The translations under genes and the position numbers were made by a program. DNA of 64,000 nt from Streptomyces sp. KMM 9044 (GTDB taxonomy: Bacteria; Actinomycetota; Actinomycetes; Streptomycetales; Streptomycetaceae), in NCBI RefSeq assembly GCF_024701375.2, contig NZ_CP113910.1:7253620-7317619 (forward strand), in the 5' to 3' direction. Shown here one piece after another: positions 1 to 64,000 of this stretch. The notes beneath the pieces are model-generated. The model was not told the origin of the DNA. It did no database searches and saw nothing but the letters and a program-made list of their open reading frames with translations. Every line of letters begins with the position of its first letter. The stretch's first letter is position 1.

Positions 1-663
1 CGGACTCGATCACGCACTCCATAAGGGGGCGTTCCGTCTGTGGCCGCGGGGACCGGGAAGTCATCGACACACCCGGACCAACGCTGACAGGCCTGTGCGG
101 ACACCGCCCGGCCCCGCTCTCCAGCCGAATCAGCGACCCGCGAAATACGGGGCTGGCCCTCGGAGTCACCGGCGAGCTTGCGTAGAGGTCTCGGTCTCGG
201 CGCGGACGTACCTCGGCCCATGGTCTGGGGGCTGCAGGCTCCGCCTGTCGGGGGACAGAGAGCGACGGTTTCCGGGGATGCCGCGAGCGTCGACCGGATT
301 ACTCACTCTCGCGGACCCGGCCGCCGGGAAGCCCGGCAGACCTCATCAGGCGCGATGTGAACCGCGTGGGGCTGCTGCGCATTCCGTTGGCAGCCAATGA
401 GCGAGCGTGGGTGCAAGGTCAGGTTTTCACTAATTTGGGTGTGGCTGGGTGGAGTGTGTTGCTCTCTGCCGGGTCGGCGTGACCATGATGCTGGGCGACG
501 GGCCGGGACCGAACGGCCGAGGACGAACCGCGGTAGTGCGTCAGTGGCATGGGGTGACAAGTCGCAGGGCTTCGCCCGGACCGCTGATACGGGCACGGCC
601 GGTCCCGGTAAGCAGGCCCAGGACGGAAGCTCTGGGCAGGACCGAACACGGGGGAAGAGCACT
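1..663. other. Unassigned region upstream of urease
   Basis: No convincing gene is visible. Open frames here on both strands have arbitrary composition and no ribosome binding site. The frame continuous with the urease gene runs up from 664 to 397, but its translation upstream of 664 does not resemble urease. The urease promoter must lie here; I could not identify -35/-10 boxes with confidence. Confidence 0.5.
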
Positions 664-1365
664 GTGCACCTGACTCCACATGAGCAAGAACGCTTGATGA
701 TTCACGTGGCGGCGGATGTCGCCGAGAAACGGCGGGCCCGGGGGGTGCGGCTGAACTACCCCGAGTCGATGGCTCTGTTGATCGTGCATGTCCTCGAGGG
801 GGCCCGGGACGGCAGGACCGTTGCTGAGCTCATGTCGTCCGGGCGGAAGGTGCTGTCGCGGGAGGAGGTCATGGACGGGGTCCCCGAGATGATCGAGAAC
901 GTACAGGTGGAGGCCACGTTCCCCGACGGCACGAAGCTGGTCACCATCCACGCCCCCTTCCCGGAGGCGGCCGACGGCGAAACGGGGACCGTCTGTCCGG
1001 GGAAGGTGGACCACTCCACGCGCGAGGAGGACCAGGCAGTGGCCTTCAACGAAGAGCGCGAGGTCACGAAGTTGACGGTCAAGAACCCGACTGACCGTCC
1101 TGTCCAGGTCGGTTCGCACTACCACTTCGCCGAGGCCAACGCCGGGCTGGAGTTCGACCGTAAAAGGGCGTGGGGCAAGCGTCTGCACGTCCCGGCCGGC
1201 AGTTCCGTACGTTTCGAGCCCGGCATCTCCGAGGAGGTCGAACTCGTTCCCATCGAGGGTGAGCGTGTGGTGCACGGTCTGCGCGGCAGGACCAAGGGCC
1301 TACCCGAGAAGATCGAAGGCTCGCTCGACAACACACGGGGTTCGTTCGACAAGGAGCGGGTGTGA
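664..1365 (+). CDS. ureAB: Urease gamma-beta fusion subunit
   Basis: Structural subunit of nickel urease, which hydrolyses urea to ammonia and carbamate. About 233 residues. Residues 1-100 are the gamma (UreA) domain, with [20 protein letters not shown] and [20 protein letters not shown]. From about residue 130 comes the beta (UreB) domain, with [19 protein letters not shown] and [20 protein letters not shown] 664 is chosen because GGGGAAG lies at 651-657 and family similarity begins exactly there; the longer open frame upstream is not urease-like. The stop overlaps the ureC start (GTGA), implying translational coupling. Fused gamma-beta subunits are known in several bacterial lineages. Confidence 0.93.
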
Positions 1366-3299
1366 CTTCCAGGACCGAGTGCCCAGACTGTTCCTGCTGC
1401 CAGCAGCCTCCGAAGCCCTCCGATCGGCTGCCCCGCCCCGCATACGCGGACCGGTTCGGCCCGACGGTCCGCGACCGGATCCGGCTTGCCGACACGGCGC
1501 TGCGGATCAGGATCGAGGACGACTGGTCGGGTGGCCCCGGACGCAGCGGCAACGAGATGGTGTTCGGCGGCGGCAAGGTGATCCGTGAGTCGATGGGACA
1601 GTCCATCGCGCCGCGCGACCCGGGCAGAAGTCGTGAGTCCGTCGGCAGCCTCGCCGTCGAGCCGCCCGACACGGTCATCACCGGCGCTGTCGTGCTGGAC
1701 CACTGGGGCATCGTCAAAGCCGATATCGCCATCCGGGACGGCAACATCGTCGCCCTCGGCAAAGCGTACAACCCGGAGACGATGGATCCTCTGCACGAGG
1801 AAGCCGGTCCTCACAACGACATCGGCCCCGAGCCCACCGACTTCGCCATCGGCCCGGACACCGAGGTCATCGCGGGCAAGGGCAGGATTCTCACCGCCGG
1901 GGGCATCGACACGCACGTCCACTTCATCTGCCCCGATCAGGTCAAAGAGGCACTGGCCGCAGGTGTCACCACGCTCATCGGTGGCGGGACGGGACCCGCA
2001 GAGGGCAGCACGGCCACCACCGTGACCCCCGGTTCATGGCACATCGCCCGCACCTTCGAAGCGCTGGACGCCTTCCCGGTCAACATCGGACTGCTCGGCA
2101 AGGGCGCCACCATGTCCGAGAAGTCCATGTACGACCAGGTGGACGCAGGCATCATCGGCTTCAAGATCCACGAAGACTGGGGTGCCACCCCGGCCGTCAT
2201 CAGAAAATGCCTTCAGGTCTGCAAGAAGACCGGTGTACAGCTCGCACTCCATGCCGACTCCCTGAACGAGGCAGGTTTCGTCAAGGACACCATCGACGCC
2301 ATCGGCGGCTGCTCCATCCATGTCTTCCACGTCGAGGGCGCCGGCGGAGGCCATGCCCCGGACATGATCAAGATGGTGGGTGAGTCGAACGTCCTTCCCG
2401 CCTCCACCAACCCCACTCGGCCACTGACCGTCAACACGGTGAAGGAGCACTTCGACATGGTGATGGTCTGCCATCACCTCAACCCGAAGGTCGAGGAGGA
2501 CCTGGCCTTCGCGGACTCCCGGATCCGGCCTTCCACGATGGCGGCCGAGGACACCCTGCACGACCTCGGCGCCATCTCCATCATGTCCTCGGACGCCCAG
2601 GCCATGGGCCGCATTGGTGAAATGATCATGCGCACCTGGCAGACCGCGCACGTCATGAAGGTACGCCGCGGCTTCCTGCAGGAGGATCTACCGCAGGACA
2701 AGAAGACCAAGAGCGCGGCCCCGGAGAATGATCCACTGCCGGCCGACAACCGGCGCGCCCGCCGGTACGTGTCGAAGTACACGATCAACCCGGCCATCGC
2801 CCAGGGCATCGATGCGGTCGTCGGGTCGGTGGAGACCGGAAAGCTGGCCGACTTGGTGCTGTGGGAACCGAAGTTCTTCGGAGTCAAACCACACACCGTC
2901 ATCAAGGGCGGACAGATCGCCTACGCGCAGGTGGGCGACGCCAACGCCTCCATCCCCACTCCACAGCCGGTCCTGCCCCGCCCCATGTGGGGAGCGACAG
3001 GCCAGGCCCCCGGCTCCATCTCCTTCAACTTCGTCACCGAGCGGGCCGTCAAGAACGGCCTGGCCAAGAAGCACAAGCTGAACAAACAGTTCAGGACCAT
3101 CACCAGTACACGCGGCGTCTTCAAAAAGCACATGAAGGAAAACGACGCCACTCCCGACGTGACGATCGACCCCGACACCTACGAAGTCGTCATCGGGGGC
3201 GCGAAGGTCACGGACGTGACGACCTTCGTCGACGACCAGATCGTCGACCGCGCCTACGCCTCCGAACTGCCGATGGCGCAGCGTTACTTCCTCTTCTGA
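1362..3299 (+). CDS. ureC: Urease alpha (catalytic) subunit
   Basis: Catalytic subunit, 645 residues against the usual ~570. All expected nickel and active-site residues can be read: His185 and His187 (DTHVHF), Lys268 for carbamylation ([13 protein letters not shown]), His297 (LALHAD), His323 ([15 protein letters not shown]), catalytic His371 (VCHHLNP) and Asp411 (SSDAQAMGR). The C-terminus PMAQRYFLF is canonical. The extra length is an N-terminal stretch of about 22 residues with four cysteines (CPDCSCC, residues 7-13), and small insertions near 55-62 and 85-100 and around 135-160. The sequence is distinct from the classical Klebsiella-type subunit but looks functional. The start overlaps ureAB. 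Confidence 0.94.
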
Positions 3300-3372
3300 G
3301 ACTTCCAAGAAGCACGTCGGCGACGTGCAAGGTGAACTGCGAAGAGCTGGAACGAAAGGTGACCTGCACCAG

Positions 3373-4047
3373 ATGAACCGCGCCGCGCTGATCGTCCTGG
3401 CCGACGGCCGGTTCCCCGCCGGAGGCCACGCGCACTCCGGTGGGGCCGAAGCGTCCGTGACCGCCGGCCTCATCAAGGACGCAGACTCGCTGGAGAACTT
3501 CTGCCGGGGACGTCTGCACACCACGGGCCTGGTCGCAGCGGCACTGGCCGCCGCGGCCGCCGCCGGGCACGATCCGCTGAAACTCGACGACGCCGCCGAC
3601 GCCCGCACACCGGTGCAGGCCCTGCGGAACACCGCACGCAAACTCGGCCGGCAGATGATGCGGGCCGCCCGTGCCACCTGGCCGTCGGCCGAACTCGACC
3701 ACCTGGCCGCGCACCGGCCGCACGGCGCGCACCAGCCGGTGGTCCTGGGCCTGGCCGCCCGGTCGGCAGGCCTGAACCCGCTGGATGCCGCCTACGCGGC
3801 GGCCTACGAAACGATCAGCGGACCGGCCACGGCGACCGTCCGGCTGCTGAGCCTGGACCCGTTCGACGCCACCGCTGTCCTCGCCCACTTGTCCGACGAC
3901 CTCGACCGTACTGTCTCCGCAGCCGCCACCGCAGCCCAGCACATCCCCGAGCACGGGCTCGACGCGATGCCCGCCGCCTCCGCACCGCTGCTCGACATCA
4001 CCGCGCAGCAGCATGCCGACTGGCCGGTACGCCTGTTCGCCTCCTGA
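3373..4047 (+). CDS. ureF: Urease accessory protein UreF
   Basis: About 224 residues. Member of the UreD-UreF-UreG chaperone complex that delivers nickel to apo-urease. The N-terminus [20 protein letters not shown] matches the UreF signature of a hydrophobic strand followed by D-x-R-F-P-x-G-x-x-x-H-S. The rest is alanine-rich and helical, as in UreF. ATG 3373 is taken because similarity begins there; the frame opens 16 codons upstream, and no strong ribosome binding site separates the choices. It lies 73 bases after ureC and 34 before ureG. Confidence 0.85.
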
Positions 4048-4081
4048 CCACCGCACCCACGAGACCCACGCAGGAAACCCC

Positions 4082-4782
4082 ATGCACCTCGGCCATGACC
4101 TCGACGAGAAATTCCCCCACCGGCACACCTACAGCGCCGCCGAACCGCGACGCCCCAACGGCACACGGCGCGCCCTGCGGATCGGTCTGGGCGGGCCGGT
4201 CGGATCGGGGAAGACCGCCATCGTCGCCGCCCTGTGCAGGGCCCTACGGGATCAACTGTCCATCGCTGTGGTCACCAACGACATCTATACCCGCGAAGAC
4301 GCCGACTTTCTGCTGCGCGAAGCCGTCCTGCCACCCGAGCGCATCAGAGCCGTCGAAACCGGCGCCTGCCCGCACACCGCCATCCGCGACGACATCTCCG
4401 CCAACCTGGAGGCCCTCGAAGACCTGGAGAACGAGATCGACCCCTCGACCTGGTCCTGTTGGAGTCCGGCGGCGACAATCTCACCGCGACGTTCTCCAAG
4501 GGTCTCGTCGACGCGCAGGTCTTCGTCATCGACGTCGCGGGCGGCGACGACATTCCGCGCAAGGGCGGCCCCGGAGTGACCACCGCCGATCTCCTCGTCA
4601 TCAACAAGACCGACCTCGCACCGTACGTGGGCTCCGACCTGGAGGGCATGGCCCGCGATGCCGGGGCACAGCGCGGTGAGCTTCCGGTCGCCTTCACCTC
4701 CCTCAGAAGCGAAGGCGGCGTGGAGCCGGTGACCGACTGGATTCGCCCACTCCTCACAGCCTGGACGGCAGGCCCGGCATGA
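4082..4782 (+). pseudogene. ureG: Urease accessory GTPase UreG, frameshifted
   Basis: SIMIBI-class GTPase that powers nickel insertion into urease. ATG 4082 follows AGGAAA at 4071-4076. A histidine-containing N-terminus leads to the P-loop GGPVGSGKT (residues 38-45) and the metal-binding motif [14 protein letters not shown]. The first frame then runs off at about 4440 (DPSTWSCW). The second half ([39 protein letters not shown]) continues one frame over to 4782. Restoring one C in the run at 4441-4444 joins the two halves perfectly. Either the gene is broken or the run was miscounted. The stop overlaps the ureD start. Confidence 0.9.
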
Positions 4783-5600
4783 CCCTTGCAACCCGGCCCG
4801 CCGTGTCGGCAGCCGCAGGCCTACAGGCGACCGCACGCATCACGGCAGCTACCAGAGGCGGCATCACCAGTCTGCCGGTCCTCGAGGGCGACGGCCCCTT
4901 CGAACTACGGCGCCTGCGTTCACGAGGAACCGAGGCACGCGTGTGCGTCGTCGGCGCCATGAGCGCTCCTCTCGGCGGCGACCGGCTGCGCATCGAAGCC
5001 GTCGCACGACCAGGCGCGGTTCTGCACATCACCTCCGCCGCCGCGACCCTCGCGTTGCGAGGATGCACAGTCGAACACGCCACCTACGACGTGCAGCTGA
5101 CCGTGGAAGAACACGCAGAACTCCACTGGCTACCGAAACCCCTGATCAGCACCGCCGGCAGCAATCTACGGCAGACCTGGAACATCGACCTCGCCCCCAC
5201 AGCGCGACTCGTCCTGCGTGAGGAGCAGGTTCTCGGACGCACAGGAGAACCACCAGGTCAGGTGACGACACGCCTCATCGTCCGACGCGGTGGACGCACC
5301 CTGCTCAACCAGGAAGCCGACTACGGTCCAGGCACACCGGCCTGGGACGGCCCAGCCGTACTCGCCCACCACCGAGCGACCGGGCAGATCCTCACCGTCG
5401 ACCCCGCTTACGAGAACGAGCCCTCGAAGGTGAGACATTTCGCCAGCCCTTCGCAAGACGGTCAGGCAGTACTGACACCCCTTGCCGGACCGGCAGCCCT
5501 GGTCACCGCCATTGCCCCGGACGGTCTCCGCCTGCGCCACCTCCTCGACACGGCGCAGACTGCCTTTCGCAACCCTGCTGCCACAGGCACTGCCCCGTAG
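4779..5600 (+). CDS. ureD: Urease accessory protein UreD
   Basis: 273 residues, UreD/UreH family, the chaperone that docks on apo-urease and recruits UreF and UreG. Family features include an N-terminal region with [17 protein letters not shown], then [24 protein letters not shown] (usual LxxLPxPxI pattern) and a C-terminus ending in a leucine-rich LRHLLDTA segment. The ATG overlaps the ureG stop by ATGA, so the gene is the last of a coupled operon. No ureE is present, as is common in actinomycetes. An IS element begins 24 bases after the stop. Confidence 0.88.
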
Positions 5601-5702
5601 AACGGCGGCCCGCTTCCAGCCGACCCCTCTCTGTCATTCTTGGGCGGGTCAGGCATACTGGATGATTCGATGTATTGAGGGTGGAGAAGGAGTAGTGCCC
5701 AA

Positions 5703-6110
5703 GTGGCCAGCATCAACGACCACGGGACCCCTGATCCGCAGGTAGAGCCCCGTTCAGCCGGTCCGCGCCGGTATTCCGCGGAGTACAAGGCGAGGATCCT
5801 CGCCGAGTACGAGACACTCGACAAGAAGGGCAAGGGAGCCCTGCTGCGCCGGGAGGGTTTGTACTCGTCGCTGATCGCGAACTGGCGGGAGCAGCGGGAC
5901 GCGGGCGCGAAGGCCGCGCTCGCCGCGCCGGCGGGGCGGCCGAAGGCCGATCCGCGGGACAAGGAGATCGCCCGCCTGGAGGCGAAGGTCGCCCGGCTGG
6001 AGAACGAGCTGGGCAAGGCCCAGACGGTGATCGAGGTCCAGTCAAAACTCTCGGCACTGCTGGACCAGTTCGCCACTGGCGGTGCGACGAGCACGGGCGA
6101 GACGAAGTAG
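5703..6110 (+). CDS. IS3-like transposase OrfA
   Basis: 135 residues; helix-turn-helix protein that recognises the element's ends. Residues ~20-65 ([20 protein letters not shown]... [18 protein letters not shown]) form the HTH. A lysine/glutamate-rich coiled coil ([20 protein letters not shown]) follows at ~90-115. Ends 17 bases before OrfB. Intact here. Confidence 0.82.
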
Positions 6111-6127
6111 CCATCTGCAGCGAGGAG

Positions 6128-7321
<1,194 letters not shown>

Positions 7322-7647
7322 CCGCAAAATCCTGACTCACCAAAATTGACAGGTTCCGGACCGCGGTGCAGGCGTCGGCCAGGTCCTCGCGTTGGCAGAC
7401 TTCCGCGACCTGGCCGGAGCGCAACGGCGAACCGTCAGGTTGTGCGCTCAAGTCGGTGAGCGGTCGGCCGCGCTGTTCCGCCGCTCGTGCGCGCGCGAGA
7501 CGGAGATCGGACTCGTCGGAGTGTGGGACACGGTCGGCGCCCTGGGCACACCAGGTCCGGACGCAACACGGCTGCAGCCGGCGGTGGGGGCTTCACCCCG
7601 GATCGTAGACACCTTGGACACTGGACCTTGAGGGTCCAGAGGAAGAG

Positions 7648-7986
7648 ATGTCACTGATGGTGATGAAGGTGTACTCGGCGGAGTTCAAGGCGGATGCTGT
7701 CGCGCTGTACCTGTCGGACCCGAAGAATACGTTCGAGGGCGTGAGCAAGGACCTGGGCGTCAGCCGGGAGACGCTGCGGAATTGGGTGCGGGTCGAGCGC
7801 ACCCGGCAGGGCCGTGCGGCGGCCGCGAGTCGCTCGCCGCGGGCGGTACAGGCCGTTGATGTACCCTCCGACGATGTGCTGAAAGAGGAGAACAAGCAGC
7901 TCAGGGCTCGGATCAGGGAGCTGGAGACCGAGCGGGAGATCCTGCGGAGGGCCGCGAAGTATTTCGCCGGCGAGACCAACTGGTGA
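7648..7986 (+). CDS. IS3-family element A OrfA
   Basis: 112 residues. N-terminal helix-turn-helix (KVYSAEFKADAVALYLSD... DLGVSRETLRNWVRVER), then a leucine-zipper-like coil (ENKQLRARIRELETEREILR). A ribosome binding site GAGGAAGAG stands just before ATG 7648. The stop overlaps the OrfB start (GTGA), the usual arrangement for coupling or frameshifting in IS3 elements. Confidence 0.9.
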   Translation: MSLMVMKVYSAEFKADAVALYLSDPKNTFEGVSKDLGVSRETLRNWVRVERTRQGRAAAASRSPRAVQAVDVPSDDVLKEENKQLRARIRELETEREILRRAAKYFAGETNW

Positions 7987-8873
7987 GCCGTTTCCAGTTC
8001 GTTGATGATCATCGCGGCGCGTTCGGCGTCAAGCGGCTGTGCCGGGTCCTGGAGGTCTCCCGGTCCGGGTTCTACCGGTGGCTGAAGGGCGCCCCGGCCC
8101 GCATCGAGCGGGCGCGGTCCGACGCCCGCCTGGCCCGGCGGATCCGGGAGATCCACAAGGAGTCCGACGGTACCTACGGCGTCCCGCGGATCACGGCCGA
8201 GTTGTGGGACGCCGGGATCGAGGTGAACCACAAGCGGGTCGCGCGTGTGATGGCCCGGATCGGCCTGCAGGGCGTGCATCTGCGTAAGAAGGTCCGCACT
8301 ACCGTCCCCGAGCCGTCCGCGACGCCGGTGCCCGATCTACTGCGGCGTGACTTCACCGCGAGCGAGCCGAACACCAGGTACGTCGGCGACATCACTTACC
8401 TGCCCATCGGCGACGGCCAATTCCTGTATTTGGCAACGGTGTTGGACCTTTGCTCGAAACGGCTGGCGGGCTGGTCGATCGCCGACCACATGCGCACCGA
8501 GCTGGTCACCGATGCGCTCCGGGCTGCGGCCCGTACCCGCGGCGGAACTCTTGACGGGGCGATATTCCACAGCGACAACGGCGCCCAGTATGCGTCGAAG
8601 GAGTTCGCGAACGTGTGCCGCGAACTCGGCGTGACCAGATCACGTGGGGCGGTCGGAACCTCGGCGGACAACGCCGCCGCCGAATCCTTCAACGCAAGCC
8701 TGAAACGGGAGACCTTGCAGAGAAGGAAACGCTGGTCAGGGGCGCGCGAGGCCCGCCTCGCGGTGTTCCGGTGGGTCACTCGCTACAACACGAAAAGAAG
8801 ACACTCCGCACTCGGCCAGATCAGCCTGATCACCTACGAACAACGATCGATTACGCTGGCCACTGCTGCATAG
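7983..8873 (+). CDS. IS3-family element A OrfB integrase
   Basis: 296 residues. HTH_21 domain (GVKRLCRVLEVSRSGFYRWL) followed by an rve DDE core: Asp in YVGDITYLPIGDG, Asp in FHSDNGAQYAS, Glu in NAAAESFNASLKRE, with the C-terminal RYNTKRRHSALGQ typical of IS3 family. All catalytic residues are present. Confidence 0.93.
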   Translation: MSRFQFVDDHRGAFGVKRLCRVLEVSRSGFYRWLKGAPARIERARSDARLARRIREIHKESDGTYGVPRITAELWDAGIEVNHKRVARVMARIGLQGVHLRKKVRTTVPEPSATPVPDLLRRDFTASEPNTRYVGDITYLPIGDGQFLYLATVLDLCSKRLAGWSIADHMRTELVTDALRAAARTRGGTLDGAIFHSDNGAQYASKEFANVCRELGVTRSRGAVGTSADNAAAESFNASLKRETLQRRKRWSGAREARLAVFRWVTRYNTKRRHSALGQISLITYEQRSITLATAA

Positions 8874-9480
8874 CAAACGGTGTCCACGATCCGGGGTCAA
8901 GCCCCGTGAACCGGTTCAACCGCCGCTGGGCGTTCCGCAACACCGAATTGAGCAGCTGGATCAAGGCGGCCCTCCATGCACTGGCCGCCGACGAGCGGCG
9001 CTCAGCGTTCCGGCCAACGCTGTGGCATCAGAATCCCGGCTCCGGCGCGGGGCCGGGAGCTGAAGCAGGTGTGGTTCGCCGGGGTTCACCGCGATGCCGG
9101 TGGCGGTTACAAGGGGACGGGACTGTCCGACATCGCCCTGCTGTGGATGGTCGGCCAGGTACGCAGGCACGGGATGGAGTTCGACGCCGATGCGCTCAGC
9201 ACGGACGGGCCACGGGTGATACCGCCTCAGGGAAGCATCGGCTTCCGCGTACGGCCGGACGGTTCGGGGCTCTCCACGCCTCGCGGACGGGCATGTACCG
9301 ACTGGCCAAGACGCTGCACCGGCCGCTCGGAGAGGCGGTGAACGACGGCGGCGAGCCCGACGGCAACGAGTTCCTGGCGGTGCCTGCCAAGGAGTACTAC
9401 GACCGGAGCACGGGCTACCGGCCACCGGGGCTGGAGCGCTGTGCGGGCAGGCAGGAGCGGGTCCGGCTGGAGCCCGTCCT

Positions 9481-9717
9481 GCTGCCGGGCCTCTCCGCGG
9501 GCCTGCTGCCCGTGCCACCGGCTGCGTCTGGTGGGGAGCGGCGGCCGACGCGCACGACGGACTCGACCGCGCCACGTGACGCCGAGTCCTGGGTCGGGGC
9601 GACCTGGCCCGGCAGGTGTCATGGCGCTCGGCTGCATGCGGAAAGGTTGTCGGCAGTACCAGGGCAGCGGCGTATATCCCTTTGCGCAGCGATCTTCGGC
9701 GTGGTTGGCTCGCGCCC
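9481..9717. other. Gap after DUF2235 remnant
   Basis: About 240 bases with no supported gene. Probably the decayed 3' end and downstream region of the DUF2235 gene. Confidence 0.4.
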
Positions 9718-10218
9718 ATGACCTGGCTGCCCCATGACTTCGTCCATCCCCTCCACGTTGACATACCCGACGGCGGAGGCCACCGACTGCGCCCGATCAG
9801 TAGTGCGGACGCGCCGCTGGACTACCCGGCGGTGATGGGTTCGCGGGAGCGGCTGTGGTCGATCTTCGGCCCCGCGTGGGGCTGGCCGTCGGCCACGATG
9901 TCGTATGAGGCGAACCTCGCCGATCTGCAGCGGCACGCCACGGAGATCGAGGCCCACGAATCGTTCAACTACACGATCGAGAGTGCGGACCGCACCGCCC
10001 TGCGCGGATGCGTCTACATCGACCCGCCGGAGAAGCAGGGGGCCGACGCCGAGATTTCATGGTGGGTGGTGGACGACGAGGTGGGCGGTGCGCTCGAACG
10101 GGCGCTGGACACGTTCGTGCCGCGCTGGATCGCCGAGGACTGGCCCTTCGAGCGGCCGCGCTTCATCGGCCGGGACGTGACCTGGGACGAGTGGACGAAG
10201 CTGCCGGATCATTCGTGA
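9718..10218 (+). CDS. GNAT-like N-acetyltransferase
   Basis: 166 residues from ATG 9718 (MTWLPHDFVHPLHVDIPDGG); the open frame begins 34 codons upstream but that stretch is compositionally random. The order HRLRPISSAD, then a central helix, NYTIESADRTALRGCVYIDP, then EISWWVVDDEVGGALERALD fits the strand-helix pattern of GNAT acetyltransferases that read an acyl-CoA donor. The substrate cannot be told. A weak pyrophosphate-loop pattern makes the family call moderate. Confidence 0.6.
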   Translation: MTWLPHDFVHPLHVDIPDGGGHRLRPISSADAPLDYPAVMGSRERLWSIFGPAWGWPSATMSYEANLADLQRHATEIEAHESFNYTIESADRTALRGCVYIDPPEKQGADAEISWWVVDDEVGGALERALDTFVPRWIAEDWPFERPRFIGRDVTWDEWTKLPDHS

Positions 10219-10358
10219 GCCGGACGTCCGGCGGGCGCCGAGACATCGCCATCGGCGCCGCCCGCCGAAGCACTGGCCCACGTCCGTCGGCCTCCACTCC
10301 CCGCCCTGTGAATCGCCCCGTGTCAGGTGGAGACTCGATTCCGTGAAAGGATTGAGTC

Positions 10359-12897
10359 ATGGCGCGACCTTCCCGTTACCCGCTTGAGCTGCGCCGTCGC
10401 GTGGTGCGCATGGTCGCCGAGGTGCGCGACGATTACCCGAACGAGACGGCCGTCCTGCAGGCGGTCACGGACAGGCTCGGCATCGGTTCCCGCGAGACGC
10501 TGCGGAACTGGCTGAAGCAGCAGGAGATCGACGCGGGGACGCGGCCGGGGACGACGACGGAGGAGTCCGCCCGGCTCAAGGCGTTGAAGAGGGAGATCGC
10601 CGAGCTGAAGCGGGCGAACGAGATCCTGAAGGCCGCGGCAAGTTTCTTCGCGGCCGAGCTGTGCGCCACGAGGCGCCGTGGTGATCGGGAGGTGGTGCAA
10701 GACCACTTCCGTTGGGCCGTCGCAGCGGCCTGACGAAGCTGGGGGCAGCCTGATCCGGGGACGCCGGTGAGGGTGGCAAGCGGCCCCGACAAAGGCGAGT
10801 CGTGCCGGAACTGCCAGACGGCACGGGCTCGTCGAGCGAGGTCAGAAGGTGTAACGCGAGTGAACCAGTGGTCGAAGCTCCGTAACAGCGAAGCCGGCTC
10901 AAACCTGGTGGATACCGGGCCGGTGTGCAGTGCGTGAGGGGTCCGGGTCATCCGGGGGCCTCAACTCCGAAGCCGTGTAGCTCTGACGGTGGGGAGGCCG
11001 CGTTGAAGGTCTGCGGCGTAGACGCGGCGATGCTGCCGGAGTAGAGCTGGGCACCTCCCTGACCGACCGATCGCATGGTGAACGTGGGAACCGTTCCCCG
11101 GTTCGCCCCGTTGCCGGACAGCCGGTCCGGCATGGCGGGAAGGCCCGTTCCGGCCGAGGACCGTGGGGCGGGGCGGAGGCCCCGTAGTAGTCGCGGGAGT
11201 GACGACCCGCTGTGGAGGTCGCGAGAGGCGGCCGCAGGGCGAAGGGGGCCAGTAAGCCGAGCAGTGGCTGTTACTGGAAGGTCAGGAGGACGCGGTCGTT
11301 GGTGAACACCGACGAACTGGAGCACGCTGTGTTCACAGCGGAGCGACGGGTACTGAAGATCCAGGCGAAACTGCACCGTTGGGCCCGTGACGATCCTCGT
11401 CGCAGGTTCGGCGACCTGTTCAACCTCGTTGCCGATCCCGCGTTCCTGCTGGTGGCGTGGGATCGGGTGAGTGGGAACAAGGGCGCGAAGACGGCCGGGG
11501 TGGACGGGCGAACGGCCCGTTCCATCGAGGCATGGCAGGGCGTCGAGGAGTTCCTCGACGGACTGCGGTCGAGTATCAAGGACCGCAGTTTCCGCCCGCT
11601 GCCGGTGCGCGAGCGGATGATCCCCAAGGCGGGCGGGAAGCTCCGCCGCCTGGGCATCCCGACCGTGGCCGACCGGGTGGTCCAGGCGTCCTTGAAACTG
11701 GTGCTGGAGCCGATCTTTGAGGCGGACTTCCTTCCGTGTTCGTACGGGTTCCGCCCCAAGCGCCGGGCCCATGATGCGGTGGCCGAGGTGCGCTATCTCG
11801 CTTCGAGACCTCGTAACTACGAGTGGATCGTCGAGGGCGACATCAAGGCATGCTTCGACGAGATCGACCACGCGGCCCTGATGGACCGGGTGCGACATCG
11901 CGTCGGGGACAAGCGCGTCCTGGCCCTGGTGAAGGCGTTCCTGAAGGCGGGCGTTCTCACCGAGGACCGCCTGCTGGAGGAGACCACCGCCGGGACCCCG
12001 CAAGGCGGCATCCTTTCCCCGCTGCTGGCGAACATCGCGCTGTCGGCGCTGGACGAGCACATCGCCCAGCTTCCTGGCGGCCCCGTTTCCAGCCCGCGGG
12101 AGCGGGAGCGACGGCTTCGCCGCGGTCTGCCGACATTCCGCCTGGTGCGGTATGCCGACGACTGGTGCCTGATGGTGCACGGCACGAAGGCCGACGCCGA
12201 AGCCCTGCGCGAGGAAGCCGCCCGGGCTCTTGCCCCGATGGGCCTGCGCCTGTCGGGGGAGAAGACCCTGATCACCCATATCGAGGACGGTGTGGACTTC
12301 CTCGGCTGGCGTATCCAGCGTCACCGGAAGCGCGGCACCGATCGGTACTACGTCTATACGTATCCGTCGAAGAAGGCCGTGATGGCCGCGAAACGGAAGA
12401 TCAAGACGTTGTGCCGACAGGTCGAGGTGAACCAGCCGCTCGATGACCTGCTGCGTCGCTTGAACGTGACGCTGCGGGGCTGGTGCGGCTACTTCCGGCC
12501 CGGGGTGTCCTCCTCGGTCTTCGCCTATCTCAACCACTACCTGTGGGAGACGGTCTGGCGATGGCTGCGGCGCAAGCACCGCCGGTCTACCTGGAAGGAG
12601 CTCCGTCACCGCTACTGCGGCGGCGGACGGTGGCCTGCCACCGAGCGCAGAGAACTGATCGACCTGGAGAAGGTGGGCATGACCCGCTACCGCTATCGAG
12701 GCTCGATCATTCCCTCGCCCTGGCCGGTCACAGAAGAGGACACACGACACGAGAGCCCTGCGGGGCTTGTGGAGAGCCCGGTGCATTGAAAGGTGCCCGC
12801 CGGGTTCGGGAAGCGGCCCGGGGAAACGGGCCAGCCCTCACAGGCTGGCACCGCGTCCCGGGTCGACTTCACCGACCGGCCACACACGCGCTCGTAG
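10359..12897 (+). CDS. IS3-family OrfA interrupted by a group II intron
   Basis: The 5' exon (10359-10660, start MARPSRYPLELRRRVVRMVA) encodes HTH plus coiled coil of an IS3 OrfA and ends ...ASFFAAEL. Joining base 10660 to 12873 gives codons for E-L-D-R-P-H-T-R-S-stop, the usual OrfA C-terminus, total 108 residues. The host gene would thus be repaired by splicing. Unspliced, the frame reads on into the intron to 10733. No OrfB follows: the element breaks off just after 12897. Confidence 0.85.
11302..12789 (+). CDS. ltrA: Group II intron reverse transcriptase/maturase
   Basis: About 495 residues from GTG 11302 (AGGAGG at 11284-11289; the frame is open further up). Domains in order: RT0-RT2 (TAGVDGRTARSIEAW, GKLRRLGIPTVADRVVQ), RT3-4 (YGFRPKRRAHDAV, EGDIKACFDEIDH), RT5 catalytic YADD (LVRYADDWCLMV) with GTPQGGILSPLLANI before it, RT6-7 (GEKTLITHIEDGVDFLGWR), and maturase domain X (LNVTLRGWCGYFR). 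No HNH endonuclease domain is seen at the C-terminus, as in En-minus bacterial classes. The last codons overlap domain V. Likely functional in splicing and mobility. Confidence 0.95.
   Translation: MNTDELEHAVFTAERRVLKIQAKLHRWARDDPRRRFGDLFNLVADPAFLLVAWDRVSGNKGAKTAGVDGRTARSIEAWQGVEEFLDGLRSSIKDRSFRPLPVRERMIPKAGGKLRRLGIPTVADRVVQASLKLVLEPIFEADFLPCSYGFRPKRRAHDAVAEVRYLASRPRNYEWIVEGDIKACFDEIDHAALMDRVRHRVGDKRVLALVKAFLKAGVLTEDRLLEETTAGTPQGGILSPLLANIALSALDEHIAQLPGGPVSSPRERERRLRRGLPTFRLVRYADDWCLMVHGTKADAEALREEAARALAPMGLRLSGEKTLITHIEDGVDFLGWRIQRHRKRGTDRYYVYTYPSKKAVMAAKRKIKTLCRQVEVNQPLDDLLRRLNVTLRGWCGYFRPGVSSSVFAYLNHYLWETVWRWLRRKHRRSTWKELRHRYCGGGRWPATERRELIDLEKVGMTRYRYRGSIIPSPWPVTEEDTRHESPAGLVESPVH
12774..12872 (+). 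ncRNA. Group II intron domains V and VI
   Basis: GAGCCCGGTGC at 12774 pairs with GCCCGCCGGGTTC, with a GAAA tetraloop near 12788, the standard catalytic domain V form. Domain VI hairpin and the 3' end (AC at 12871-12872) follow. Confidence 0.8.
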
Positions 12898-12940
12898 CGG
12901 GGCCTTCCCCCCTCCCGCGAAGTGGACACGTTTCGTGTAC

Positions 12941-13095
12941 TTATGCGGCAAGGTCCATACTATATGAATGTTCGTAGGCCACGGGGCTGATCTGGCCGTT
13001 GGTCGAGTGCCGGCGAAGTGAGTTGTATCGCACCAGCCAGCGGAACACCTCGACGCGGCACTGCTCCGCGCTCTGCCAGCGGCGCCGGTCCTGGA
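12941..13095 (-). pseudogene. IS3-family OrfB C-terminal fragment
   Basis: About 50 codons ending TAA at 12941-12943: VFRWLVRYNSLRRHSTNGQI followed by SPVAYEHSYSMDLAA, the C-terminus of an IS3 integrase. The rest of the gene is missing; an ISAs1 fragment adjoins. It differs from element A. Confidence 0.75.
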
Positions 13096-13120
13096 GCCAG
13101 GGCCCCGGCAAAGTTGTCGA

Positions 13121-13663
13121 TCATGAGGTCAGGAGGAGGTTGTTGGGGCGGTCGGTGTCGCGGGCGTGGTGTCGTAGGGCGGCGGCGATGTTCTGGTGGC
13201 CATGGAGGCGGAGGAGGGTGATCGCGATGTTGCGGAGACCTGCCATGACGCGGGGAGCGTTGCCGGTGCGGACCTGGGAGCGGTCCTCGTCGAAGGTGAC
13301 GTCGCGGACCCAGTGCAGGCGGTTCTCGATTTCCCGGTGGGACTGCACCCATGTGGCCAGAATCTCCGGGGGCGCGGTGCGGGCGTCCGCGCTGGTGATC
13401 AGGTAGACGATCTCGACCGTCCGTCGGCCCTTGCGGGTCACGGTGCGCCGTGGCTGGGCGACCTGCGCGGCTGCGGTGAAGTCGATCCGGGCCGGCACGT
13501 CGATGGCCTTGACCGTGCGGGTTGCACGCCGCCCGTGTCCGCGGTCCGTTCTGGTCACGGCGGGTATCCGGGCCCAGGACAGAGCCTTGAGCCGTGCGTA
13601 CAACGACTTCTGATTCGCCTTCACGGTCAGGACGTAGTCGGCGCCGGCCTCGGTCACGAGTGC
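13121..13663 (-). pseudogene. ISAs1-family transposase, C-terminal half
   Basis: Reads VTEAGADYVLTVKANQKSLY, then VEIVYLITSADARTAPPEIL, HREIENRLHWVRDVTFDEDR and QVRTGNAPRVMAGLRNIAIT, all hallmark segments of ISAs1 transposases (DDE core second half). The N-terminal half is absent and the frame beyond 13663 is unrelated, being the antisense of an ISKra4 fragment. It is a different lineage from the three ISAs1 copies elsewhere in the window. Confidence 0.85.
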
Positions 13664-13664
13664 C

Positions 13665-14302
13665 GCGGCGGCGTGATCGCCGAGGCGTTCACCCAGGCCG
13701 CCGACCGCGACCGGGGCCACCTGCGGCCCTGGCTCGTCCTCGTCGACGGCGCCCACCGCCAACTCGATCTGGTCGAGGCCGAGGCACGGCGGCGCAAGGC
13801 GACGATCCACGTCCTGATCGACTTCGTGCATGTCGCGGAATACGTCTGGACGGCCGCCCACGCCTTCCACCCGGCCGGCAGCGAGGCCGCGGAGACCTTC
13901 GCCGCGGAGAAACTCACCGCGATCCTGCACGGACACGCCGCCCGCGTCACCCGCGAGATGACCACGCAGGCCGAGAAAGACCGGCTCACCGGCTCCAAGC
14001 GCAAGGCCGTCGGCACCTGCGCGCGCTACCCGACCGGGCACCTCGCCCGACTCCGCTACGACATCGCGCTGAAGAACGGGTGGCCGATCGCGACCGGTTC
14101 CGTCGAGGGAGCCTGCCGCCACCTCATCGGTGACCGCCTCGACATCACCGGCGCCCGCTGGGGCCTCGACAGCGCCGAAGCCGTACTCAAACTCCGCGCC
14201 GTCCACGCCAACGGAGACCTCGACGACTACCTCGCCTACCACCACACCCGCGAGCACCAACGCACCTACCCCGACCAGCGGGATTACCAACTCGGAGCCT
14301 GA
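13665..14302 (+). pseudogene. ISKra4-family transposase, C-terminal part
   Basis: About 210 codons: LVLVDGAHRQLDLVEAEARR, HVLIDFVHVAEYVWTAAHAF, GWPIATGSVEGACRHLIGDR and LDITGARWGLDSAEAVLKLR. These align segment by segment with the intact transposase at 26769-28202 but are clearly diverged from it. The N-terminal half has been lost. Confidence 0.87.
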
Positions 14303-14826
14303 TCAACGACCTTCCCCCAGAAGGATCCGCACCCAACGTCGTTCACGTTCCTGGGGTTCACCTCCCGCGCCCGCTACGCGCGCAACAAGCACGGGACGAC
14401 GTTCTCCTGCTTCCTGCCCGCCGTCAGCGACGCAGCCCTCAAGAAGATGGGCGCCGAAGTGCGCAGCCGGCGCATCCACCGGCGCACCGGGCACACCTTC
14501 GCCCAGCTCGCGCGGTTCATGAATCCGATCGTGCGGGGCTGGATCCAGTACTACGGGGCGTTCTACCCCTCCGTGCTGAGGCCCTTCCTCCAGCGCGTCA
14601 ACGCCTACCTGGTGCGCTGGATCCGCCGGAAGTACAAGCGGCTGTCCGGGTTCAACAAGTCCAAAAACAGTGCTTCCAGGACATCACCCGGCGATACCCG
14701 GGAATGTTCGCGCACTGGCGCTTGTGCCGGACATACTGGATGTGACCAGGGTGACAAGAGCCGTGTAACGGCAGACTGTTACGCACGGTTCTGTGGGGGC
14801 CGGAGCCTGAAATTCCCTCCGGCTAC
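14303..14826 (+). mobile_element. Group II intron 3' remnant
   Basis: Carries the C-terminal part of a second, different intron-encoded protein (FTFLGFTSRARYARNKHGTT, NPIVRGWIQYYGAFYPSVLR, LVRWIRRKYKRLSGF), with a frameshift near 14668. A domain V-like RNA follows (GAGCCGTGTAACGG... CGCACGGTTCTGTGGGGG, about 14758-14804) and a domain VI/3' end at GGCTAC (14821-14826). The 5' part of the intron is gone. The 3' end sits inside an IS3-like element at the codons for VWSW, on the antisense strand. Confidence 0.8.
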
Positions 14827-15793
14827 CCGACCACGACCACACCCGGTCGGGCCCCTCGGCGATCAGTTCGGGCTTTTTACGGGGCGGATGAGTGGCCTGA
14901 CGGCGCCGCTCGCGGACCTCGCCGTGCTTGCGCAGCAGCCGGTACATCGTCGATTCCGAGCACAGGTGGATCCCACGGTCCAGGAGGACCGCGTAGATCT
15001 CGCCCGGTGCCATGTCGACGAACTCGGCGGACCGCAGCACCTGAAGGACACGCTCCTCCTCGGCCGGGCCGAGCGCGCGCGGATGGCGGCGCCGCTCGCG
15101 GCGGGCCCGCGCCGGTGCGGGGCTCTGGCGATGGTGACGGTAGTAGGTGGCCCGGCTCACGCCGAGCGCGGCGCATGCCCGGACCCGGCCGACCATGTCC
15201 GTCAGGTCCTCCAGGGCTTGAGCGCGGGCGCCCTCGAAAGAAGCCGCCCGCGCTACCGGATCCAGCCCGTCCGCGATACCCGCGTCCGTGTCCGCCGGGG
15301 CAGTCATGACATCTCGCCGTTCCCCGTGGTGGCGCTGTCCGTGGCGAACTGGTCGAGCAGCGCGGAGAGCTTTCCCTGAACCTCGATCACCGTGCAGGCC
15401 TTGCCCAACTAGGTTTCCAGTCGGGCTACTTGGGTTTGCAGGCGGGCGATCTCCTTGTCCCTCGGGTCGGCCTTCGGCCGCCCCGCCGGCGCGGCGAGCG
15501 CCGCCTCGGCGCCCTTATCCCGTTGCTGCCGCCAGTTCGTGATCAGTGACGAGTACAGGCCCTCCCTGCGCAGCAAGGCCCCCTTGGCCTGCTTGCCCAG
15601 AGTCTCGTACTCGGCCAGGATCCTCGCCTTGTACTCCGCCGAGCACCGGCGCGGAGCGGACGATCGGGGCGTCACCTGCGGATCCGGGGTCCCCTGGTTG
15701 TTGGTGCTGGCCACCGCGGGCACTCCTCCTTCTCCGCCCTCGACTGAATGAATCGGTCATTTTACCTGACTCATCCTACTTTGACAGAGAGGG
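14827..15793 (-). mobile_element. IS3-like element lacking the Gly-Ala repeat, partial
   Basis: Relative of the elements at 5625, 22052 and 31946, reading right to left. Its end (CCCTCTCTGTCAAAG on the minus strand) matches theirs. OrfA (15409-15723) is cut by a nonsense codon: after VARLET a TAG replaces the glutamate codon found in other copies. OrfB (start 15307) keeps HTH_21 (ACAALGVSRATYYRHH) and stops at VWSW where the intron remnant adjoins. Between its start and the HTH there is no Gly-Ala run. Confidence 0.8.
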
Positions 15794-15909
15794 GACGGCC
15801 GCGTCGGTGGGGTGTCGCCGAGGGCGGTGTGGCGGTGGCTGGACGTCGGGCGTCAGGGGCGTCTGGAGTCGGCCGGACGGGGAACTGACGGTGGCCGTGA
15901 CCGGAGCCG

Positions 15910-17175
15910 TCACAGGGCTCGTTCGACTGCGTTCAGTCTGCGTCGCAGATGCTCCCGCTCGGGCTCCGTGCCGGCCAGGGCGAGCGCCTGCCGATAGGCC
16001 TCGGACGCCTCCGGGAGACGTCCGAGGCGCTGGAGAAGATCCGCACGTGCGGTCTGATAGGGGTGGTGGCCGCGCAGCCGTTCCTCGTCCGCCAGGGCAT
16101 CGAGCAGTGCCAGCCCCGCTTCCGGGCCGTCCCGCATCGCCACGGCCGCCGCCCGGTTCAGTGCGACGACCGGGGACGGGGTGAGTGTGAGCAGGACGTC
16201 GTAGAGCGCGACGATTTGAGGCCAGTCGGTGGACGCGAAGTCGGTCGCCTCGTCGTGCAGGGCGGCGATCGCGGCCTGCACGCCGTATGGGGCCGGCGGG
16301 CCGCCGGTCAGCGCCGGGGGGACCAGGCTCAGTCCCTCTTCGATCATCGGCTGGTCCCAGAGGCCGCGGTCCTGCTCCTTCAGCAGCATGAGCTCGCCGC
16401 CGGGGCCGGTCCGGGCGGCGCGGCGGGCATGGACCAGCAGCATCAGGGCGAGCAGCCCGCTGACCTCCCGCTCGGCGGGCAGCAGCCGGCGCAGGACCCG
16501 CGTTAGGCGAATGGCCTCCTCCGCCAGGCCGAGCCGCTGCAACTGCGGGCCGGAGCTGGCCGCGTACCCTTCGGTGAAGATCGAGTAGAGGACCTGGAGG
16601 ACGCCCGGCAGGCGGCCCGGCAACTCGTCGGTGTCCGGGACGCGGAACGGGATCCGGGCCTCGCGGATCTTCTTCTTCGCCCGCACGATCCGCTGGGCCA
16701 TCGTCGCGGGCGGCACGAGATAGGCGCGGGCTACCTCGGGCGTCGTCAGGCCGGCCAGGCAGCGCAGGGTGAGTGCTCCGCGCGCCTCGGGCAGCAGGGC
16801 CGGATGGGCGCAGGTGAAGAACAGTTGCAGCCGCTCGTCGGGCAGGTCGCCATCGGGGCCAGCGTCCGAGCGCGGTGCGAGGTCGGCCCGGTCCGCCTCC
16901 ACCTGGAGGATGGCGAGCCGGGCGGCATACACCTGGTCGCGGCGCAGCCGGTCGACGGCCTTGCGGCGGGCCGTCGTCAGCAGCCATGCGCCGGGCCTGG
17001 CCGGCACGCCCTGTACCGGCCAGTGCATCAGCGCCGCCTCGATCGCCTCCGAGGCGACCTCCTCCGCCAAATCCAGATCCCCGAAACGGCGCACGAGGGA
17101 GGCGAGCAGCCGGCCGTGTTCCTCACGGAACACCGACTCCACGGCCCGGTCCGTGCTGGCAGCGCGCTCCGCCAT
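15910..17175 (-). CDS. ECF sigma factor, ECF42-type
   Basis: 421 residues, far longer than a plain ECF sigma factor. Residues ~10-80 are region 2 (VFREEHGRLLASLVRRFGDL, then WLLTTARRKAVDRLRRD). Residues ~110-170 are region 4 (LTLRCLAGLTTPEVARAYLV, MAQRIVRAKKKIREA). From ~175 on, a DUF6596-like domain (YSIFTEGYAASSG) and TPR-like helices form the C-terminal extension typical of ECF42. Directs RNA polymerase to its own set of promoters. The next gene upstream is a DGPF protein, the known genetic partner of this group. Confidence 0.88.
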   Translation of the reverse strand: MAERAASTDRAVESVFREEHGRLLASLVRRFGDLDLAEEVASEAIEAALMHWPVQGVPARPGAWLLTTARRKAVDRLRRDQVYAARLAILQVEADRADLAPRSDAGPDGDLPDERLQLFFTCAHPALLPEARGALTLRCLAGLTTPEVARAYLVPPATMAQRIVRAKKKIREARIPFRVPDTDELPGRLPGVLQVLYSIFTEGYAASSGPQLQRLGLAEEAIRLTRVLRRLLPAEREVSGLLALMLLVHARRAARTGPGGELMLLKEQDRGLWDQPMIEEGLSLVPPALTGGPPAPYGVQAAIAALHDEATDFASTDWPQIVALYDVLLTLTPSPVVALNRAAAVAMRDGPEAGLALLDALADEERLRGHHPYQTARADLLQRLGRLPEASEAYRQALALAGTEPEREHLRRRLNAVERAL

Positions 17176-17180
17176 CGGTC

Positions 17181-17531
17181 TCAGGCCCCGAAGTCAGAGA
17201 CCGGTCGTACGACGACCGAGCCGCTGCCCCGCGCGCCCGGGCAGCGGGCGGCCCAGTCAAGGGCGACGTCCAGGTTCGGCACGTCGATGACGTAGAATCC
17301 GCCGAGGACCTCGCGGGTCTCCGCGAACGGCCCGTCGGTGACGGTCCGCTCGCCGTCCGGGCTGACGCGCACTTTCGTGGCGGTGACCAGGTCCGTCAGC
17401 GACTCGCCGGATACGAGGATGCCCGCGTCTCGGACAGCCTTGTCGTAGGCCATCCAGTCTTCCACGGTGCATTCGGCGGCGCCGCCGTTCTCGTCGATCG
17501 AGCCGCTGTTGATCAGCATCATGTACTTCAT
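17181..17531 (-). CDS. YCII-related DGPF-domain protein
   Basis: 116 residues from ATG 17531 (MKYMMLINSG); the frame is open upstream but lacks similarity. The DGPF motif is visible (RTVTDGPFAETREVLGGFYV), with the ferredoxin-like fold pattern of YCII proteins. The gap to the sigma factor is only a few bases, so the two are one operon. DGPF proteins are encoded with ECF42 sigma factors and thought to act with them; their biochemical role is unclear. Confidence 0.88.
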   Translation of the reverse strand: MKYMMLINSGSIDENGGAAECTVEDWMAYDKAVRDAGILVSGESLTDLVTATKVRVSPDGERTVTDGPFAETREVLGGFYVIDVPNLDVALDWAARCPGARGSGSVVVRPVSDFGA

Positions 17532-17681
17532 GGTCCGACTCCCTCGGGTCCTGTCGTCATCCTCGCGCGGCGAGTGGCCGCACACCATGACGACGAACGT
17601 GATACCGCCGTATCGACACCGTCCCCAAAATTTTTTCCGGGTGACCTCACGGCCCTCGACTTTCGCCGTTCTGACCAACCG

Positions 17682-18192
17682 TCATGCCAGGTCTGCGCTG
17701 GCTGCGGCCCGTGCCTCCTGGACGGCGCGGATTTCGGTATCGGTGGGCTGACCGGCGTCGATGGGCATAAATCGGGCCGCGATGGTCGTCCGGCGGAGCT
17801 TGGCGGTCATGTCGGAGAACGCCGGGTGCGTCTTGGTGAGGTACCACGGGGCCCGCGTGCGGTGCTCGGCCGCGTCCTGGGGGTGGTGGCCGTGCAGCGT
17901 GTACCAGATGACGGTGATGGTGTAGCAGTACAGGCCGAAGGGCACGGTGCGCTCGATCGCGCGTGGGGTGCGGTTGCGTACCTGGCCGACGCCGAGGAGG
18001 CTGCGGGCTTCGCCGAAGGTCACCTCGATGGACCACCGGCTCGCGTACCGGGCCACCAGGTGCCCGGCCGGCGCGGTCAGGTCGGTGGAGACCAGGGCCA
18101 GGTCGTAGCCGGTGTCGGTGACGTCCTCGCGCAGCAGCACCACCTTCACGGTCCGGGTGTGGAAGGAGCCGTACCACAGGTGCGATCTCTCG
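17682..18192 (-). pseudogene. DDE transposase, C-terminal remnant
   Basis: About 170 codons: LWYGSFHTRTVKVVLLRED, ALVSTDLTAPAGHLVARYAS, RWSIEVTFGEARSLLGVGQV and PFGLYCYTITVIWYTLHGHH. The pattern (second Asp strand, then W-x-x-E-x-x-F helix) is the C-terminal half of an IS4/IS701-like DDE transposase. The N-terminal half is missing; upstream of 18192 the sequence changes character and becomes the transposon end described next. Confidence 0.7.
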
Positions 18193-18284
18193 GTTTGGTG
18201 TCGGTGGTGGTGAGAGTCGGTCGCGCTGGTCCAGGGGTGGGTGTTGATGATCTGCGGGGTTTTGTCGGTGGTGGTTCGGCATCG

Positions 18285-18441
18285 TGATGTCAGTGCGGGA
18301 GATACGGGGATTCTGCAGGTCAGTTTGTTGCTGTGCGGGTTTCGAGTGGTGACATGGATGCCGATCTGGGGCTGACGTTTTTGGCGTCTGAGCAGGTCAG
18401 TTGGTTGCCGGTCGGTACAGCGTGGAGCGCATTGTTGCTGG
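18285..18441. repeat. Probable end of a Tni-like transposon
   Basis: Non-coding. It holds spaced repeats CAGGTCAGTTTGTTGC (18316-18331) and CAGGTCAGTTGGTTGC (18393-18408), plus partial matches TTGTTGCTGGTCAGG near 18434 and GATGTCAGTGCGGG near 18287. Several short direct repeats next to a TniB-like gene are what Tn7/Tn5053-type ends look like. No second end was identified. Confidence 0.45.
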
Positions 18442-19476
18442 TCAGGGCCGTGGGAGTGCTCCGGTGAGCGCCGCCTGGTGAAGGCGAGCAGCATCCTCTT
18501 GCCGCAGGGGGCCGAACGCGTAGCGGATTCCTGTTGCGGTGAGGGTGAGTTGTTCTCCGTCTCGGGCGGTGATGAGGGAGAAGAGCGGGTTGTCCGGGGC
18601 GCGGTCCTTCAGCTGACTGTGGATGCGGGCGGCGCGTATGAGGGGGCGTGTCCAGGTGGGCAGGGGGTAGAGCCGGCATCGGCGGTGGGTGGTGCTGTCG
18701 TGGACTTTGACGGTGGTTGCGTTCTCGTCGATGTCAATGGCGCGGATGAGTGCGAGCCGATCGATGTCGGCTGCGGTGATGGCGTGGATGGTCAGGGCTG
18801 CGGCGTGCAGCGGGTGGGCCACTGTGGTCAGCCGGGTGGCGAGGACGTCTCGCGCCGTGAAGTCGTCTCCGTGCAGGGACGGTGAGGCGCTGCCAGGGGT
18901 ACCCGCGGGGGCGCCCTGGCACGGGGTCCGCGCGAGACGGTCCACCACTACGCCGTCCAACGGTGCTCGAGGGGGGGTCCATGGCCCGTCGTCTTGGCAG
19001 GGTGCGGGGTCGGAGTGCCGGTGCTGTTCAGGGTTCGGGATGTCGGCCAGTGGGTGTTCCGTCTGCTCCAGGGCGACGCGTGCGTGGGGGAGGGCGCCGA
19101 TGATGTGGTGCGGGGTCTCGTCGAGGAGCGTGGTCAGTGTGGGGCTGACCGGGCGGTGCCAGAGGAGGGTGAGGTGGATGCCGCAGCGTTCGCGGAGGGT
19201 GAGTAGTTGTCTCTGGCGGGCGGTGGTGAGGCGGTCGGTGCGGCAGACGATGAGGTGCCCGATGTGGTGGGTGAGGACCCAGGCGGCGACGGCGTCCCAA
19301 GCGGGGTGTTGGGAGTCGGCCCAGGTTCCGTGGGTTTCTCCGCCTTGAGGGAGGCGTTTGCCCAGGGAGTAGAGCAGGTCGTGCGCGAGGGCGGCGGGTG
19401 CGCCATTGGCGGGGCTGGGGTCGATGGTCAGACGTCCGATGGCGGGGCGTGTGCGGCATGTGCGGCGGCCGTCCAT
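18442..19476 (-). CDS. Hypothetical protein of the Tni-like module
   Basis: About 344 residues from ATG 19476 (MDGRRTCRTRPAIGRLTIDP). No family recognised. The N-terminal third is compact and globular (AWDAVAAWVLTHHIGHLIVC, LRERCGIHLTLLWHRPV). The C-terminal third (DIDRLALIRAIDIDENATTV, LIRAARIHSQLKDRAP, LTATGIRYAFGPL) is faintly like a tyrosine recombinase or targeting protein but lacks the R...HxxR...Y set. It lies directly downstream of the TniB-like gene and upstream of the putative transposon end, so a role in target choice is possible but unproven. A MITE sits just before its start. Confidence 0.55.
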   Translation of the reverse strand: MDGRRTCRTRPAIGRLTIDPSPANGAPAALAHDLLYSLGKRLPQGGETHGTWADSQHPAWDAVAAWVLTHHIGHLIVCRTDRLTTARQRQLLTLRERCGIHLTLLWHRPVSPTLTTLLDETPHHIIGALPHARVALEQTEHPLADIPNPEQHRHSDPAPCQDDGPWTPPRAPLDGVVVDRLARTPCQGAPAGTPGSASPSLHGDDFTARDVLATRLTTVAHPLHAAALTIHAITAADIDRLALIRAIDIDENATTVKVHDSTTHRRCRLYPLPTWTRPLIRAARIHSQLKDRAPDNPLFSLITARDGEQLTLTATGIRYAFGPLRQEDAARLHQAALTGALPRP

Positions 19477-19505
19477 GCGGGGTGGTCGTCTTTGTCGACG
19501 AGGAC

Positions 19506-19646
19506 GACTCTGTTGCTCTATTCGGGGGAGGGTCACGCACCGCGTCCGAGAGGGGCCGGCCGGGGCCGGACCGCCTCCTCGCGAGACCCGTTCCCTGCGC
19601 CCCGCCGACAGGCCGGCGTCCCTCTCCGCAATGGAGCAACAGAGTC
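19506..19646. mobile_element. MITE family 2, copy A
   Basis: 141 bp, flanked by 6-bp direct repeats GAGGAC (19500-19505 and 19647-19652). Terminal inverted repeats: GACTCTGTTGCTCTATT at left; the right end complement reads GACTCTGTTGCTCCATT. No coding capacity. Copies B and C are at 31563 and 59987. Confidence 0.85.
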
Positions 19647-19681
19647 GAGGACAGTGACGGCTGGGAGGCCGCTGGCGGTCA

Positions 19682-20379
19682 CTACATGCCGCCGATCTTG
19701 CTGTAGACCCAGCGCACGAGGTCTTCGTCGACCTGCCCGAGGTTGAGTTTCTTCATGCCGGCGAGGACGTGAGTGGTGATGTTGGCCCAGTTGCGGAAGC
19801 TGCCGTGGGCGGCCTGCTTGTCGATCGCGTCGATCAACGCGGTGTCCACGTCTGCCCACACGGGGTGGAAGGCGGGGATCGTGGCCCGTACCTCGTCCTT
19901 GGACATGCGGGTGAACTCTTGCCAGATGAAGATCCTGGACGCCAGCATGGGCTCGCGGCGCAGGACCTTGTAGCAGCCGTCGCCCCCGGCGAAGATCACC
20001 GCGATGTTAGTGCGTTTGTCGTCCCACAGGTGGCGCCAGAACTCGAACCCGGTCTTCTTCATCCACTGCGCCTCGTCGCAGACCAGGACCCGGAACTCCT
20101 CCGCGAGTGCCTCCTTGAGGAGGGTGTCGAACTCGATCGGGCGGGCCGGCGGCTCACCGGGCAGCCCCAGCGCCTGGAAGAGACCATGGCGGATGTCACG
20201 CGGGGTCGGTCCGGCCCGTAGTTCCAGGCGGTGGGTGATGTCCGGGGCGAGGTGGCGCAGCGCGGAGTTCACCGACATCGTCTTGCCGGATCCGGCCGGC
20301 CCGTAGACGCACATCATGGCCTTGGCCTCGATGACGGCCTCGATGTTGTCCCGGGTGGTCAGCAGCGTGTCGGTACCGA
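19682..20379 (-). pseudogene. tniB: TniB-like AAA ATPase, 5' end displaced by insertions
   Basis: AAA+ ATPase that in Tn7/Tn5053/Mu-like elements activates the transposase and selects targets. The Walker A is CVYGPAGSGKTMS, Walker B is VLVCDEAQWM, and a later ASRIFIWQEFTRMSKDEV fits sensor and lid regions. The open frame enters at LLVGTDTLLTTRD, where the IS630/IS5 stack begins at CTAG 20380-20383. Joining to 29412-29475 across one CTAG restores an ATG-started gene of 762 bases (253 residues) beginning MCDEMRTLCHLAAPTEPPAL. No transposase partner gene is seen. Ends just before the hypothetical gene of the module. Confidence 0.8.
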
Positions 20380-20383
20380 CTAG

Positions 20384-21475
20384 GTCCTGTCTGGGATTCG
20401 GATCATGAGTGCGGTGTGATGCTGCGGATCCAGAGCATCGCGCCGCAGAGATGGAGTCCGGCTTCGTAGCTCTGCGGGGTTTTGTCATAGCGGGTGGCGA
20501 TGCCACGCCAGTTGCGGAGCCGGTTGATAGAGCGCTCCACGGTGTTGCGGTCCTTGTACAGCTCGGCGTCGTGGGAGATGGGTCGGCCGCCGGCGCTGCC
20601 GCGCTTCTTGCGGTTCGCGGCTTGGTCGGCCTTCTCCGGAATGACCGCCTTGATCCCGCGTATGCGTAGGTAGCGGCGGTTCTTCCGGGAGGAGTACGCC
20701 TTGTCCCCGGCCACGGCGTCCGGCCGGGTCCGGGGCGTCCGACGGGGCCGCGGACCTTAATCCGCTTGAGGACCGCGGTGAACTGCGGGCTGTCACCCGC
20801 CTGTCCAGGGGTGAGGACGAACACCAGCGGCCGGCACCGGCGATCGGCCGCAACATGGATCTTGCTGGTCAGCCCGCCTCGGGAACGTCCCAGTTCAGCG
20901 GCTTTCAACCGGGCCCGGCGCCGTCTGCGGATCCGTCGTCGCTCGGTGCGTGCCTCGTCTTCGCCTTGGGCATCACCTTGTCCGTCCTGCGGCTGTTGTC
21001 CCTCCTTGCCGCCCCCTTTTCCGCTTCGGCGGCGGCCTCAAGGGCCGCCAGCTGCTCGGGATCGAGGACCATCCCGGCGGCATGGTGGTGAGCGCGGGAG
21101 GTTGCCGAGTCCACGCTGACCAGACCCATGTCAACCTGGTCACGGGCGGCAGCCTCGGCGATCATCGCTTCCATCACCTGCTGGAAGATGCCCCGCTTCG
21201 CCCAGATCCGGAAGCGGTCGTACGCACTCTGCCAGGGCCCAAACTCGGTCGGCAGATCACGCCAGGGAGCCCCGGTGCGGAACCGCCACATCGCCGCGTT
21301 GAAGTACTTTCGCAGATCAGGGATGGGCCCGACCGCGGCATACGGGAGATGGGGTTCAACCAGGGACCACTGCTCATCGGTGAGATCGCCTCGCGCCATG
21401 ACTCATGACCTATCAAGACCGAGCCTCCGCGCGCAGGCGATCCACCTAACTCATGATCTGAATCTCAGACAGGAC
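20384..21475 (-). mobile_element. IS5-family element (IS427-like), copy 1
   Basis: 1,092 bp between two CTAG tetranucleotides (20380-20383, 21476-21479). Ends GTCCTGTCTGGGATTCGGAT and, complementing the right end, GTCCTGTCTGAGATTCAGAT. Same length and nearly the same sequence as copy 2 at 28320-29411. Confidence 0.93.
20403..21399 (-). pseudogene. IS5-family transposase, copy 1
   Basis: OrfA (20905-21399, 164 codons) begins MARGDLTDEQWSLVEPHLPY and carries the first Asp (LVSVDSATSRAHHH). OrfB starts at 20908 (MKAAELGRSRGGLTSKIHVA) with an overlapping start, the usual IS427-type two-frame layout. OrfB loses its frame at the four-G run 20732-20735 (plus strand); its C-terminus (VAGDKAYSSRKNRRYLR, YKDRNTVERSINRLRNWRG with the catalytic Glu) lies in another frame. 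The partial copy at 37442 has one more base there and is in frame. This copy is therefore probably non-autonomous unless the run is misread. Confidence 0.85.
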
Positions 21476-22088
21476 CTAGTGTCCTGAGTCTTAGAAAAGC
21501 CATAGAAGTATGCTTGGCTCATGGCGCGCATGGGTCGGCCGACGGTCGAAGTGGTTCTGACGGATGCCGAGCGTGAGACGTTGCTGCGCTGGTCGCGGCG
21601 GGCGACGTCCGCGCAGGCTCTGGCGCTGCGCTGCCGGATCGTCCTCGCGTGTGCCGACGGGCTGTCGAACACCCGGGTCGGCGCGGACCTCGGGATCCAT
21701 CCGACCACGGTGGCCACGTGGCGCAAGCGGTTCGCGGTCAACCGGCTGGAGGGCCTGGCCGACGAGAAACGGCCGGGGCCTGCCCGCACGGTGACGGACG
21801 AGCAGGTCGAGGACGTGATCGTGCGAACGCTGGAAACGACACCGAAGGGGGCCACGCACTGGTCCACCCGGGAGATGGCGAAACAGAGCGGGCTGAGCCA
21901 GTCGACGGTCTCGCGGATCTGGCGCACCTTCGGCCTCAAGCCGCACCAGGTCGACACCTTCAAGCTGAGCAAGGACCCGCAGTTCATCGAGAAGGTCCGC
22001 GACGTGGTGGGCCTGTACCTCGATCCGCCCGAGCGCGCCGTCGTGCTCTGCCGGAGCCTGTCAATTTTGGTGAGTCAGGATTTTGCGG

Positions 22089-23267
<1,179 letters not shown>

Positions 23268-23284
23268 CTCCTCGCTGGAGATGG

Positions 23285-23937
23285 CTACTTCGTCTCGCCC
23301 GTGCTCGTCGCACCGCCAGTGGCGAACTGGTCCAGCAGTGCCGAGAGTCTTGACTGGACCTCGATCACCGTCTGGGCCTTGCCCAGCTCGTTCTCCAGCC
23401 GGGCGACCTTCGCCTCCAGGCGGACGATCTCCTTGGGGTGTGGCTCCTTTGGAGGGACGGCCCTAGCTGCGTGAACTGCGGCTTGAGGCACGCCCGAGTG
23501 ATCGACTCGACCACGACAGCGGGTCACGCGGTGACCGGCACCCTCCGCGCTGTCGATCTTGATGCGACGCGCGGGCGTGACCTGCTGGTTCCGAAAGGAT
23601 CTCCACGACCGGCAGTCGAGCCCAACCGGCAAATGCCTAGCTCAGCCTGTCCCTCCAAAGGAGCCACACCCATCTCCTTGTCCCGCGGATCGGCCTTCGG
23701 CCGCCCCGCCGGCGCGGCGAGCGCGGCCTTCGCGCCCGCGTCCCGCTGCTCCCGCCAGTTCGCGATCAGCGACGAGTACAAACCCTCCCGGCGCAGCAGG
23801 GCTCCCTTGCCCTTCTTGTCGAGTGTCTCGTACTCGGCGAGGATCCTCGCCTTGTACTCCGCGGAATACCGGCGCGGACCGGCTGAACGGGGCTCTACCT
23901 GCGGATCAGGGGTCCCGTGGTCGTTGATGCTGGCCAC
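23285..23937 (-). pseudogene. IS3-like transposase OrfA split by a MITE
   Basis: Same 135-codon OrfA as copy 1, interrupted at the codons for KEI by the 236-bp MITE plus 9-bp duplication ATCTCCTTG. Removing 245 bases gives exactly 408, the length of the intact gene. Copy 2 therefore has a broken OrfA but an intact OrfB. Confidence 0.9.
23436..23671. mobile_element. MITE family 1, copy in OrfA
   Basis: 236 bp; terminal inverted repeats perfect over 23 bp, beginning GGGTGTGGCTCCTTTGGA. Nine-base duplication ATCTCCTTG (23427-23435, 23672-23680). No plausible gene inside. Confidence 0.95.
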
Positions 23938-24477
23938 TTGGGCACTACTCCTTCTCCACCCTCAATACATCGAATCATCAAGTATGCCTGACCCGCCCAA
24001 GAATGACAGAGAGGGTGCGTCGATGAGAAGTCCCGGATACAGGCGCTGGACCGCTCGGCGCCGGTGCTGCCGATGATGCCCGGCATGCCCGAGCGCCGCA
24101 CCCACGACTACCTGCGCGGCGGCGTCACCACCTTGTTCGCGGCGCTCAACACCGCCACCGGCGAGGTCATCGGCTCCCTGCACCGCCGCCACCGCGCCAG
24201 CGAGTTCAAAAAGTTCCTCGCCAAGCTCGACAAGGAAGTCCCCGCCGGACTCGACGTCCACCTGATCTGCGACAACTACGCCACCCACAAGACCCCCGCC
24301 ATCCAGAAGTGGCTCCTGGCACACCCGCGCTTCCACATGCACTTCACGCCCACCAGTTCCTCCTGGCTCAACCAAGTAGAGCGCTGGTTCGGCCTGCTGA
24401 CGGACAAGCAGATCCGGCGCGGCGTCCACAAGAACGTCCAGCAGGGCCCCGGCGAGTGCCTGGATCGTCCGGTTTGA

Positions 24478-25803
24478 TCATGTGATGCCGTAGAGGGCGA
24501 GGGCGAGGGCGAGGGCGAGGGCGAGGGCGAGGGCGCGGGGGCGTTCGGTGTGGGCTCGTCGTCCGGCGGCGGTGTTGATGTAACCCGCGAGCTTGAGTGT
24601 GCTGCGGATCAGGTCGCGGAGGGCTGCGAGTACGGCGGGCGTGTTGTGGGTCCTGACCTGGGACTTGTCCTCGTTGAAGGTGGCATCGCGGCACCAGTGG
24701 ACGGTGTTTTCCGCGGTCCAGTGCCCGCGAGCCCAGGACGCGATCTCGGCGGCGTTCGCTTCCTCGGCGGGCAGGTCGGTGATCGCGTAGACGGTCTCGC
24801 TGGACCACTTCTTCGCCCCTGTAGAGGCGGCGTCTGCGCTGGATGCGCAGGACCTGGGCCGCGTGGGGAAGAGCAGGCCGTCGACGGTGACGACCTGCAC
24901 GAGCCGCTGCTCGTGTCGGCCGTGGCCCCGGGCGTCGTCACGGTGGATCACGGGGATCTTCTTCCAGGGCAGGGCGTGGAGCTGACGGGCTTGTGCGCGT
25001 TGGTTGTTCTTGATGGTCAGCAGGTAGTGGGCGCCGCGTTCGTGCAGGTAGGTGGCGTGGTCGCGTGGGGCATGGAGTGCATCGGCGGTGACGATCGTCC
25101 CCGCGAGATCTGCGTCGTTGATTCCGTCGAGGAGGGGGGCGAACTCGGGGATTTCGTTGGTCTTCGCGCCGATCTCGCGGGAGGCGGGCGTGACGCCGTC
25201 GCCGTGGCGGACGGCGGACAGGACGAAGACCCGGCTGCCGTCCGGGCGGCGGGCGCCGCGCAGGCACTTGCCGTCCACCGCGATCGCCCGCCGCCGGATG
25301 CGTATCGGGTCGGCGTGGGCGGCTGTCCGGTGGGCCCGGCGCTGTTCGCGCTCGGTGCCGCCGTCGGGCATGACCGGTTCCGGCCGGCGGGGCCGTGGGG
25401 ACAGCAAGGGCCGAAGGTAGCCATAGGCCGCCGCGCTGATCTCGCCGGGATCCAGGCGTCCCAGGACACTGGGCAGGGTCTTCTCGCTCGGCACCCGGTA
25501 GCGGCCGAGGAGCGGGTGGTAGGGCAGGCCGAAGGCGGCCAGTTCCTCCGGCGTCGCGCGTCGGCACCACTTCGCCGCCGCGGTGATCGAGTCGTGTCCG
25601 GACGGGGTCATAGCGCAGACCATCAGGGCCAGCAGCGAGGAGAGCCGGTAGCGCACCCCGCGCGCCCCTCTCGGATCGGTGACCGACTCGAACTCGGCGA
25701 CCAGGCAGTGGACTTGGTCCTTGGCGGCTCCCTCGCCGAGGGCTTCCAGGCGGGGCACCGCGCAAGCGGGGGCAGCGACAGGGGATGATGGAGGAACGAA
25801 CAC
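24478..25803 (-). CDS. ISAs1-family transposase, intact copy
   Basis: 441 residues. N-terminal DUF4338/H-repeat-type region (FESVTDPRGARGVRYRLSSL, LPSVLGRLDPGEISAAA). DDE core: Asp in RRRAIAVDGKCLRGAR, Asp in AGTIVTADALHAPRDHATYL, Glu in HWTAENTVHWCRDATFNEDK. The C-terminus is a tail of seven Ala-Leu pairs before YGIT. This is the only full-length frame among three copies; the others share a 1-base deletion. Confidence 0.93.
   Translation of the reverse strand: MFVPPSSPVAAPACAVPRLEALGEGAAKDQVHCLVAEFESVTDPRGARGVRYRLSSLLALMVCAMTPSGHDSITAAAKWCRRATPEELAAFGLPYHPLLGRYRVPSEKTLPSVLGRLDPGEISAAAYGYLRPLLSPRPRRPEPVMPDGGTEREQRRAHRTAAHADPIRIRRRAIAVDGKCLRGARRPDGSRVFVLSAVRHGDGVTPASREIGAKTNEIPEFAPLLDGINDADLAGTIVTADALHAPRDHATYLHERGAHYLLTIKNNQRAQARQLHALPWKKIPVIHRDDARGHGRHEQRLVQVVTVDGLLFPTRPRSCASSADAASTGAKKWSSETVYAITDLPAEEANAAEIASWARGHWTAENTVHWCRDATFNEDKSQVRTHNTPAVLAALRDLIRSTLKLAGYINTAAGRRAHTERPRALALALALALALALYGIT
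24494..24535 (+). repeat. Hexanucleotide array AGGGCG x7
   Basis: Seven perfect hexamers, in frame at the 3' end of the ISAs1 transposase (minus strand), encoding (Ala-Leu)7. Copy 2 has four (from 36008) and copy 3 has two (from 39263). Confidence 0.95.
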
Positions 25804-26164
25804 GGCACCTTCGTGGATCTTGAAGCGGAGAGAACTCCATGATCCACAAGTGCCCTGTTCACCTGCTTCCCGGGCCCACCCTCCAGATCAACACCCCAGA
25901 ACAGGATGTTCCCGACACTCGCCGGGGCCCTGGAACGTCCAGGCGTCGGAGAAAGACATCCGCGACTGGATCGCCCACTGGAACGAAGACCCCAAGCCGT
26001 TCACCTGGACCAAGTCCGCCGACGAGATCTTCGAAGGGTGCACATCTTGTGAGGGTGCGTCGTTGGGGTGATTCGTCAGGGTTCAGGTCTCGGTCGGGGG
26101 TTGCTGGTTCCTAGCCTCGTGGTGTCGAGTCCGGCTGTGGTGGGCGGGCGTTGAGCGAGGGTGG

Positions 26165-26673
26165 GTGGCATCTGTGCCGTCGTTGATGGCTGCCTTACAG
26201 GCCAGGGAAGACGAGGTCCGGGCGTCCGCGGCCGAGGTGCGGGCGCGGCTGGAGGTGTTGACCGCGGAGTTGGCTACGGCCGAGGAGCAGTTGGTGCGAC
26301 TGCGGATCACGCGGGAGACGGTGGAGGAGGTGTTGTCCTCACCGGTCGGCCCGGCGGTGCCGCCGGGGTGGTGCTGGATACGGAGGGGGCGGTGCTGCCG
26401 CAGTTGGCGGAACTGGTGCCGGTGCTGTTGGCCGCCGAGGCGGCCGGGGACACGACGGTGACCTCCGAGCCGTATCGGCGGATCCTGATCGTGTTCGCCG
26501 AGGCGTCCGGGCCGTTGCGCTGCAAGGACGTGTGCGTCGGGGTGGGGTTGAGCACGGAGGCGAACCACACCGAGGGCATGCGTGGCAAGCTGAAGAAGCT
26601 GGTCGGGCGGGGGATCCTGGCCGAGGTGGAGCCGGGGTTGTTCGGGCTGGCCTGTCGGGCCGGTGCCCGGTGA
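26165..26673 (+). pseudogene. ISKra4 accessory gene, frameshifted
   Basis: Same gene as 56129-56638, but with four instead of five G at 26364-26367, so the frame breaks after VPPG. The second half (AELVPVLLAAEAAGDTTVTS, then NHTEGMRGKLKKLVGRGIL) continues in the other frame. Confidence 0.8.
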
Positions 26674-26768
26674 GCGGCGGCGTGATCGGCGGGGATCTGG
26701 CGGCGGCGGAGGCCGCGTTCGCCGCCTCGCGGGGCTTGTTCGAGCAGGTCAGTGCCCGGATGTAGTCC

Positions 26769-28202
26769 GTGGAGACCGGTTCGTTGACGCACTCGCAGCT
26801 GGAGGAGGTGCTGGGCGCGGACATGCGGGAGGTGACGCGGCAGCTGTATCAGGACCATCTGCGGCTGCGGGAGCTGACCGAGCAGCGCATCGAGCAGGTC
26901 GTGGACGCCGCCGGCCGGGAGCGCACCAGGATCGAGCGGGGCCGGCGGCGGATCCTGTCCACGGTGTTCGGGAAGGTGACCGTCGGCCGGATCGCCTACC
27001 GCGGCGACGCCGTGCCGGATCTGCACCCGGCCGATGCGGCGCTGAACCTGCCGGCCGGGATGCATTCGCACGGCCTGGCCAAACAGGTCGCCATCGAGGC
27101 GTCCCGGGGCTCGTTCGCCGAAGCGGTCGAGCGCGTCAACACCCTGACCGGCGCCGGGATCGGCCCGCGGCAGGCCGGCGAGCTCACCGTCGCCGCCGCC
27201 GCGGACATCGACGACTTCTATGCCGCCCTCGCGCCCGAGCCGTGCACGGACGCCACGCTGCTGGTGATGTCGGCCGACGGCAAGGGCGTGGTGATAAGGC
27301 CGGAGGCCCTGCGGGAGGCCACCGCGAGAGCCGCCGCGGCCAAAGGCGGCAACAAGCTGCACAAACGCCTGTCAGCCGGGGAGAAGAACGGCCGAAAGCG
27401 CATGGCCACCCTCGGAACCGTCTACGACGCCGAACCCGCGGTACGCACCGCCGACGACATCATCGCCGACCCCGACACCGGCGAGCAGGACACCACCCGC
27501 CGGAGCAAAGGACCCAGGGCCCGCTCCAAGTGGCTGACCGGATCGGTCAACGACACCTGCTCCCAGGTCATCACCGCCGTGTTCGACCAGGCCGAACACC
27601 GAGACCCCGACCACCGGCGCACCTGGGTGGCCCTCGTGGACGGCGCACCCCACCAGATCGATCTGATCAACGAGCAGGCCGCCGCCCGCGACGTGCAGGT
27701 GCACATCGTGATCGACATCATCCACGTCCTGGAATACCTGTGGAGCGCCGCCCACGCCCTGCACCCCGGCGGCAGCAAGGACATCGAGGCATGGGTCGCC
27801 CGCACCGCCCGCACCATCCTGGCCGGAGACGCCCTGACCGCAGCCGAGACGATCACAACGGCCGCCACCGACGCAGGGATCGCCCCGGGCCAGAACAAGA
27901 GCATCGACGACGCCGTGGCCTACCTCACCAACAAAGCCGACTACCTGCGCTACGACACCGCGCTGGCCGCCGGCTGGCCCATCGCGACCGGGATCATCGA
28001 AGGCGCATGCCGCCACCTGGTAAAAGACCGCCTCGACATCACCGGGGCCCGCTGGGGCCTGGCCGGAGCCGAAGCCGTCCTGAAACTCCGCGCCCTGCGC
28101 ACCAACGGCGACTTCGACACCTACTGGGCCTGGCACGAACAACAGGAGTACACCCGCAACCACCAGGCTCGCTACCGCAACACCCTCATACTCACCGCCT
28201 GA
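26769..28202 (+). CDS. ISKra4-family transposase, copy 1
   Basis: 477 residues from GTG 26769. N-terminal helical region, then a DDE-type core: RTWVALVDGAPHQIDLINEQ, VHIVIDIIHVLEYLWSAAHA and WPIATGIIEGACRHLVKDRL, with LDITGARWGLAGAEAVLKLR at the C-terminus; these are the conserved blocks of ISKra4 transposases. Differs from copy 2 by G for D in ADGKGVVIRPE. Appears intact. The accessory gene lies upstream with about 95 bases between. Confidence 0.92.
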   Translation: METGSLTHSQLEEVLGADMREVTRQLYQDHLRLRELTEQRIEQVVDAAGRERTRIERGRRRILSTVFGKVTVGRIAYRGDAVPDLHPADAALNLPAGMHSHGLAKQVAIEASRGSFAEAVERVNTLTGAGIGPRQAGELTVAAAADIDDFYAALAPEPCTDATLLVMSADGKGVVIRPEALREATARAAAAKGGNKLHKRLSAGEKNGRKRMATLGTVYDAEPAVRTADDIIADPDTGEQDTTRRSKGPRARSKWLTGSVNDTCSQVITAVFDQAEHRDPDHRRTWVALVDGAPHQIDLINEQAAARDVQVHIVIDIIHVLEYLWSAAHALHPGGSKDIEAWVARTARTILAGDALTAAETITTAATDAGIAPGQNKSIDDAVAYLTNKADYLRYDTALAAGWPIATGIIEGACRHLVKDRLDITGARWGLAGAEAVLKLRALRTNGDFDTYWAWHEQQEYTRNHQARYRNTLILTA

Positions 28203-28319
28203 TCACACAGACACCCTCAAAAGATGCACACCCATCTTCGAACGCCTCGCCGGCTACCTCAACCGCCTACCGAACCCCAAACCCTAAATATGCGGTGCTT
28301 CTGAGACTCAGGATACTAG

Positions 28320-29411
28320 GTCCTGTCTGGGATTCGGATCATGAGTGCGGTGTGATGCTGCGGATCCAGAGCATCGCGCCGCAGAGATGGAGTCCGGCTT
28401 CGTAGCTCTGCGGGGTTTTGTCATAGCGGGTGGCGATGCCACGCCAGTTGCGGAGCCGGTTGATACAGCGCTCCACGGTGTTGCGGTCCTTGTACAGCTC
28501 GGCGTCGTGGGAGATGGGTCGGCCGCCGGCGCTGCCGCGCTTCTTGCGGTTCGCGGCTTGGTCGGCCTTCTCCGGAATGACCGCCTTGATCCCGCGTATG
28601 CGTAGGTAGCGGCGGTTCTTCCGGGAGGAGTACGCCTTGTCCCCGGCCACGGCGTCCGGCCGGGTCCGGGGCGTCCGACGGGGCCGCGGACCTTAATCCG
28701 CTTGAGGACCGCGGTGAACTGCGGGCTGTCACCCGCCTGTCCAGGGGTGAGGACGAACACCAGCGGCCGGCACCGGCGATCGGCCGCAACATGGATCTTG
28801 CTGGTCAGCCCGCCTCGGGAACGTCCCAGTTCAGCGGCTTTCAACCGGGCCCGGCGCCGTCTGCGGATCCGTCGTCGCTCGGTGCGTGCCTCGTCTTCGC
28901 CTTGGGCATCACCTTGTCCGTCCTGCGGCTGTTGTCCCTCCTTGCCGCCCCCTTTTCCGCTTCGGCGGCGGCCTCAAGGGCCGCCAGCTGCTCGGGATCG
29001 AGGACCATCCCGGCGGCATGGTGGTGAGCGCGGGAGGTTGCCGAGTCCACGCTGACCAGACCCATGTCAACCTGCTCACGGGCGGCAGCCTCGGCGATCA
29101 TCGCTTCCATCACCTGCTGGAAGATGCCCCGCTTCGCCCAGATCCGGAAGCGGTCGTACGCACTCTGCCAGGGCCCAAACTCGGTCGGCAGATCACGCCA
29201 GGGAGCCCCGGTGCGGAACCGCCACATCGCCGCGTTGAAGTACTTTCGCAGATCAGGGATGGGCCCGACCGCGGCATACGGGAGATGGGGTTCAACCAGG
29301 GACCACTGCTCATCGGTGAGATCGCCTCGCGCCATGACTCATGACCTATCAAGACCGAGCCTCCGCGCGCAGGCGATCCACCTAACTCATGATCTGAATC
29401 TCAGACAGGAC
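28320..29411 (-). mobile_element. IS5-family element (IS427-like), copy 2
   Basis: 1,092 bp between CTAG 28316-28319 and 29412-29415. Near-identical to copy 1 with the same orientation and the same four-G run (28668-28671) that breaks OrfB. OrfA is 28841-29335; the OrfB pieces are 28642-28844 and 28339-28650. Confidence 0.93.
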
Positions 29412-29415
29412 CTAG

Positions 29416-29475
29416 GAGCGCAGGTGGCTCGGTCGGCGCGGCAAGATGACATAAAGTGCGCATTTCGTCGCACAT
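29416..29475 (-). pseudogene. tniB: Displaced 5' end of the TniB-like ATPase
   Basis: Twenty codons, ATG 29475, separated from the rest of the gene by about 9 kb of nested insertions. In frame with the 3' part when a single CTAG is kept. There is no clear ribosome binding site, so an alternative start (ATG 29463) is possible. Confidence 0.6.
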
Positions 29476-29544
29476 GGTAATGATATGGATGTCGCCCCTG
29501 CCGGGGTGACGTGACTATTCGACTTCACGACGACAGGAGACCGC

Positions 29545-31374
29545 ATGAGTCCTGACTCCAGGACACGTTCCTCACTCGGACCGCTCCCCAGGCGGAGCAC
29601 TTGGATTGCGGGCAGCAGCCTTGCATCCCTGGCTCTCGTCCTCACAGGAATGGCTAGCCCGGCTCTCGCAATGGAGCACACTAAGACGGTTGCCGCCATA
29701 GCCTCCGGCACCAACCCGGGTGGCGACGGATGCCACGACGACCACTGCGACGACCAGGGCCACAAGGGCGATACCGGCCCCACCGGCCCCACCGGGCCGA
29801 CGGGTCCTGCGGGTGCTGACGGTGCGACTGGGCCGACGGGCCCTGCGGGTGCCACAGGTGCGACTGGGCCGACGGGTCCTGCGGGTGCTGACGGTGCGAC
29901 TGGGCCGACGGGTCCTGCGGGTGCCACAGGTGCGACTGGGCCGACGGGTCCTGCGGGTGCTGACGGTGCGACTGGGCCGACGGGTCCTGCGGGTGTCGAC
30001 GGTGCCACAGGTGCGACGGGTCCTGCGGGTCCTGCGGGTCCTGCGGGTGTCGACGGTGTCGACGGTGCCACAGGTGCGACGGGTCCTGCGGGTCCTGCGG
30101 GTGCCACAGGTGCGACTGGGCCGACGGGTCCTGCGGGTGCTGACGGTGCGACTGGGCCGACGGGTCCTGCGGGTGTCGACGGTGCCACAGGTGCGACGGG
30201 TCCTGCGGGTCCTGCGGGTCCTGCGGGTGTCGACGGTGTCGACGGTGCCACAGGTGCGACGGGTCCTGCGGGTCCTGCGGGTGCCACAGGTGCGACTGGG
30301 CCGACGGGTCCTGCGGGTGCTGACGGTGCGACTGGGCCGACGGGTCCTGCGGGTGTCGACGGTGCCACAGGTGCGACGGGTCCTGCGGGTCCTGCGGGTC
30401 CTGCGGGTGTCGACGGTGTCGACGGTGTCGACGGTGCCACAGGTGCGACTGGGCCGACGGGTCCTGCGGGTGCTGACGGTGCGACTGGGCCGACGGGTCC
30501 TGCGGGTGCTGACGGTGCGACTGGGCCGACGGGTCCTGCGGGTGCTGACGGTGCGACTGGGCCGACGGGTCCTGCGGGTGTCGACGGTGCCACAGGTGCG
30601 ACGGGTCCTGCGGGTCCTGCGGGTCCTGCGGGTGTCGACGGTGTCGACGGTGCCACAGGTGCGACTGGGCCGACGGGTCCTGCGGGTGTCGACGGTGCCA
30701 CAGGTGCGACGGGTCCTGCGGGTCCTGCGGGTGTCGACGGTGCCACAGGTGCGACGGGTCCTGCGGGTCCTGCGGGTGCTGACGGTGCGACTGGGCCGAC
30801 GGGTCCTGCGGGTGCTGACGGTGCGACTGGGCCGACGGGTCCTGCGGGTGTCGACGGTGCCACAGGTGCGACGGGTCCTGCGGGTCCTGCGGGTCCTGCG
30901 GGTGTCGACGGTGTCGACGGTGCCACAGGTGCGACTGGGCCGACGGGTCCTGCGGGTGCTGACGGTGCGACTGGGCCGACGGGTCCTGCGGGTGTCGACG
31001 GTGCCACAGGTGCGACTGGGCCGACGGGTCCTGCGGGTGCTGACGGTGCGACTGGGCCGACGGGTCCTGCGGGTGCTGACGGTGCGACTGGGCCGACGGG
31101 TCCTGCGGGTGTCGACGGTGCCACAGGCCCCACCGGCCCCGCCGGACCGCTGGATTCGCAGATCGTCTCCCAGGACTACAACGTCCTGTTGGGCGTCAAC
31201 GCGTCCTACGACAGTCCGGCATGTCCGGCCGGCACCACTCCCATTTCTGGAGGACTGTCTGCCGCTGGCCTCTCCACCGTCCTCGGGCAGAGCTTCCCGA
31301 ACGGAGACCGCTGGACCGTAACCGCGTCGGCGGGTGCCATCACCACCATTACGGTCTACGCGGTCTGCAGCTGA
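29545..31374 (+). CDS. Secreted collagen-like protein
   Basis: 609 residues. The start is fixed by AGGAGA at 29535-29540. Residues 1-42 are a signal peptide (basic start, hydrophobic [11 protein letters not shown], cleavage after SPALA). A short region with GCHDDHCDD follows, then about 460 residues of uninterrupted Gly-X-Y triplets built from [20 protein letters not shown] units. The C-terminal ~75 residues (from [15 protein letters not shown]) are a non-repetitive domain with two cysteines, a possible trimerisation head. Gly-X-Y tracts form triple helices, so the protein is probably a surface or secreted fibre. No LPXTG sorting motif or membrane anchor is seen. Monocistronic; a hairpin terminator follows. 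Confidence 0.92.
29758..31146 (+). repeat. Gly-X-Y coding tandem repeat
   Basis: Highly regular 9-bp-based repeat with larger units of 36-54 bp and a block of about 180 bp that recurs around 29980, 30160 and 30340. Such arrays change length by slippage or recombination and are prone to misassembly. Confidence 0.9.
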
Positions 31375-31409
31375 CCGCACACCGCACAGCCGCGCTTTCC
31401 TGCGCATAT

Positions 31410-31439
31410 GAGTCCCCGCCGACCTTTCGGTGGGGACTC
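31410..31439 (+). terminator. Hairpin terminator after collagen-like gene
   Basis: GAGTCCCC (31410-31417) pairs with GGGGACTC (31432-31439), with further pairing of CCGA and TCGG inside. It lies 36 bases after the stop codon. No T-tract, as usual in Streptomyces. Confidence 0.75.
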
Positions 31440-31562
31440 TCAGGACACCGAGCACTGTGTCAGCGCTCTGCATTTCGCATACCTCCCCGGTGTCGCCGGT
31501 GTCCGTACCACCTCTGCCTGCAGGGTAGGCCTCCGGCGAGTGACTGTTTTGGACCGCGTATG

Positions 31563-31690
31563 GACTCTGCTGCTCAATTCGGGGGATGGTCACGCACCGC
31601 GTCCGAGAGGGGCCGGGGCCGGACCGCCTCCTCGCGAGGCCCGTTCCCTGCGCCCCGTCGACAGGCCGGCGTCCCTCTCCGCATTGGGTG
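31563..31690. mobile_element. MITE family 2, copy B, truncated
   Basis: Starts GACTCTGCTGCTCAATTC and matches copy A through the central GTCACGCACCGCGTCCGAGA block, but the right inverted repeat is missing: the sequence diverges after CCGCATTGG. Confidence 0.75.
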
Positions 31691-31894
31691 GTGTGCATCG
31701 TGAAGTTGCAGGTCACGGGTCTGGTGTGCGCACATCTTTCTGTGCTCACACTGGTCGGCGGCCGGTGTCCACAGTGAAGATCGTCTGACTGGGCGGCCGG
31801 GGCGGTTCTCGGGTTCTGCTGCGCCTGTCGTGAGAGTCCGCCTACGATCCGTCGCCGTGCCGGTACGCCGCCGGACCGCGAGGAGGGAGCGGGG

Positions 31895-31945
31895 ATGTCC
31901 GAGCTGGAGCGGATCATGGCTCGCCGGAGCGAGCTGGACGCGCTC
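31895..31945 (+). pseudogene. 5' fragment of an unknown gene
   Basis: ATG 31895 follows GAGGAGGGAGCGGGG, a strong ribosome binding site. The 17 codons (MSELERIMARRSELDAL) look like the start of a coiled-coil protein. Cut off by the IS3-like element at 31946. Confidence 0.5.
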
Positions 31946-32023
31946 CCCTCTCTGTCATTCTTGGGCGGGTCAGGCATACTGGATGATTCGATGTATTGAG
32001 GGTGGAGAAGGAGTAGTGCCCAA

Positions 32024-32431
32024 GTGGCCGGCATCAACGACCACGGGACCCCTGATCCGCAGGTAGAGCCCCGTTCAGCCGGTCCGCGCCGGTATTCCGC
32101 GGAGTACAAGGCGAGGATCCTCGCCGAGTACGAGACACTCGACAAGAAGGGCAAGGGAGCCCTGCTGCGCCGGGAGGGTTTGTACTCGTCGCTGATCGCG
32201 AACTGGCGGGAGCAGCGGGACGCGGGCGCGAAGGCCGCGCTCGCCGCGCCGGCGGGGCGGCCGAAGGCCGATCCGCGGGACAAGGAGATCGCCCGCCTGG
32301 AGGCGAAGGTCGCCCGGCTGGAGAACGAGCTGGGCAAGGCCCAGACGGTGATCGAGGTCCAGTCAAGACTCTCGGCACTGCTGGACCAGTTCGCCACTGG
32401 CGGTGCGACGAGCACGGGCGAGACGAAGTAG
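32024..32431 (+). CDS. IS3-like transposase OrfA, copy 3
   Basis: 135 residues, intact, differing from copy 1 by a single residue near the start (G for S) and one near the end. Helix-turn-helix plus coiled coil as described for copy 1. Confidence 0.82.
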   Translation: MAGINDHGTPDPQVEPRSAGPRRYSAEYKARILAEYETLDKKGKGALLRREGLYSSLIANWREQRDAGAKAALAAPAGRPKADPRDKEIARLEAKVARLENELGKAQTVIEVQSRLSALLDQFATGGATSTGETK

Positions 32432-32448
32432 CCATCTCCAGCGAGGAG

Positions 32449-33330
<882 letters not shown>

Positions 33331-34641
33331 GGCTCTTGTGCTCTATCCGTGGGTCGGTTCGGAGCGCCTGACGCAGCACACGCCGTTCCCGGTGCAGATC
33401 TTGAGGTGTCTACGCCCGAGATCTGAGGTGCCGGAGGAACGGCGTGCGGTTCACCACGGTATTGAAACGGTTGGTCGGATGCGAGCAGGCGGTGCCGGAG
33501 GATGCCTGGTTCGACGAGGAAGCGCAGGTCATGGTGGTCGCGGTGCGTCCGAGGTCGCGGGCGCGTCGCCGCTGCGGGATCTGCGGGACTCGCTGCCCGT
33601 GGTTCGACGCCGGGGCGGGGCGCCGACGGTGGCGGCACCTGGACGCCGCCGGTCTGCCACTGTTCCTGGAGGCCGACGCGCCACGGGTGAGGTGCCGGCG
33701 TCACGGCGTGGTGGTCGCCGCCGTGCCCTGGGCCCGCCACGGCGCCGGACATACCTACGACTTCGACCAGCAGGTCGCCTGGCTGGCCACCGAGTGTTCG
33801 AAGTCCGCTACCGCCCGGTTGATGCGGGTCGCCTGGCGCACCGTCGGCGCGATCGTGGCCCGCTACCAGGCTGATGCGGACGCGGGGATCGACCGCCTCG
33901 CGGGCCTGCGGCGGATCGGGATCGACGAGATTTCCTACCGCAAGGGGCAGAAGTACATGACCGTCGTGGTCGACCACGAGACCCGCCGCGTGGTGTGGAT
34001 GGCCGAGGGCCACGGCAAGGAGGTCCTGCGGTCCTTCTTCGACGCCCTGGGCCCCGATCGCTCCCACCGGCTCACCCATATCAGCGCCGACGGGGCGGAG
34101 TGGATCGCCGATGTGGTGGCCGAGCGTGCCCCGAACGCCGTGCGCGCCATGGACCCGTTCCATGTGGTCGCGTGGGCCACCGACGCCCTGGACGCCGAGC
34201 GCCGCGAGGCATGGAACCGGGCCCGCCGCGAGGCGGCTGACCCCGACCTGGCCCGGAAGCTGAAGCACTCGCGGCACGCGTTGTGGAAGAACCCCGAGGA
34301 CCTGACCGCCCGGCAGCAGGCCAAGCTCGCCTGGATCGCGGCCAACGATGCGCGCCTGCACCGCGCCTACCTGCTCAAGGAGGGCCTGCGCACGATCTAC
34401 CGGATCGCCCGGGCCGAGGGCGTGGACGCCGCAGTGCAGGCGCTGGACCGCTGGCTGTCGTGGGCCAGACGTTGCCGCATCCCCGCCTTCACCGAACTCG
34501 CCCGCAAGGTCAAGCGCCACTACGACGCGATCCTGCATGCGATCGTCGAGGAACTGAGCAACGGGCTGATCGAGTCCACCAACACCAAGACCCGGCTGAT
34601 CATCCGCCGTGGCTTCGGCTTCCGCACCGCCGATGCGGTGG
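33331..34641 (+). mobile_element. ISL3-family element, right end lost
   Basis: Left end GGCTCTTGTGCTCTATC is typical of the family. The right end is replaced by the IS3 element A-prime at 34642, so no target duplication can be read. Confidence 0.8.
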
Positions 34642-34655
34642 GGGGCTTCCCCTGA
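33444..34655 (+). pseudogene. ISL3-family transposase, C-terminus truncated
   Basis: 403 codons. N-terminal zinc-binding region (CGICGTRCPWFDAGAGRR, then CRRHGVV), HTH (ATARLMRVAWRTVGAIVARY), DDE core with Asp (IGIDEISYRKGQKY), Asp (AMDPFHVVAW) and Glu (SNGLIESTNTKTRLI). The normal ending (…RTADALIALAML) is cut at RTADAVGG and the last codons come from the neighbouring IS. Only a few residues are missing, but loss of the right end leaves the element immobile. Confidence 0.88.
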
Positions 34656-34672
34656 AGCGTGGACACCGTTTG

Positions 34673-35563
34673 CTATGCGGCAGAGGCCAGCGTAGCTGAT
34701 CGCTGTTCGAAGGCGATCGGGCTGATGTAGCCAAGCCCCGAGTGCCTGCGTCGCGTGTTGTAGCGGGTGACCCACCGGAACACCGCGAGGCGGGCCTCGC
34801 GTGCTCCTGACCAGTGCCTCTTCCCTTGCAGGGTCTCTCTTTTCAGGGTTGCGTTGAAGCTCTCCGCGGCGGCGTTGTCCGCGCTGGTGCCGACCGCGCC
34901 GCGCGAGCGGGTCACACCGAGCCGGCGGCACACCTTCGCGAACTCCTTCGATGCGTATTGCGCGCCGTTGTCGCTGTGGAAGACCGCCCCGTCGAGGCTG
35001 CCGCCCCGGGTGCGGGCGGCGGCTTCGAGCGCGTCGGTGACCAGCTCGGTGCGCATGTGGTCGGCGATCGACCAGCCCGCGAGCCGCCTGGAATGCAGGT
35101 CCAACACCGTTGCGAGATAGAGGAATTGACCATCGCCGATGGGCAGATACGTGATGTCGCCGACGTACTTGGTGTTCGGTTCGTCGGCGGTGAAGTCGCG
35201 CCGCAGCAGGTCCGGCACCGGGGCCGCTTCCGGCTCGGGGATCGTGGTGCGGACCTTCTTGCGCAGGTGCACGCCCTGGAGGCCGATGCGGCGCATCACC
35301 CGCTCGACGCGCTTGTGGTTGACGTCGCTCCCGGCGGCCTTCGGCTCGGCGGTGATGCGCGGGATGCCGTAGGTGCCGTCGGACTCCTTGTGGATCTCCC
35401 GGATCCGCCGCGCGAGGCGGGCATCGTCCCGGGCTCGCGCCAGGCGGGCCGGGGCGGCCTTCAGCCACCGGTAGAACCCGGACCTGGAGACCTCCAGGAC
35501 CCGGCACAGCCGTTTGACGCCGAACGCGCCTCGATGATCATCAACGAACTGGAAACGGCTCAC
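34673..35563 (-). CDS. IS3 element A-prime OrfB integrase
   Basis: 296 residues, same length as element A OrfB with roughly one residue in seven changed. HTH_21 (LCRVLEVSRSGFYRWLKAA), Asp (KYVGDITYLPIGDG), Asp (VFHSDNGAQYAS), Glu (NAAAESFNATLKRE). Intact. Confidence 0.9.
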   Translation of the reverse strand: MSRFQFVDDHRGAFGVKRLCRVLEVSRSGFYRWLKAAPARLARARDDARLARRIREIHKESDGTYGIPRITAEPKAAGSDVNHKRVERVMRRIGLQGVHLRKKVRTTIPEPEAAPVPDLLRRDFTADEPNTKYVGDITYLPIGDGQFLYLATVLDLHSRRLAGWSIADHMRTELVTDALEAAARTRGGSLDGAVFHSDNGAQYASKEFAKVCRRLGVTRSRGAVGTSADNAAAESFNATLKRETLQGKRHWSGAREARLAVFRWVTRYNTRRRHSGLGYISPIAFEQRSATLASAA

Positions 35564-35898
35564 CAGTTGGTCTCGCCGGCGAAATACTTCGCGGCCCTCC
35601 GCAGGATCTCCCGTTCGGTTTCCAGCTCCCTGATCCGGGCCCTGAGCTGCTTGTTCTCTTCTATCAGCACATCGTCGGAGGTTACCTCGGCAGTCTGTGC
35701 CGCCCGCGGCGAGCCGCTGGTGCCCGCCGTGTGGCCCTTGCGGCCCCGCTCGGTGCGCACCCAGTTGCGCAGCGTCTCCCGGCTGATCCCCAGGTCCTTG
35801 CCCACGCCCTCGAACGTGTTCTTCGGGTCCGACAGGTACAGCGCGACAGCGTCCGCCTTGAACTCCGCCGAATACACCTTCATCACCATGCGTGACAT
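35560..35898 (-). CDS. IS3 element A-prime OrfA
   Basis: 112 residues (MSRMVMKVYSAEFKADAVAL). HTH (LGISRETLRNWVRTERGRK) and coiled coil (ENKQLRARIRELETEREIL). Overlaps OrfB by GTGA. Intact. Confidence 0.9.
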   Translation of the reverse strand: MSRMVMKVYSAEFKADAVALYLSDPKNTFEGVGKDLGISRETLRNWVRTERGRKGHTAGTSGSPRAAQTAEVTSDDVLIEENKQLRARIRELETEREILRRAAKYFAGETNW

Positions 35899-35956
35899 CT
35901 CTTCCTCTGGACCCTCAAGGTCCAGTGTCCAAGGTGTCCACGCTCAGGGGGAAAGG

Positions 35957-37428
35957 CAGGGCCCCGGCGAGTGCCTGGATCGTCCGGTTTGATCATGTGA
36001 TGCCGTAGAGGGCGAGGGCGAGGGCGAGGGCGCGGGGGCGTTCGGTGTGGGCTCGTCGTCCGGCGGCGGTGTTGATGTAACCCGCGAGCTTGAGTGTGCT
36101 GCGGATCAGGTCGCGGAGGGCTGCGAGTACGGCGGGCGTGTTGTGGGTCCTGACCTGGGACTTGTCCTCGTTGAAGGTGGCATCGCGGCACCAGTGGACG
36201 GTGTTTTCCGCGGTCCAGTGCCCGCGAGCCCAGGACGCGATCTCGGCGGCGTTCGCTTCCTCGGCGGGCAGGTCGGTGATCGCGTAGACGGTCTCGCTGG
36301 ACCACTTCTTCGCCCCTGTAGAGGCGGCGTCTGCGCTGGATGCGCAGGACCTGGGCCGCGTGGGGAAGAGCAGGCCGTCGACGGTGACGACCTGCACGAG
36401 CCGCTGCTCGTGTCGGCCGTGGCCCCGGGCGTCGTCACGGTGGATCACGGGGATCTTCTTCCAGGGCAGGGCGTGGAGCTGACGGGCTTGTGCGCGTTGG
36501 TTGTTCTTGATGGTCAGCAGGTAGTGCGCGCCGCGTTCGTGCAGGTAGGTGGCGTGGTCGCGTGGGGCATGGAGTGCATCGGCGGTGACGATCGTCCCCG
36601 CGAGATCTGCGTCGTTGATTCCGTCGAGGAGGGGGCGAACTCGGGGATTTCGTTGGTCTTCGCGCCGATCTCGCGGGAGGCGGGCGTGACGCCGTCGCCG
36701 TGGCGGACGGCGGACAGGACGAAGACCCGGCTGCCGTCCGGGCGGCGGGCGCCGCGCAGGCACTTGCCGTCCACCGCGATCGCCCGCCGCCGGATGCGTA
36801 CCGGATCGGCGTGGGCGGCTGTCCGGTGGGCCCGGCGCTGTTCACGCTCGGTGCCGCCGTCGGGCATGACCGGTTCCGGCCGGCGGGGCCGTGGGGACAG
36901 CAAGGGCCGAAGGTAGCCATAGGCCGCCGCGCTGATCTCGCCGGGATCCAGGCGTCCCAGGACACTGGGCAGAGTCTTCTCGCTCGGCACCCGGTAGCGG
37001 CCGAGGAGCGGATGGTAGGGCAGGCCGAAGGCGGCCAGTTCCTCCGGCGTCGCGCGTCGGCACCACTTCGCCGCCGCGGTGATCGAGTCGTGTCCGGACG
37101 GGGTCATAGCGCAGACCATCAGGGCCAGCAGCGAGGAGAGCCGGTAGCGCACCCCGCGCGCCCCTCTCGGATCGGTGACCGACTCGAACTCGACGATCAG
37201 GTCACGGACTTGGTCCTTGGCGGCTCCCTCGCCGAGGGCTTCCAGGCGGGGCACCGCGCAAGCGGGGGCAGCGACAGGGGATGATGGAGGAACGAACACG
37301 GCACCTTCGTGGATCTTGAAGCGGAGAGAACTCCATGATCCACAAGTGCCCTGTTCACCTGCTTCCCGGGCCCACCCTCCAGATCAACACCCCAGAACAG
37401 GATGTTCCCGACACTCGCCGGGGCCCTG
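35957..37428 (-). mobile_element. ISAs1-family element, copy 2
   Basis: 1,472 bp; 10-bp duplication GGGGGAAAGG (35947-35956, 37429-37438). The length is 1,491 minus three hexamers minus one deleted base, as expected from copy 1. Inserted in the terminal repeat of element A-prime. Confidence 0.94.
35993..37299 (-). pseudogene. ISAs1 transposase, copy 2, frameshifted
   Basis: The frame from 37299 (MFVPPSSPVAAPACAVPRLE) breaks at PEFAPSSTES, where a run of six G in copy 1 (plus strand) has five here. The remainder (LLDGINDADLAGTIVTADAL onward) lies in the other frame. Four Ala-Leu pairs at the C-terminus. Confidence 0.9.
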
Positions 37429-37441
37429 GGGGGAAAGGCCC

Positions 37442-37814
37442 GTCCGCGGCCCCGTCGGACGCCCCCGGACCCGGCCGGACGCCGTGGCCGGGGACAAGGC
37501 GTACTCCTCCCGGAAGAACCGCCGCTACCTACGCATACGCGGGATCAAGGCGGTCATTCCGGAGAAGGCCGACCAAGCCGCGAACCGCAAGAAGCGCGGC
37601 AGCGCCGGCGGCCGACCCATCTCCCACGACGCCGAGCTGTACAAGGACCGCAACACCGTGGAGCGCTGTATCAACCGGCTCCGCAACTGGCGTGGCATCG
37701 CCACCCGCTATGACAAAACCCCGCAGAGCTACGAAGCCGGACTCCATCTCTGCGGCGCGATGCTCTGGATCCGCAGCATCACACCGCACTCATGATCCGA
37801 ATCCCAGACAGGAC
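37442..37814 (+). mobile_element. IS5-family element, copy 3, 3' remnant
   Basis: Right part of the IS5 element in the opposite orientation to copies 1 and 2, ending CAGACAGGAC then CTAG (37815-37818). Its OrfB tail is in frame (RGPVGRPRTRPDAVAGDKAY), thanks to five C at 37462-37466 where copies 1 and 2 have four. Confidence 0.9.
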
Positions 37815-38047
37815 CTAGGCGTGTAGCCGCCGTCCGCTTGAACGGCCGGCCCGTTACACCTACTGGGTGTATCCCCCTCTCTGAGACCGTGTCCTGACGC
37901 CCGACTCAGCTGACCCATAACAAGAATCGGTGTTGCGCCGACCATCTTTGAGTCGAAGTACCTAAAGCAATTACGGCTACTTCTTCCCAGGTGATTCGCG
38001 CTTCCATCGTCATGCTGGATTGGAAACTCGAAGATAGGTCCAGAAAA
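37815..38047. other. Upstream region of the glycosyltransferase gene
   Basis: About 230 bases of lower GC than the surroundings. No gene. It probably holds the promoter for the next gene; no consensus boxes can be assigned safely. Confidence 0.4.
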
Positions 38048-39166
38048 ATGAAGCCGACCATCTGCCTCTGTATGATCGTAAAGAACGAATCGGCCGTGAT
38101 TGAGCGATGTATCGCCTCAGTGCGCGAGATCGTCGACACCTGGGTCATCTCCGACACGGGCTCGACGGATGGAACCCAGGATCTGATTCGAAAGGCCTTC
38201 GATGGCGTGCCCGGCGAGCTGCACGACGACCTCTGGGTCAACTTCGGGGTCAATCGCACACTCAACATCGAGCGCGCTCGCGGGAAAGCCGACTACCTGC
38301 TCCTGATGGACGCCGACATGGTCATCAGACAGAAAGGGCAGTTGCCTTCGCTGTCCTGTGCGTCCTACATGATCCAGCACACCGGCAGTCTCGCCTACCG
38401 AATCAAGCGTCTCGTCCGGGGTGATTTGCACTGGCGCTACGAAGGCGTGACACACGAGTATCTGACTGCCGATGAAGAGCACGAACAGGAGAACCTTGAC
38501 GCCCTCGTGATCGAGCACTTCGCCGACGGCGGCTCCCGGCACGACAAGTTCGAACGGGACATGGCCCTGCTGAGCTCGGAGCTGGAGCGCGACCCCACAA
38601 ACGCGCGCAGCACGTTCTACCTGGCCCAGACCATGCGTGACATGGGGCGTACCGAAGAGGCGATCGCCCTTTACGAACGCCGCGCGGAGATGGGTGGTTG
38701 GGGCGAGGAGGTCTATTATGCACTCCTGCAGGTGGGAATCCTTAAGGATGAGTCCGGTGATTGGCCAGGAGCCATGGATACCCTCTCGCGGGCATGGGAG
38801 CAGCGGCCGCAACGCCTCGAAGCGTGCTTCGAATTGGTCTCACGACTACGGAAGCGTGGAAACTATCGCGCCGGGCATGCCTTCGCGTGTGCGGGGATCA
38901 ACCGCGCGGAGCCCGACGACATCCTCTTTACTTACCCATGGGTCTACAAGTGGGGGCTGCTCTTCGAATATTCCATCGTCTCTTACTGGGCAGGAGATGT
39001 TCAGGGTTCCCTCGAAGCGTGCGACCGCCTCCTGACCATTCCTGACCTCCCGGAAGCGCATCGTCTGCAAACACTGCGGAATCGGGATTTTGCCGTTGCC
39101 CGTCAAGCCGAAGAGTCGAGGGGTATCGAGGGAGGAAAGTCCCGACAGTCCGGGGCCGGAATTTAG
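38048..39166 (+). CDS. Family 2 glycosyltransferase with TPR repeats
   Basis: 372 residues from ATG 38048 (MKPTICLCMIVKNESAVIER); the frame is open 19 codons further up. N-terminal GT-A domain: CLCMIVKNE, then VISDTGSTDGTQD (nucleotide-sugar binding) and LLLMDADMV, with the metal-binding D-x-D. Residues ~180-350 are TPR-like helices (ARSTFYLAQTMRDMGRTEEA, GWGEEVYYALLQVGILKDES, GDWPGAMDTLSRAWEQRP). This layout is seen in SunS-like and other protein- or peptide-glycosylating enzymes. Base composition is less GC-rich than its neighbours, and it stands alone between two ISAs1 copies, so it was likely acquired. The acceptor is unknown. Confidence 0.82.
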   Translation: MKPTICLCMIVKNESAVIERCIASVREIVDTWVISDTGSTDGTQDLIRKAFDGVPGELHDDLWVNFGVNRTLNIERARGKADYLLLMDADMVIRQKGQLPSLSCASYMIQHTGSLAYRIKRLVRGDLHWRYEGVTHEYLTADEEHEQENLDALVIEHFADGGSRHDKFERDMALLSSELERDPTNARSTFYLAQTMRDMGRTEEAIALYERRAEMGGWGEEVYYALLQVGILKDESGDWPGAMDTLSRAWEQRPQRLEACFELVSRLRKRGNYRAGHAFACAGINRAEPDDILFTYPWVYKWGLLFEYSIVSYWAGDVQGSLEACDRLLTIPDLPEAHRLQTLRNRDFAVARQAEESRGIEGGKSRQSGAGI

Positions 39167-39211
39167 ACAGGCCACTGAGCCTTTGTCGTGCGCCCAGCAG
39201 GTAAGCATTCA

Positions 39212-40673
39212 GCAGGGCCCCGGCGAGTGCCTGGATCGTCCGGTTTGATCATGTGATGCCGTAGAGGGCGAGGGCGCGGGGGCGTTCGGTGTGGGCTCGT
39301 CGTCCGGCGGCGGTGTTGATGTAACCCGCGAGCTTGAGTGTGCTGCGGATCAGGTCGCGGAGGGCTGCGAGTACGGCGGGCGTGTTGTGGGTCCTGACCT
39401 GAGACTTGTCCTCGTTGAAGGTGACATCGCGGCACCAGTAAACGGTGTTTTCCACGGTCCAGTGCCCGCGAGCCCAGGACGCGATCTCGGCGGCGTTCGC
39501 TTCCTCGGCGGGCAGGTCGGTGATCGCGTAGACGGTCTCGCTGGACCACTTCTTCGCCCCTGTAGAGGCGGCGTCTGCGCTGGATGCGCAGGACCTGGGC
39601 CGCGTGCGGGAAGAGCAGGCCGTCGACGGTGACGACCTGCACGAGCCGCTGCTCGTGTCGGCCGTGGCCCCGGGCGTCGTCACGGTGGATCACGGGGATC
39701 TCCTTCCAGGGCAGGGCGTGGAGCTGACGGGCTTGTGCGCGTTGGTTGTTCTTGATGGTCAGCAGGTAGTGCGCGCCGCGTTCGTGCAGGTAGGTGGCGT
39801 GGTCGCGTGGGGCATGGAGTGCATCGGCGGTGACGATCGTCCCCGCGAGATCTGCGTCGTCGATTCCGTCGAGGAGGGGGCGAACTCGGGGATTTCGTTG
39901 GTCTTCGCGCCGATCTCGCGGGAGGCGAGCGTGACGCCGTCGCCGTGGCGGACGGCGGACAGGACGAAGACCCGGCTGCCGTCCGGGCGGCGGGCGCCGC
40001 GCAGGCACTTGCCGTCCACCGCGATCGCCCGCCGCCGGATGCGTACCGGATCGGCGTGGGCGGCTGTCCGGTGGGCCCGGCGCTGTTCACGCTCGGTGCC
40101 GCCGTCGGGCATGACCGGTTCCGGCCGGCGGGGCCGTGGGGACAGCAAGGGCCGAAGGTAGCCATAGGCCGCCGCGCTGATCTCGCCGGGATCCAGGCGT
40201 CCCAGGACGCTGCGCAGAGTCTTCTCGCTCGGCACCCGGTAGCGGCCGAGGAGCGGATGGTAGGGCAGGCCGAAGGCAGCCAGTTCCTCCGGCGTCGCGC
40301 GTCGGCACCACTCCGCCGCCGCGGTGATCGAGTCGTGTCCGGACGGGGTCATAGCGCAGACCATCAGGGCCAGCAGCGAGGAGAGCCGGTAGCGCACCCC
40401 GCGCGCCCCTCTCGGATCGGTGACCGACTCGAACTCGACGATCAGGTCACGGACTTGGTCCTTGGCGGCTCCCTCGCCGAGGGCTTCCAGGCGGGGCACC
40501 GCGCAAGCGGGGGCAGCGACAGGGGATGATGGAGGAACGAACACGGCACCTTCGTGGATCTTGAAGCGGAGAGAACTCCATGATCCACAGGTGCCGTGTT
40601 CACCTGCTTCCCGGGCCCACCCTCCAGATCAACACCCCAGAACAGGATGTTCCCGACACTCGCCGGGGCCCTG
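39212..40673 (-). mobile_element. ISAs1-family element, copy 3
   Basis: About 1,462 bp with the same CAGGGCCCCGGCGAGTG ends. Flanks AAGCATTCAG (left) and GGCTGAATAG (right) do not match, so no target duplication. It joins the glycosyltransferase region to a truncated toxin gene. Confidence 0.92.
39249..40544 (-). pseudogene. ISAs1 transposase, copy 3, frameshifted
   Basis: Shares the G-run deletion of copy 2 (frame breaks at PEFAPSSTES) and has an additional inserted base near 39608 (GTGCGGGAAG for GTGGGGAAG). Two Ala-Leu pairs at the C-terminus. Not functional. Confidence 0.9.
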
Positions 40674-41847
40674 GGCTGAATAGCTACGCCCGGACGGCAA
40701 TAGCACCTACCGGGACTGGATGATCTCGAACGGTGACGGAACCTGGTCTTACCGTCACGAAACCTCCACTTACAACTATGGCTCGGGGGGTGACCTCCAC
40801 AGCGTCAACCGAACCGGCAGCTACCATCCGCCGCTGGGCACAAAAACCATCATCAAGCCGTACGACCTGACAGCCCAGAAGAGCACACTCAAATTCATGG
40901 CCTCCCTCGTCGTCCCTGATGTCGAGTCATGGAAGAAGGTGGTTACCGGAGAGGCAAACGGCTGGGACTACCTTGGCGTCGCCTCGGACATCCCCTTCGT
41001 GAAGGCCTTGAAGCTGGTACCCGATTCGGTTGCGAAAAAGGGTAAAGAGGCCGTCGAAGAATGGCTCAAGAAATACGCCTCAGGATGCAAGTGATTCCTC
41101 GCCGGCACCCAAGTCCTCATGGCCGACGGCAAGACCAAGGAAATCGAAAAGATTAAGGTCGGCGACGAGGTCGTTGCCACAGATCCGGAAACAGGGGGGA
41201 CCCGCCTCCGGAAGGTCACCCGCCTGATCGTCACCGAAGATGACAAGCACTTCAACGAACTGACCATCGAAACACCCGACGGACCCGAGAAGCTCACCGC
41301 TACACACGAACACCCCTTCTGGGTTCCCGAGATCGGCGCCTGGGTCGAGGCCCGCAACCTCGTCGCCGGCATGACCCTCAGAACCCCTGACGGCACCACC
41401 GTCCGCGTCATCAGCAACCGGCCGTACACCAAGCACGCCCGGACATACAACCTCACCGTCGACGACCTGCACACGTACTATGTGCTGGCGGGCGAGACAC
41501 CGGTACTCGTTCACAACAGTAACTGTGGCGTCCGTCAGCATGACAAAGCCAGGGGTGCCGCCGGTGTTGATGAAATGACGGCGACGTTTGAGAAGTTCTA
41601 CAAGAAGTCCGATATATGCAGCGAGAGCTACGGGAACGGGCTCGAACTCTGGACTCCCTATGGCGTGCGTCAAGTGGATATCGCGGTCAGGCAGCCAAAC
41701 GGCAATCTTCATCTTTACGAGGTAAAGGTGAATAAATCGAACTACACAAAGGGTCAGCGCAGGAAGGACCAATGGCTAGCGAAGACGTACGGGTTTGAAA
41801 CCTCGGTAGTCCGTCGCAGTACAGAATGTCCAATCTGCAACCCCTAA
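40674..41847 (+). pseudogene. Polymorphic toxin C-terminal region (Hint plus nuclease)
   Basis: 5' truncated at the ISAs1 copy. The first part (TWSYRHETSTYNYGSGGDLH ... EEWLKKYASGCK) runs to a TGA at 41092-41094. In the same frame a pretoxin-Hint domain follows (FLAGTQVLMADGKTKEIEKI, KVGDEVVATDPETGG, TATHEHPFWVPE, TYNLTVDDLHTYYVLAGETP, VLVHNS), an intein-like self-cleaving module. The last ~105 residues are the toxin tip: VRQVDIAVRQPNGNLHLYEV then KVNKSNYTKGQRRKDQWLA, with a D-x(~14)-E-x-K arrangement suggesting a restriction-endonuclease-fold nuclease, ending CPICNP. The TGA occupies the place where related Hint proteins carry a residue just before FLAGT, often Cys. A single in-frame TGA makes it a pseudogene as read. 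Confidence 0.82.
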
Positions 41848-41863
41848 CTCGAGAGGATGGCCA

Positions 41864-42190
41864 GTGAGTAGCGACTTCGCCTTCTGGAAGCGTTGCATCG
41901 TGGACCCCGAGGAAGTCTTTGACGCCCTCGCTGAAGGTGACACTAGCGCCCTCGCTGTAAGCCCTGACGTGTTGCGGTTTCGGGAAGAATTGCTGGCTAG
42001 GTGGCCGGACGTGAACGACGTTCTGGAGCCATCTCAGTTTGACCTGGAGGAGGAGCCTGACGATGCATCCAAGTACGTCCTCCTGACCCTTTCGGTTCGC
42101 CAGCTTGACTATCTCCCGGAGATTCTCGACATGGCGAAGAGGAACGGACTCGTTGGATTTAGCGGAGTGGCGGGCGAGCCAATCGCTTGA
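41864..42190 (+). CDS. Probable immunity protein
   Basis: 108 residues from GTG 41864 with GAGAGGA at 41850-41856. No family recognised. Acidic (pI clearly low: EEVFDALAEGD, DLEEEPDDASKY), helical, without signal peptide. It follows the nuclease tip by 16 bases on the same strand, the standard place for a cognate immunity gene; acidic immunity proteins often mask basic nucleases. A perfect hairpin terminator follows 14 bases after the stop. Confidence 0.6.
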   Translation: MSSDFAFWKRCIVDPEEVFDALAEGDTSALAVSPDVLRFREELLARWPDVNDVLEPSQFDLEEEPDDASKYVLLTLSVRQLDYLPEILDMAKRNGLVGFSGVAGEPIA

Positions 42191-42204
42191 TCATCCACAG
42201 GGAT

Positions 42205-42240
42205 GGCCCTGCCTCTTCGCTCAGGCGAAGAGGCAGGGCC
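42205..42240. terminator. Perfect 16-bp hairpin terminator
   Basis: GGCCCTGCCTCTTCGC (42205-42220), loop TCAG, then the exact complement (42225-42240). Positioned to end the toxin-immunity transcript. Confidence 0.88.
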
Positions 42241-42290
42241 GCTTCATGACCGGTATGAGGCCTTACGTCCTGCCCTGACGGCAGTAGTTG

Positions 42291-42335
42291 ACGGCAACGG
42301 CGGCGAACACTTCTGATGTTCGCCGCCGTTGCCGT
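42291..42335. terminator. Perfect 19-bp hairpin, second terminator
   Basis: ACGGCAACGGCGGCGAACA (42291-42309) and its exact complement (42317-42335) with a 7-base loop. It lies just beyond the stop codon of the integrase fragment, so it probably terminates transcription arriving from the minus strand. Confidence 0.85.
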
Positions 42336-42342
42336 GCGTGGG

Positions 42343-42585
42343 TCAGGGGCGGTTGAGAGCATTGCCGAGGGCAGTCATGGCTTCGCGTTGGAGGCGGAGG
42401 CGTACGTGGGCGTAGACGGCGGCGGTGACGCCGATGTGGGCGTGGCCGAGGAGTTCCTTGATCACGACGAGTTCGACTCCCTGCTCCAGGAGCAGGGTGG
42501 CGGTGGAGTGGCGGAGGTTGTGAAAGCGGATGCGGCGGAGGCCAGCACTGCGGAGGAGCGTGGTGAGTGGGCGGTTCGTGAGTCT
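42343..42585 (-). pseudogene. Tyrosine recombinase, C-terminal fragment
   Basis: About 80 codons ending TGA at 42343-42345: HNLRHSTATLLLEQGVELVV, IKELLGHAHIGVTAAVYAHV, RLRLQREAMTALGNALNRP. The H-x-x-R box, second His and catalytic Tyr are present, but the N-terminal arm and core are missing, replaced by IS5-family debris. It is a relic of an integrative element or prophage. Confidence 0.82.
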
Positions 42586-42663
42586 ATGAGTGGTTCTGGC
42601 GTCGCCTGATGGTGTGAGCGAAGCCGGAACGTGCCGGTCCGGTGTCGGTGGGCTGCTGAGGTG

Positions 42664-42846
42664 GGTGGAGTGAGTGAACGCAAGCCGTACCAGAGCGACT
42701 TATCCGACGAGCAGTGGGCGTTGATCGAGCCGGTGCTCACGGCCTGGAAGGCCCGGCATCGCTCGGTCAGTGGGCATCAGGGGCGTTATCCGCTTCGGGA
42801 GATCGTGAACTCGATCCTCTACCAGTCCCGGACCGGCTGTCACTAG
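42664..42846 (+). pseudogene. IS5-family transposase N-terminal fragment
   Basis: About 60 codons: ERKPYQSDLSDEQWALIEPV, then GRYPLREIVNSILYQSRTGC followed by a stop where the family normally continues with W. DUF4096-type N-terminus only. Confidence 0.75.
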
Positions 42847-42991
42847 CTGTTTCTCAACCGTCGGGTGTTCGATGGCGTCCCGTACGGTGTCCTGGATCAG
42901 GTGACGGAGTCCGGGAGTGGGCATGAGGACGGGGCCCTGTTCATAGCGTGTCGGTTGTCTAAGCCAGCCACGCGAGGAACAAAGCCCCGTC
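42847..42991. other. Short gap between IS5 fragments
   Basis: No gene recognised; probably terminal sequence of the IS5-family element that continues at 42992. Confidence 0.35.
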
Positions 42992-43432
42992 ATGCAGAAC
43001 GCTACCGTCGTCCTGTCCGATCGTCCGTTGCCCGACCTGCGGTTCGCCGCGGAGTGTGACTGCCTCGCTCACTTGTACGGCAATGCCGGGGACCGGCCGC
43101 TGCGGGCCCGCGTCTACGCGACCGATCTGACGGACGAGGAATGGCAGATCGTCCGGCGGGTGATGCCTGTGCCGGGCTGGCTATGTGGCCGCGGGGGCAA
43201 CCCGGAGGGTTTCTGCCACCGCGAAATGATCGATGCGGTGCGGTACTTCGTCGACAACGGCATCAAGTGGAGGGCGATGCCGGCCGACTTCCCGCCCTGG
43301 TCGGCCGTCTACGCATTCCAGCATCGCTGGCACACGGACGAGCTCCTGGACGTACTGCACGAGAGGCTGCGGGAGCAGGTACGCATCGTGGAAGGGCGGG
43401 ACGATCCCGAGCCGAGTGCGGCGATCGTCGAT
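42992..43432 (+). pseudogene. Second IS5-family transposase N-terminal fragment
   Basis: About 147 codons: ATDLTDEEWQIVRRVMPVPG, REMIDAVRYFVDNGIKWRAM, PADFPPWSAVYAFQHRWHTD and DDPEPSAAIVDG. The last is the strand that leads to the first catalytic Asp. Cut by the MITE at 43433. Confidence 0.82.
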
Positions 43433-43668
43433 GGGTGTGGCTCCTTTGGAGGGACGGCCCTAGCTGCGTGAACTGCGGCTTGAGGCACGCCCGAGTGATC
43501 GACTCGACCACGACAGCGGGTCACGCGGTGACCGGCACCCTCCGCGCTGTCGATCTTGATGCGACGCGCGGGCGTGACCTGCTGGTTCCGAAAGGATCTC
43601 CACGACCGGCAGTCGAGCCCAACCGGCAAATGCCCAGCTCAGCCTGTCCCTCCAAAGGAGCCACACCC
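43433..43668. mobile_element. MITE family 1, copy without target duplication
   Basis: 236 bp, both 23-bp ends intact. Left flank ATCGTCGAT and right flank AAGGCCGAC differ, so it marks a rearrangement joining an IS5 fragment to a KAS III gene. Confidence 0.93.
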
Positions 43669-44586
43669 AAGGCCGACCGGCACCGATGCGGAACCGATGT
43701 TGCCGCTGTGACGCAATGGCAGATGGGTCTCTGCCCGCTCCAGACCGCTGACCTCGGCCAGTTCCGCCACCAGCCGTCCATTGGCCTGGTGCGGCACGAA
43801 GTGCCGCACGTCGGTGGGTTCGTAGCCGCAGCGCTTGAGCAGCCCGGTGATGAGGCCGGGGACGTTGTCCAGGACGAAGTCGCGCACCCCCCGGCCCTGC
43901 ATGCTCAGCAGGTGGTCACCGTCCGCGACGGTCTCGACGGAGGCGGGACGGCGGCTGCCCCCGGCCGGCATGCTGATCAGCTCGTGGGCCTCGGCCCGGC
44001 TCACCAACTCGACCTTGAGCAGGCCGCGTTCCGGATCGCCGGGCGCGTGCGGGACGGAGCCGACGACCGCGGCCCCGGCTCCGTCCCCGAACAGAACACT
44101 GGTCGCCCGGTCGTCGAAGTCGACGAACCGGGTCCACACGTCGGTGCCGATGACCAGGACCTTCGTCGTCGGGTCCAGCGCCACGTACGCCCGGGCGATG
44201 GACAGCGCGGTGACGAACCCGGTGCAGGCGATGTTGACGTCGAAGCAGGCGGCCCGGTGGGCGCCGAGCGCCCGTTGCACCAGTGACGCGGTGGAGGGGA
44301 TCGGGGCGTCGCCGGTCGTCGTGGCGACGATGATGAAGTCGATGCGGTCCGCGTCCAGTCCGGCCTGGTCCAGGGCGGCGCGCGCGGCGTGGACGGCGAG
44401 GTCGGACGCGGCCTCGTGCGGTGCCGCGTACCGCCGTTCGACGATGGCGGTCCTGTCGGCGATCCACTCGGCGGAGGCGCCGGGTACCCGGGCCTCGATC
44501 TCCTTGTTGGTCACCACCCGTTCGGGCAGGTAGGAGCCGGTCCCCAGCACGGATATGACGTAGTCCTGTTCCCTTTCCACGGTCAC
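43639..44586 (-). pseudogene. 3-oxoacyl-ACP synthase III-like enzyme, C-terminus lost
   Basis: FabH/KAS III fold: decarboxylative Claisen condensation of an acyl-CoA starter. Start GTG 44586 overlaps the stop of the crotonyl-CoA reductase gene (GTGA). Catalytic triad visible: Cys121 (VNIACTGF), His266 (FVPHQANGR), Asn296 (HSGNIGSAS). The native sequence ends at SVPVGL (~residue 306 of about 335-340); the remaining codons come from the MITE. The missing C-terminal strand and loop pack against the active site, so activity is doubtful. Part of the polyketide-type minus-strand cluster. Confidence 0.88.
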
Positions 44587-45941
44587 GCCGCCTGCACGCT
44601 GTCGTGCGCGTAGGCGCGCATCAGGGTCAGTCGGTCCTCGCCGATCCGGGCGCGCCGCTCGGGATCGGTCACACCCAGGCCCGGACGGTCGGCCAGGCAG
44701 AGCACGCCCACTTTGCCGATGTGCTGGTTGAGCTGCACCAGCCGGGTCGCCGGGCCGGCCTCCTCCAGCGGGAACAGCGAGGTCAGTGCGGGCACCAGCG
44801 ATCCCTGGTCGAACAGGCGCGCGGTGTCGACCTGTTCCTGGAGGTTCGCCACATGGCTGCCGATGATGCGCTTGAGCCGCATCCACAGATAGCGGTTGTC
44901 GAACCGGTGCTCGTAGCCGGTGCTCGAACCGCAGGTCACCACGGTGCCTCCGCGCCGCGCGAGGAACACCGAGGTACCGAAGGTGGATTTGCCCACGTGG
45001 TCGAAGACGATGTGCGGATCCTCGCCCACGCCGTCACGGATGAGCCGGCCCAGCCGCTTCCCCTGCGCCACCGCGACCGCCGGCTCGTCGTCGGCGTCAC
45101 CGCCGAAGTCGTACTCCTCGCGGTTGATCACCAGGTCACAGCCGAGGGCGCGCGCCACTCGCACCTTCTCTTCGGAGCCGACGACTCCGACAGCGATGCC
45201 GCCGCCGTTCTTCACCAACTGAACGGCGTAGGCTCCCAGTCCGCCGGACGCGCCCCAGATGAGGACCACATCCCCCTGCTTCATCCGTGCGCCGCGGTCG
45301 CTGACCAGCATCCGGTACGCGGTTCCCGCGCACGCCGGGACCGAGGCGGCCTCCTCCCAGGTCAGGTGTGCCGGCTTCGGGATCAGCTGGCTGGCCCGGG
45401 CGATGGCGTAATGGGCGAGGCCGCCGTAGTTGGTCTCGAAGCCCCAGGCGAGCTGGTTCTCGCTGAGCATCCCGTCCGCCTGGACGGACGCCTCCTGGTC
45501 CTCGACACAAGCCGCGTTGACCAGCGCGTGGTCACCGACGCGCCAGCGCCGCACGCCGGAACCGGTGCGGACGATCACTCCGGCGGCGTCCGAGCCGAGG
45601 ACATGGAAAGGCTGGTCGTGCCGCTTCGCCCAGCCGCCCTGGCGCCCGTAGGCCTGCAGGAACCCGAAGGTCGACAACGGTTCGAAGGTCGCGGACCAGA
45701 CCGTGTTGTAGTTGATGGAGCTGGCCATGACGGCTATCAGCACCTCGTCGGGCGCGAGTTCCGGCATCGGCACCGTCCCCACGTGCAGGGTCTTGCGCAC
45801 GTCGCGGTCGCCTTCGATCCCATCGAAGGTCTTCTCGTCCTCGATCCGCAGGTGCGCGGCGAGGAACTCCGCCGGCACTTCCGCGGCGGCCAGCTCCTGC
45901 GGGCCGGCACCGGCACGTACTGCATCGGAGAGTGACATCAT
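44583..45941 (-). CDS. ccrA: Crotonyl-CoA carboxylase/reductase
   Basis: 452 residues from ATG 45941, with GAGGAG at 45947-45952 just upstream. NADPH-dependent reductive carboxylation of crotonyl-CoA (or longer enoyl-CoA) to ethylmalonyl-type CoA, an extender unit for polyketide synthases and a step of the ethylmalonyl-CoA pathway. Medium-chain dehydrogenase fold: SSINYNTVWSATFEPLSTFG, HVLGSDAAGVIVRTGSGVRR, the CCR-specific WGFETNYGGLAHYAIARASQ, nucleotide loop WGASGGLGAYAVQLVKNGGG, and HIVFDHVGKSTFGTSVF. Full length and apparently intact. First of a minus-strand operon with the KAS III gene. In this setting it most likely supplies a PKS extender unit. Confidence 0.95.
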   Translation of the reverse strand: MMSLSDAVRAGAGPQELAAAEVPAEFLAAHLRIEDEKTFDGIEGDRDVRKTLHVGTVPMPELAPDEVLIAVMASSINYNTVWSATFEPLSTFGFLQAYGRQGGWAKRHDQPFHVLGSDAAGVIVRTGSGVRRWRVGDHALVNAACVEDQEASVQADGMLSENQLAWGFETNYGGLAHYAIARASQLIPKPAHLTWEEAASVPACAGTAYRMLVSDRGARMKQGDVVLIWGASGGLGAYAVQLVKNGGGIAVGVVGSEEKVRVARALGCDLVINREEYDFGGDADDEPAVAVAQGKRLGRLIRDGVGEDPHIVFDHVGKSTFGTSVFLARRGGTVVTCGSSTGYEHRFDNRYLWMRLKRIIGSHVANLQEQVDTARLFDQGSLVPALTSLFPLEEAGPATRLVQLNQHIGKVGVLCLADRPGLGVTDPERRARIGEDRLTLMRAYAHDSVQAA

Positions 45942-46249
45942 CGGGCTCCTCGTCAAGCCATGTCAGGCTGGTGAAACGATCGGGTTTTCCATGTCGGGCT
46001 CGTCTCTCACCCCGCGTACGGGACCCATCTGCGGTCGTCTACGGTCGTCGAGGGGCTGCGCGCTCATCGCGGGCACCCAGGTACCGGGCGTGCCGCGCGT
46101 GGTCGCTGGCCTCGAACGGGGCGCCGGGGATCGTGTACGCGAGTCGGCGGCCGTATACGGGGGCGACGAGCAGGGTTGAGCGAACGGGTCCACGCGGCAC
46201 GGCCCAGCGAAACCCGCGCCGGCGGCGCGCCGGTCCGACGCCGGCCTGC
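45942..46249. promoter_or_regulatory. Intergenic region upstream of ccrA
   Basis: 308 bases between two minus-strand genes. No gene seen. It must contain the promoter for the ccrA-KAS III pair; no specific boxes identified. Confidence 0.4.
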
Positions 46250-46693
46250 TCATCGGACCTCGCCGGTCACGTGCAGGAGGGCTCGGGCCGCCAGGCGGTA
46301 GCCGAACGCGCCGAGGCCTACCACGACGCCGGAGGCCAACGGGGCGATGATCGATTCGTGCCGGAACTGCTCCCGCGCCCACACGTTGCTGAGGTGTACC
46401 TCGATCCACGGGTGCTCATAGCTCGCCAGTGCGTCTCGCAGGCTCCAGCCGGCGATCATCAGGGCGCCAGGGTTGACCACGGCGCCCACGCTGTCGGGCC
46501 CGTGCTCGTGGATCGCGCTCACCAGATCGCCCTCCGACTCCCGTTGGAGGGACAGGACTTTCCAGCCCTGCTCGCTCACCTCGTCGGCGACCGCCTGCTC
46601 GATGTCGGCCAGGGTGTCGGTGCCGTAGATCTCAGGCTCGCGGCGGCCCAGGATGCCAAGGTTGGGACCGTTCAGTAGGAGCATCGTGCTCAT
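46250..46693 (-). CDS. Type II dehydroquinase-like enzyme, altered active site
   Basis: 147 residues, the normal length of AroQ (3-dehydroquinate dehydratase). GAGGTGA precedes ATG 46693. Conserved: LLNGPNLGILGRREPEIYG (Arg, Tyr23), Asn74 (VVNPGAL), Glu98 and His100 (IEVHLSN), Arg111 region (REQFRHESIIAPLASGVVVG). Changed: the SNHEG substrate loop is QRESEGDL; the His of the NxGxxTHxS loop is Ile80 (NPGALMIAGWSL); the SNxHARE His is Trp105 (LSNVWAREQF). It may therefore act on another substrate, perhaps in the polyketide pathway, rather than in housekeeping shikimate synthesis. Confidence 0.82.
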   Translation of the reverse strand: MSTMLLLNGPNLGILGRREPEIYGTDTLADIEQAVADEVSEQGWKVLSLQRESEGDLVSAIHEHGPDSVGAVVNPGALMIAGWSLRDALASYEHPWIEVHLSNVWAREQFRHESIIAPLASGVVVGLGAFGYRLAARALLHVTGEVR

Positions 46694-46695
46694 GT

Positions 46696-47765
46696 GTCAC
46701 CTCGCCGTTCAAAGGTCCGAACCGCATCCGGTCCGTGGTCCAGTGCCCCTTCGGGGGCGGCTGTCAGGGCGTCTTTTCCGAGCAGGGGCCCGGCAGTCTC
46801 TTCGGCGTGGGCCATCGCGTACCGCAGGACGGCCGGCGCCATCAGGGACGTCACGACACGATTGACCCGGCTCAGCAGGCTCAAGTGGTGGCAGGCCCTT
46901 GCCCCGGCGCCGGCATGAACTCGCCGGGCGCCCTGGAGGTCGCCGGCACCGCGGCGGCCGCGCCCGGGACGGTCGGCGGGGCCGGCGCGGTGAAGTCCCG
47001 GCACAGGCCGGCGGTGGCTGAAGAAGATCGGTGCAGGGGCGGCGAGGACCATGGTCCGCATGGGCTCCCGCTTCGCCGGGTCCACCATGCCGCTGGTAGC
47101 GATCACCACGTCGAAGGCGAAGGCGGCGATGCCACCTTCGGCCGGCCCGACGGTGACCATCGCCGGACCGACGGACAGCAGAAGCAAGCCCGCCAGGTCG
47201 GCCACCACCCCTGCCGAGACGAACAGTTGCCCGATGCCGCGGTGCAGCAGCGTCATGTCGAGCAAGGTCTCGCCGATCACCGGAAGGGCGCTCACACCCA
47301 TCGCGACGCCACGGAACAGCGCGAAGGAGCACGCCTCGGCGCCGGCGGGCACGAACGTCCTCGGCAGCAGAAGGCCGGTGACGATGCCGAGACCGGAGGG
47401 CAGACGCAGGCCTGCGACGCTGACTTGGGCCGCGGTGAGCCCGCGCCGACGGACGAGGGTGAACTTCCTCTCGGCGCCGGTGATGCCGACCGGCAGCACG
47501 CCCAGTTGACCGACCGCATCCAACCGGTTCATCTGAGCTGCCTGTTGGGGCAGCGGCCGACCGGAGAAGAGAGGCCGTGGCGGCTGCGGGAGGATGCGCC
47601 GGCGCAGACGCCCGCAATCAGTTTGCCGGTGACCGCGGGCGTCCTGAAACCCATCGCCGGCCGGCCGAGGACGACGGCGAGCAGCAGGACGAGCGCGCCT
47701 TCGGGCGAGAACACCGGCAGGACATGGTGTCCGATGGCCGGCGAGGGGGCGGCGAGGGGCATCTC
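46696..47765 (-). pseudogene. Cation/proton antiporter, degenerate
   Basis: CPA2/Kef-type membrane exchanger. The N-terminal helix pair reads in one frame (47529-47765: VLLLAVVLGRPAMGFRTPAV, TGKLIAGVCAGA); the middle in the next (RGLTAAQVSVAGLRLPSGLG, FRGVAMGVSALPVIGETLLD, MTLLHRGIGQLFVSAGVVAD); and the end in pieces (RVNRVVTSLMAPAVLRYAMA). Several frameshifts are needed and the central part around 46900-47050 is scrambled. Such antiporters serve as self-resistance in polyether ionophore clusters. It lies between the dehydroquinase-like and thioesterase genes, all on the minus strand. Confidence 0.7.
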
Positions 47766-47979
47766 GGCTTCTCTCCCGATGAAAGGGTCGGGTGGGTCTG
47801 CAGGCCCAAAGGCCTCTGTGGTGGCCTCCGGGCGAGAAGGAGCGGCGTGGTGTTCGGTGCGTGCTTTCGCCGTGCGCTGCCGAGGTCTTGGAGCGGTGCG
47901 TCCGGTGAGTGGGGGGTTTCTCACATGTACGTGCGGCAGCAGGGAAGCGAGTCAGGCGCCGCGACGTCGCGGCGGTCCT
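47766..47979. other. Gap upstream of antiporter remnant
   Basis: About 210 bases between the thioesterase stop and the antiporter start. No gene recognised. Confidence 0.4.
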
Positions 47980-48735
47980 TCAGAACGGCCCGAGCCGCCG
48001 GGTCACCAGGCCGATGACCTCGGCTGTCCGGTCCACGAGGAAGAAGTGGCCGCCCCGGAAGACCTCCGTCTCACATGTCCCGGTGGTGTGTTCGGCCCAT
48101 GCCTCGGCCTCATCGAGGGAGACCCGGGGGTCGCTGTCTCCGGTGAGCACGGTCACCGGGCAGCCGAGGCGTCGGCCGGGCTCGTGCCGGTACCGTTCGA
48201 TGGCGGTGTAGTCGCTGCGGATCGCCGGCAGGATCATCGCCAGCACCTCCGGGTCGCCGAGCAGCATCTCGCTGGTGCCGCTGAGCTTTCTGAGCTCGGC
48301 CACGAGGTCAGCGTCGCTCGCCGAATGCACCCCCTCGTCGGCATAGCGCGACGGCGCCCGCCGACCGGACGCGAACAGCCGTACCGGCGCGGGCAGTCCG
48401 GCGTCCTGCATGCGCAGCGCCACCTCGTACGCGAGGACAGCGCCCATGCTGTGGCCGAACAGGGCCAGTGGCTTGTCGTCCAGGTGCCGCAGCGTGGCGA
48501 AGATCTGGTCCGCGAACTCGGGGACGCTGTCGATCCTCGGCTCGTGGAGCCGGGTCTGCCGACCCGGGTACTGCAGGGCCAGCACCTCCACCGAGGGATG
48601 CAGCGCCTTGGACACCGGGAAGAAGAAGCTTGCGGAGCCGCCCGCATACGGAAAGCACACAAGCCGCACACTGCTCTGCGGCGCGGGGTGCGAGACGCTC
48701 ACCCAATTCTTGAACTGCGCCGTTGCTTGATGCAT
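47980..48735 (-). CDS. Type II thioesterase
   Basis: 251 residues; alpha/beta hydrolase that clears stalled or wrong acyl groups from PKS/NRPS carrier proteins. N-terminal strand VRLVCFPYAGGSASFFFPV and LALQYPGRQTRLHEP are the family signature. Catalytic triad: Ser96 (LFGHSMGAVLAYE), Asp200/202 (LTGDSDPRVS), His230 (RGGHFFLVD). GAGGAGC precedes ATG 48735. Intact. Its presence strongly implies a modular PKS or NRPS nearby or formerly nearby; none is in this window. Confidence 0.93.
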   Translation of the reverse strand: MHQATAQFKNWVSVSHPAPQSSVRLVCFPYAGGSASFFFPVSKALHPSVEVLALQYPGRQTRLHEPRIDSVPEFADQIFATLRHLDDKPLALFGHSMGAVLAYEVALRMQDAGLPAPVRLFASGRRAPSRYADEGVHSASDADLVAELRKLSGTSEMLLGDPEVLAMILPAIRSDYTAIERYRHEPGRRLGCPVTVLTGDSDPRVSLDEAEAWAEHTTGTCETEVFRGGHFFLVDRTAEVIGLVTRRLGPF

Positions 48736-48777
48736 GCCGGACGAGCTCCTCGTGGTTGGTGAGGGAATACCGGAAGC

Positions 48778-50502
48778 CTAGAAGGCCACTGAAAATCTTT
48801 TGCGTTCTGGCCCCGGACCGGTAGGTCCGAGGCCAGTCTTGTGGCATGCAGGGGGAATGGGCCGGTGAGTCGGTCGGGCCGGATGTGTGGGAGACCTGCC
48901 GGGAGTTGATCCCGGCGGGAAGCGTGTTCGCGTTCCTGGCCGAGCACCGTGAGGCGCTCTTTCCCTCGGAGTTCTTCGCGGACATGTATCCGTCGGCCAA
49001 CGGGCGGCCGTCCCTGCCGCCGCAGGTGCTGGCCGCGACGGTGGTACTGCAGAGCCTGACCGGGCTGTCGGACTTCGAGACGGTTCAGGAACTGCGCTGT
49101 GACCTGCGCTGGAAGGCCGCCTGCGGGCTGGGCCTGTACGACACCGCCTTCGATCCCTCGCTGCTGACCTACTTCCGGCGCCGACTTGCGCGCTCGGCCG
49201 ACCCGATGCGGATCTTCACCAAGGTCAGGGAGGTGGTGGCGGCCACCGGCGTGCTCAAGGGAAAGCAGCGCCGGGCGCTGGATTCCACGGTCCTGGACTA
49301 TGCGGTGGCCACCCAGGACACCGTCACCCAGCTGGTGTCCGCGATCCGCCGGGTGATCCGCGAGGTCCCCGGCGCCGGCGAGATCGCCGGCCGGTGGTGC
49401 ACCGCGCACGACTACACCGACCCCGGCAAACCCAAGATCGCCTGGAATGACGAGGCCGCCCGCGCCGCGCTGGTCGACGCGCTGGTGTCCGACGCACTCA
49501 ACCTGCTCGGCCGGCTGCCCGACCGCGAGCTGGGCGAGCGGGCCGCGAACGCGGTGGGCCTGCTCGCCCTGGTCGCCGGCCAGGACGTGGAGCCGGCCGA
49601 GGACTCCGACGGCCGCGACGGACGCTGGCGCATCGCCCGGCGCACCGTGCCCGACCGGACGGTGTCCACCGTCGATGCCGATGCCCGGCACATCCACAAG
49701 AACCGCACCCGCCACCAGGAGGGCTACCGCGGGCACGTGTCCTTCGAGCCGGAGGCCGGACTGTTCACCGCCGTGGCGCTGACCGGCGGCTACGGTCCGG
49801 ACAACCACGAGGCCGCCGTCGCGCTGGACCTGCTGGCCGACGAAGACCACAGCGAAGGCGAGACGCTGACCGTGCTCGGCGACTCCGCCTACGGCACCGG
49901 CAGCCTGCGCGAACAGCTGACCGCCCAGGGCCACGTCCTGGTGATCAAACCGCCGCCGCTGCGGCAGGCCGTCCCCGGCGGCTTCACCATCGACGACTTC
50001 CACGTCGACACCGGCGCCGCCACCGTGACCTGCCCGGCGGGACAGACCGCGAATCTGGGCCGCCCCAAGGCCGACGGCGCCCGCACCGCCCAGTTCAAAC
50101 GGCTGTGCACCGGCTGCCCGCTGCGGGAACGCTGCACGACCTCGAAGACCGGACGGGTCGTCAATGTCCACCCCCAGCACGGGCTGCTGACCGCCGCCCG
50201 GCACCAGGCCACCACCGACACCGCCTGGCAGGACGAATACCGCCGCTGGCGGCCCCCGGTCGAACGCGCCATCGCCTGGCTCGTCGCCCACGGCCACCGC
50301 CGCGTCCGCTACCGAGGCGTGATCGCCAACAACATCGCGCTCCACCACCGCGCCGCCGCCCTCAACCTCCGCCGACTGATCAACCTGGGACTCACCCGAA
50401 CCAGCGGCACCTGGCACCTCGCCCCAACCACCCCATGACGAAGAAGGGCCGCCCGGCCTGCGGCCGAACAGCCCCTCCACAAGATTTTCAGTGGCCTTCT
50501 AG
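48778..50502 (+). mobile_element. IS1182-family element
   Basis: Ends CTAGAAGGCCACTGAAAATC inverted at the right side, perfect over at least 22 bp; the outer CTAG on each side (48778-48781, 50499-50502) is probably the duplicated target. About 1.7 kb. Inserted 42 bases upstream of the thioesterase gene, where it may separate it from its promoter. Confidence 0.88.
48846..50438 (+). CDS. IS1182-family transposase
   Basis: 530 residues. N-terminal DUF772-like domain (PSANGRPSLPPQVLAATVVL, YFRRRLARSADP), DDE core with Asp (RRALDSTVLDYAVATQD), Asp (TVLGDSAYGTGSLREQL) and Glu (RWRPPVERAIAWLVAHG); a cysteine cluster (CTGCPLRERCTTSK) and conserved C-terminus (RYRGVIANNIALHHRAAALN). Appears intact and mobile. 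Confidence 0.94.
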   Translation: MQGEWAGESVGPDVWETCRELIPAGSVFAFLAEHREALFPSEFFADMYPSANGRPSLPPQVLAATVVLQSLTGLSDFETVQELRCDLRWKAACGLGLYDTAFDPSLLTYFRRRLARSADPMRIFTKVREVVAATGVLKGKQRRALDSTVLDYAVATQDTVTQLVSAIRRVIREVPGAGEIAGRWCTAHDYTDPGKPKIAWNDEAARAALVDALVSDALNLLGRLPDRELGERAANAVGLLALVAGQDVEPAEDSDGRDGRWRIARRTVPDRTVSTVDADARHIHKNRTRHQEGYRGHVSFEPEAGLFTAVALTGGYGPDNHEAAVALDLLADEDHSEGETLTVLGDSAYGTGSLREQLTAQGHVLVIKPPPLRQAVPGGFTIDDFHVDTGAATVTCPAGQTANLGRPKADGARTAQFKRLCTGCPLRERCTTSKTGRVVNVHPQHGLLTAARHQATTDTAWQDEYRRWRPPVERAIAWLVAHGHRRVRYRGVIANNIALHHRAAALNLRRLINLGLTRTSGTWHLAPTTP

Positions 50503-51474
50503 ACGAGTAAGTCCGAAGTCTCGTTGAGCGCAAAGGGTGAGGGTCCCGTTGGTCGATGTGTGACGAACGACCTCGAGACCCTCATCACCGCACTGTACGT
50601 GAAGATCGACGACGAGTTGGGAGGGCCGCGTTGGCTGGGCAGGCCGCCGTTGCTGACCGACTCCGAGCTGGTGTGCGCCGCGGTCGCCCAGGCGATGCTC
50701 GGATTCACCTCCGAAGCCCACTGGCTGCGCTACGCCCGCAAGCACCTGGCCGGGATGTTTCCGTACCTGCCCCAGCAGTCCGGCTACAACAAACGCCTGC
50801 GCGCGGCGCTCGGCCTGGTCAAGCGGGTCGTCCGGATGCTCGCGAAGGCGTCCGACTTCTGGCTGGACGACTGCTGGATCGTGGACTCCACCCCGGTGCC
50901 GTGCGGCATGTCGCGGCCCACCGTGAAACGCTCCGACCTGGCCGGATGGGCCGGATACGGCTACTGCGCCAGCCACTCGCGGTTCTTCTGGGGGCTGCGG
51001 CTGTACCTCGTGTGCACCCCGGCCGGGATGCCGATCCTGTGGGCCCTGGCGGACCCCAAGATCGGCGAACGCGAGGTGCTGGCCGCGATGCTGGAGGTCG
51101 AAGCAGGCGTCGTCGCCGAGCACGACGGCATCCTGCTCATCTCCGACAAGGGCTTCGCCGGCCGAGCTTTCGAGCAGTTGCTGGCCGACCACGGCATCAC
51201 CTTGCTGCGGCCCTCCCGCAAGCGCGAGAAGGCCCGGTACGGCGAGCCGATGCTGAAGAAGGTCCGCCAGCTGATCGAGTCGGTCAACGACACCCTCAAA
51301 GGCCAGCTCGACCTGGAGGGCCACGGAGGGCGCAGCTGCGCGGGCGTCGCGGTCCGCGTCGCCCAGCGCATTCTGGCCATGGCCGCCGCGATCTGGCTGA
51401 ACAACCTGACCGGCGCACCGATCACTCGATCGTTGATCGCCTACGACCACTGAAGACATACGACTTACTCGTCT
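50503..51474 (+). mobile_element. IS982-family element
   Basis: Left end ACGAGTAAGTCCGAAGTC and the inverted right end ACGAGTAAGTCGTATGTC. It abuts the IS1182 element, sharing the CTAG at 50499-50502. Confidence 0.8.
50560..51453 (+). CDS. IS982-family transposase
   Basis: 297 residues from GTG 50560. N-terminal TNDLETLITALYVKIDD and PPLLTDSELVCAAVAQAMLG are family marks. DDE core: Asp (DDCWIVDSTPVPCGMSRPT), Asp (GILLISDKGFAGRAFEQLL), Glu in RQLIESVNDTLKGQLDLEGH. C-terminus RVAQRILAMAAAIWLNNLTG. Intact. Confidence 0.92.
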   Translation: MTNDLETLITALYVKIDDELGGPRWLGRPPLLTDSELVCAAVAQAMLGFTSEAHWLRYARKHLAGMFPYLPQQSGYNKRLRAALGLVKRVVRMLAKASDFWLDDCWIVDSTPVPCGMSRPTVKRSDLAGWAGYGYCASHSRFFWGLRLYLVCTPAGMPILWALADPKIGEREVLAAMLEVEAGVVAEHDGILLISDKGFAGRAFEQLLADHGITLLRPSRKREKARYGEPMLKKVRQLIESVNDTLKGQLDLEGHGGRSCAGVAVRVAQRILAMAAAIWLNNLTGAPITRSLIAYDH

Positions 51475-51622
51475 AGGTACGTGCAGGTGGCACCGCGTAT
51501 CCCCAGATCTGATAGTCCCATGCCCTCGAGCGGCCCGAACGCCGGTACGGATTGTTAGTCTTGCGCCGCTCCGATTCCGGCAGTCATGCCTGCGCCAGCC
51601 ACCCTGCGACGAGGGGTTTCCC
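51475..51622. promoter_or_regulatory. Upstream region of FAD monooxygenase
   Basis: 148 bases without a gene. Presumed promoter region; GAGGGG near 51606-51615 precedes GTG 51623. Confidence 0.35.
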
Positions 51623-52336
51623 GTGCCCGAGACGTCACCGCACCAGCAGCCCGCCGGCGCGAGTCCCGAGACAGACGCGGACGTGATTGTCGTCGGCAAT
51701 GGCCCAGTCGGGGCCACACTCGGGATCCTGCTGGCACAGCGCGGCCGACAGACCATCGTCCTGGAACGGCGCCGACGCCCCTACGCCCTGCCCAGGGCCA
51801 CCAGCTTCGACGGCGAGACGGCACGCCTGCTCGCCGGCTGCGGGGTGGGTCCCAGCCTCGACCGGATCACCGAGCCCGCCACCGGTTATCAATGGCACTC
51901 CGCCGACGGTGACGTCCTCCTTGACATCGCCTTTCGCACCGAGGGCCCCTACGGGTGGCCCGACGCCAGCACCATGCACCAGCCCGCCCTCGAGGAGCTG
52001 CTGGCCTCGCGGGCAGCCGAGCTGCCGGCAGTGACGGTGGAACAGGGCCGCCAGGTCGTGGGAATCGAGCAGCAGGACGACCGGGTCGTGGTGACGGCCG
52101 AGGACGAAGACGGCGCAGCCCAGACGTACACCGCGAGGTGGGTGGTGGGCTCTGACGGTTCCAACAGCTTCGTCCGGGACCATCTGGATGTCCCGGTCAC
52201 CGATCTCGGCTTCTCCTACGAGTGGCTGCTGTGCGATGTGCAGCTGCACGAGCAGGGCAAGTTCGTCCCCACCAAGGGGCTTCACCCCGGATCGTAGACA
52301 CCTTGGACACTGGACCTTGAGGGTCCAGAGGAAGAG

Positions 52337-52675
52337 ATGTCACTGATGGTGATGAAGGTGTATTCGGCGGAGTTCAAGGCGGATGCTGTCGCGCTGTACC
52401 TGTCGGACCCGAAGAATACGTTCGAGGGCGTGGGCAAGGACCTGGGCGTCAGCCGGGAGACGCTGCGGAATTGGGTGCGGGTCGAGCGCACCCGGCAGGG
52501 CCGTGCGGCGGCCGCGAGTCGCTCGCCGCGGGCGGTACAGGCCGTTGATGTACCCTCCGACGATGTGCTGAAAGAGGAGAACAAGCAGCTCAGGGCTCGG
52601 ATCAGGGAGCTGGAGACCGAGCGGGAGATCCTGCGGAGGGCCGCGAAGTATTTCGCCGGCGAGACCAACTGGTGA
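52337..52675 (+). CDS. IS3 element A OrfA, copy 2
   Basis: 112 residues; identical to copy 1 except G for S in EGVGKDLG. Intact HTH and coiled coil. Confidence 0.9.
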   Translation: MSLMVMKVYSAEFKADAVALYLSDPKNTFEGVGKDLGVSRETLRNWVRVERTRQGRAAAASRSPRAVQAVDVPSDDVLKEENKQLRARIRELETEREILRRAAKYFAGETNW

Positions 52676-53563
52676 GCCGTTTCCAGTTCGTTGATGATCA
52701 TCGCGGCGCGTATCGGCGTCAAGCGGCTGTGCCGGGTCCTGGAGGTCTCCCGGTCCGGGTTCTACCGGTGGCTGAAGGGCGCCCCGGCCCGCATCGAGCG
52801 GGCGCGGTCCGACGCCCGCCTGGCCCGGCGGATCCGGGAGATCCACAAGGAGTCCGACGGTACCTACGGCGTCCCGCGGATCACGGCCGAGTTGTGGGAC
52901 GCCGGGATCGAGGTGAACCACAAGCGGGTCGCGCGTGTGATGGCCCGGATCGGCCTGCAGGGCGTGCATCTGCGTAAGAAGGTCCGCACTACCGTCCCCG
53001 AGCCGTCCGCGACGCCGGTGCCCGATCTACTGCGGCGTGACTTCACCGCGAGCGAGCCGAACACCAGGTACGTCGGCGACATCACTTACCTGCCCATCGG
53101 CGACGGCCAATTCCTGTATTTGGCAACGGTGTTGGACCTTTGCTCGAAACGGCTGGCTGGCTGGTCGATCGCCGACCACATGCGCACCGAGCTGGTCACC
53201 GATGCGCTCCGGGCTGCGGCCCGTACCCGCGGCGGAACTCTTGACGGGGCGATATTCCACAGCGACAACGGCGCCCAGTATGCGTCGAAGGAGTTCGCGA
53301 ACGTGTGCCGCGAACTCGGCGTGACCAGATCACGTGGGGCGGTCGGAACCTCGGCGGACAACGCCGCCGCCGAATCCTTCAACGCAAGCCTGAAACGGGA
53401 GACCTTGCAGAGAAGGAAACGCTGGTCAGGGGCGCGCGAGGCCCGCCTCGCGGTGTTCCGGTGGGTCACTCGCTACAACACGAAAAGAAGACACTCCGCA
53501 CTCGGCCAGATCAGCCCGATCACCTACGAACAACGATCGATTACGCTGGCCACTGCTGCATAG
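52672..53563 (+). pseudogene. IS3 element A OrfB, copy 2, frameshifted near start
   Basis: An inserted A (GCGTATCGGCG against GCGTTCGGCG in copy 1, about 52710) throws the frame after MSRFQFVDDHRGA. The rest, from GVKRLCRVLEVSRSGFYRWL to the end with all DDE residues, is intact in the other frame; a weak internal start at 52691 could produce it. Confidence 0.88.
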
Positions 53564-54632
53564 CAAACGGTGTCCACGATCCGGGGTCAAGCCCCCAACG
53601 TCCAGATCTGTGATCCTGCCAGGCCTACGACCCTGGTGGGCAGCGGACCAGGGCATCGACGCTGGGAGTTCATGCGGCTGCCCGGCGAGCGTGCCGCGGA
53701 CCTGAACCGGGAGGAAACCGCCTGGCGGCTTCTCGCTCCCCACGGGGTGACCCCCGACACGGCGACGCTGCTGCGCAGCACCACGTACATCTTCCAGTCC
53801 CGCTGGGCCGAGCAGTGGCGGGTCGGTCGGGTACTGCTGGCCGGGGACGCGGCCCATCTGATGCCGCCGTTCGCCGGACAGGGTATGTGCTCGGGCATCC
53901 GCGACGTCACCAACCTGGCGTGGAAACTGGATCTGGTACTGGGCGGCCTCGCCCCGGCAGCGCTTCTCGACACCTACACACAGGAACGCCGCGCACAAGT
54001 ACACAAGTCGATTCTGTCCTCGGTCCAGCTAGGCCGGGTGATCTGCGTGACGGACCCCGCGGCCGCGGCCGAGCGCGATTCCACGATCCTGGCGGGTCGC
54101 CGCGGCCGTGGTCCGGCCGTCCCGGATCCGGCGTTGCCCATCACCGAAGGGCTCCTGCACCGGAAGGCGGACGGGTCGCCCATCTCCCCGGCGGGCGATG
54201 TGGCCCCCCAGGGCCAGATACGCGGCCTCGAAGGCACGGGGCTTTTCGATGATGTGGTCGGCCGCGGTTTCGTTCTGATACTGGCAGAGGGCGCGGACGC
54301 CGACCTCGACGCGGAACAGTCGGCATTCCTCACGGACCTGGGTGCACACGTGGTGACGCTGCTCCCCGACGACGGGACGCCGCAGAACATGTCGGTCGCC
54401 GACGTGGGCGGCGTCTACCGCACCTTCCTGGCCCGCCACGGGGCTGACGCGGTGTTGATCCGTCCGGACTACCACGTGTACGGGGCGGCCTCAGGTCTGC
54501 GGGCAGCGGCGGCGCTGGTGGACGACCTGAGGACCCGCCTCCAGTCCAGCCTTGGTTCGTGATCTCGATGGTGAGGGGCGCGGAGGCAACAACAGGCGGA
54601 CAGCGTCGACCATCCGCCCGGGACCGCCCCCA

Positions 54633-55037
54633 TTACCCGGGTTCACCGCGACGCAGGGCGTCCCTCATCTCGCTGAGCTTCGCGGTCATTGCCGGGTTCT
54701 GCTCGTGCGGCTGTTCAGCGAGTCGGAGGGCGTTCTCAATCTCGCTGAGTTTCGCCGTAGACAGAACGGCCGCCCGCTCGACCAGGTCGTCCCGTGACAC
54801 GGTGGTCTGCCACGTGCAAGGGGTGAAGCCCGGACGCGGGAACGCGAGCCTCAGCACGCCCTCGAGAGGTAGCCCTTCCTGCACACCGACTCGCACTTCG
54901 ACGCCCAGACCGCCCATGTCGACACCCGCCGGCGCGACGACCTGCATCGCCTGGATCCCGGACGCGTCGTCTCCCGACAGCAGCACGAACAATCGCCGCT
55001 CGTCGGAACCCACCCACCAGACTTCGCCACGTTGCAC
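54633..55037 (-). CDS. PemK/MazF-like toxin
   Basis: 134 residues from GTG 55037, with AGGAGGA at 55041-55047 unusually close. MQRGEVWWVGSDERRLFVLL, SGDDASGIQAMQVVAPAGVD and GVEVRVGVQEGLPLEGVLRL, PRPGFTPCTWQTTVSRDDLV follow the plan of small MazF/PemK barrel proteins (ribonuclease toxins). The C-terminus carries the same helix twice: TAKLSEIENALRLAEQ and TAKLSEMRDALRRGE. No antitoxin gene is visible upstream. Convergent with the monooxygenase gene. Confidence 0.6.
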   Translation of the reverse strand: MQRGEVWWVGSDERRLFVLLSGDDASGIQAMQVVAPAGVDMGGLGVEVRVGVQEGLPLEGVLRLAFPRPGFTPCTWQTTVSRDDLVERAAVLSTAKLSEIENALRLAEQPHEQNPAMTAKLSEMRDALRRGEPG

Positions 55038-55422
55038 ATGTCCTCCTGACACGGGACGGCAGGCGAACCAGCGCGACCCTGACGGCCTGTGGAAACGGGT
55101 GAGGCCACCGTTGATCATCGGTGGGTGAAGACAGACGATCACGCGGTGGCCGCAGGTCACATTGTACCGAGCCCGCTGACGGGAGGCGTTCGAGGTCCTG
55201 ATGAGCCGGATCGGTGCACGCGCGTCGAACCCCGGCGCCGAGCCCGGAAGTTGGTCGAGCCGGTTCCGCCCCGCCACCTGCCCCGCGGTCCACCTGGAGC
55301 ACCAGCCGATGCGAGGGTGTTCAGCCGCTCCCACCCGCGGCACCACCCCGGGCCGGTGCCCCTGGTCCGGTGCGGCCATGTCTGCATTTTCGCGCCGGAG
55401 ATGCACGACCCCAAACCCGTAA
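55038..55422. other. Unassigned region upstream of toxin gene
   Basis: 385 bases. Open frames exist on both strands but I recognise none. A partial palindrome around GATCATCGG (CCACCG...CGGTGG, 55107-55126) might be an operator or terminator. Confidence 0.35.
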
Positions 55423-55903
55423 GGGTGTGGCTCCTTTGGAGGGACGGCCCTAGCTGCGTGAACTGCGGCTTGAGGCACGCCCGAGTGATCGACTCGACCA
55501 CGACAGCGGGTCACGCGGTGACCGGCACCCTCCGCGCTGTCGATCTTGATGCGACGCGCGGGCGTGACCTGCTGGTTCCGAAAGGATCTCCACGACCGGC
55601 AGTCGAGCCCAACCGGCAAAGGGTGTGGCTCCTTTGGAGGGACGGCCCTAGCTGCGTGAACTGCGGCTTGAGGCACGCCCGAGTGATCGACTCGACCACG
55701 ACAGCGGGTCACGCGGTGACCGGCACCCTCCGCGCTGTCGATCTTGATGCGACGCGCGGGCGTGACCTGCTGGTTCCGAAAGGATCTCCACGACCGGCAG
55801 TCGAGCCCAACCGGCAAATGCCCAGCTCAGCCTGTCCCTCCAAAGGAGCCACACCCACCGGCAAATGCCCAGCTCAGCCTGTCCCTCCAAAGGAGCCACA
55901 CCC
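55423..55903. mobile_element. MITE family 1, one copy inserted in another
   Basis: Outer MITE occupies 55423-55620 plus 55866-55903 (198 + 38 = 236 bp) with 9-bp duplication AACCCGTAA (55414-55422, 55904-55912). Inner MITE 55621-55856 (236 bp) is flanked by ACCGGCAAA (55612-55620, 55857-55865), a 9-bp duplication of outer MITE sequence. Confidence 0.96.
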
Positions 55904-55912
55904 AACCCGTAA

Positions 55913-55999
55913 GCGCGACGGCGTCTCCTGGAACATACCGCGACACGAGCGCGACAGGCGGGTGGGGATGCAACGGGCTCCGCGAGCGATCGCCGGGTT
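55913..55999. other. Gap between MITE and ISKra4
   Basis: 87 bases of the interrupted host region; no gene recognised. Confidence 0.35.
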
Positions 56000-56128
56000 G
56001 GGTGCATATCTTGTGAGGGTGCGTCGTTGGGGTGATTCGTCAGGGTTCAGGTCTCGGTCGGGGGTTGCTGGTTCCTAGCCTCGTGGTGTCGAGTCCGGCT
56101 GTGGTGGGCGGGCGTTGAGCGAGGGTGG

Positions 56129-56638
56129 GTGGCATCTGTGCCGTCGTTGATGGCTGCCTTACAGGCCAGGGAAGACGAGGTCCGGGCGTCCGCGGCCGAG
56201 GTGCGGGCGCGGCTGGAGGTGTTGACCGCGGAGTTGGCTACGGCCGAGGAGCAGTTGGTGCGACTGCGGATCACGCGGGAGACGGTGGAGGAGGTGTTGT
56301 CCTCACCGGTCGGCCCGGCGGTGCCGCCGGGGGTGGTGCTGGATACGGAGGGGGCGGTGCTGCCGCAGTTGGCGGAACTGGTGCCGGTGCTGTTGGCCGC
56401 CGAGGCGGCCGGGGACACGACGGTGACCTCCGAGCCGTATCGGCGGATCCTGATCGTGTTCGCCGAGGCGTCCGGGCCGTTGCGCTGCAAGGACGTGTGC
56501 GTCGGGGTGGGGTTGAGCACGGAGGCGAACCACACCGAGGGCATGCGTGGCAAGCTGAAGAAGCTGGTCGGGCGGGGGATCCTGGCCGAGGTGGAGCCGG
56601 GGTTGTTCGGGCTGGCCTGTCGGGCCGGTGCCCGGTGA
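56129..56638 (+). CDS. ISKra4 accessory protein
   Basis: 169 residues. Residues ~5-55 are a coiled coil (LQAREDEVRASAAEVRARLE, TAELATAEEQLVRLR). The C-terminal ~80 residues look like a winged helix (EPYRRILIVFAEASGPLRCK, NHTEGMRGKLKKLVGRGILA). Conserved with the element and placed just upstream of the transposase, so probably a DNA-binding regulator or transposition helper. Intact in this copy only (five G at 56329-56333). Confidence 0.65.
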   Translation: MASVPSLMAALQAREDEVRASAAEVRARLEVLTAELATAEEQLVRLRITRETVEEVLSSPVGPAVPPGVVLDTEGAVLPQLAELVPVLLAAEAAGDTTVTSEPYRRILIVFAEASGPLRCKDVCVGVGLSTEANHTEGMRGKLKKLVGRGILAEVEPGLFGLACRAGAR

Positions 56639-56733
56639 GCGGCGGCGTGATCGGCGGGGATCTGGCGGCGGCGGAGGCCGCGTTCGCCGCCTCGCGGGGC
56701 TTGTTCGAGCAGGTCAGTGCCCGGATGTAGTCC

Positions 56734-58167
56734 GTGGAGACCGGTTCGTTGACGCACTCGCAGCTGGAGGAGGTGCTGGGCGCGGACATGCGGGAGGTGA
56801 CGCGGCAGCTGTATCAGGACCATCTGCGGCTGCGGGAGCTGACCGAGCAGCGCATCGAGCAGGTCGTGGACGCCGCCGGCCGGGAGCGCACCAGGATCGA
56901 GCGGGGCCGGCGGCGGATCCTGTCCACGGTGTTCGGGAAGGTGACCGTCGGCCGGATCGCCTACCGCGGCGACGCCGTGCCGGATCTGCACCCGGCCGAT
57001 GCGGCGCTGAACCTGCCGGCCGGGATGCATTCGCACGGCCTGGCCAAACAGGTCGCCATCGAGGCGTCCCGGGGCTCGTTCGCCGAAGCGGTCGAGCGCG
57101 TCAACACCCTGACCGGCGCCGGGATCGGCCCGCGGCAGGCCGGCGAGCTCACCGTCGCCGCCGCCGCGGACATCGACGACTTCTATGCCGCCCTCGCGCC
57201 CGAGCCGTGCACGGACGCCACGCTGCTGGTGATGTCGGCCGACGGCAAGGACGTGGTGATAAGGCCGGAGGCCCTGCGGGAGGCCACCGCGAGAGCCGCC
57301 GCGGCCAAAGGCGGCAACAAGCTGCACAAACGCCTGTCAGCCGGGGAGAAGAACGGCCGAAAGCGCATGGCCACCCTCGGAACCGTCTACGACGCCGAAC
57401 CCGCGGTACGCACCGCCGACGACATCATCGCCGACCCCGACACCGGCGAGCAGGACACCACCCGCCGGAGCAAAGGACCCAGGGCCCGCTCCAAGTGGCT
57501 GACCGGATCGGTCAACGACACCTGCTCCCAGGTCATCACCGCCGTGTTCGACCAGGCCGAACACCGAGACCCCGACCACCGGCGCACCTGGGTGGCCCTC
57601 GTGGACGGCGCACCCCACCAGATCGATCTGATCAACGAGCAGGCCGCCGCCCGCGACGTGCAGGTGCACATCGTGATCGACATCATCCACGTCCTGGAAT
57701 ACCTGTGGAGCGCCGCCCACGCCCTGCACCCCGGCGGCAGCAAGGACATCGAGGCATGGGTCGCCCGCACCGCCCGCACCATCCTGGCCGGAGACGCCCT
57801 GACCGCAGCCGAGACGATCACAACGGCCGCCACCGACGCAGGGATCGCCCCGGGCCAGAACAAGAGCATCGACGACGCCGTGGCCTACCTCACCAACAAA
57901 GCCGACTACCTGCGCTACGACACCGCGCTGGCCGCCGGCTGGCCCATCGCGACCGGGATCATCGAAGGCGCATGCCGCCACCTGGTAAAAGACCGCCTCG
58001 ACATCACCGGGGCCCGCTGGGGCCTGGCCGGAGCCGAAGCCGTCCTGAAACTCCGCGCCCTGCGCACCAACGGCGACTTCGACACCTACTGGGCCTGGCA
58101 CGAACAACAGGAGTACACCCGCAACCACCAGGCTCGCTACCGCAACACCCTCATACTCACCGCCTGA
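56734..58167 (+). CDS. ISKra4-family transposase, copy 2
   Basis: 477 residues, identical to copy 1 except D for G in ADGKDVVIRPE. All conserved blocks present (VALVDGAPHQIDLINEQ, HIVIDIIHVLEYLWSAA, GIIEGACRHLVKDRLDI). Intact; with the intact accessory gene this is the better candidate for an active element. Confidence 0.92.
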   Translation: METGSLTHSQLEEVLGADMREVTRQLYQDHLRLRELTEQRIEQVVDAAGRERTRIERGRRRILSTVFGKVTVGRIAYRGDAVPDLHPADAALNLPAGMHSHGLAKQVAIEASRGSFAEAVERVNTLTGAGIGPRQAGELTVAAAADIDDFYAALAPEPCTDATLLVMSADGKDVVIRPEALREATARAAAAKGGNKLHKRLSAGEKNGRKRMATLGTVYDAEPAVRTADDIIADPDTGEQDTTRRSKGPRARSKWLTGSVNDTCSQVITAVFDQAEHRDPDHRRTWVALVDGAPHQIDLINEQAAARDVQVHIVIDIIHVLEYLWSAAHALHPGGSKDIEAWVARTARTILAGDALTAAETITTAATDAGIAPGQNKSIDDAVAYLTNKADYLRYDTALAAGWPIATGIIEGACRHLVKDRLDITGARWGLAGAEAVLKLRALRTNGDFDTYWAWHEQQEYTRNHQARYRNTLILTA

Positions 58168-58181
58168 TCACACAGACACCC

Positions 58182-59986
58182 TCAAAAGATGCACACCCAA
58201 CGACGTAGGTCGGACGCGGCCCGGTGCCGTACTTCCTCGTTGCTGTCCCGGCTGAACCTCTCCACCAGCTCTGGCGTGGACTCCGGGTCGTCCAAGGCCA
58301 GCTGGCGCATTCTGGCGTTCGGGTCGTCGGCGTAGCGCAGCAGGTCGCGGCGGGGGAAGTTGGGGTGGCCGTGAGGGCGGTCGGGGGTACTGAGGCTGCC
58401 GGTCCACCACTGCCACACCCGCAGGAGCATGTCGGCGGGCGCGTCGTCGCAGGATTCCGCGAGGAAGAGCTGGACGACGCGGTCGTCGTCGCGGGCGAGA
58501 CGTTCGACGACGTCCGCAGGGAGGTGCCGGGCCCGGGCAACGCTCCTGCGGATCAGGGGGTGGGAGGAGGCGGCCAGGCGGCGCATGGCGCCGGGATCCT
58601 CGTGCAGTGCCATGACCCAGTCGAGCGGGTAGTAGTGCCCGCGCGGGTCGAAGTCGATGGGGATGCCCGCCCGCTGCTCCTCGGTGATGTCAGCGCGTGT
58701 GGCCACCACGAAGCGGACGTTCTCGTCAGGGTCCTGGGCAAGAAGTCCGACCAAGTCCGGGTCCAGGTGCGGGTTGCCCGCGAGAGAGCTGCGCTGGGCC
58801 GGCTCTCCGTGGTGAGCCAGGTGTTCGGCGAGGCCGCGTTCGAGGCGGCAGGACTCAACCGCGCGCTCTCGGACTCCTTCGGTATCGAACACCGAACGGG
58901 GCATCGGGTGCTCTCGGTGGTACCGCAACAGCGCCTCGATGCGCACTTTGCCGGAAGGATCGCTCAGAAGCTTGCGCCGGGCCGGGCCGTCCAGATGAGG
59001 CCAGGCCCTTTGGCAGGCTGAGGCGCGTACAGAGGGATCCTCGTCGCCAGCCAGCGCGGTCAGTATCCGTACGGGCAGTCCGCGAAGACGAGCTGTCTCT
59101 TTCCGGACCTGGACGGAAGGATCCGCGGCGAGCTGCTCGTACGCGGCGTCGGTGAGCTCGGCGTGCTGGTCAGCCGCCAGCAGGGTGAGGATCCAGCGGG
59201 GCCGGGCTCCCCGCTCGCCCAGGATCAGACGAGTCCACTGCTCCGCTGTGAGGCCCGGCTGGGCCTCGGCCAGCAGCTGCCTCACCTTCCCCTCCGGGTG
59301 GACGATGGCCGCCTCGATGACCACCGCAGGCAGACGCCGCCACAGGGGGAAGTGCGACACACCAAAGGAGACGGGCACGCAGGTCATCGGGGGTGGCCGG
59401 GTTGAGTGCCAGCCCGTGCGCCCACATCTCACGCACCCGCTCCGAAGACCCCGGCCCCTGAAACAGCGATGTCCAAGCGGCTGCCCGCTCCCGCGGGCTC
59501 TCCTGGGCCGCCGCCCGAGCGGCTGTCTCCTGCCGCTCTCGCAGGTGGTCCACGCCGATCAGCCATACCTCGTCTTCTTCAGTGGTCACCCCCAGCAGGA
59601 TGTCCCCGTCCATCGAGAGGGTGACGAACTCCGGCTGCCCGGGCCGCTCGCCCAAAACTCCGGCGAGGTCCCACTGCTCCGTGAGCTGCACCCGCGTCCA
59701 AGGCCTGGGCGCGCAACGCTGTCCAGTTGCCCGCGACGTCGATCAGGAAGACACCATCCCCGCCGAAGATCCCGCTCTCGGTCCCGAGCCGGTGCCACTG
59801 CGCATTGAGCTCGGCGACCAGGTCCGCTCGGTCTGCCCTCACACTCACGGTCGGCCTGATTTCTCCCGCGACGACCAAGCGCCACGCGGCCCGGGGCGAC
59901 GCTACCTCCTCGGTCTTCCAGTCCCCCGCGATGTGCAGCCCGGCGCGCCGCAGCATCTTCATCAGCTTGTCTTTCCCACCCGTCAT
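58182..59986 (-). pseudogene. HEAT-repeat protein, decayed
   Basis: Reconstructed from three frames. ATG 59986 (MTGGKDKLMKMLRRAGLHIA) opens an N-terminal domain (EIRPTVSVRADRADLVAELN). After a frame change near 59700 come QPEFVTLSMDGDILLGVTTE and EDEVWLIGVDHLRERQETAA; after another near 59350 a chain of HEAT-like repeats (DPSVQVRKETARLRGLPVRI, DEDPSVRASACQRAWPHLDG, DPDENVRFVVATRADITEEQ, DPNARMRQLALDDPESTPEL). The 3' end is cut by the ISKra4 element after RHRAASDLR. Function unknown; such proteins are usually protein-binding scaffolds. Confidence 0.75.
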
Positions 59987-60126
59987 GACTCTGCTGCGCA
60001 ATTACCCGGCGTGATGACGCCGTGCCGATACGGCCTTCAGAGCGCGTCGCAGATGCAGGCAGGCCGGGCGCGGCCGAGCCCTGAAAGCACGGCACGTGAT
60101 CGCTCGCCGAATTGAGCAGCAGAGTC
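59987..60126. mobile_element. MITE family 2, copy C
   Basis: 140 bp; 6-bp duplication CGTCAT (59981-59986, 60127-60132). Ends GACTCTGCTGCGCAATT and, inverted, GACTCTGCTGCTCAATT. It landed on the start codon of the HEAT-repeat gene: the duplication contains that ATG on the minus strand. Confidence 0.85.
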
Positions 60127-60132
60127 CGTCAT

Positions 60133-60366
60133 GGGTGCTCATCCTGCCCGACCCTGATTCCTTCCCCTCCAACGGCGGATGGGTAGACACACCAACCAAG
60201 CGCAGATGCCGGTCCACTTGGCCGCCACCCCTCTTGTGCAGTGGCTCGCCGCTGGTCTCGTTCGCCGCGTGCCGTAAAGACCAACAGCAGAGCCGCAGGC
60301 CGCTCACTCACCCGGTGGCGCTCGCGCATCTGGTCGGCTGTAGGGACTCCCCACTGACGGTCGGCG
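60133..60366. other. Gap downstream of helicase gene
   Basis: About 230 bases between two minus-strand genes. No gene recognised; upstream region of the HEAT-repeat gene. Confidence 0.4.
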
Positions 60367-63024
60367 TCACACCCACTTCACGCCCAGCTTCCGCAGTGCG
60401 TTCAGCTGCTCCGCCGTGAGTTTGTCGCGCCTCGCGCGGGTGTTGGAGACCCATACGCCGAGCCGGACCGCGATCGGCTCGGCCTCGCCGTCGACCGCGA
60501 TCTTCTCAGCGTGGCCGCGTGGTACCGGCCGGTGGGGGCCTTCCCGTTCCACCCACTGTGCGAGGGCTGTCAGGCCCCGCTGGAACGCCTGCTGCGCCTT
60601 GCTCGACCCCTTCGCCGCACGCCCGGCCGCCGGGGCGGGAGGCGGCGCCGGGGCGGGCTTGATGCCCAGCGTGGTCAGCCGTTCCTGCTGCTCGTCGGAC
60701 AGCAGCTTCCAGGTGCCCGGCTGTTTCTGCCGCTTCAGCCACCGCCCGATGTCGTCGCCGTCCATCAGCACGCCGGGCGCGATGTCGGGCAGCACACCGT
60801 CGGCATCGACCAGGTCCGCGAGGACGCGGTGGTGCCGCTGCCAGTCCAGCGGCCAGGGGCAGTTCCAGTCCTCGTCGATCGCCTCCAGTTGCCCGGCCCG
60901 CACCGCGGCGCGCTCCGGGTCCTTCCTGAGGCCGCCTTGCCTGCGGAGGTTGGCCATGTGCTGCCCGACCGGGACGGGCTGGCCGCCGGCGGGGTCGTCC
61001 CACACCGCGTCCTGACGGGGAGCAAGGTGCCCTGTGGCCCGCCGGTACGACCGGAGCACGGCGAGCTTGGCCTCCCACACCTCCTCACCCGGCTCCCACA
61101 CCATCCCGGCCTCCGGCGCGTCCAGCAGCTCCTTGCGCCGCGGTTCCAGCTCACCGGCCCGCAGCGCCTTCCGTTGCTGGTGCACCCACCTCCCCAGCGG
61201 AAAGTCCTTCGTCACTCCGACTTCGACCTCGACGTCATAGGGGACGGCGTGCAGGCCGGTGATCTCGTTCTCGGCCCGCCAGCGGAGCAGGGCCTGGTAG
61301 CCCTCGAGCCAGACCAGGGACTCCGGCCGGTAGACCCGCGTGCGCAGGAACGCCGCGATGGTCGCCGCGTCCCTGGGAGAGGAGAAGTGGAGCAGGGCCG
61401 TCTCGGCAACGGCGTCGGTGTCGTCCTCCTCGTCCTCGCCGCCGGCGCCGATGATCCGCCCGTCCTCGTCGCGCCTCACGTGCACCGTGCGCTGTCCGCT
61501 GGTGAGGGCGCGGGAGGCGAGCTGCTCGACCAGGCGTTCATCGTGCGAGCGCAGGCCCTGGAGCACGGCCACGAGCGGCTTGAAGCTGGCGGAGGCGACC
61601 ATGTCGGTCGGGTCCTCGCCGGGCTCCAGGAACACCGGCACGATGATCCGGGCGACCTTCGTGGTGCCGTCGCGGTTGAGCCGCAGCGCGCGGCCGATGT
61701 TCTGGACGATCTCCACCTGGGATCCGCGGGTGTCGGCGAAGCAGACGGCCTCGACTCCCCGTTCGCCGGTGATGTCGACGCCTTCCCCGAGCACGCGGCA
61801 GCTGGCGAGGAAGGCGCGGTGCACCCGGCGCTCGGCCACGTCGATGCCGTTGGCGAACTGGCGAAGGACCTCGCGGCGTTCGGTGACGAGGTGGTCGCCG
61901 CACAGCCAGGCCGACCAGACGCGGTCCGGGGGGACGTGGCGGCCGGCCTCCAGCTCGTAGAAGGCCGCGTCGATCGACGACGCGGGGAGCCGGTCCGCGG
62001 CTGCCAGGTCGTGGTCGGAGGCGCCGCTGGCGTACAGCTCGGCCGCTGTCTGGGGCAGCTTGTCCGCGAAGGCTGCGGCCTCTTCCACCTTCTGGTGGAA
62101 CGTCATCACTGTACGGAGGTTGTACGCCGCCGCGTGCTCCAACAGTGCGGTCTGCAAGAGAGCGAGGCGCCGGCCCCGCTGTGCCTCCTCCGTTTCCCCG
62201 AGGGCGGGGGAGGGGTCGTGGATCTCCAGGACGTCGATCTCGAAGCCGGCGAGGATGCCCCGCTCGATCGCCTCCGAGAGTCCGAGCTCGGCCAGCCACG
62301 GCCCGTAGGTCCCGTCCGGGTCGTCGGCCATGCTCGCGAGCTCCAGCTCCTGGCCGCCGGTGCCCTGCTGCGGCCGGGGCGAGGCGAGGATGCGCGGGGT
62401 CGCGGTGAGGTACAGCCGGAAGTCGGCCGGGATGCGGGCATTGTCGTGGATCGCGGCCCACGGCCTGCCGAGATCACCTGCGGTGGAGTGGGCTTCGTCC
62501 ACGATGGCGAGGTCGAAACCGCTCATTTGCTGCCCGTACAGGCGCTCCCCGCCCGCCAGGGCGGCCTCCAGCGGCCCACGAACCTTCCGCTGGCCCTCGG
62601 GTGCGTCGATATCCTCGCGGTCCACCAGGGAGGCGTACGTAGCGAACACGACCACCGGCCCCGACCCCGCCCACAGCGCGAGCTGAATCGGATTCGTGGT
62701 GGTACGCACCCCCAACCCGTCCAGCACCGCATCGCTCTCCAGCGAGCACACCGCCACCATCGGGGCCCGGTGGCCCACCCGGCGCCACGCCTCAGCGGTC
62801 TGTGCGAGTAGGTCCAGGGTCGGCACGGTCACGAGGATCCGGCCGCCCGGGAAGCAGTCCAGCGCGCACGCGGCGGCGGTGATCGTCTTGCCCGATCCGG
62901 TCGCGGACACGATGGTGCCCCGTGCCCCCTCCGACGGCACTGATGATCTTGCAGGGAATCCCATCCACCTCCGAAACGCCGACTTCTGATCGACCTGGTG
63001 TTCCCGAAGCCGGATACCCAGCAT
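60367..63024 (-). CDS. Telomere-proximal DEAD/DEAH helicase
   Basis: 885 residues from ATG 63024 (AGGAGG eight bases upstream; GTG 63030 is too close). SF2 helicase, type III restriction-like: motif I (IVSATGSGKTITAAA), Ia (ILVTVPTLDLLAQTAE), II (LAIVDEAHSTAGD), III (LYLTATPRILASP), VI (VQNIGRALRLNRDG). From about residue 590 come helicase-associated (HA) repeats with spaced Trp and Arg/Leu (WVHQQRKALRAGELEPRRKE, VGQHMANLRRQGGLRKDP, VWVSNTRARRDKLTAEQLNA). Large HA-domain helicases of this kind (ttrA-like) lie close to telomeres of Streptomyces chromosomes and plasmids and influence conjugal transfer. Intact. Confidence 0.88.
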   Translation of the reverse strand: MLGIRLREHQVDQKSAFRRWMGFPARSSVPSEGARGTIVSATGSGKTITAAACALDCFPGGRILVTVPTLDLLAQTAEAWRRVGHRAPMVAVCSLESDAVLDGLGVRTTTNPIQLALWAGSGPVVVFATYASLVDREDIDAPEGQRKVRGPLEAALAGGERLYGQQMSGFDLAIVDEAHSTAGDLGRPWAAIHDNARIPADFRLYLTATPRILASPRPQQGTGGQELELASMADDPDGTYGPWLAELGLSEAIERGILAGFEIDVLEIHDPSPALGETEEAQRGRRLALLQTALLEHAAAYNLRTVMTFHQKVEEAAAFADKLPQTAAELYASGASDHDLAAADRLPASSIDAAFYELEAGRHVPPDRVWSAWLCGDHLVTERREVLRQFANGIDVAERRVHRAFLASCRVLGEGVDITGERGVEAVCFADTRGSQVEIVQNIGRALRLNRDGTTKVARIIVPVFLEPGEDPTDMVASASFKPLVAVLQGLRSHDERLVEQLASRALTSGQRTVHVRRDEDGRIIGAGGEDEEDDTDAVAETALLHFSSPRDAATIAAFLRTRVYRPESLVWLEGYQALLRWRAENEITGLHAVPYDVEVEVGVTKDFPLGRWVHQQRKALRAGELEPRRKELLDAPEAGMVWEPGEEVWEAKLAVLRSYRRATGHLAPRQDAVWDDPAGGQPVPVGQHMANLRRQGGLRKDPERAAVRAGQLEAIDEDWNCPWPLDWQRHHRVLADLVDADGVLPDIAPGVLMDGDDIGRWLKRQKQPGTWKLLSDEQQERLTTLGIKPAPAPPPAPAAGRAAKGSSKAQQAFQRGLTALAQWVEREGPHRPVPRGHAEKIAVDGEAEPIAVRLGVWVSNTRARRDKLTAEQLNALRKLGVKWV

Positions 63025-63067
63025 TTCCACGCTCCTCCTCTGCCTTCTTTTCTGCTCGCTTCGGAAA

Positions 63068-63600
63068 TCACCAGGACGGCGTGAAGGGTGGGACGGACAC
63101 CGTGCCGTCCTCGCCCACGACGATCCGCTCGGCGAGCTGGGCCAGGACCTGAGAGGGGCGCAGCCCCGTCCGGCTGGCCACCGTCTGGATCAGTCGACTG
63201 GGCGCGGCGGACAGCCGGACCTCCGCTCGCAGTTCATCCGCTTCCTCCCCCTGCCGTTCCCCGAAGGCGGCCTGTGCCGCAAGAGCACCAGCAAGCCGTT
63301 CCTCACGCTCGCGAGCCCACACCGAGCCTTGAGCGTCCTGTTCTGGCTCGTACACGCTCCAACCGGCTGCAGTCATCAAGTCTCTGACGCGCTGCCACTC
63401 AGCGTGTTTAGCCAGCCAGATGGCAGCCAACCCCTCCGGTCCATCTCGAACTCGTAGAAGGAACCGTTCCCCCTCAACTGCTCCGCGGTCTCCCGCTCAC
63501 GGACAGCGGCCTCCGCGACCTTTTCCGCAACGGCGGCGATGTCCAGGCCATTCGCTTGACGCCGGACCTGATCCCGCGCCACGTCCTGAGCACTCCACAT
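63068..63600 (-). pseudogene. Telomere-side hypothetical protein, frameshifted
   Basis: ATG 63600 (MWSAQDVARDQVRRQANGLD) after a purine-rich GGAAAAGGGAAAA. The first frame continues to FYEFEMDRRG at about 63430; the rest (LAAIWLAKHAEWQRVRDLMT, AGWSVYEPEQDAQGSVWARE, VRLSAAPSRLIQTVASRTGL) is one frame over and ends at 63068. One extra G in the run of four near 63437 would join them to about 177 residues. The C-terminal part has a ribbon-helix-helix or HTH look (RTGLRPSQVLAQLAERIVVG). Directly upstream of the helicase and probably co-transcribed. Confidence 0.65.
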
Positions 63601-63685
63601 GCGTTTTCCCTTTTCCGAAAGGCGCGGGCATCTGGGCCCGCATCGGGTGGTTGAGGGGTGTCCCATACTTCCGCCAACGCTACAT

Positions 63686-63706
63686 GGTGCATCAACCTGA
63701 TGCACC
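63686..63706. promoter_or_regulatory. Perfect 9-bp inverted repeat upstream of terminal operon
   Basis: GGTGCATCA, spacer ACC, TGATGCACC. It stands about 86 bases before the start of the small gene that leads the helicase operon, a suitable place for an operator; it could also belong to the telomere palindromes. Confidence 0.45.
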
Positions 63707-63843
63707 CACTACCCAGAACCCGAAACGAACGAGGCCCCCCACTCTCGCAGCCAGCCCGGCCCGCGAAGTGGGCCCCAAAGGTCCTGGAGGCGCAGCTGGA
63801 AGGACCGTCAGGTGGGGGAGCGCAGCGGACCCGCCGGCCCGGA

Positions 63844-64000
63844 CTGCAGCGCAACGGGAGCCCGGTAGCGGGACGAAGTCCCGCCGCTCCGGGAGCGCAG
63901 CGGACGGAGCGTCAACCCCGATGCGTAGCATCGGGGTTGAGCAGGTGGCGCAGCCACCCGCCAGCGCTCCCGCGGGCGGAGCGCAACCCCGTGCGCAGCA
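63844..64000. other. Telomere-like palindrome cluster
   Basis: Successive short hairpins: GCGGGAC-GAA-GTCCCGC (63868-63884); CGCTCCG...CGGAGCG (63885-63910); CAACCCCGATGC-GTA-GCATCGGGGTTG arms of 12 bp (63913-63939); GGTGGC-GCA-GCCACC (63944-63958); GCGCTCC...GGAGCGC (63964-63984); and AACCCCGTGC-GCA-GCA cut by the window edge (63985-64000). GNA triloops closed by C-G pairs are the hallmark of Streptomyces telomere foldback structures. The sequence is not the archetypal CCCGCGGAGCGGG end. Confidence 0.7.

Follow-up and report, generated by a model that had tools for sequence, protein, structure and literature searches.

Near the right end of the chromosome of Streptomyces sp. KMM 9044, insertion sequence (IS) elements lie stacked against a gene for a TniB/TnsC-like ATPase, which raises the question of whether this gene was simply interrupted or has lost a part. 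A first-pass annotation of the window (the whole analysed stretch of 64,000 nucleotides, positions 7,253,620 to 7,317,619 of contig NZ_CP113910.1) held that removal of the elements at their target duplications restores two proteins exactly, an IS630 transposase and the ATPase. This is correct for the transposase and not for the ATPase, of which an intact gene with a different 5' end is present on a linear plasmid of the same genome. The stack was most likely cut by an IS5-mediated inversion, after which a deletion would have removed the ATPase 5' part.

An IS630 element with nested insertions

The core of the stack is an IS630 element that received an IS3-like element (itself carrying a MITE), an ISAs1 element and an ISKra4 element, each with its own target duplication. 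It persists on the forward strand as four pieces at 21479-22051 (ORF 21521-22051), 24019-24441, 25943-26035 and 28243-28316, the last of which contains the right end of the element and is followed by TA. The pieces tile two intact IS630 copies elsewhere in the same chromosome (L087 and L088). On these copies, neighbouring pieces overlap by exactly 3 nt where the IS3-like element entered, by 10 nt at ISAs1 and by 9 nt at ISKra4; the alignment is gap-free against L088 and shows a single gap against L087, located in the flank outside the element. Together, the coding pieces amount to 1,092 nt in a single frame with only a terminal stop, as had been counted before, and of these 364 codons, counting the stop, 360 translate identically to L087 (four residue differences). 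The assignment to the IS630-type transposases is based on model NF033545 (253.5 bits, cut-off 100), which the intact L087 copy matches at 2.8e-75.

The IS3-like element (22052-24015, reverse strand; NCBIfam transpos_IS3, NF033516, 185.4 bits, cut-off 160) is bordered by a TGC duplication at 22049-22051 and 24016-24018, which was verified on the intact IS630 by the 3-nt overlap. Within it lies a MITE of 236 nt (23436-23671, forward strand) with the 9-nt duplication ATCTCCTTG; at least 13 full-length and two further copies of this MITE occur in the genome, and the empty site, again with a 9-nt overlap, is found in two IS3-like copies of the window (5624-7359 and 31945-33330). The ISAs1 element (24442-25932, reverse strand; NF033564, 134.8, cut-off 70) is flanked by the 10-nt duplication GAACGTCCAG at 24432-24441 and 25933-25942; duplications in the ISAs1 family measure 8-10 nt. 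The ISKra4 element (26036-28233, forward strand; NF033572, 305.5 against a cut-off of 205) has the 9-nt duplication ATCTTCGAA at 26027-26035 and 28234-28242, and a second copy is located at 56000-58199. All four duplications are exact. The elements named by the first-pass annotation, including the two IS5 copies, are thus where it had placed them, and the nesting that it proposed within IS630 is backed by the intact IS630 copies and the two MITE-free IS3-like copies.

The left flank and its intact plasmid copy

The IS630 block has the 3' part of the ATPase gene as its left neighbour and the upstream region of a collagen-like gene as its right neighbour. The ATPase part (19682-20382, reverse strand, 701 nt) begins within codon 26, of which the last 2 nt remain, and runs through codons 27-258 to the stop; the first 76 nt of the gene are absent from the window. 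An uninterrupted gene of 258 aa is located at 7840-8616 of contig C3 of the same genome, a linear plasmid contig of 108,853 nt with terminal inverted repeats of 7.4 kb, and the chromosomal 3' region is identical to this copy (783 nt at 100%; DNA search with the best 40 of 224 candidates scored). The first 25 ATPase codons are missing from the window, with which the 5' region of the gene (query positions 1-485) has none of 470 15-mers in common. Among the best 40 of 329 scored candidates, this region matched C3 only and nowhere in the chromosome, C1; a chromosomal match at C1:743089-744667 covers query positions 502-2081 only, on the transposase side. An end-to-end alignment of the presumed restored ATPase with its relatives consequently fails: the N-terminal ~20 residues derive from the region upstream of another gene, and the true N-terminus is on C3.

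The intact C3 protein matches the AAA ATPase family AAA_22 (PF13401) at 2.1e-22. No named TniB/TnsC family model was among its Pfam matches (E up to 0.01), and searches of NCBIfam (E up to 0.001) and of PDB sequences (E ≤ 0.01) gave 0 families and 0 matches. In one relative (L020), the ATPase homologue lies beside a gene (5303-6826) for a transposase with rve and Mu C-terminal DDE domains, of the TniA/TnsB kind. A homologue of this transposase gene is located upstream of the ATPase gene on C3, with a broken frame; the frame is broken in the three copies found in the KMM 9044 genome.

The insertion of IS630 had been assigned to a CTAG within the ATPase gene, with an empty CTAG expected in related strains. 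On C3, the equivalent site reads CTAA, not CTAG, and neither TA nor CTAG occurs at the corresponding site in any of 15 further homologues (12 genomes, L067-L078, and three plasmid loci). In the underlying DNA search of 295 genomes, 151 matched, mostly with short and weak matches, and only those 12 were used for the site comparison; 32 plasmid records matched, and the site was read in three of them.

The right flank and the IS5 copies

Two IS5-family copies in direct repeat, both on the reverse strand and flanked by CTAG, enclose the IS630 block. The left copy (20383-21476) has ends GG..CC, is flanked by TA within CTAG and is 99.8% identical to the right copy (28319-29412), the putative recombinant joint of the inversion, whose right flank is not the ATPase gene. 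IS630 has TA at both ends and borders an IS5 copy on both sides, and its right flank is not the original target. The claim that IS630 entered first and created two CTAG sites that were each hit by IS5 describes one of several possible orders; the sequence alone does not force it, because both families use TA/CTAG.

Beyond the right IS5 copy, the upstream region and the collagen-like gene itself (29415-31374, forward strand; ORF 29545-31374; Pfam Collagen) have homologous DNA in relatives. Homology to the window starts at 29423 in Streptomyces lacrimifluminis and at 29438-29453 in three other relatives, and the presumed 5' ATPase piece of ~20 codons is upstream DNA of the collagen-like gene. 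In 4/4 close relatives (L105-L108; other strains, and other species as far as named), the collagen-like gene and a glycosyltransferase gene are divergent neighbours whose aligned parts are separated by 133-165 nt. In the window, the glycosyltransferase gene (37991-39166, with its upstream flank 37819-39166, forward strand) follows a truncated IS5 copy (37442-37818, forward strand, element positions 1-376) that is inverted relative to the right copy and would represent the second inversion breakpoint. Here 8.4 kb separate the two facing flanks, the collagen-like gene is inverted and an IS5 lies at each breakpoint, one of them truncated. Nearest to the IS5 ends, 7-37 nt on the side of the collagen-like gene and 73-75 nt on that of the glycosyltransferase gene align only loosely, without a BLAST match.

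The collagen upstream DNA was found once in the KMM 9044 genome, in which each DNA search scored at most 40 candidates (in one of them 40 of 175), and in 20 of 295 genomes, with four strong matches (KMM 9044 itself, G264, G209 and G087) and 16 weak ones; it had no match among the plasmid records. No glycosyltransferase match was detected near the collagen region of G209 and G087 within the 20 kb compared, so the pairing of both genes is not universal.

The genome contains at least eight full, near-identical IS5 copies (best 40 of 169 candidates scored). A record of recombination was sought in the single-base differences between eight full copies, and their 12 variable columns were uninformative; the copies are too alike for the recombinant to be demonstrated directly.

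A probable IS5-mediated inversion and its alternatives

We propose the following course of events. IS630, or an IS5 before it, would have inserted into the ATPase gene at the TA of a CTAA. A different IS5 would have landed in a CTAG of the region that separates the divergent collagen-like and glycosyltransferase genes. Homologous recombination between this intergenic IS5 and an inverted IS5 beside IS630 would then have flipped the intervening segment and brought the collagen-like gene against the nest. A later deletion near other IS copies may have taken the remainder of the second IS5 together with the 5' part of the ATPase gene, which would make the gene irrecoverable from the chromosome. 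The IS5 ends next to the two flanks point in opposite directions, which is precisely the arrangement that an inversion between two IS5 copies requires. Against it counts that the second breakpoint keeps only 377 nt of IS5 and that the reciprocal joint between IS5 and the ATPase 5' part is not seen. The reversed 5' part would be expected within 33334-37441, the putative deletion zone, where the end of a broken IS3-like copy is followed by an ISL3-type element (ISL3 domain found), a second IS3-type element (34642-35953) and ISAs1 copies. The IS copies neighbouring this zone are truncated, which suggests the deletion step.

A clean restoration of the ATPase gene is ruled out by the intact C3 gene and by the collagen-glycosyltransferase arrangement of the relatives. 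The history from which it was derived, in which IS630 entered a CTAG in the gene, IS5 hit both new CTAGs and the two gene halves still flank the nest, fits the ATPase identity of the left flank, the CTAG around both IS5 copies and a joined frame open over 254 codons by the first-pass count alone. It is nevertheless extremely improbable: in 4/4 close relatives the DNA of the right flank lies upstream of the collagen-like gene, the true 5' part on C3 has a different sequence, and the site is CTAA on C3 and has a TA in none of the 15 other homologues.

A replacement of the ATPase 5' part without any inversion, either by an IS5-adjacent deletion or by insertion of a foreign collagen-bearing block, draws on the IS-adjacent losses that are evident locally (the truncated IS3-like and IS5 copies); we consider it unlikely, as it leaves unexplained that the other flank of this intergenic region lies 8.4 kb away, inverted and on an IS5 end. 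The IS5-flanked joints could also be assembly errors at near-identical repeats of 1.1 kb, given the number of full IS5 copies, and a third gene that is in several frames on C3 and in one frame in the window indicates that base accuracy may be uneven. Such an error is very unlikely, since the chromosome is a single contig of 7.3 Mb that ends in a plasmid-type terminal repeat, and the best 40 of 329 candidates reveal no chromosomal place for the ATPase 5' part that a mis-join would have left behind. Inversion followed by deletion remains our preferred reading.

The chromosome end and significance

The chromosome end shares terminal sequence at 99.9% identity with a linear plasmid. At a threshold of E ≤ 1e-40, the ATPase family was found in 91 of 392 genomes, KMM 9044 included. 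In the 21 matched genomes with one contig, to which the end-distance count is confined, 27 of 31 matches lie within 150 kb of a replicon end (genome sizes rounded to 0.1 Mb); 17 of these 21 genomes have a match near an end, the exceptions being G007, G110, G118 and G253. We tentatively raise the possibility, somewhat less probable than its opposite, that a telomere-associated transposon died here, on a chromosome end exchanged with a linear plasmid: the terminal repeat would have been kept at 99.9%, while the chromosomal ATPase gene was removed by IS insertion and IS5 x IS5 inversion and the transposase gene became frame-broken in the three copies found. If true, the locus records, at a datable stage, a replicon end outlasting the transposon that travelled along with it.

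The locus itself is ordinary decay near a telomere, well resolved. It illustrates that a frame left open by excision can be misleading: an open stretch of ~20 codons of unrelated upstream DNA passed for the start of the ATPase, and this was exposed because an intact plasmid copy exists in the same genome. It also documents in resolved detail how IS copies can reshape the end of a Streptomyces chromosome when this terminus is common to a linear plasmid. The gene family, strongly subtelomeric in the sampled genomes, gains a broken member that was recently shared with a plasmid.

Comparison with known systems

No description of this IS nest came up in our literature search. Elements of the IS630/Tc1/mariner group, such as IS630 and ISY100, duplicate TA (PMC2170065), and the reference list of that article names, by title, a paper on a preference for TA in 5'-CTAG-3'. 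The IS630 described here shares the family transposase and the TA flanks, but three insertions interrupt it, and on its right the TA abuts IS5 instead of the original target. The IS5 family model NF033580 is the best NCBIfam match of the two ORF parts of the right copy, and CTAG-type targets are shared as well; however, both parts score below the 110-bit cut-off (108 and 81 bits), and on the transposase strand the eight full copies have longest open stretches of 211-252 aa, versus 258 in the model.

Inversions in the terminal repeats at Streptomyces chromosome ends have been reported (PMC7205883), and the end common to chromosome and linear plasmid is a point of likeness to such end exchange. 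The breakpoints here are resolved to IS5 copies, whereas the main text of that paper contains neither "transpos" nor "insertion sequence". Finally, telomeric transposons have been described (Hsieh et al., Science 2025, as cited in PMC12669027). As far as the citing sentence in PMC12669027 allows comparison, these transposons may be matched by the pairing, in a relative, of the TniB-like ATPase with a neighbouring rve/Mu-C transposase, and by the location of the ATPase near replicon ends. KMM 9044 differs in that the three copies found of its transposase gene have broken frames.

The nested insertions within the IS630 element

The IS630 element (21479-28316) contains an IS3-like element (22052-24015), an ISAs1 (24442-25932) and an ISKra4 (26036-28233), with families named by NCBIfam. 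At least two further near-identical IS630 copies are present in the same genome (L087 and L088; best 40 of 175 candidates scored). The window pieces 21476-22051, 24016-24441, 25933-26035 and 28234-28318 match both copies end to end, with overlaps of 3 nt at the IS3-like element, 10 nt at ISAs1 and 9 nt at ISKra4. The same 3/10/9-nt overlaps are seen against a plasmid-borne IS630 element of Streptomyces sp. NBC_00316 (83-94% identity), a comparison in which the last aligned piece extends beyond the element. Each coding piece (21521-22051, 24019-24441, 25943-26035 and 28243-28287) has a length divisible by three; joined, they give 1,092 nt with no stop but the final one, and 4 of the 364 codons differ from the intact L087 product. 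The L088 reading frame is broken early.

Within the IS3-like element lies a 236-nt MITE (23436-23671). Comparison with each of the window's two MITE-free IS3-like copies, 5624-7359 and 31945-33330, reveals it as an insertion with a 9-nt overlap. Together with the overlaps on the IS630 copies and the open coding frame, these copies uphold the nest that the first-pass annotation had described inside IS630. The insertion order thus stands: IS630, then the IS3-like element, ISAs1 and ISKra4 (no order among these three), and the MITE after the IS3-like element.

A genome search for the 236-nt MITE yielded at least 13 full-length copies, one 198-nt copy and one 89%-identical copy on another contig, C3. 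Two copies lie back to back at 55423-55857, the first cut at 198 nt. A different, 143-nt MITE-like repeat with inverted ends (19506-19648) separates the ATPase gene from the next one, within the segment shared with C3; its last ~50 nt have at least 39 partial matches elsewhere in the genome. Six-base repeats are present in the IS3-like (23150-23220) and ISAs1 (24490-24540) transposase genes, and the length of the translated runs varies between copies.

The order of IS5 and IS630

Among the full IS5 copies (at least eight; best 40 of 169 candidates scored), the left flank is CTA in 8/8 and the right flank TAG in 7/8, L027 having TAA. The genome's own IS630 copies are flanked by CTA/TAT and CTA/TAG. 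Both elements use TA and each is able to create a CTAG at its own edge, so that IS630 can enter an IS5 edge and IS5 an IS630 edge, and the same letters may result from either order. Across the eight IS5 copies 12 columns vary, and these do not settle this order. Consequently, of the proposed relative timeline, IS630 before its inner inserts and the MITE after the IS3-like element are retained, but not IS630 before IS5.

Two distant IS5 copies (L028 and L029; chromosome ~3,451,000 and ~1,643,000) share a 24-nt flank, which lies at one end in L028 and at the other in L029, either through insertion into a repeated target or through another rearrangement. Three further IS5 fragments (L032-L034) abut sequence resembling IS3-type ends (element at 7587-8905 or 34642-35953).

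The outer edge of the nest

The nest is true and well resolved, and consists of ordinary elements, but it is mis-closed at its outer edge. The first-pass annotation placed IS630 in a CTAG of the TniB-like ATPase gene and expected excision to restore the protein; neither point held. The gene is uninterrupted on C3 (7840-8616, 258 aa) and identical to the window across the shared 701 nt, and its insertion site, in window orientation, reads GACTAACTGG, that is CTAA rather than CTAG. A TA at the corresponding site is absent from all 15 further homologues (three plasmids, twelve genomes). Past the TA, C3 and close relatives run into a conserved N-terminus; the window, past the right IS5 (28319-29412), runs into other DNA. 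None of the 470 15-mers of C3 7431-7914 is present in the window, and this stretch was found in the genome on C3 only (best 40 of 329 candidates scored).

The DNA beyond the right IS5 (29416-29760) was found once in its own genome and had no match in the plasmid collection; in a 295-genome sample, three other genomes matched strongly and 16 weakly. In the three, the matching DNA lies upstream of a collagen-like gene. Used as a query against named genome contigs, the glycosyltransferase (37991-39166) gave 9 loci. The four closest loci, at 88-91% protein identity (Streptomyces lacrimifluminis, SID12488, NRRL WC-3618 and AC1-42W), all have the collagen-like gene, divergent from the glycosyltransferase; 133-165 nt separate the aligned parts. 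A fifth locus (L109) has a weak collagen-upstream match in the same place and the other four have none; G209 and G087, two of the three strongly matched genomes, have the collagen-like gene, but the 20 kb compared gave no match to the glycosyltransferase. In the window, this intergenic region is split. Its collagen side begins at the right IS5, with homology to S. lacrimifluminis starting at 29423. Its glycosyltransferase side begins at a truncated IS5 of opposite orientation (37442-37818), with homology starting at 37892 (37894 in locus L108). The collagen-like gene is inverted relative to its neighbour.

A single inversion would yield exactly this layout, with the flanks on opposed IS5 ends and the collagen-like gene inverted, if it took place between two IS5 copies of opposite orientation, the first next to IS630 and the second in the collagen/glycosyltransferase intergenic region. 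The TniB 5' part would then be expected, reversed, inside the truncated IS5. That place is occupied by a broken IS3-like copy, an ISL3-type, an IS3-type and an ISAs1 element with its own 10-nt duplication, which points to a probable deletion there. Telomere-proximal IS accumulation with IS5-mediated inversion and loss is the best-supported account of the outer edge, rather than reversible insertion.

Replicon setting

The window forms the last 64,000 nt of the chromosome contig (7,317,619 nt) of a three-contig, 7.43-Mb genome. C3 (108,853 nt, with 7.4-kb terminal inverted repeats) is interpreted as a linear plasmid. Both of its terminal repeats share 99.9% identity with window 58199-64000, and window 18244-20382 is 99.7% identical to C3 10048-7916; the right chromosome end and C3 therefore appear to have recently shared an end. 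At the left end, only ~1.35 kb of the first 20 kb matches C3, from ~730 nt off the contig end, so that the two chromosome ends differ. A 1,415-nt stretch in the urease gene region (3715-5128) is 99.86% identical to C3 97297-98711. Streptomyces accounts for 32 of the 52 plasmid records matching the region, including all 20 best listed. No drug-resistance genes were recognised in a Pfam scan of 30 window proteins and one further window ORF; a FAD-binding protein is encoded at 53570-54559.

The ATPase family

The ATPase has an AAA domain and matches none of the named TniB/TnsC models (Pfam, NCBIfam) or solved structures. In one relative it adjoins a transposase carrying an rve and a Mu C-terminal domain; in a second, the neighbour is annotated only as "transposase family protein". 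In its own genome, the neighbouring transposase is frame-broken in all three copies found (C3 6327-7837, C3 101432-102534 and chromosome ~743,000), two being also truncated. The third gene is spread over several frames on C3; in the window its first 30 residues are unmatched.

Of 392 genomes from the genus, 91 have a homologue (E ≤ 1e-40), own genome included. Among the 21 single-contig genomes with a homologue, it lies within 150 kb of an end in 17 and at both ends in 9. Judged by these positions, the family is strongly subtelomeric, often at both ends, in agreement with the published concept of telomeric transposons as a passage citing it presents it.
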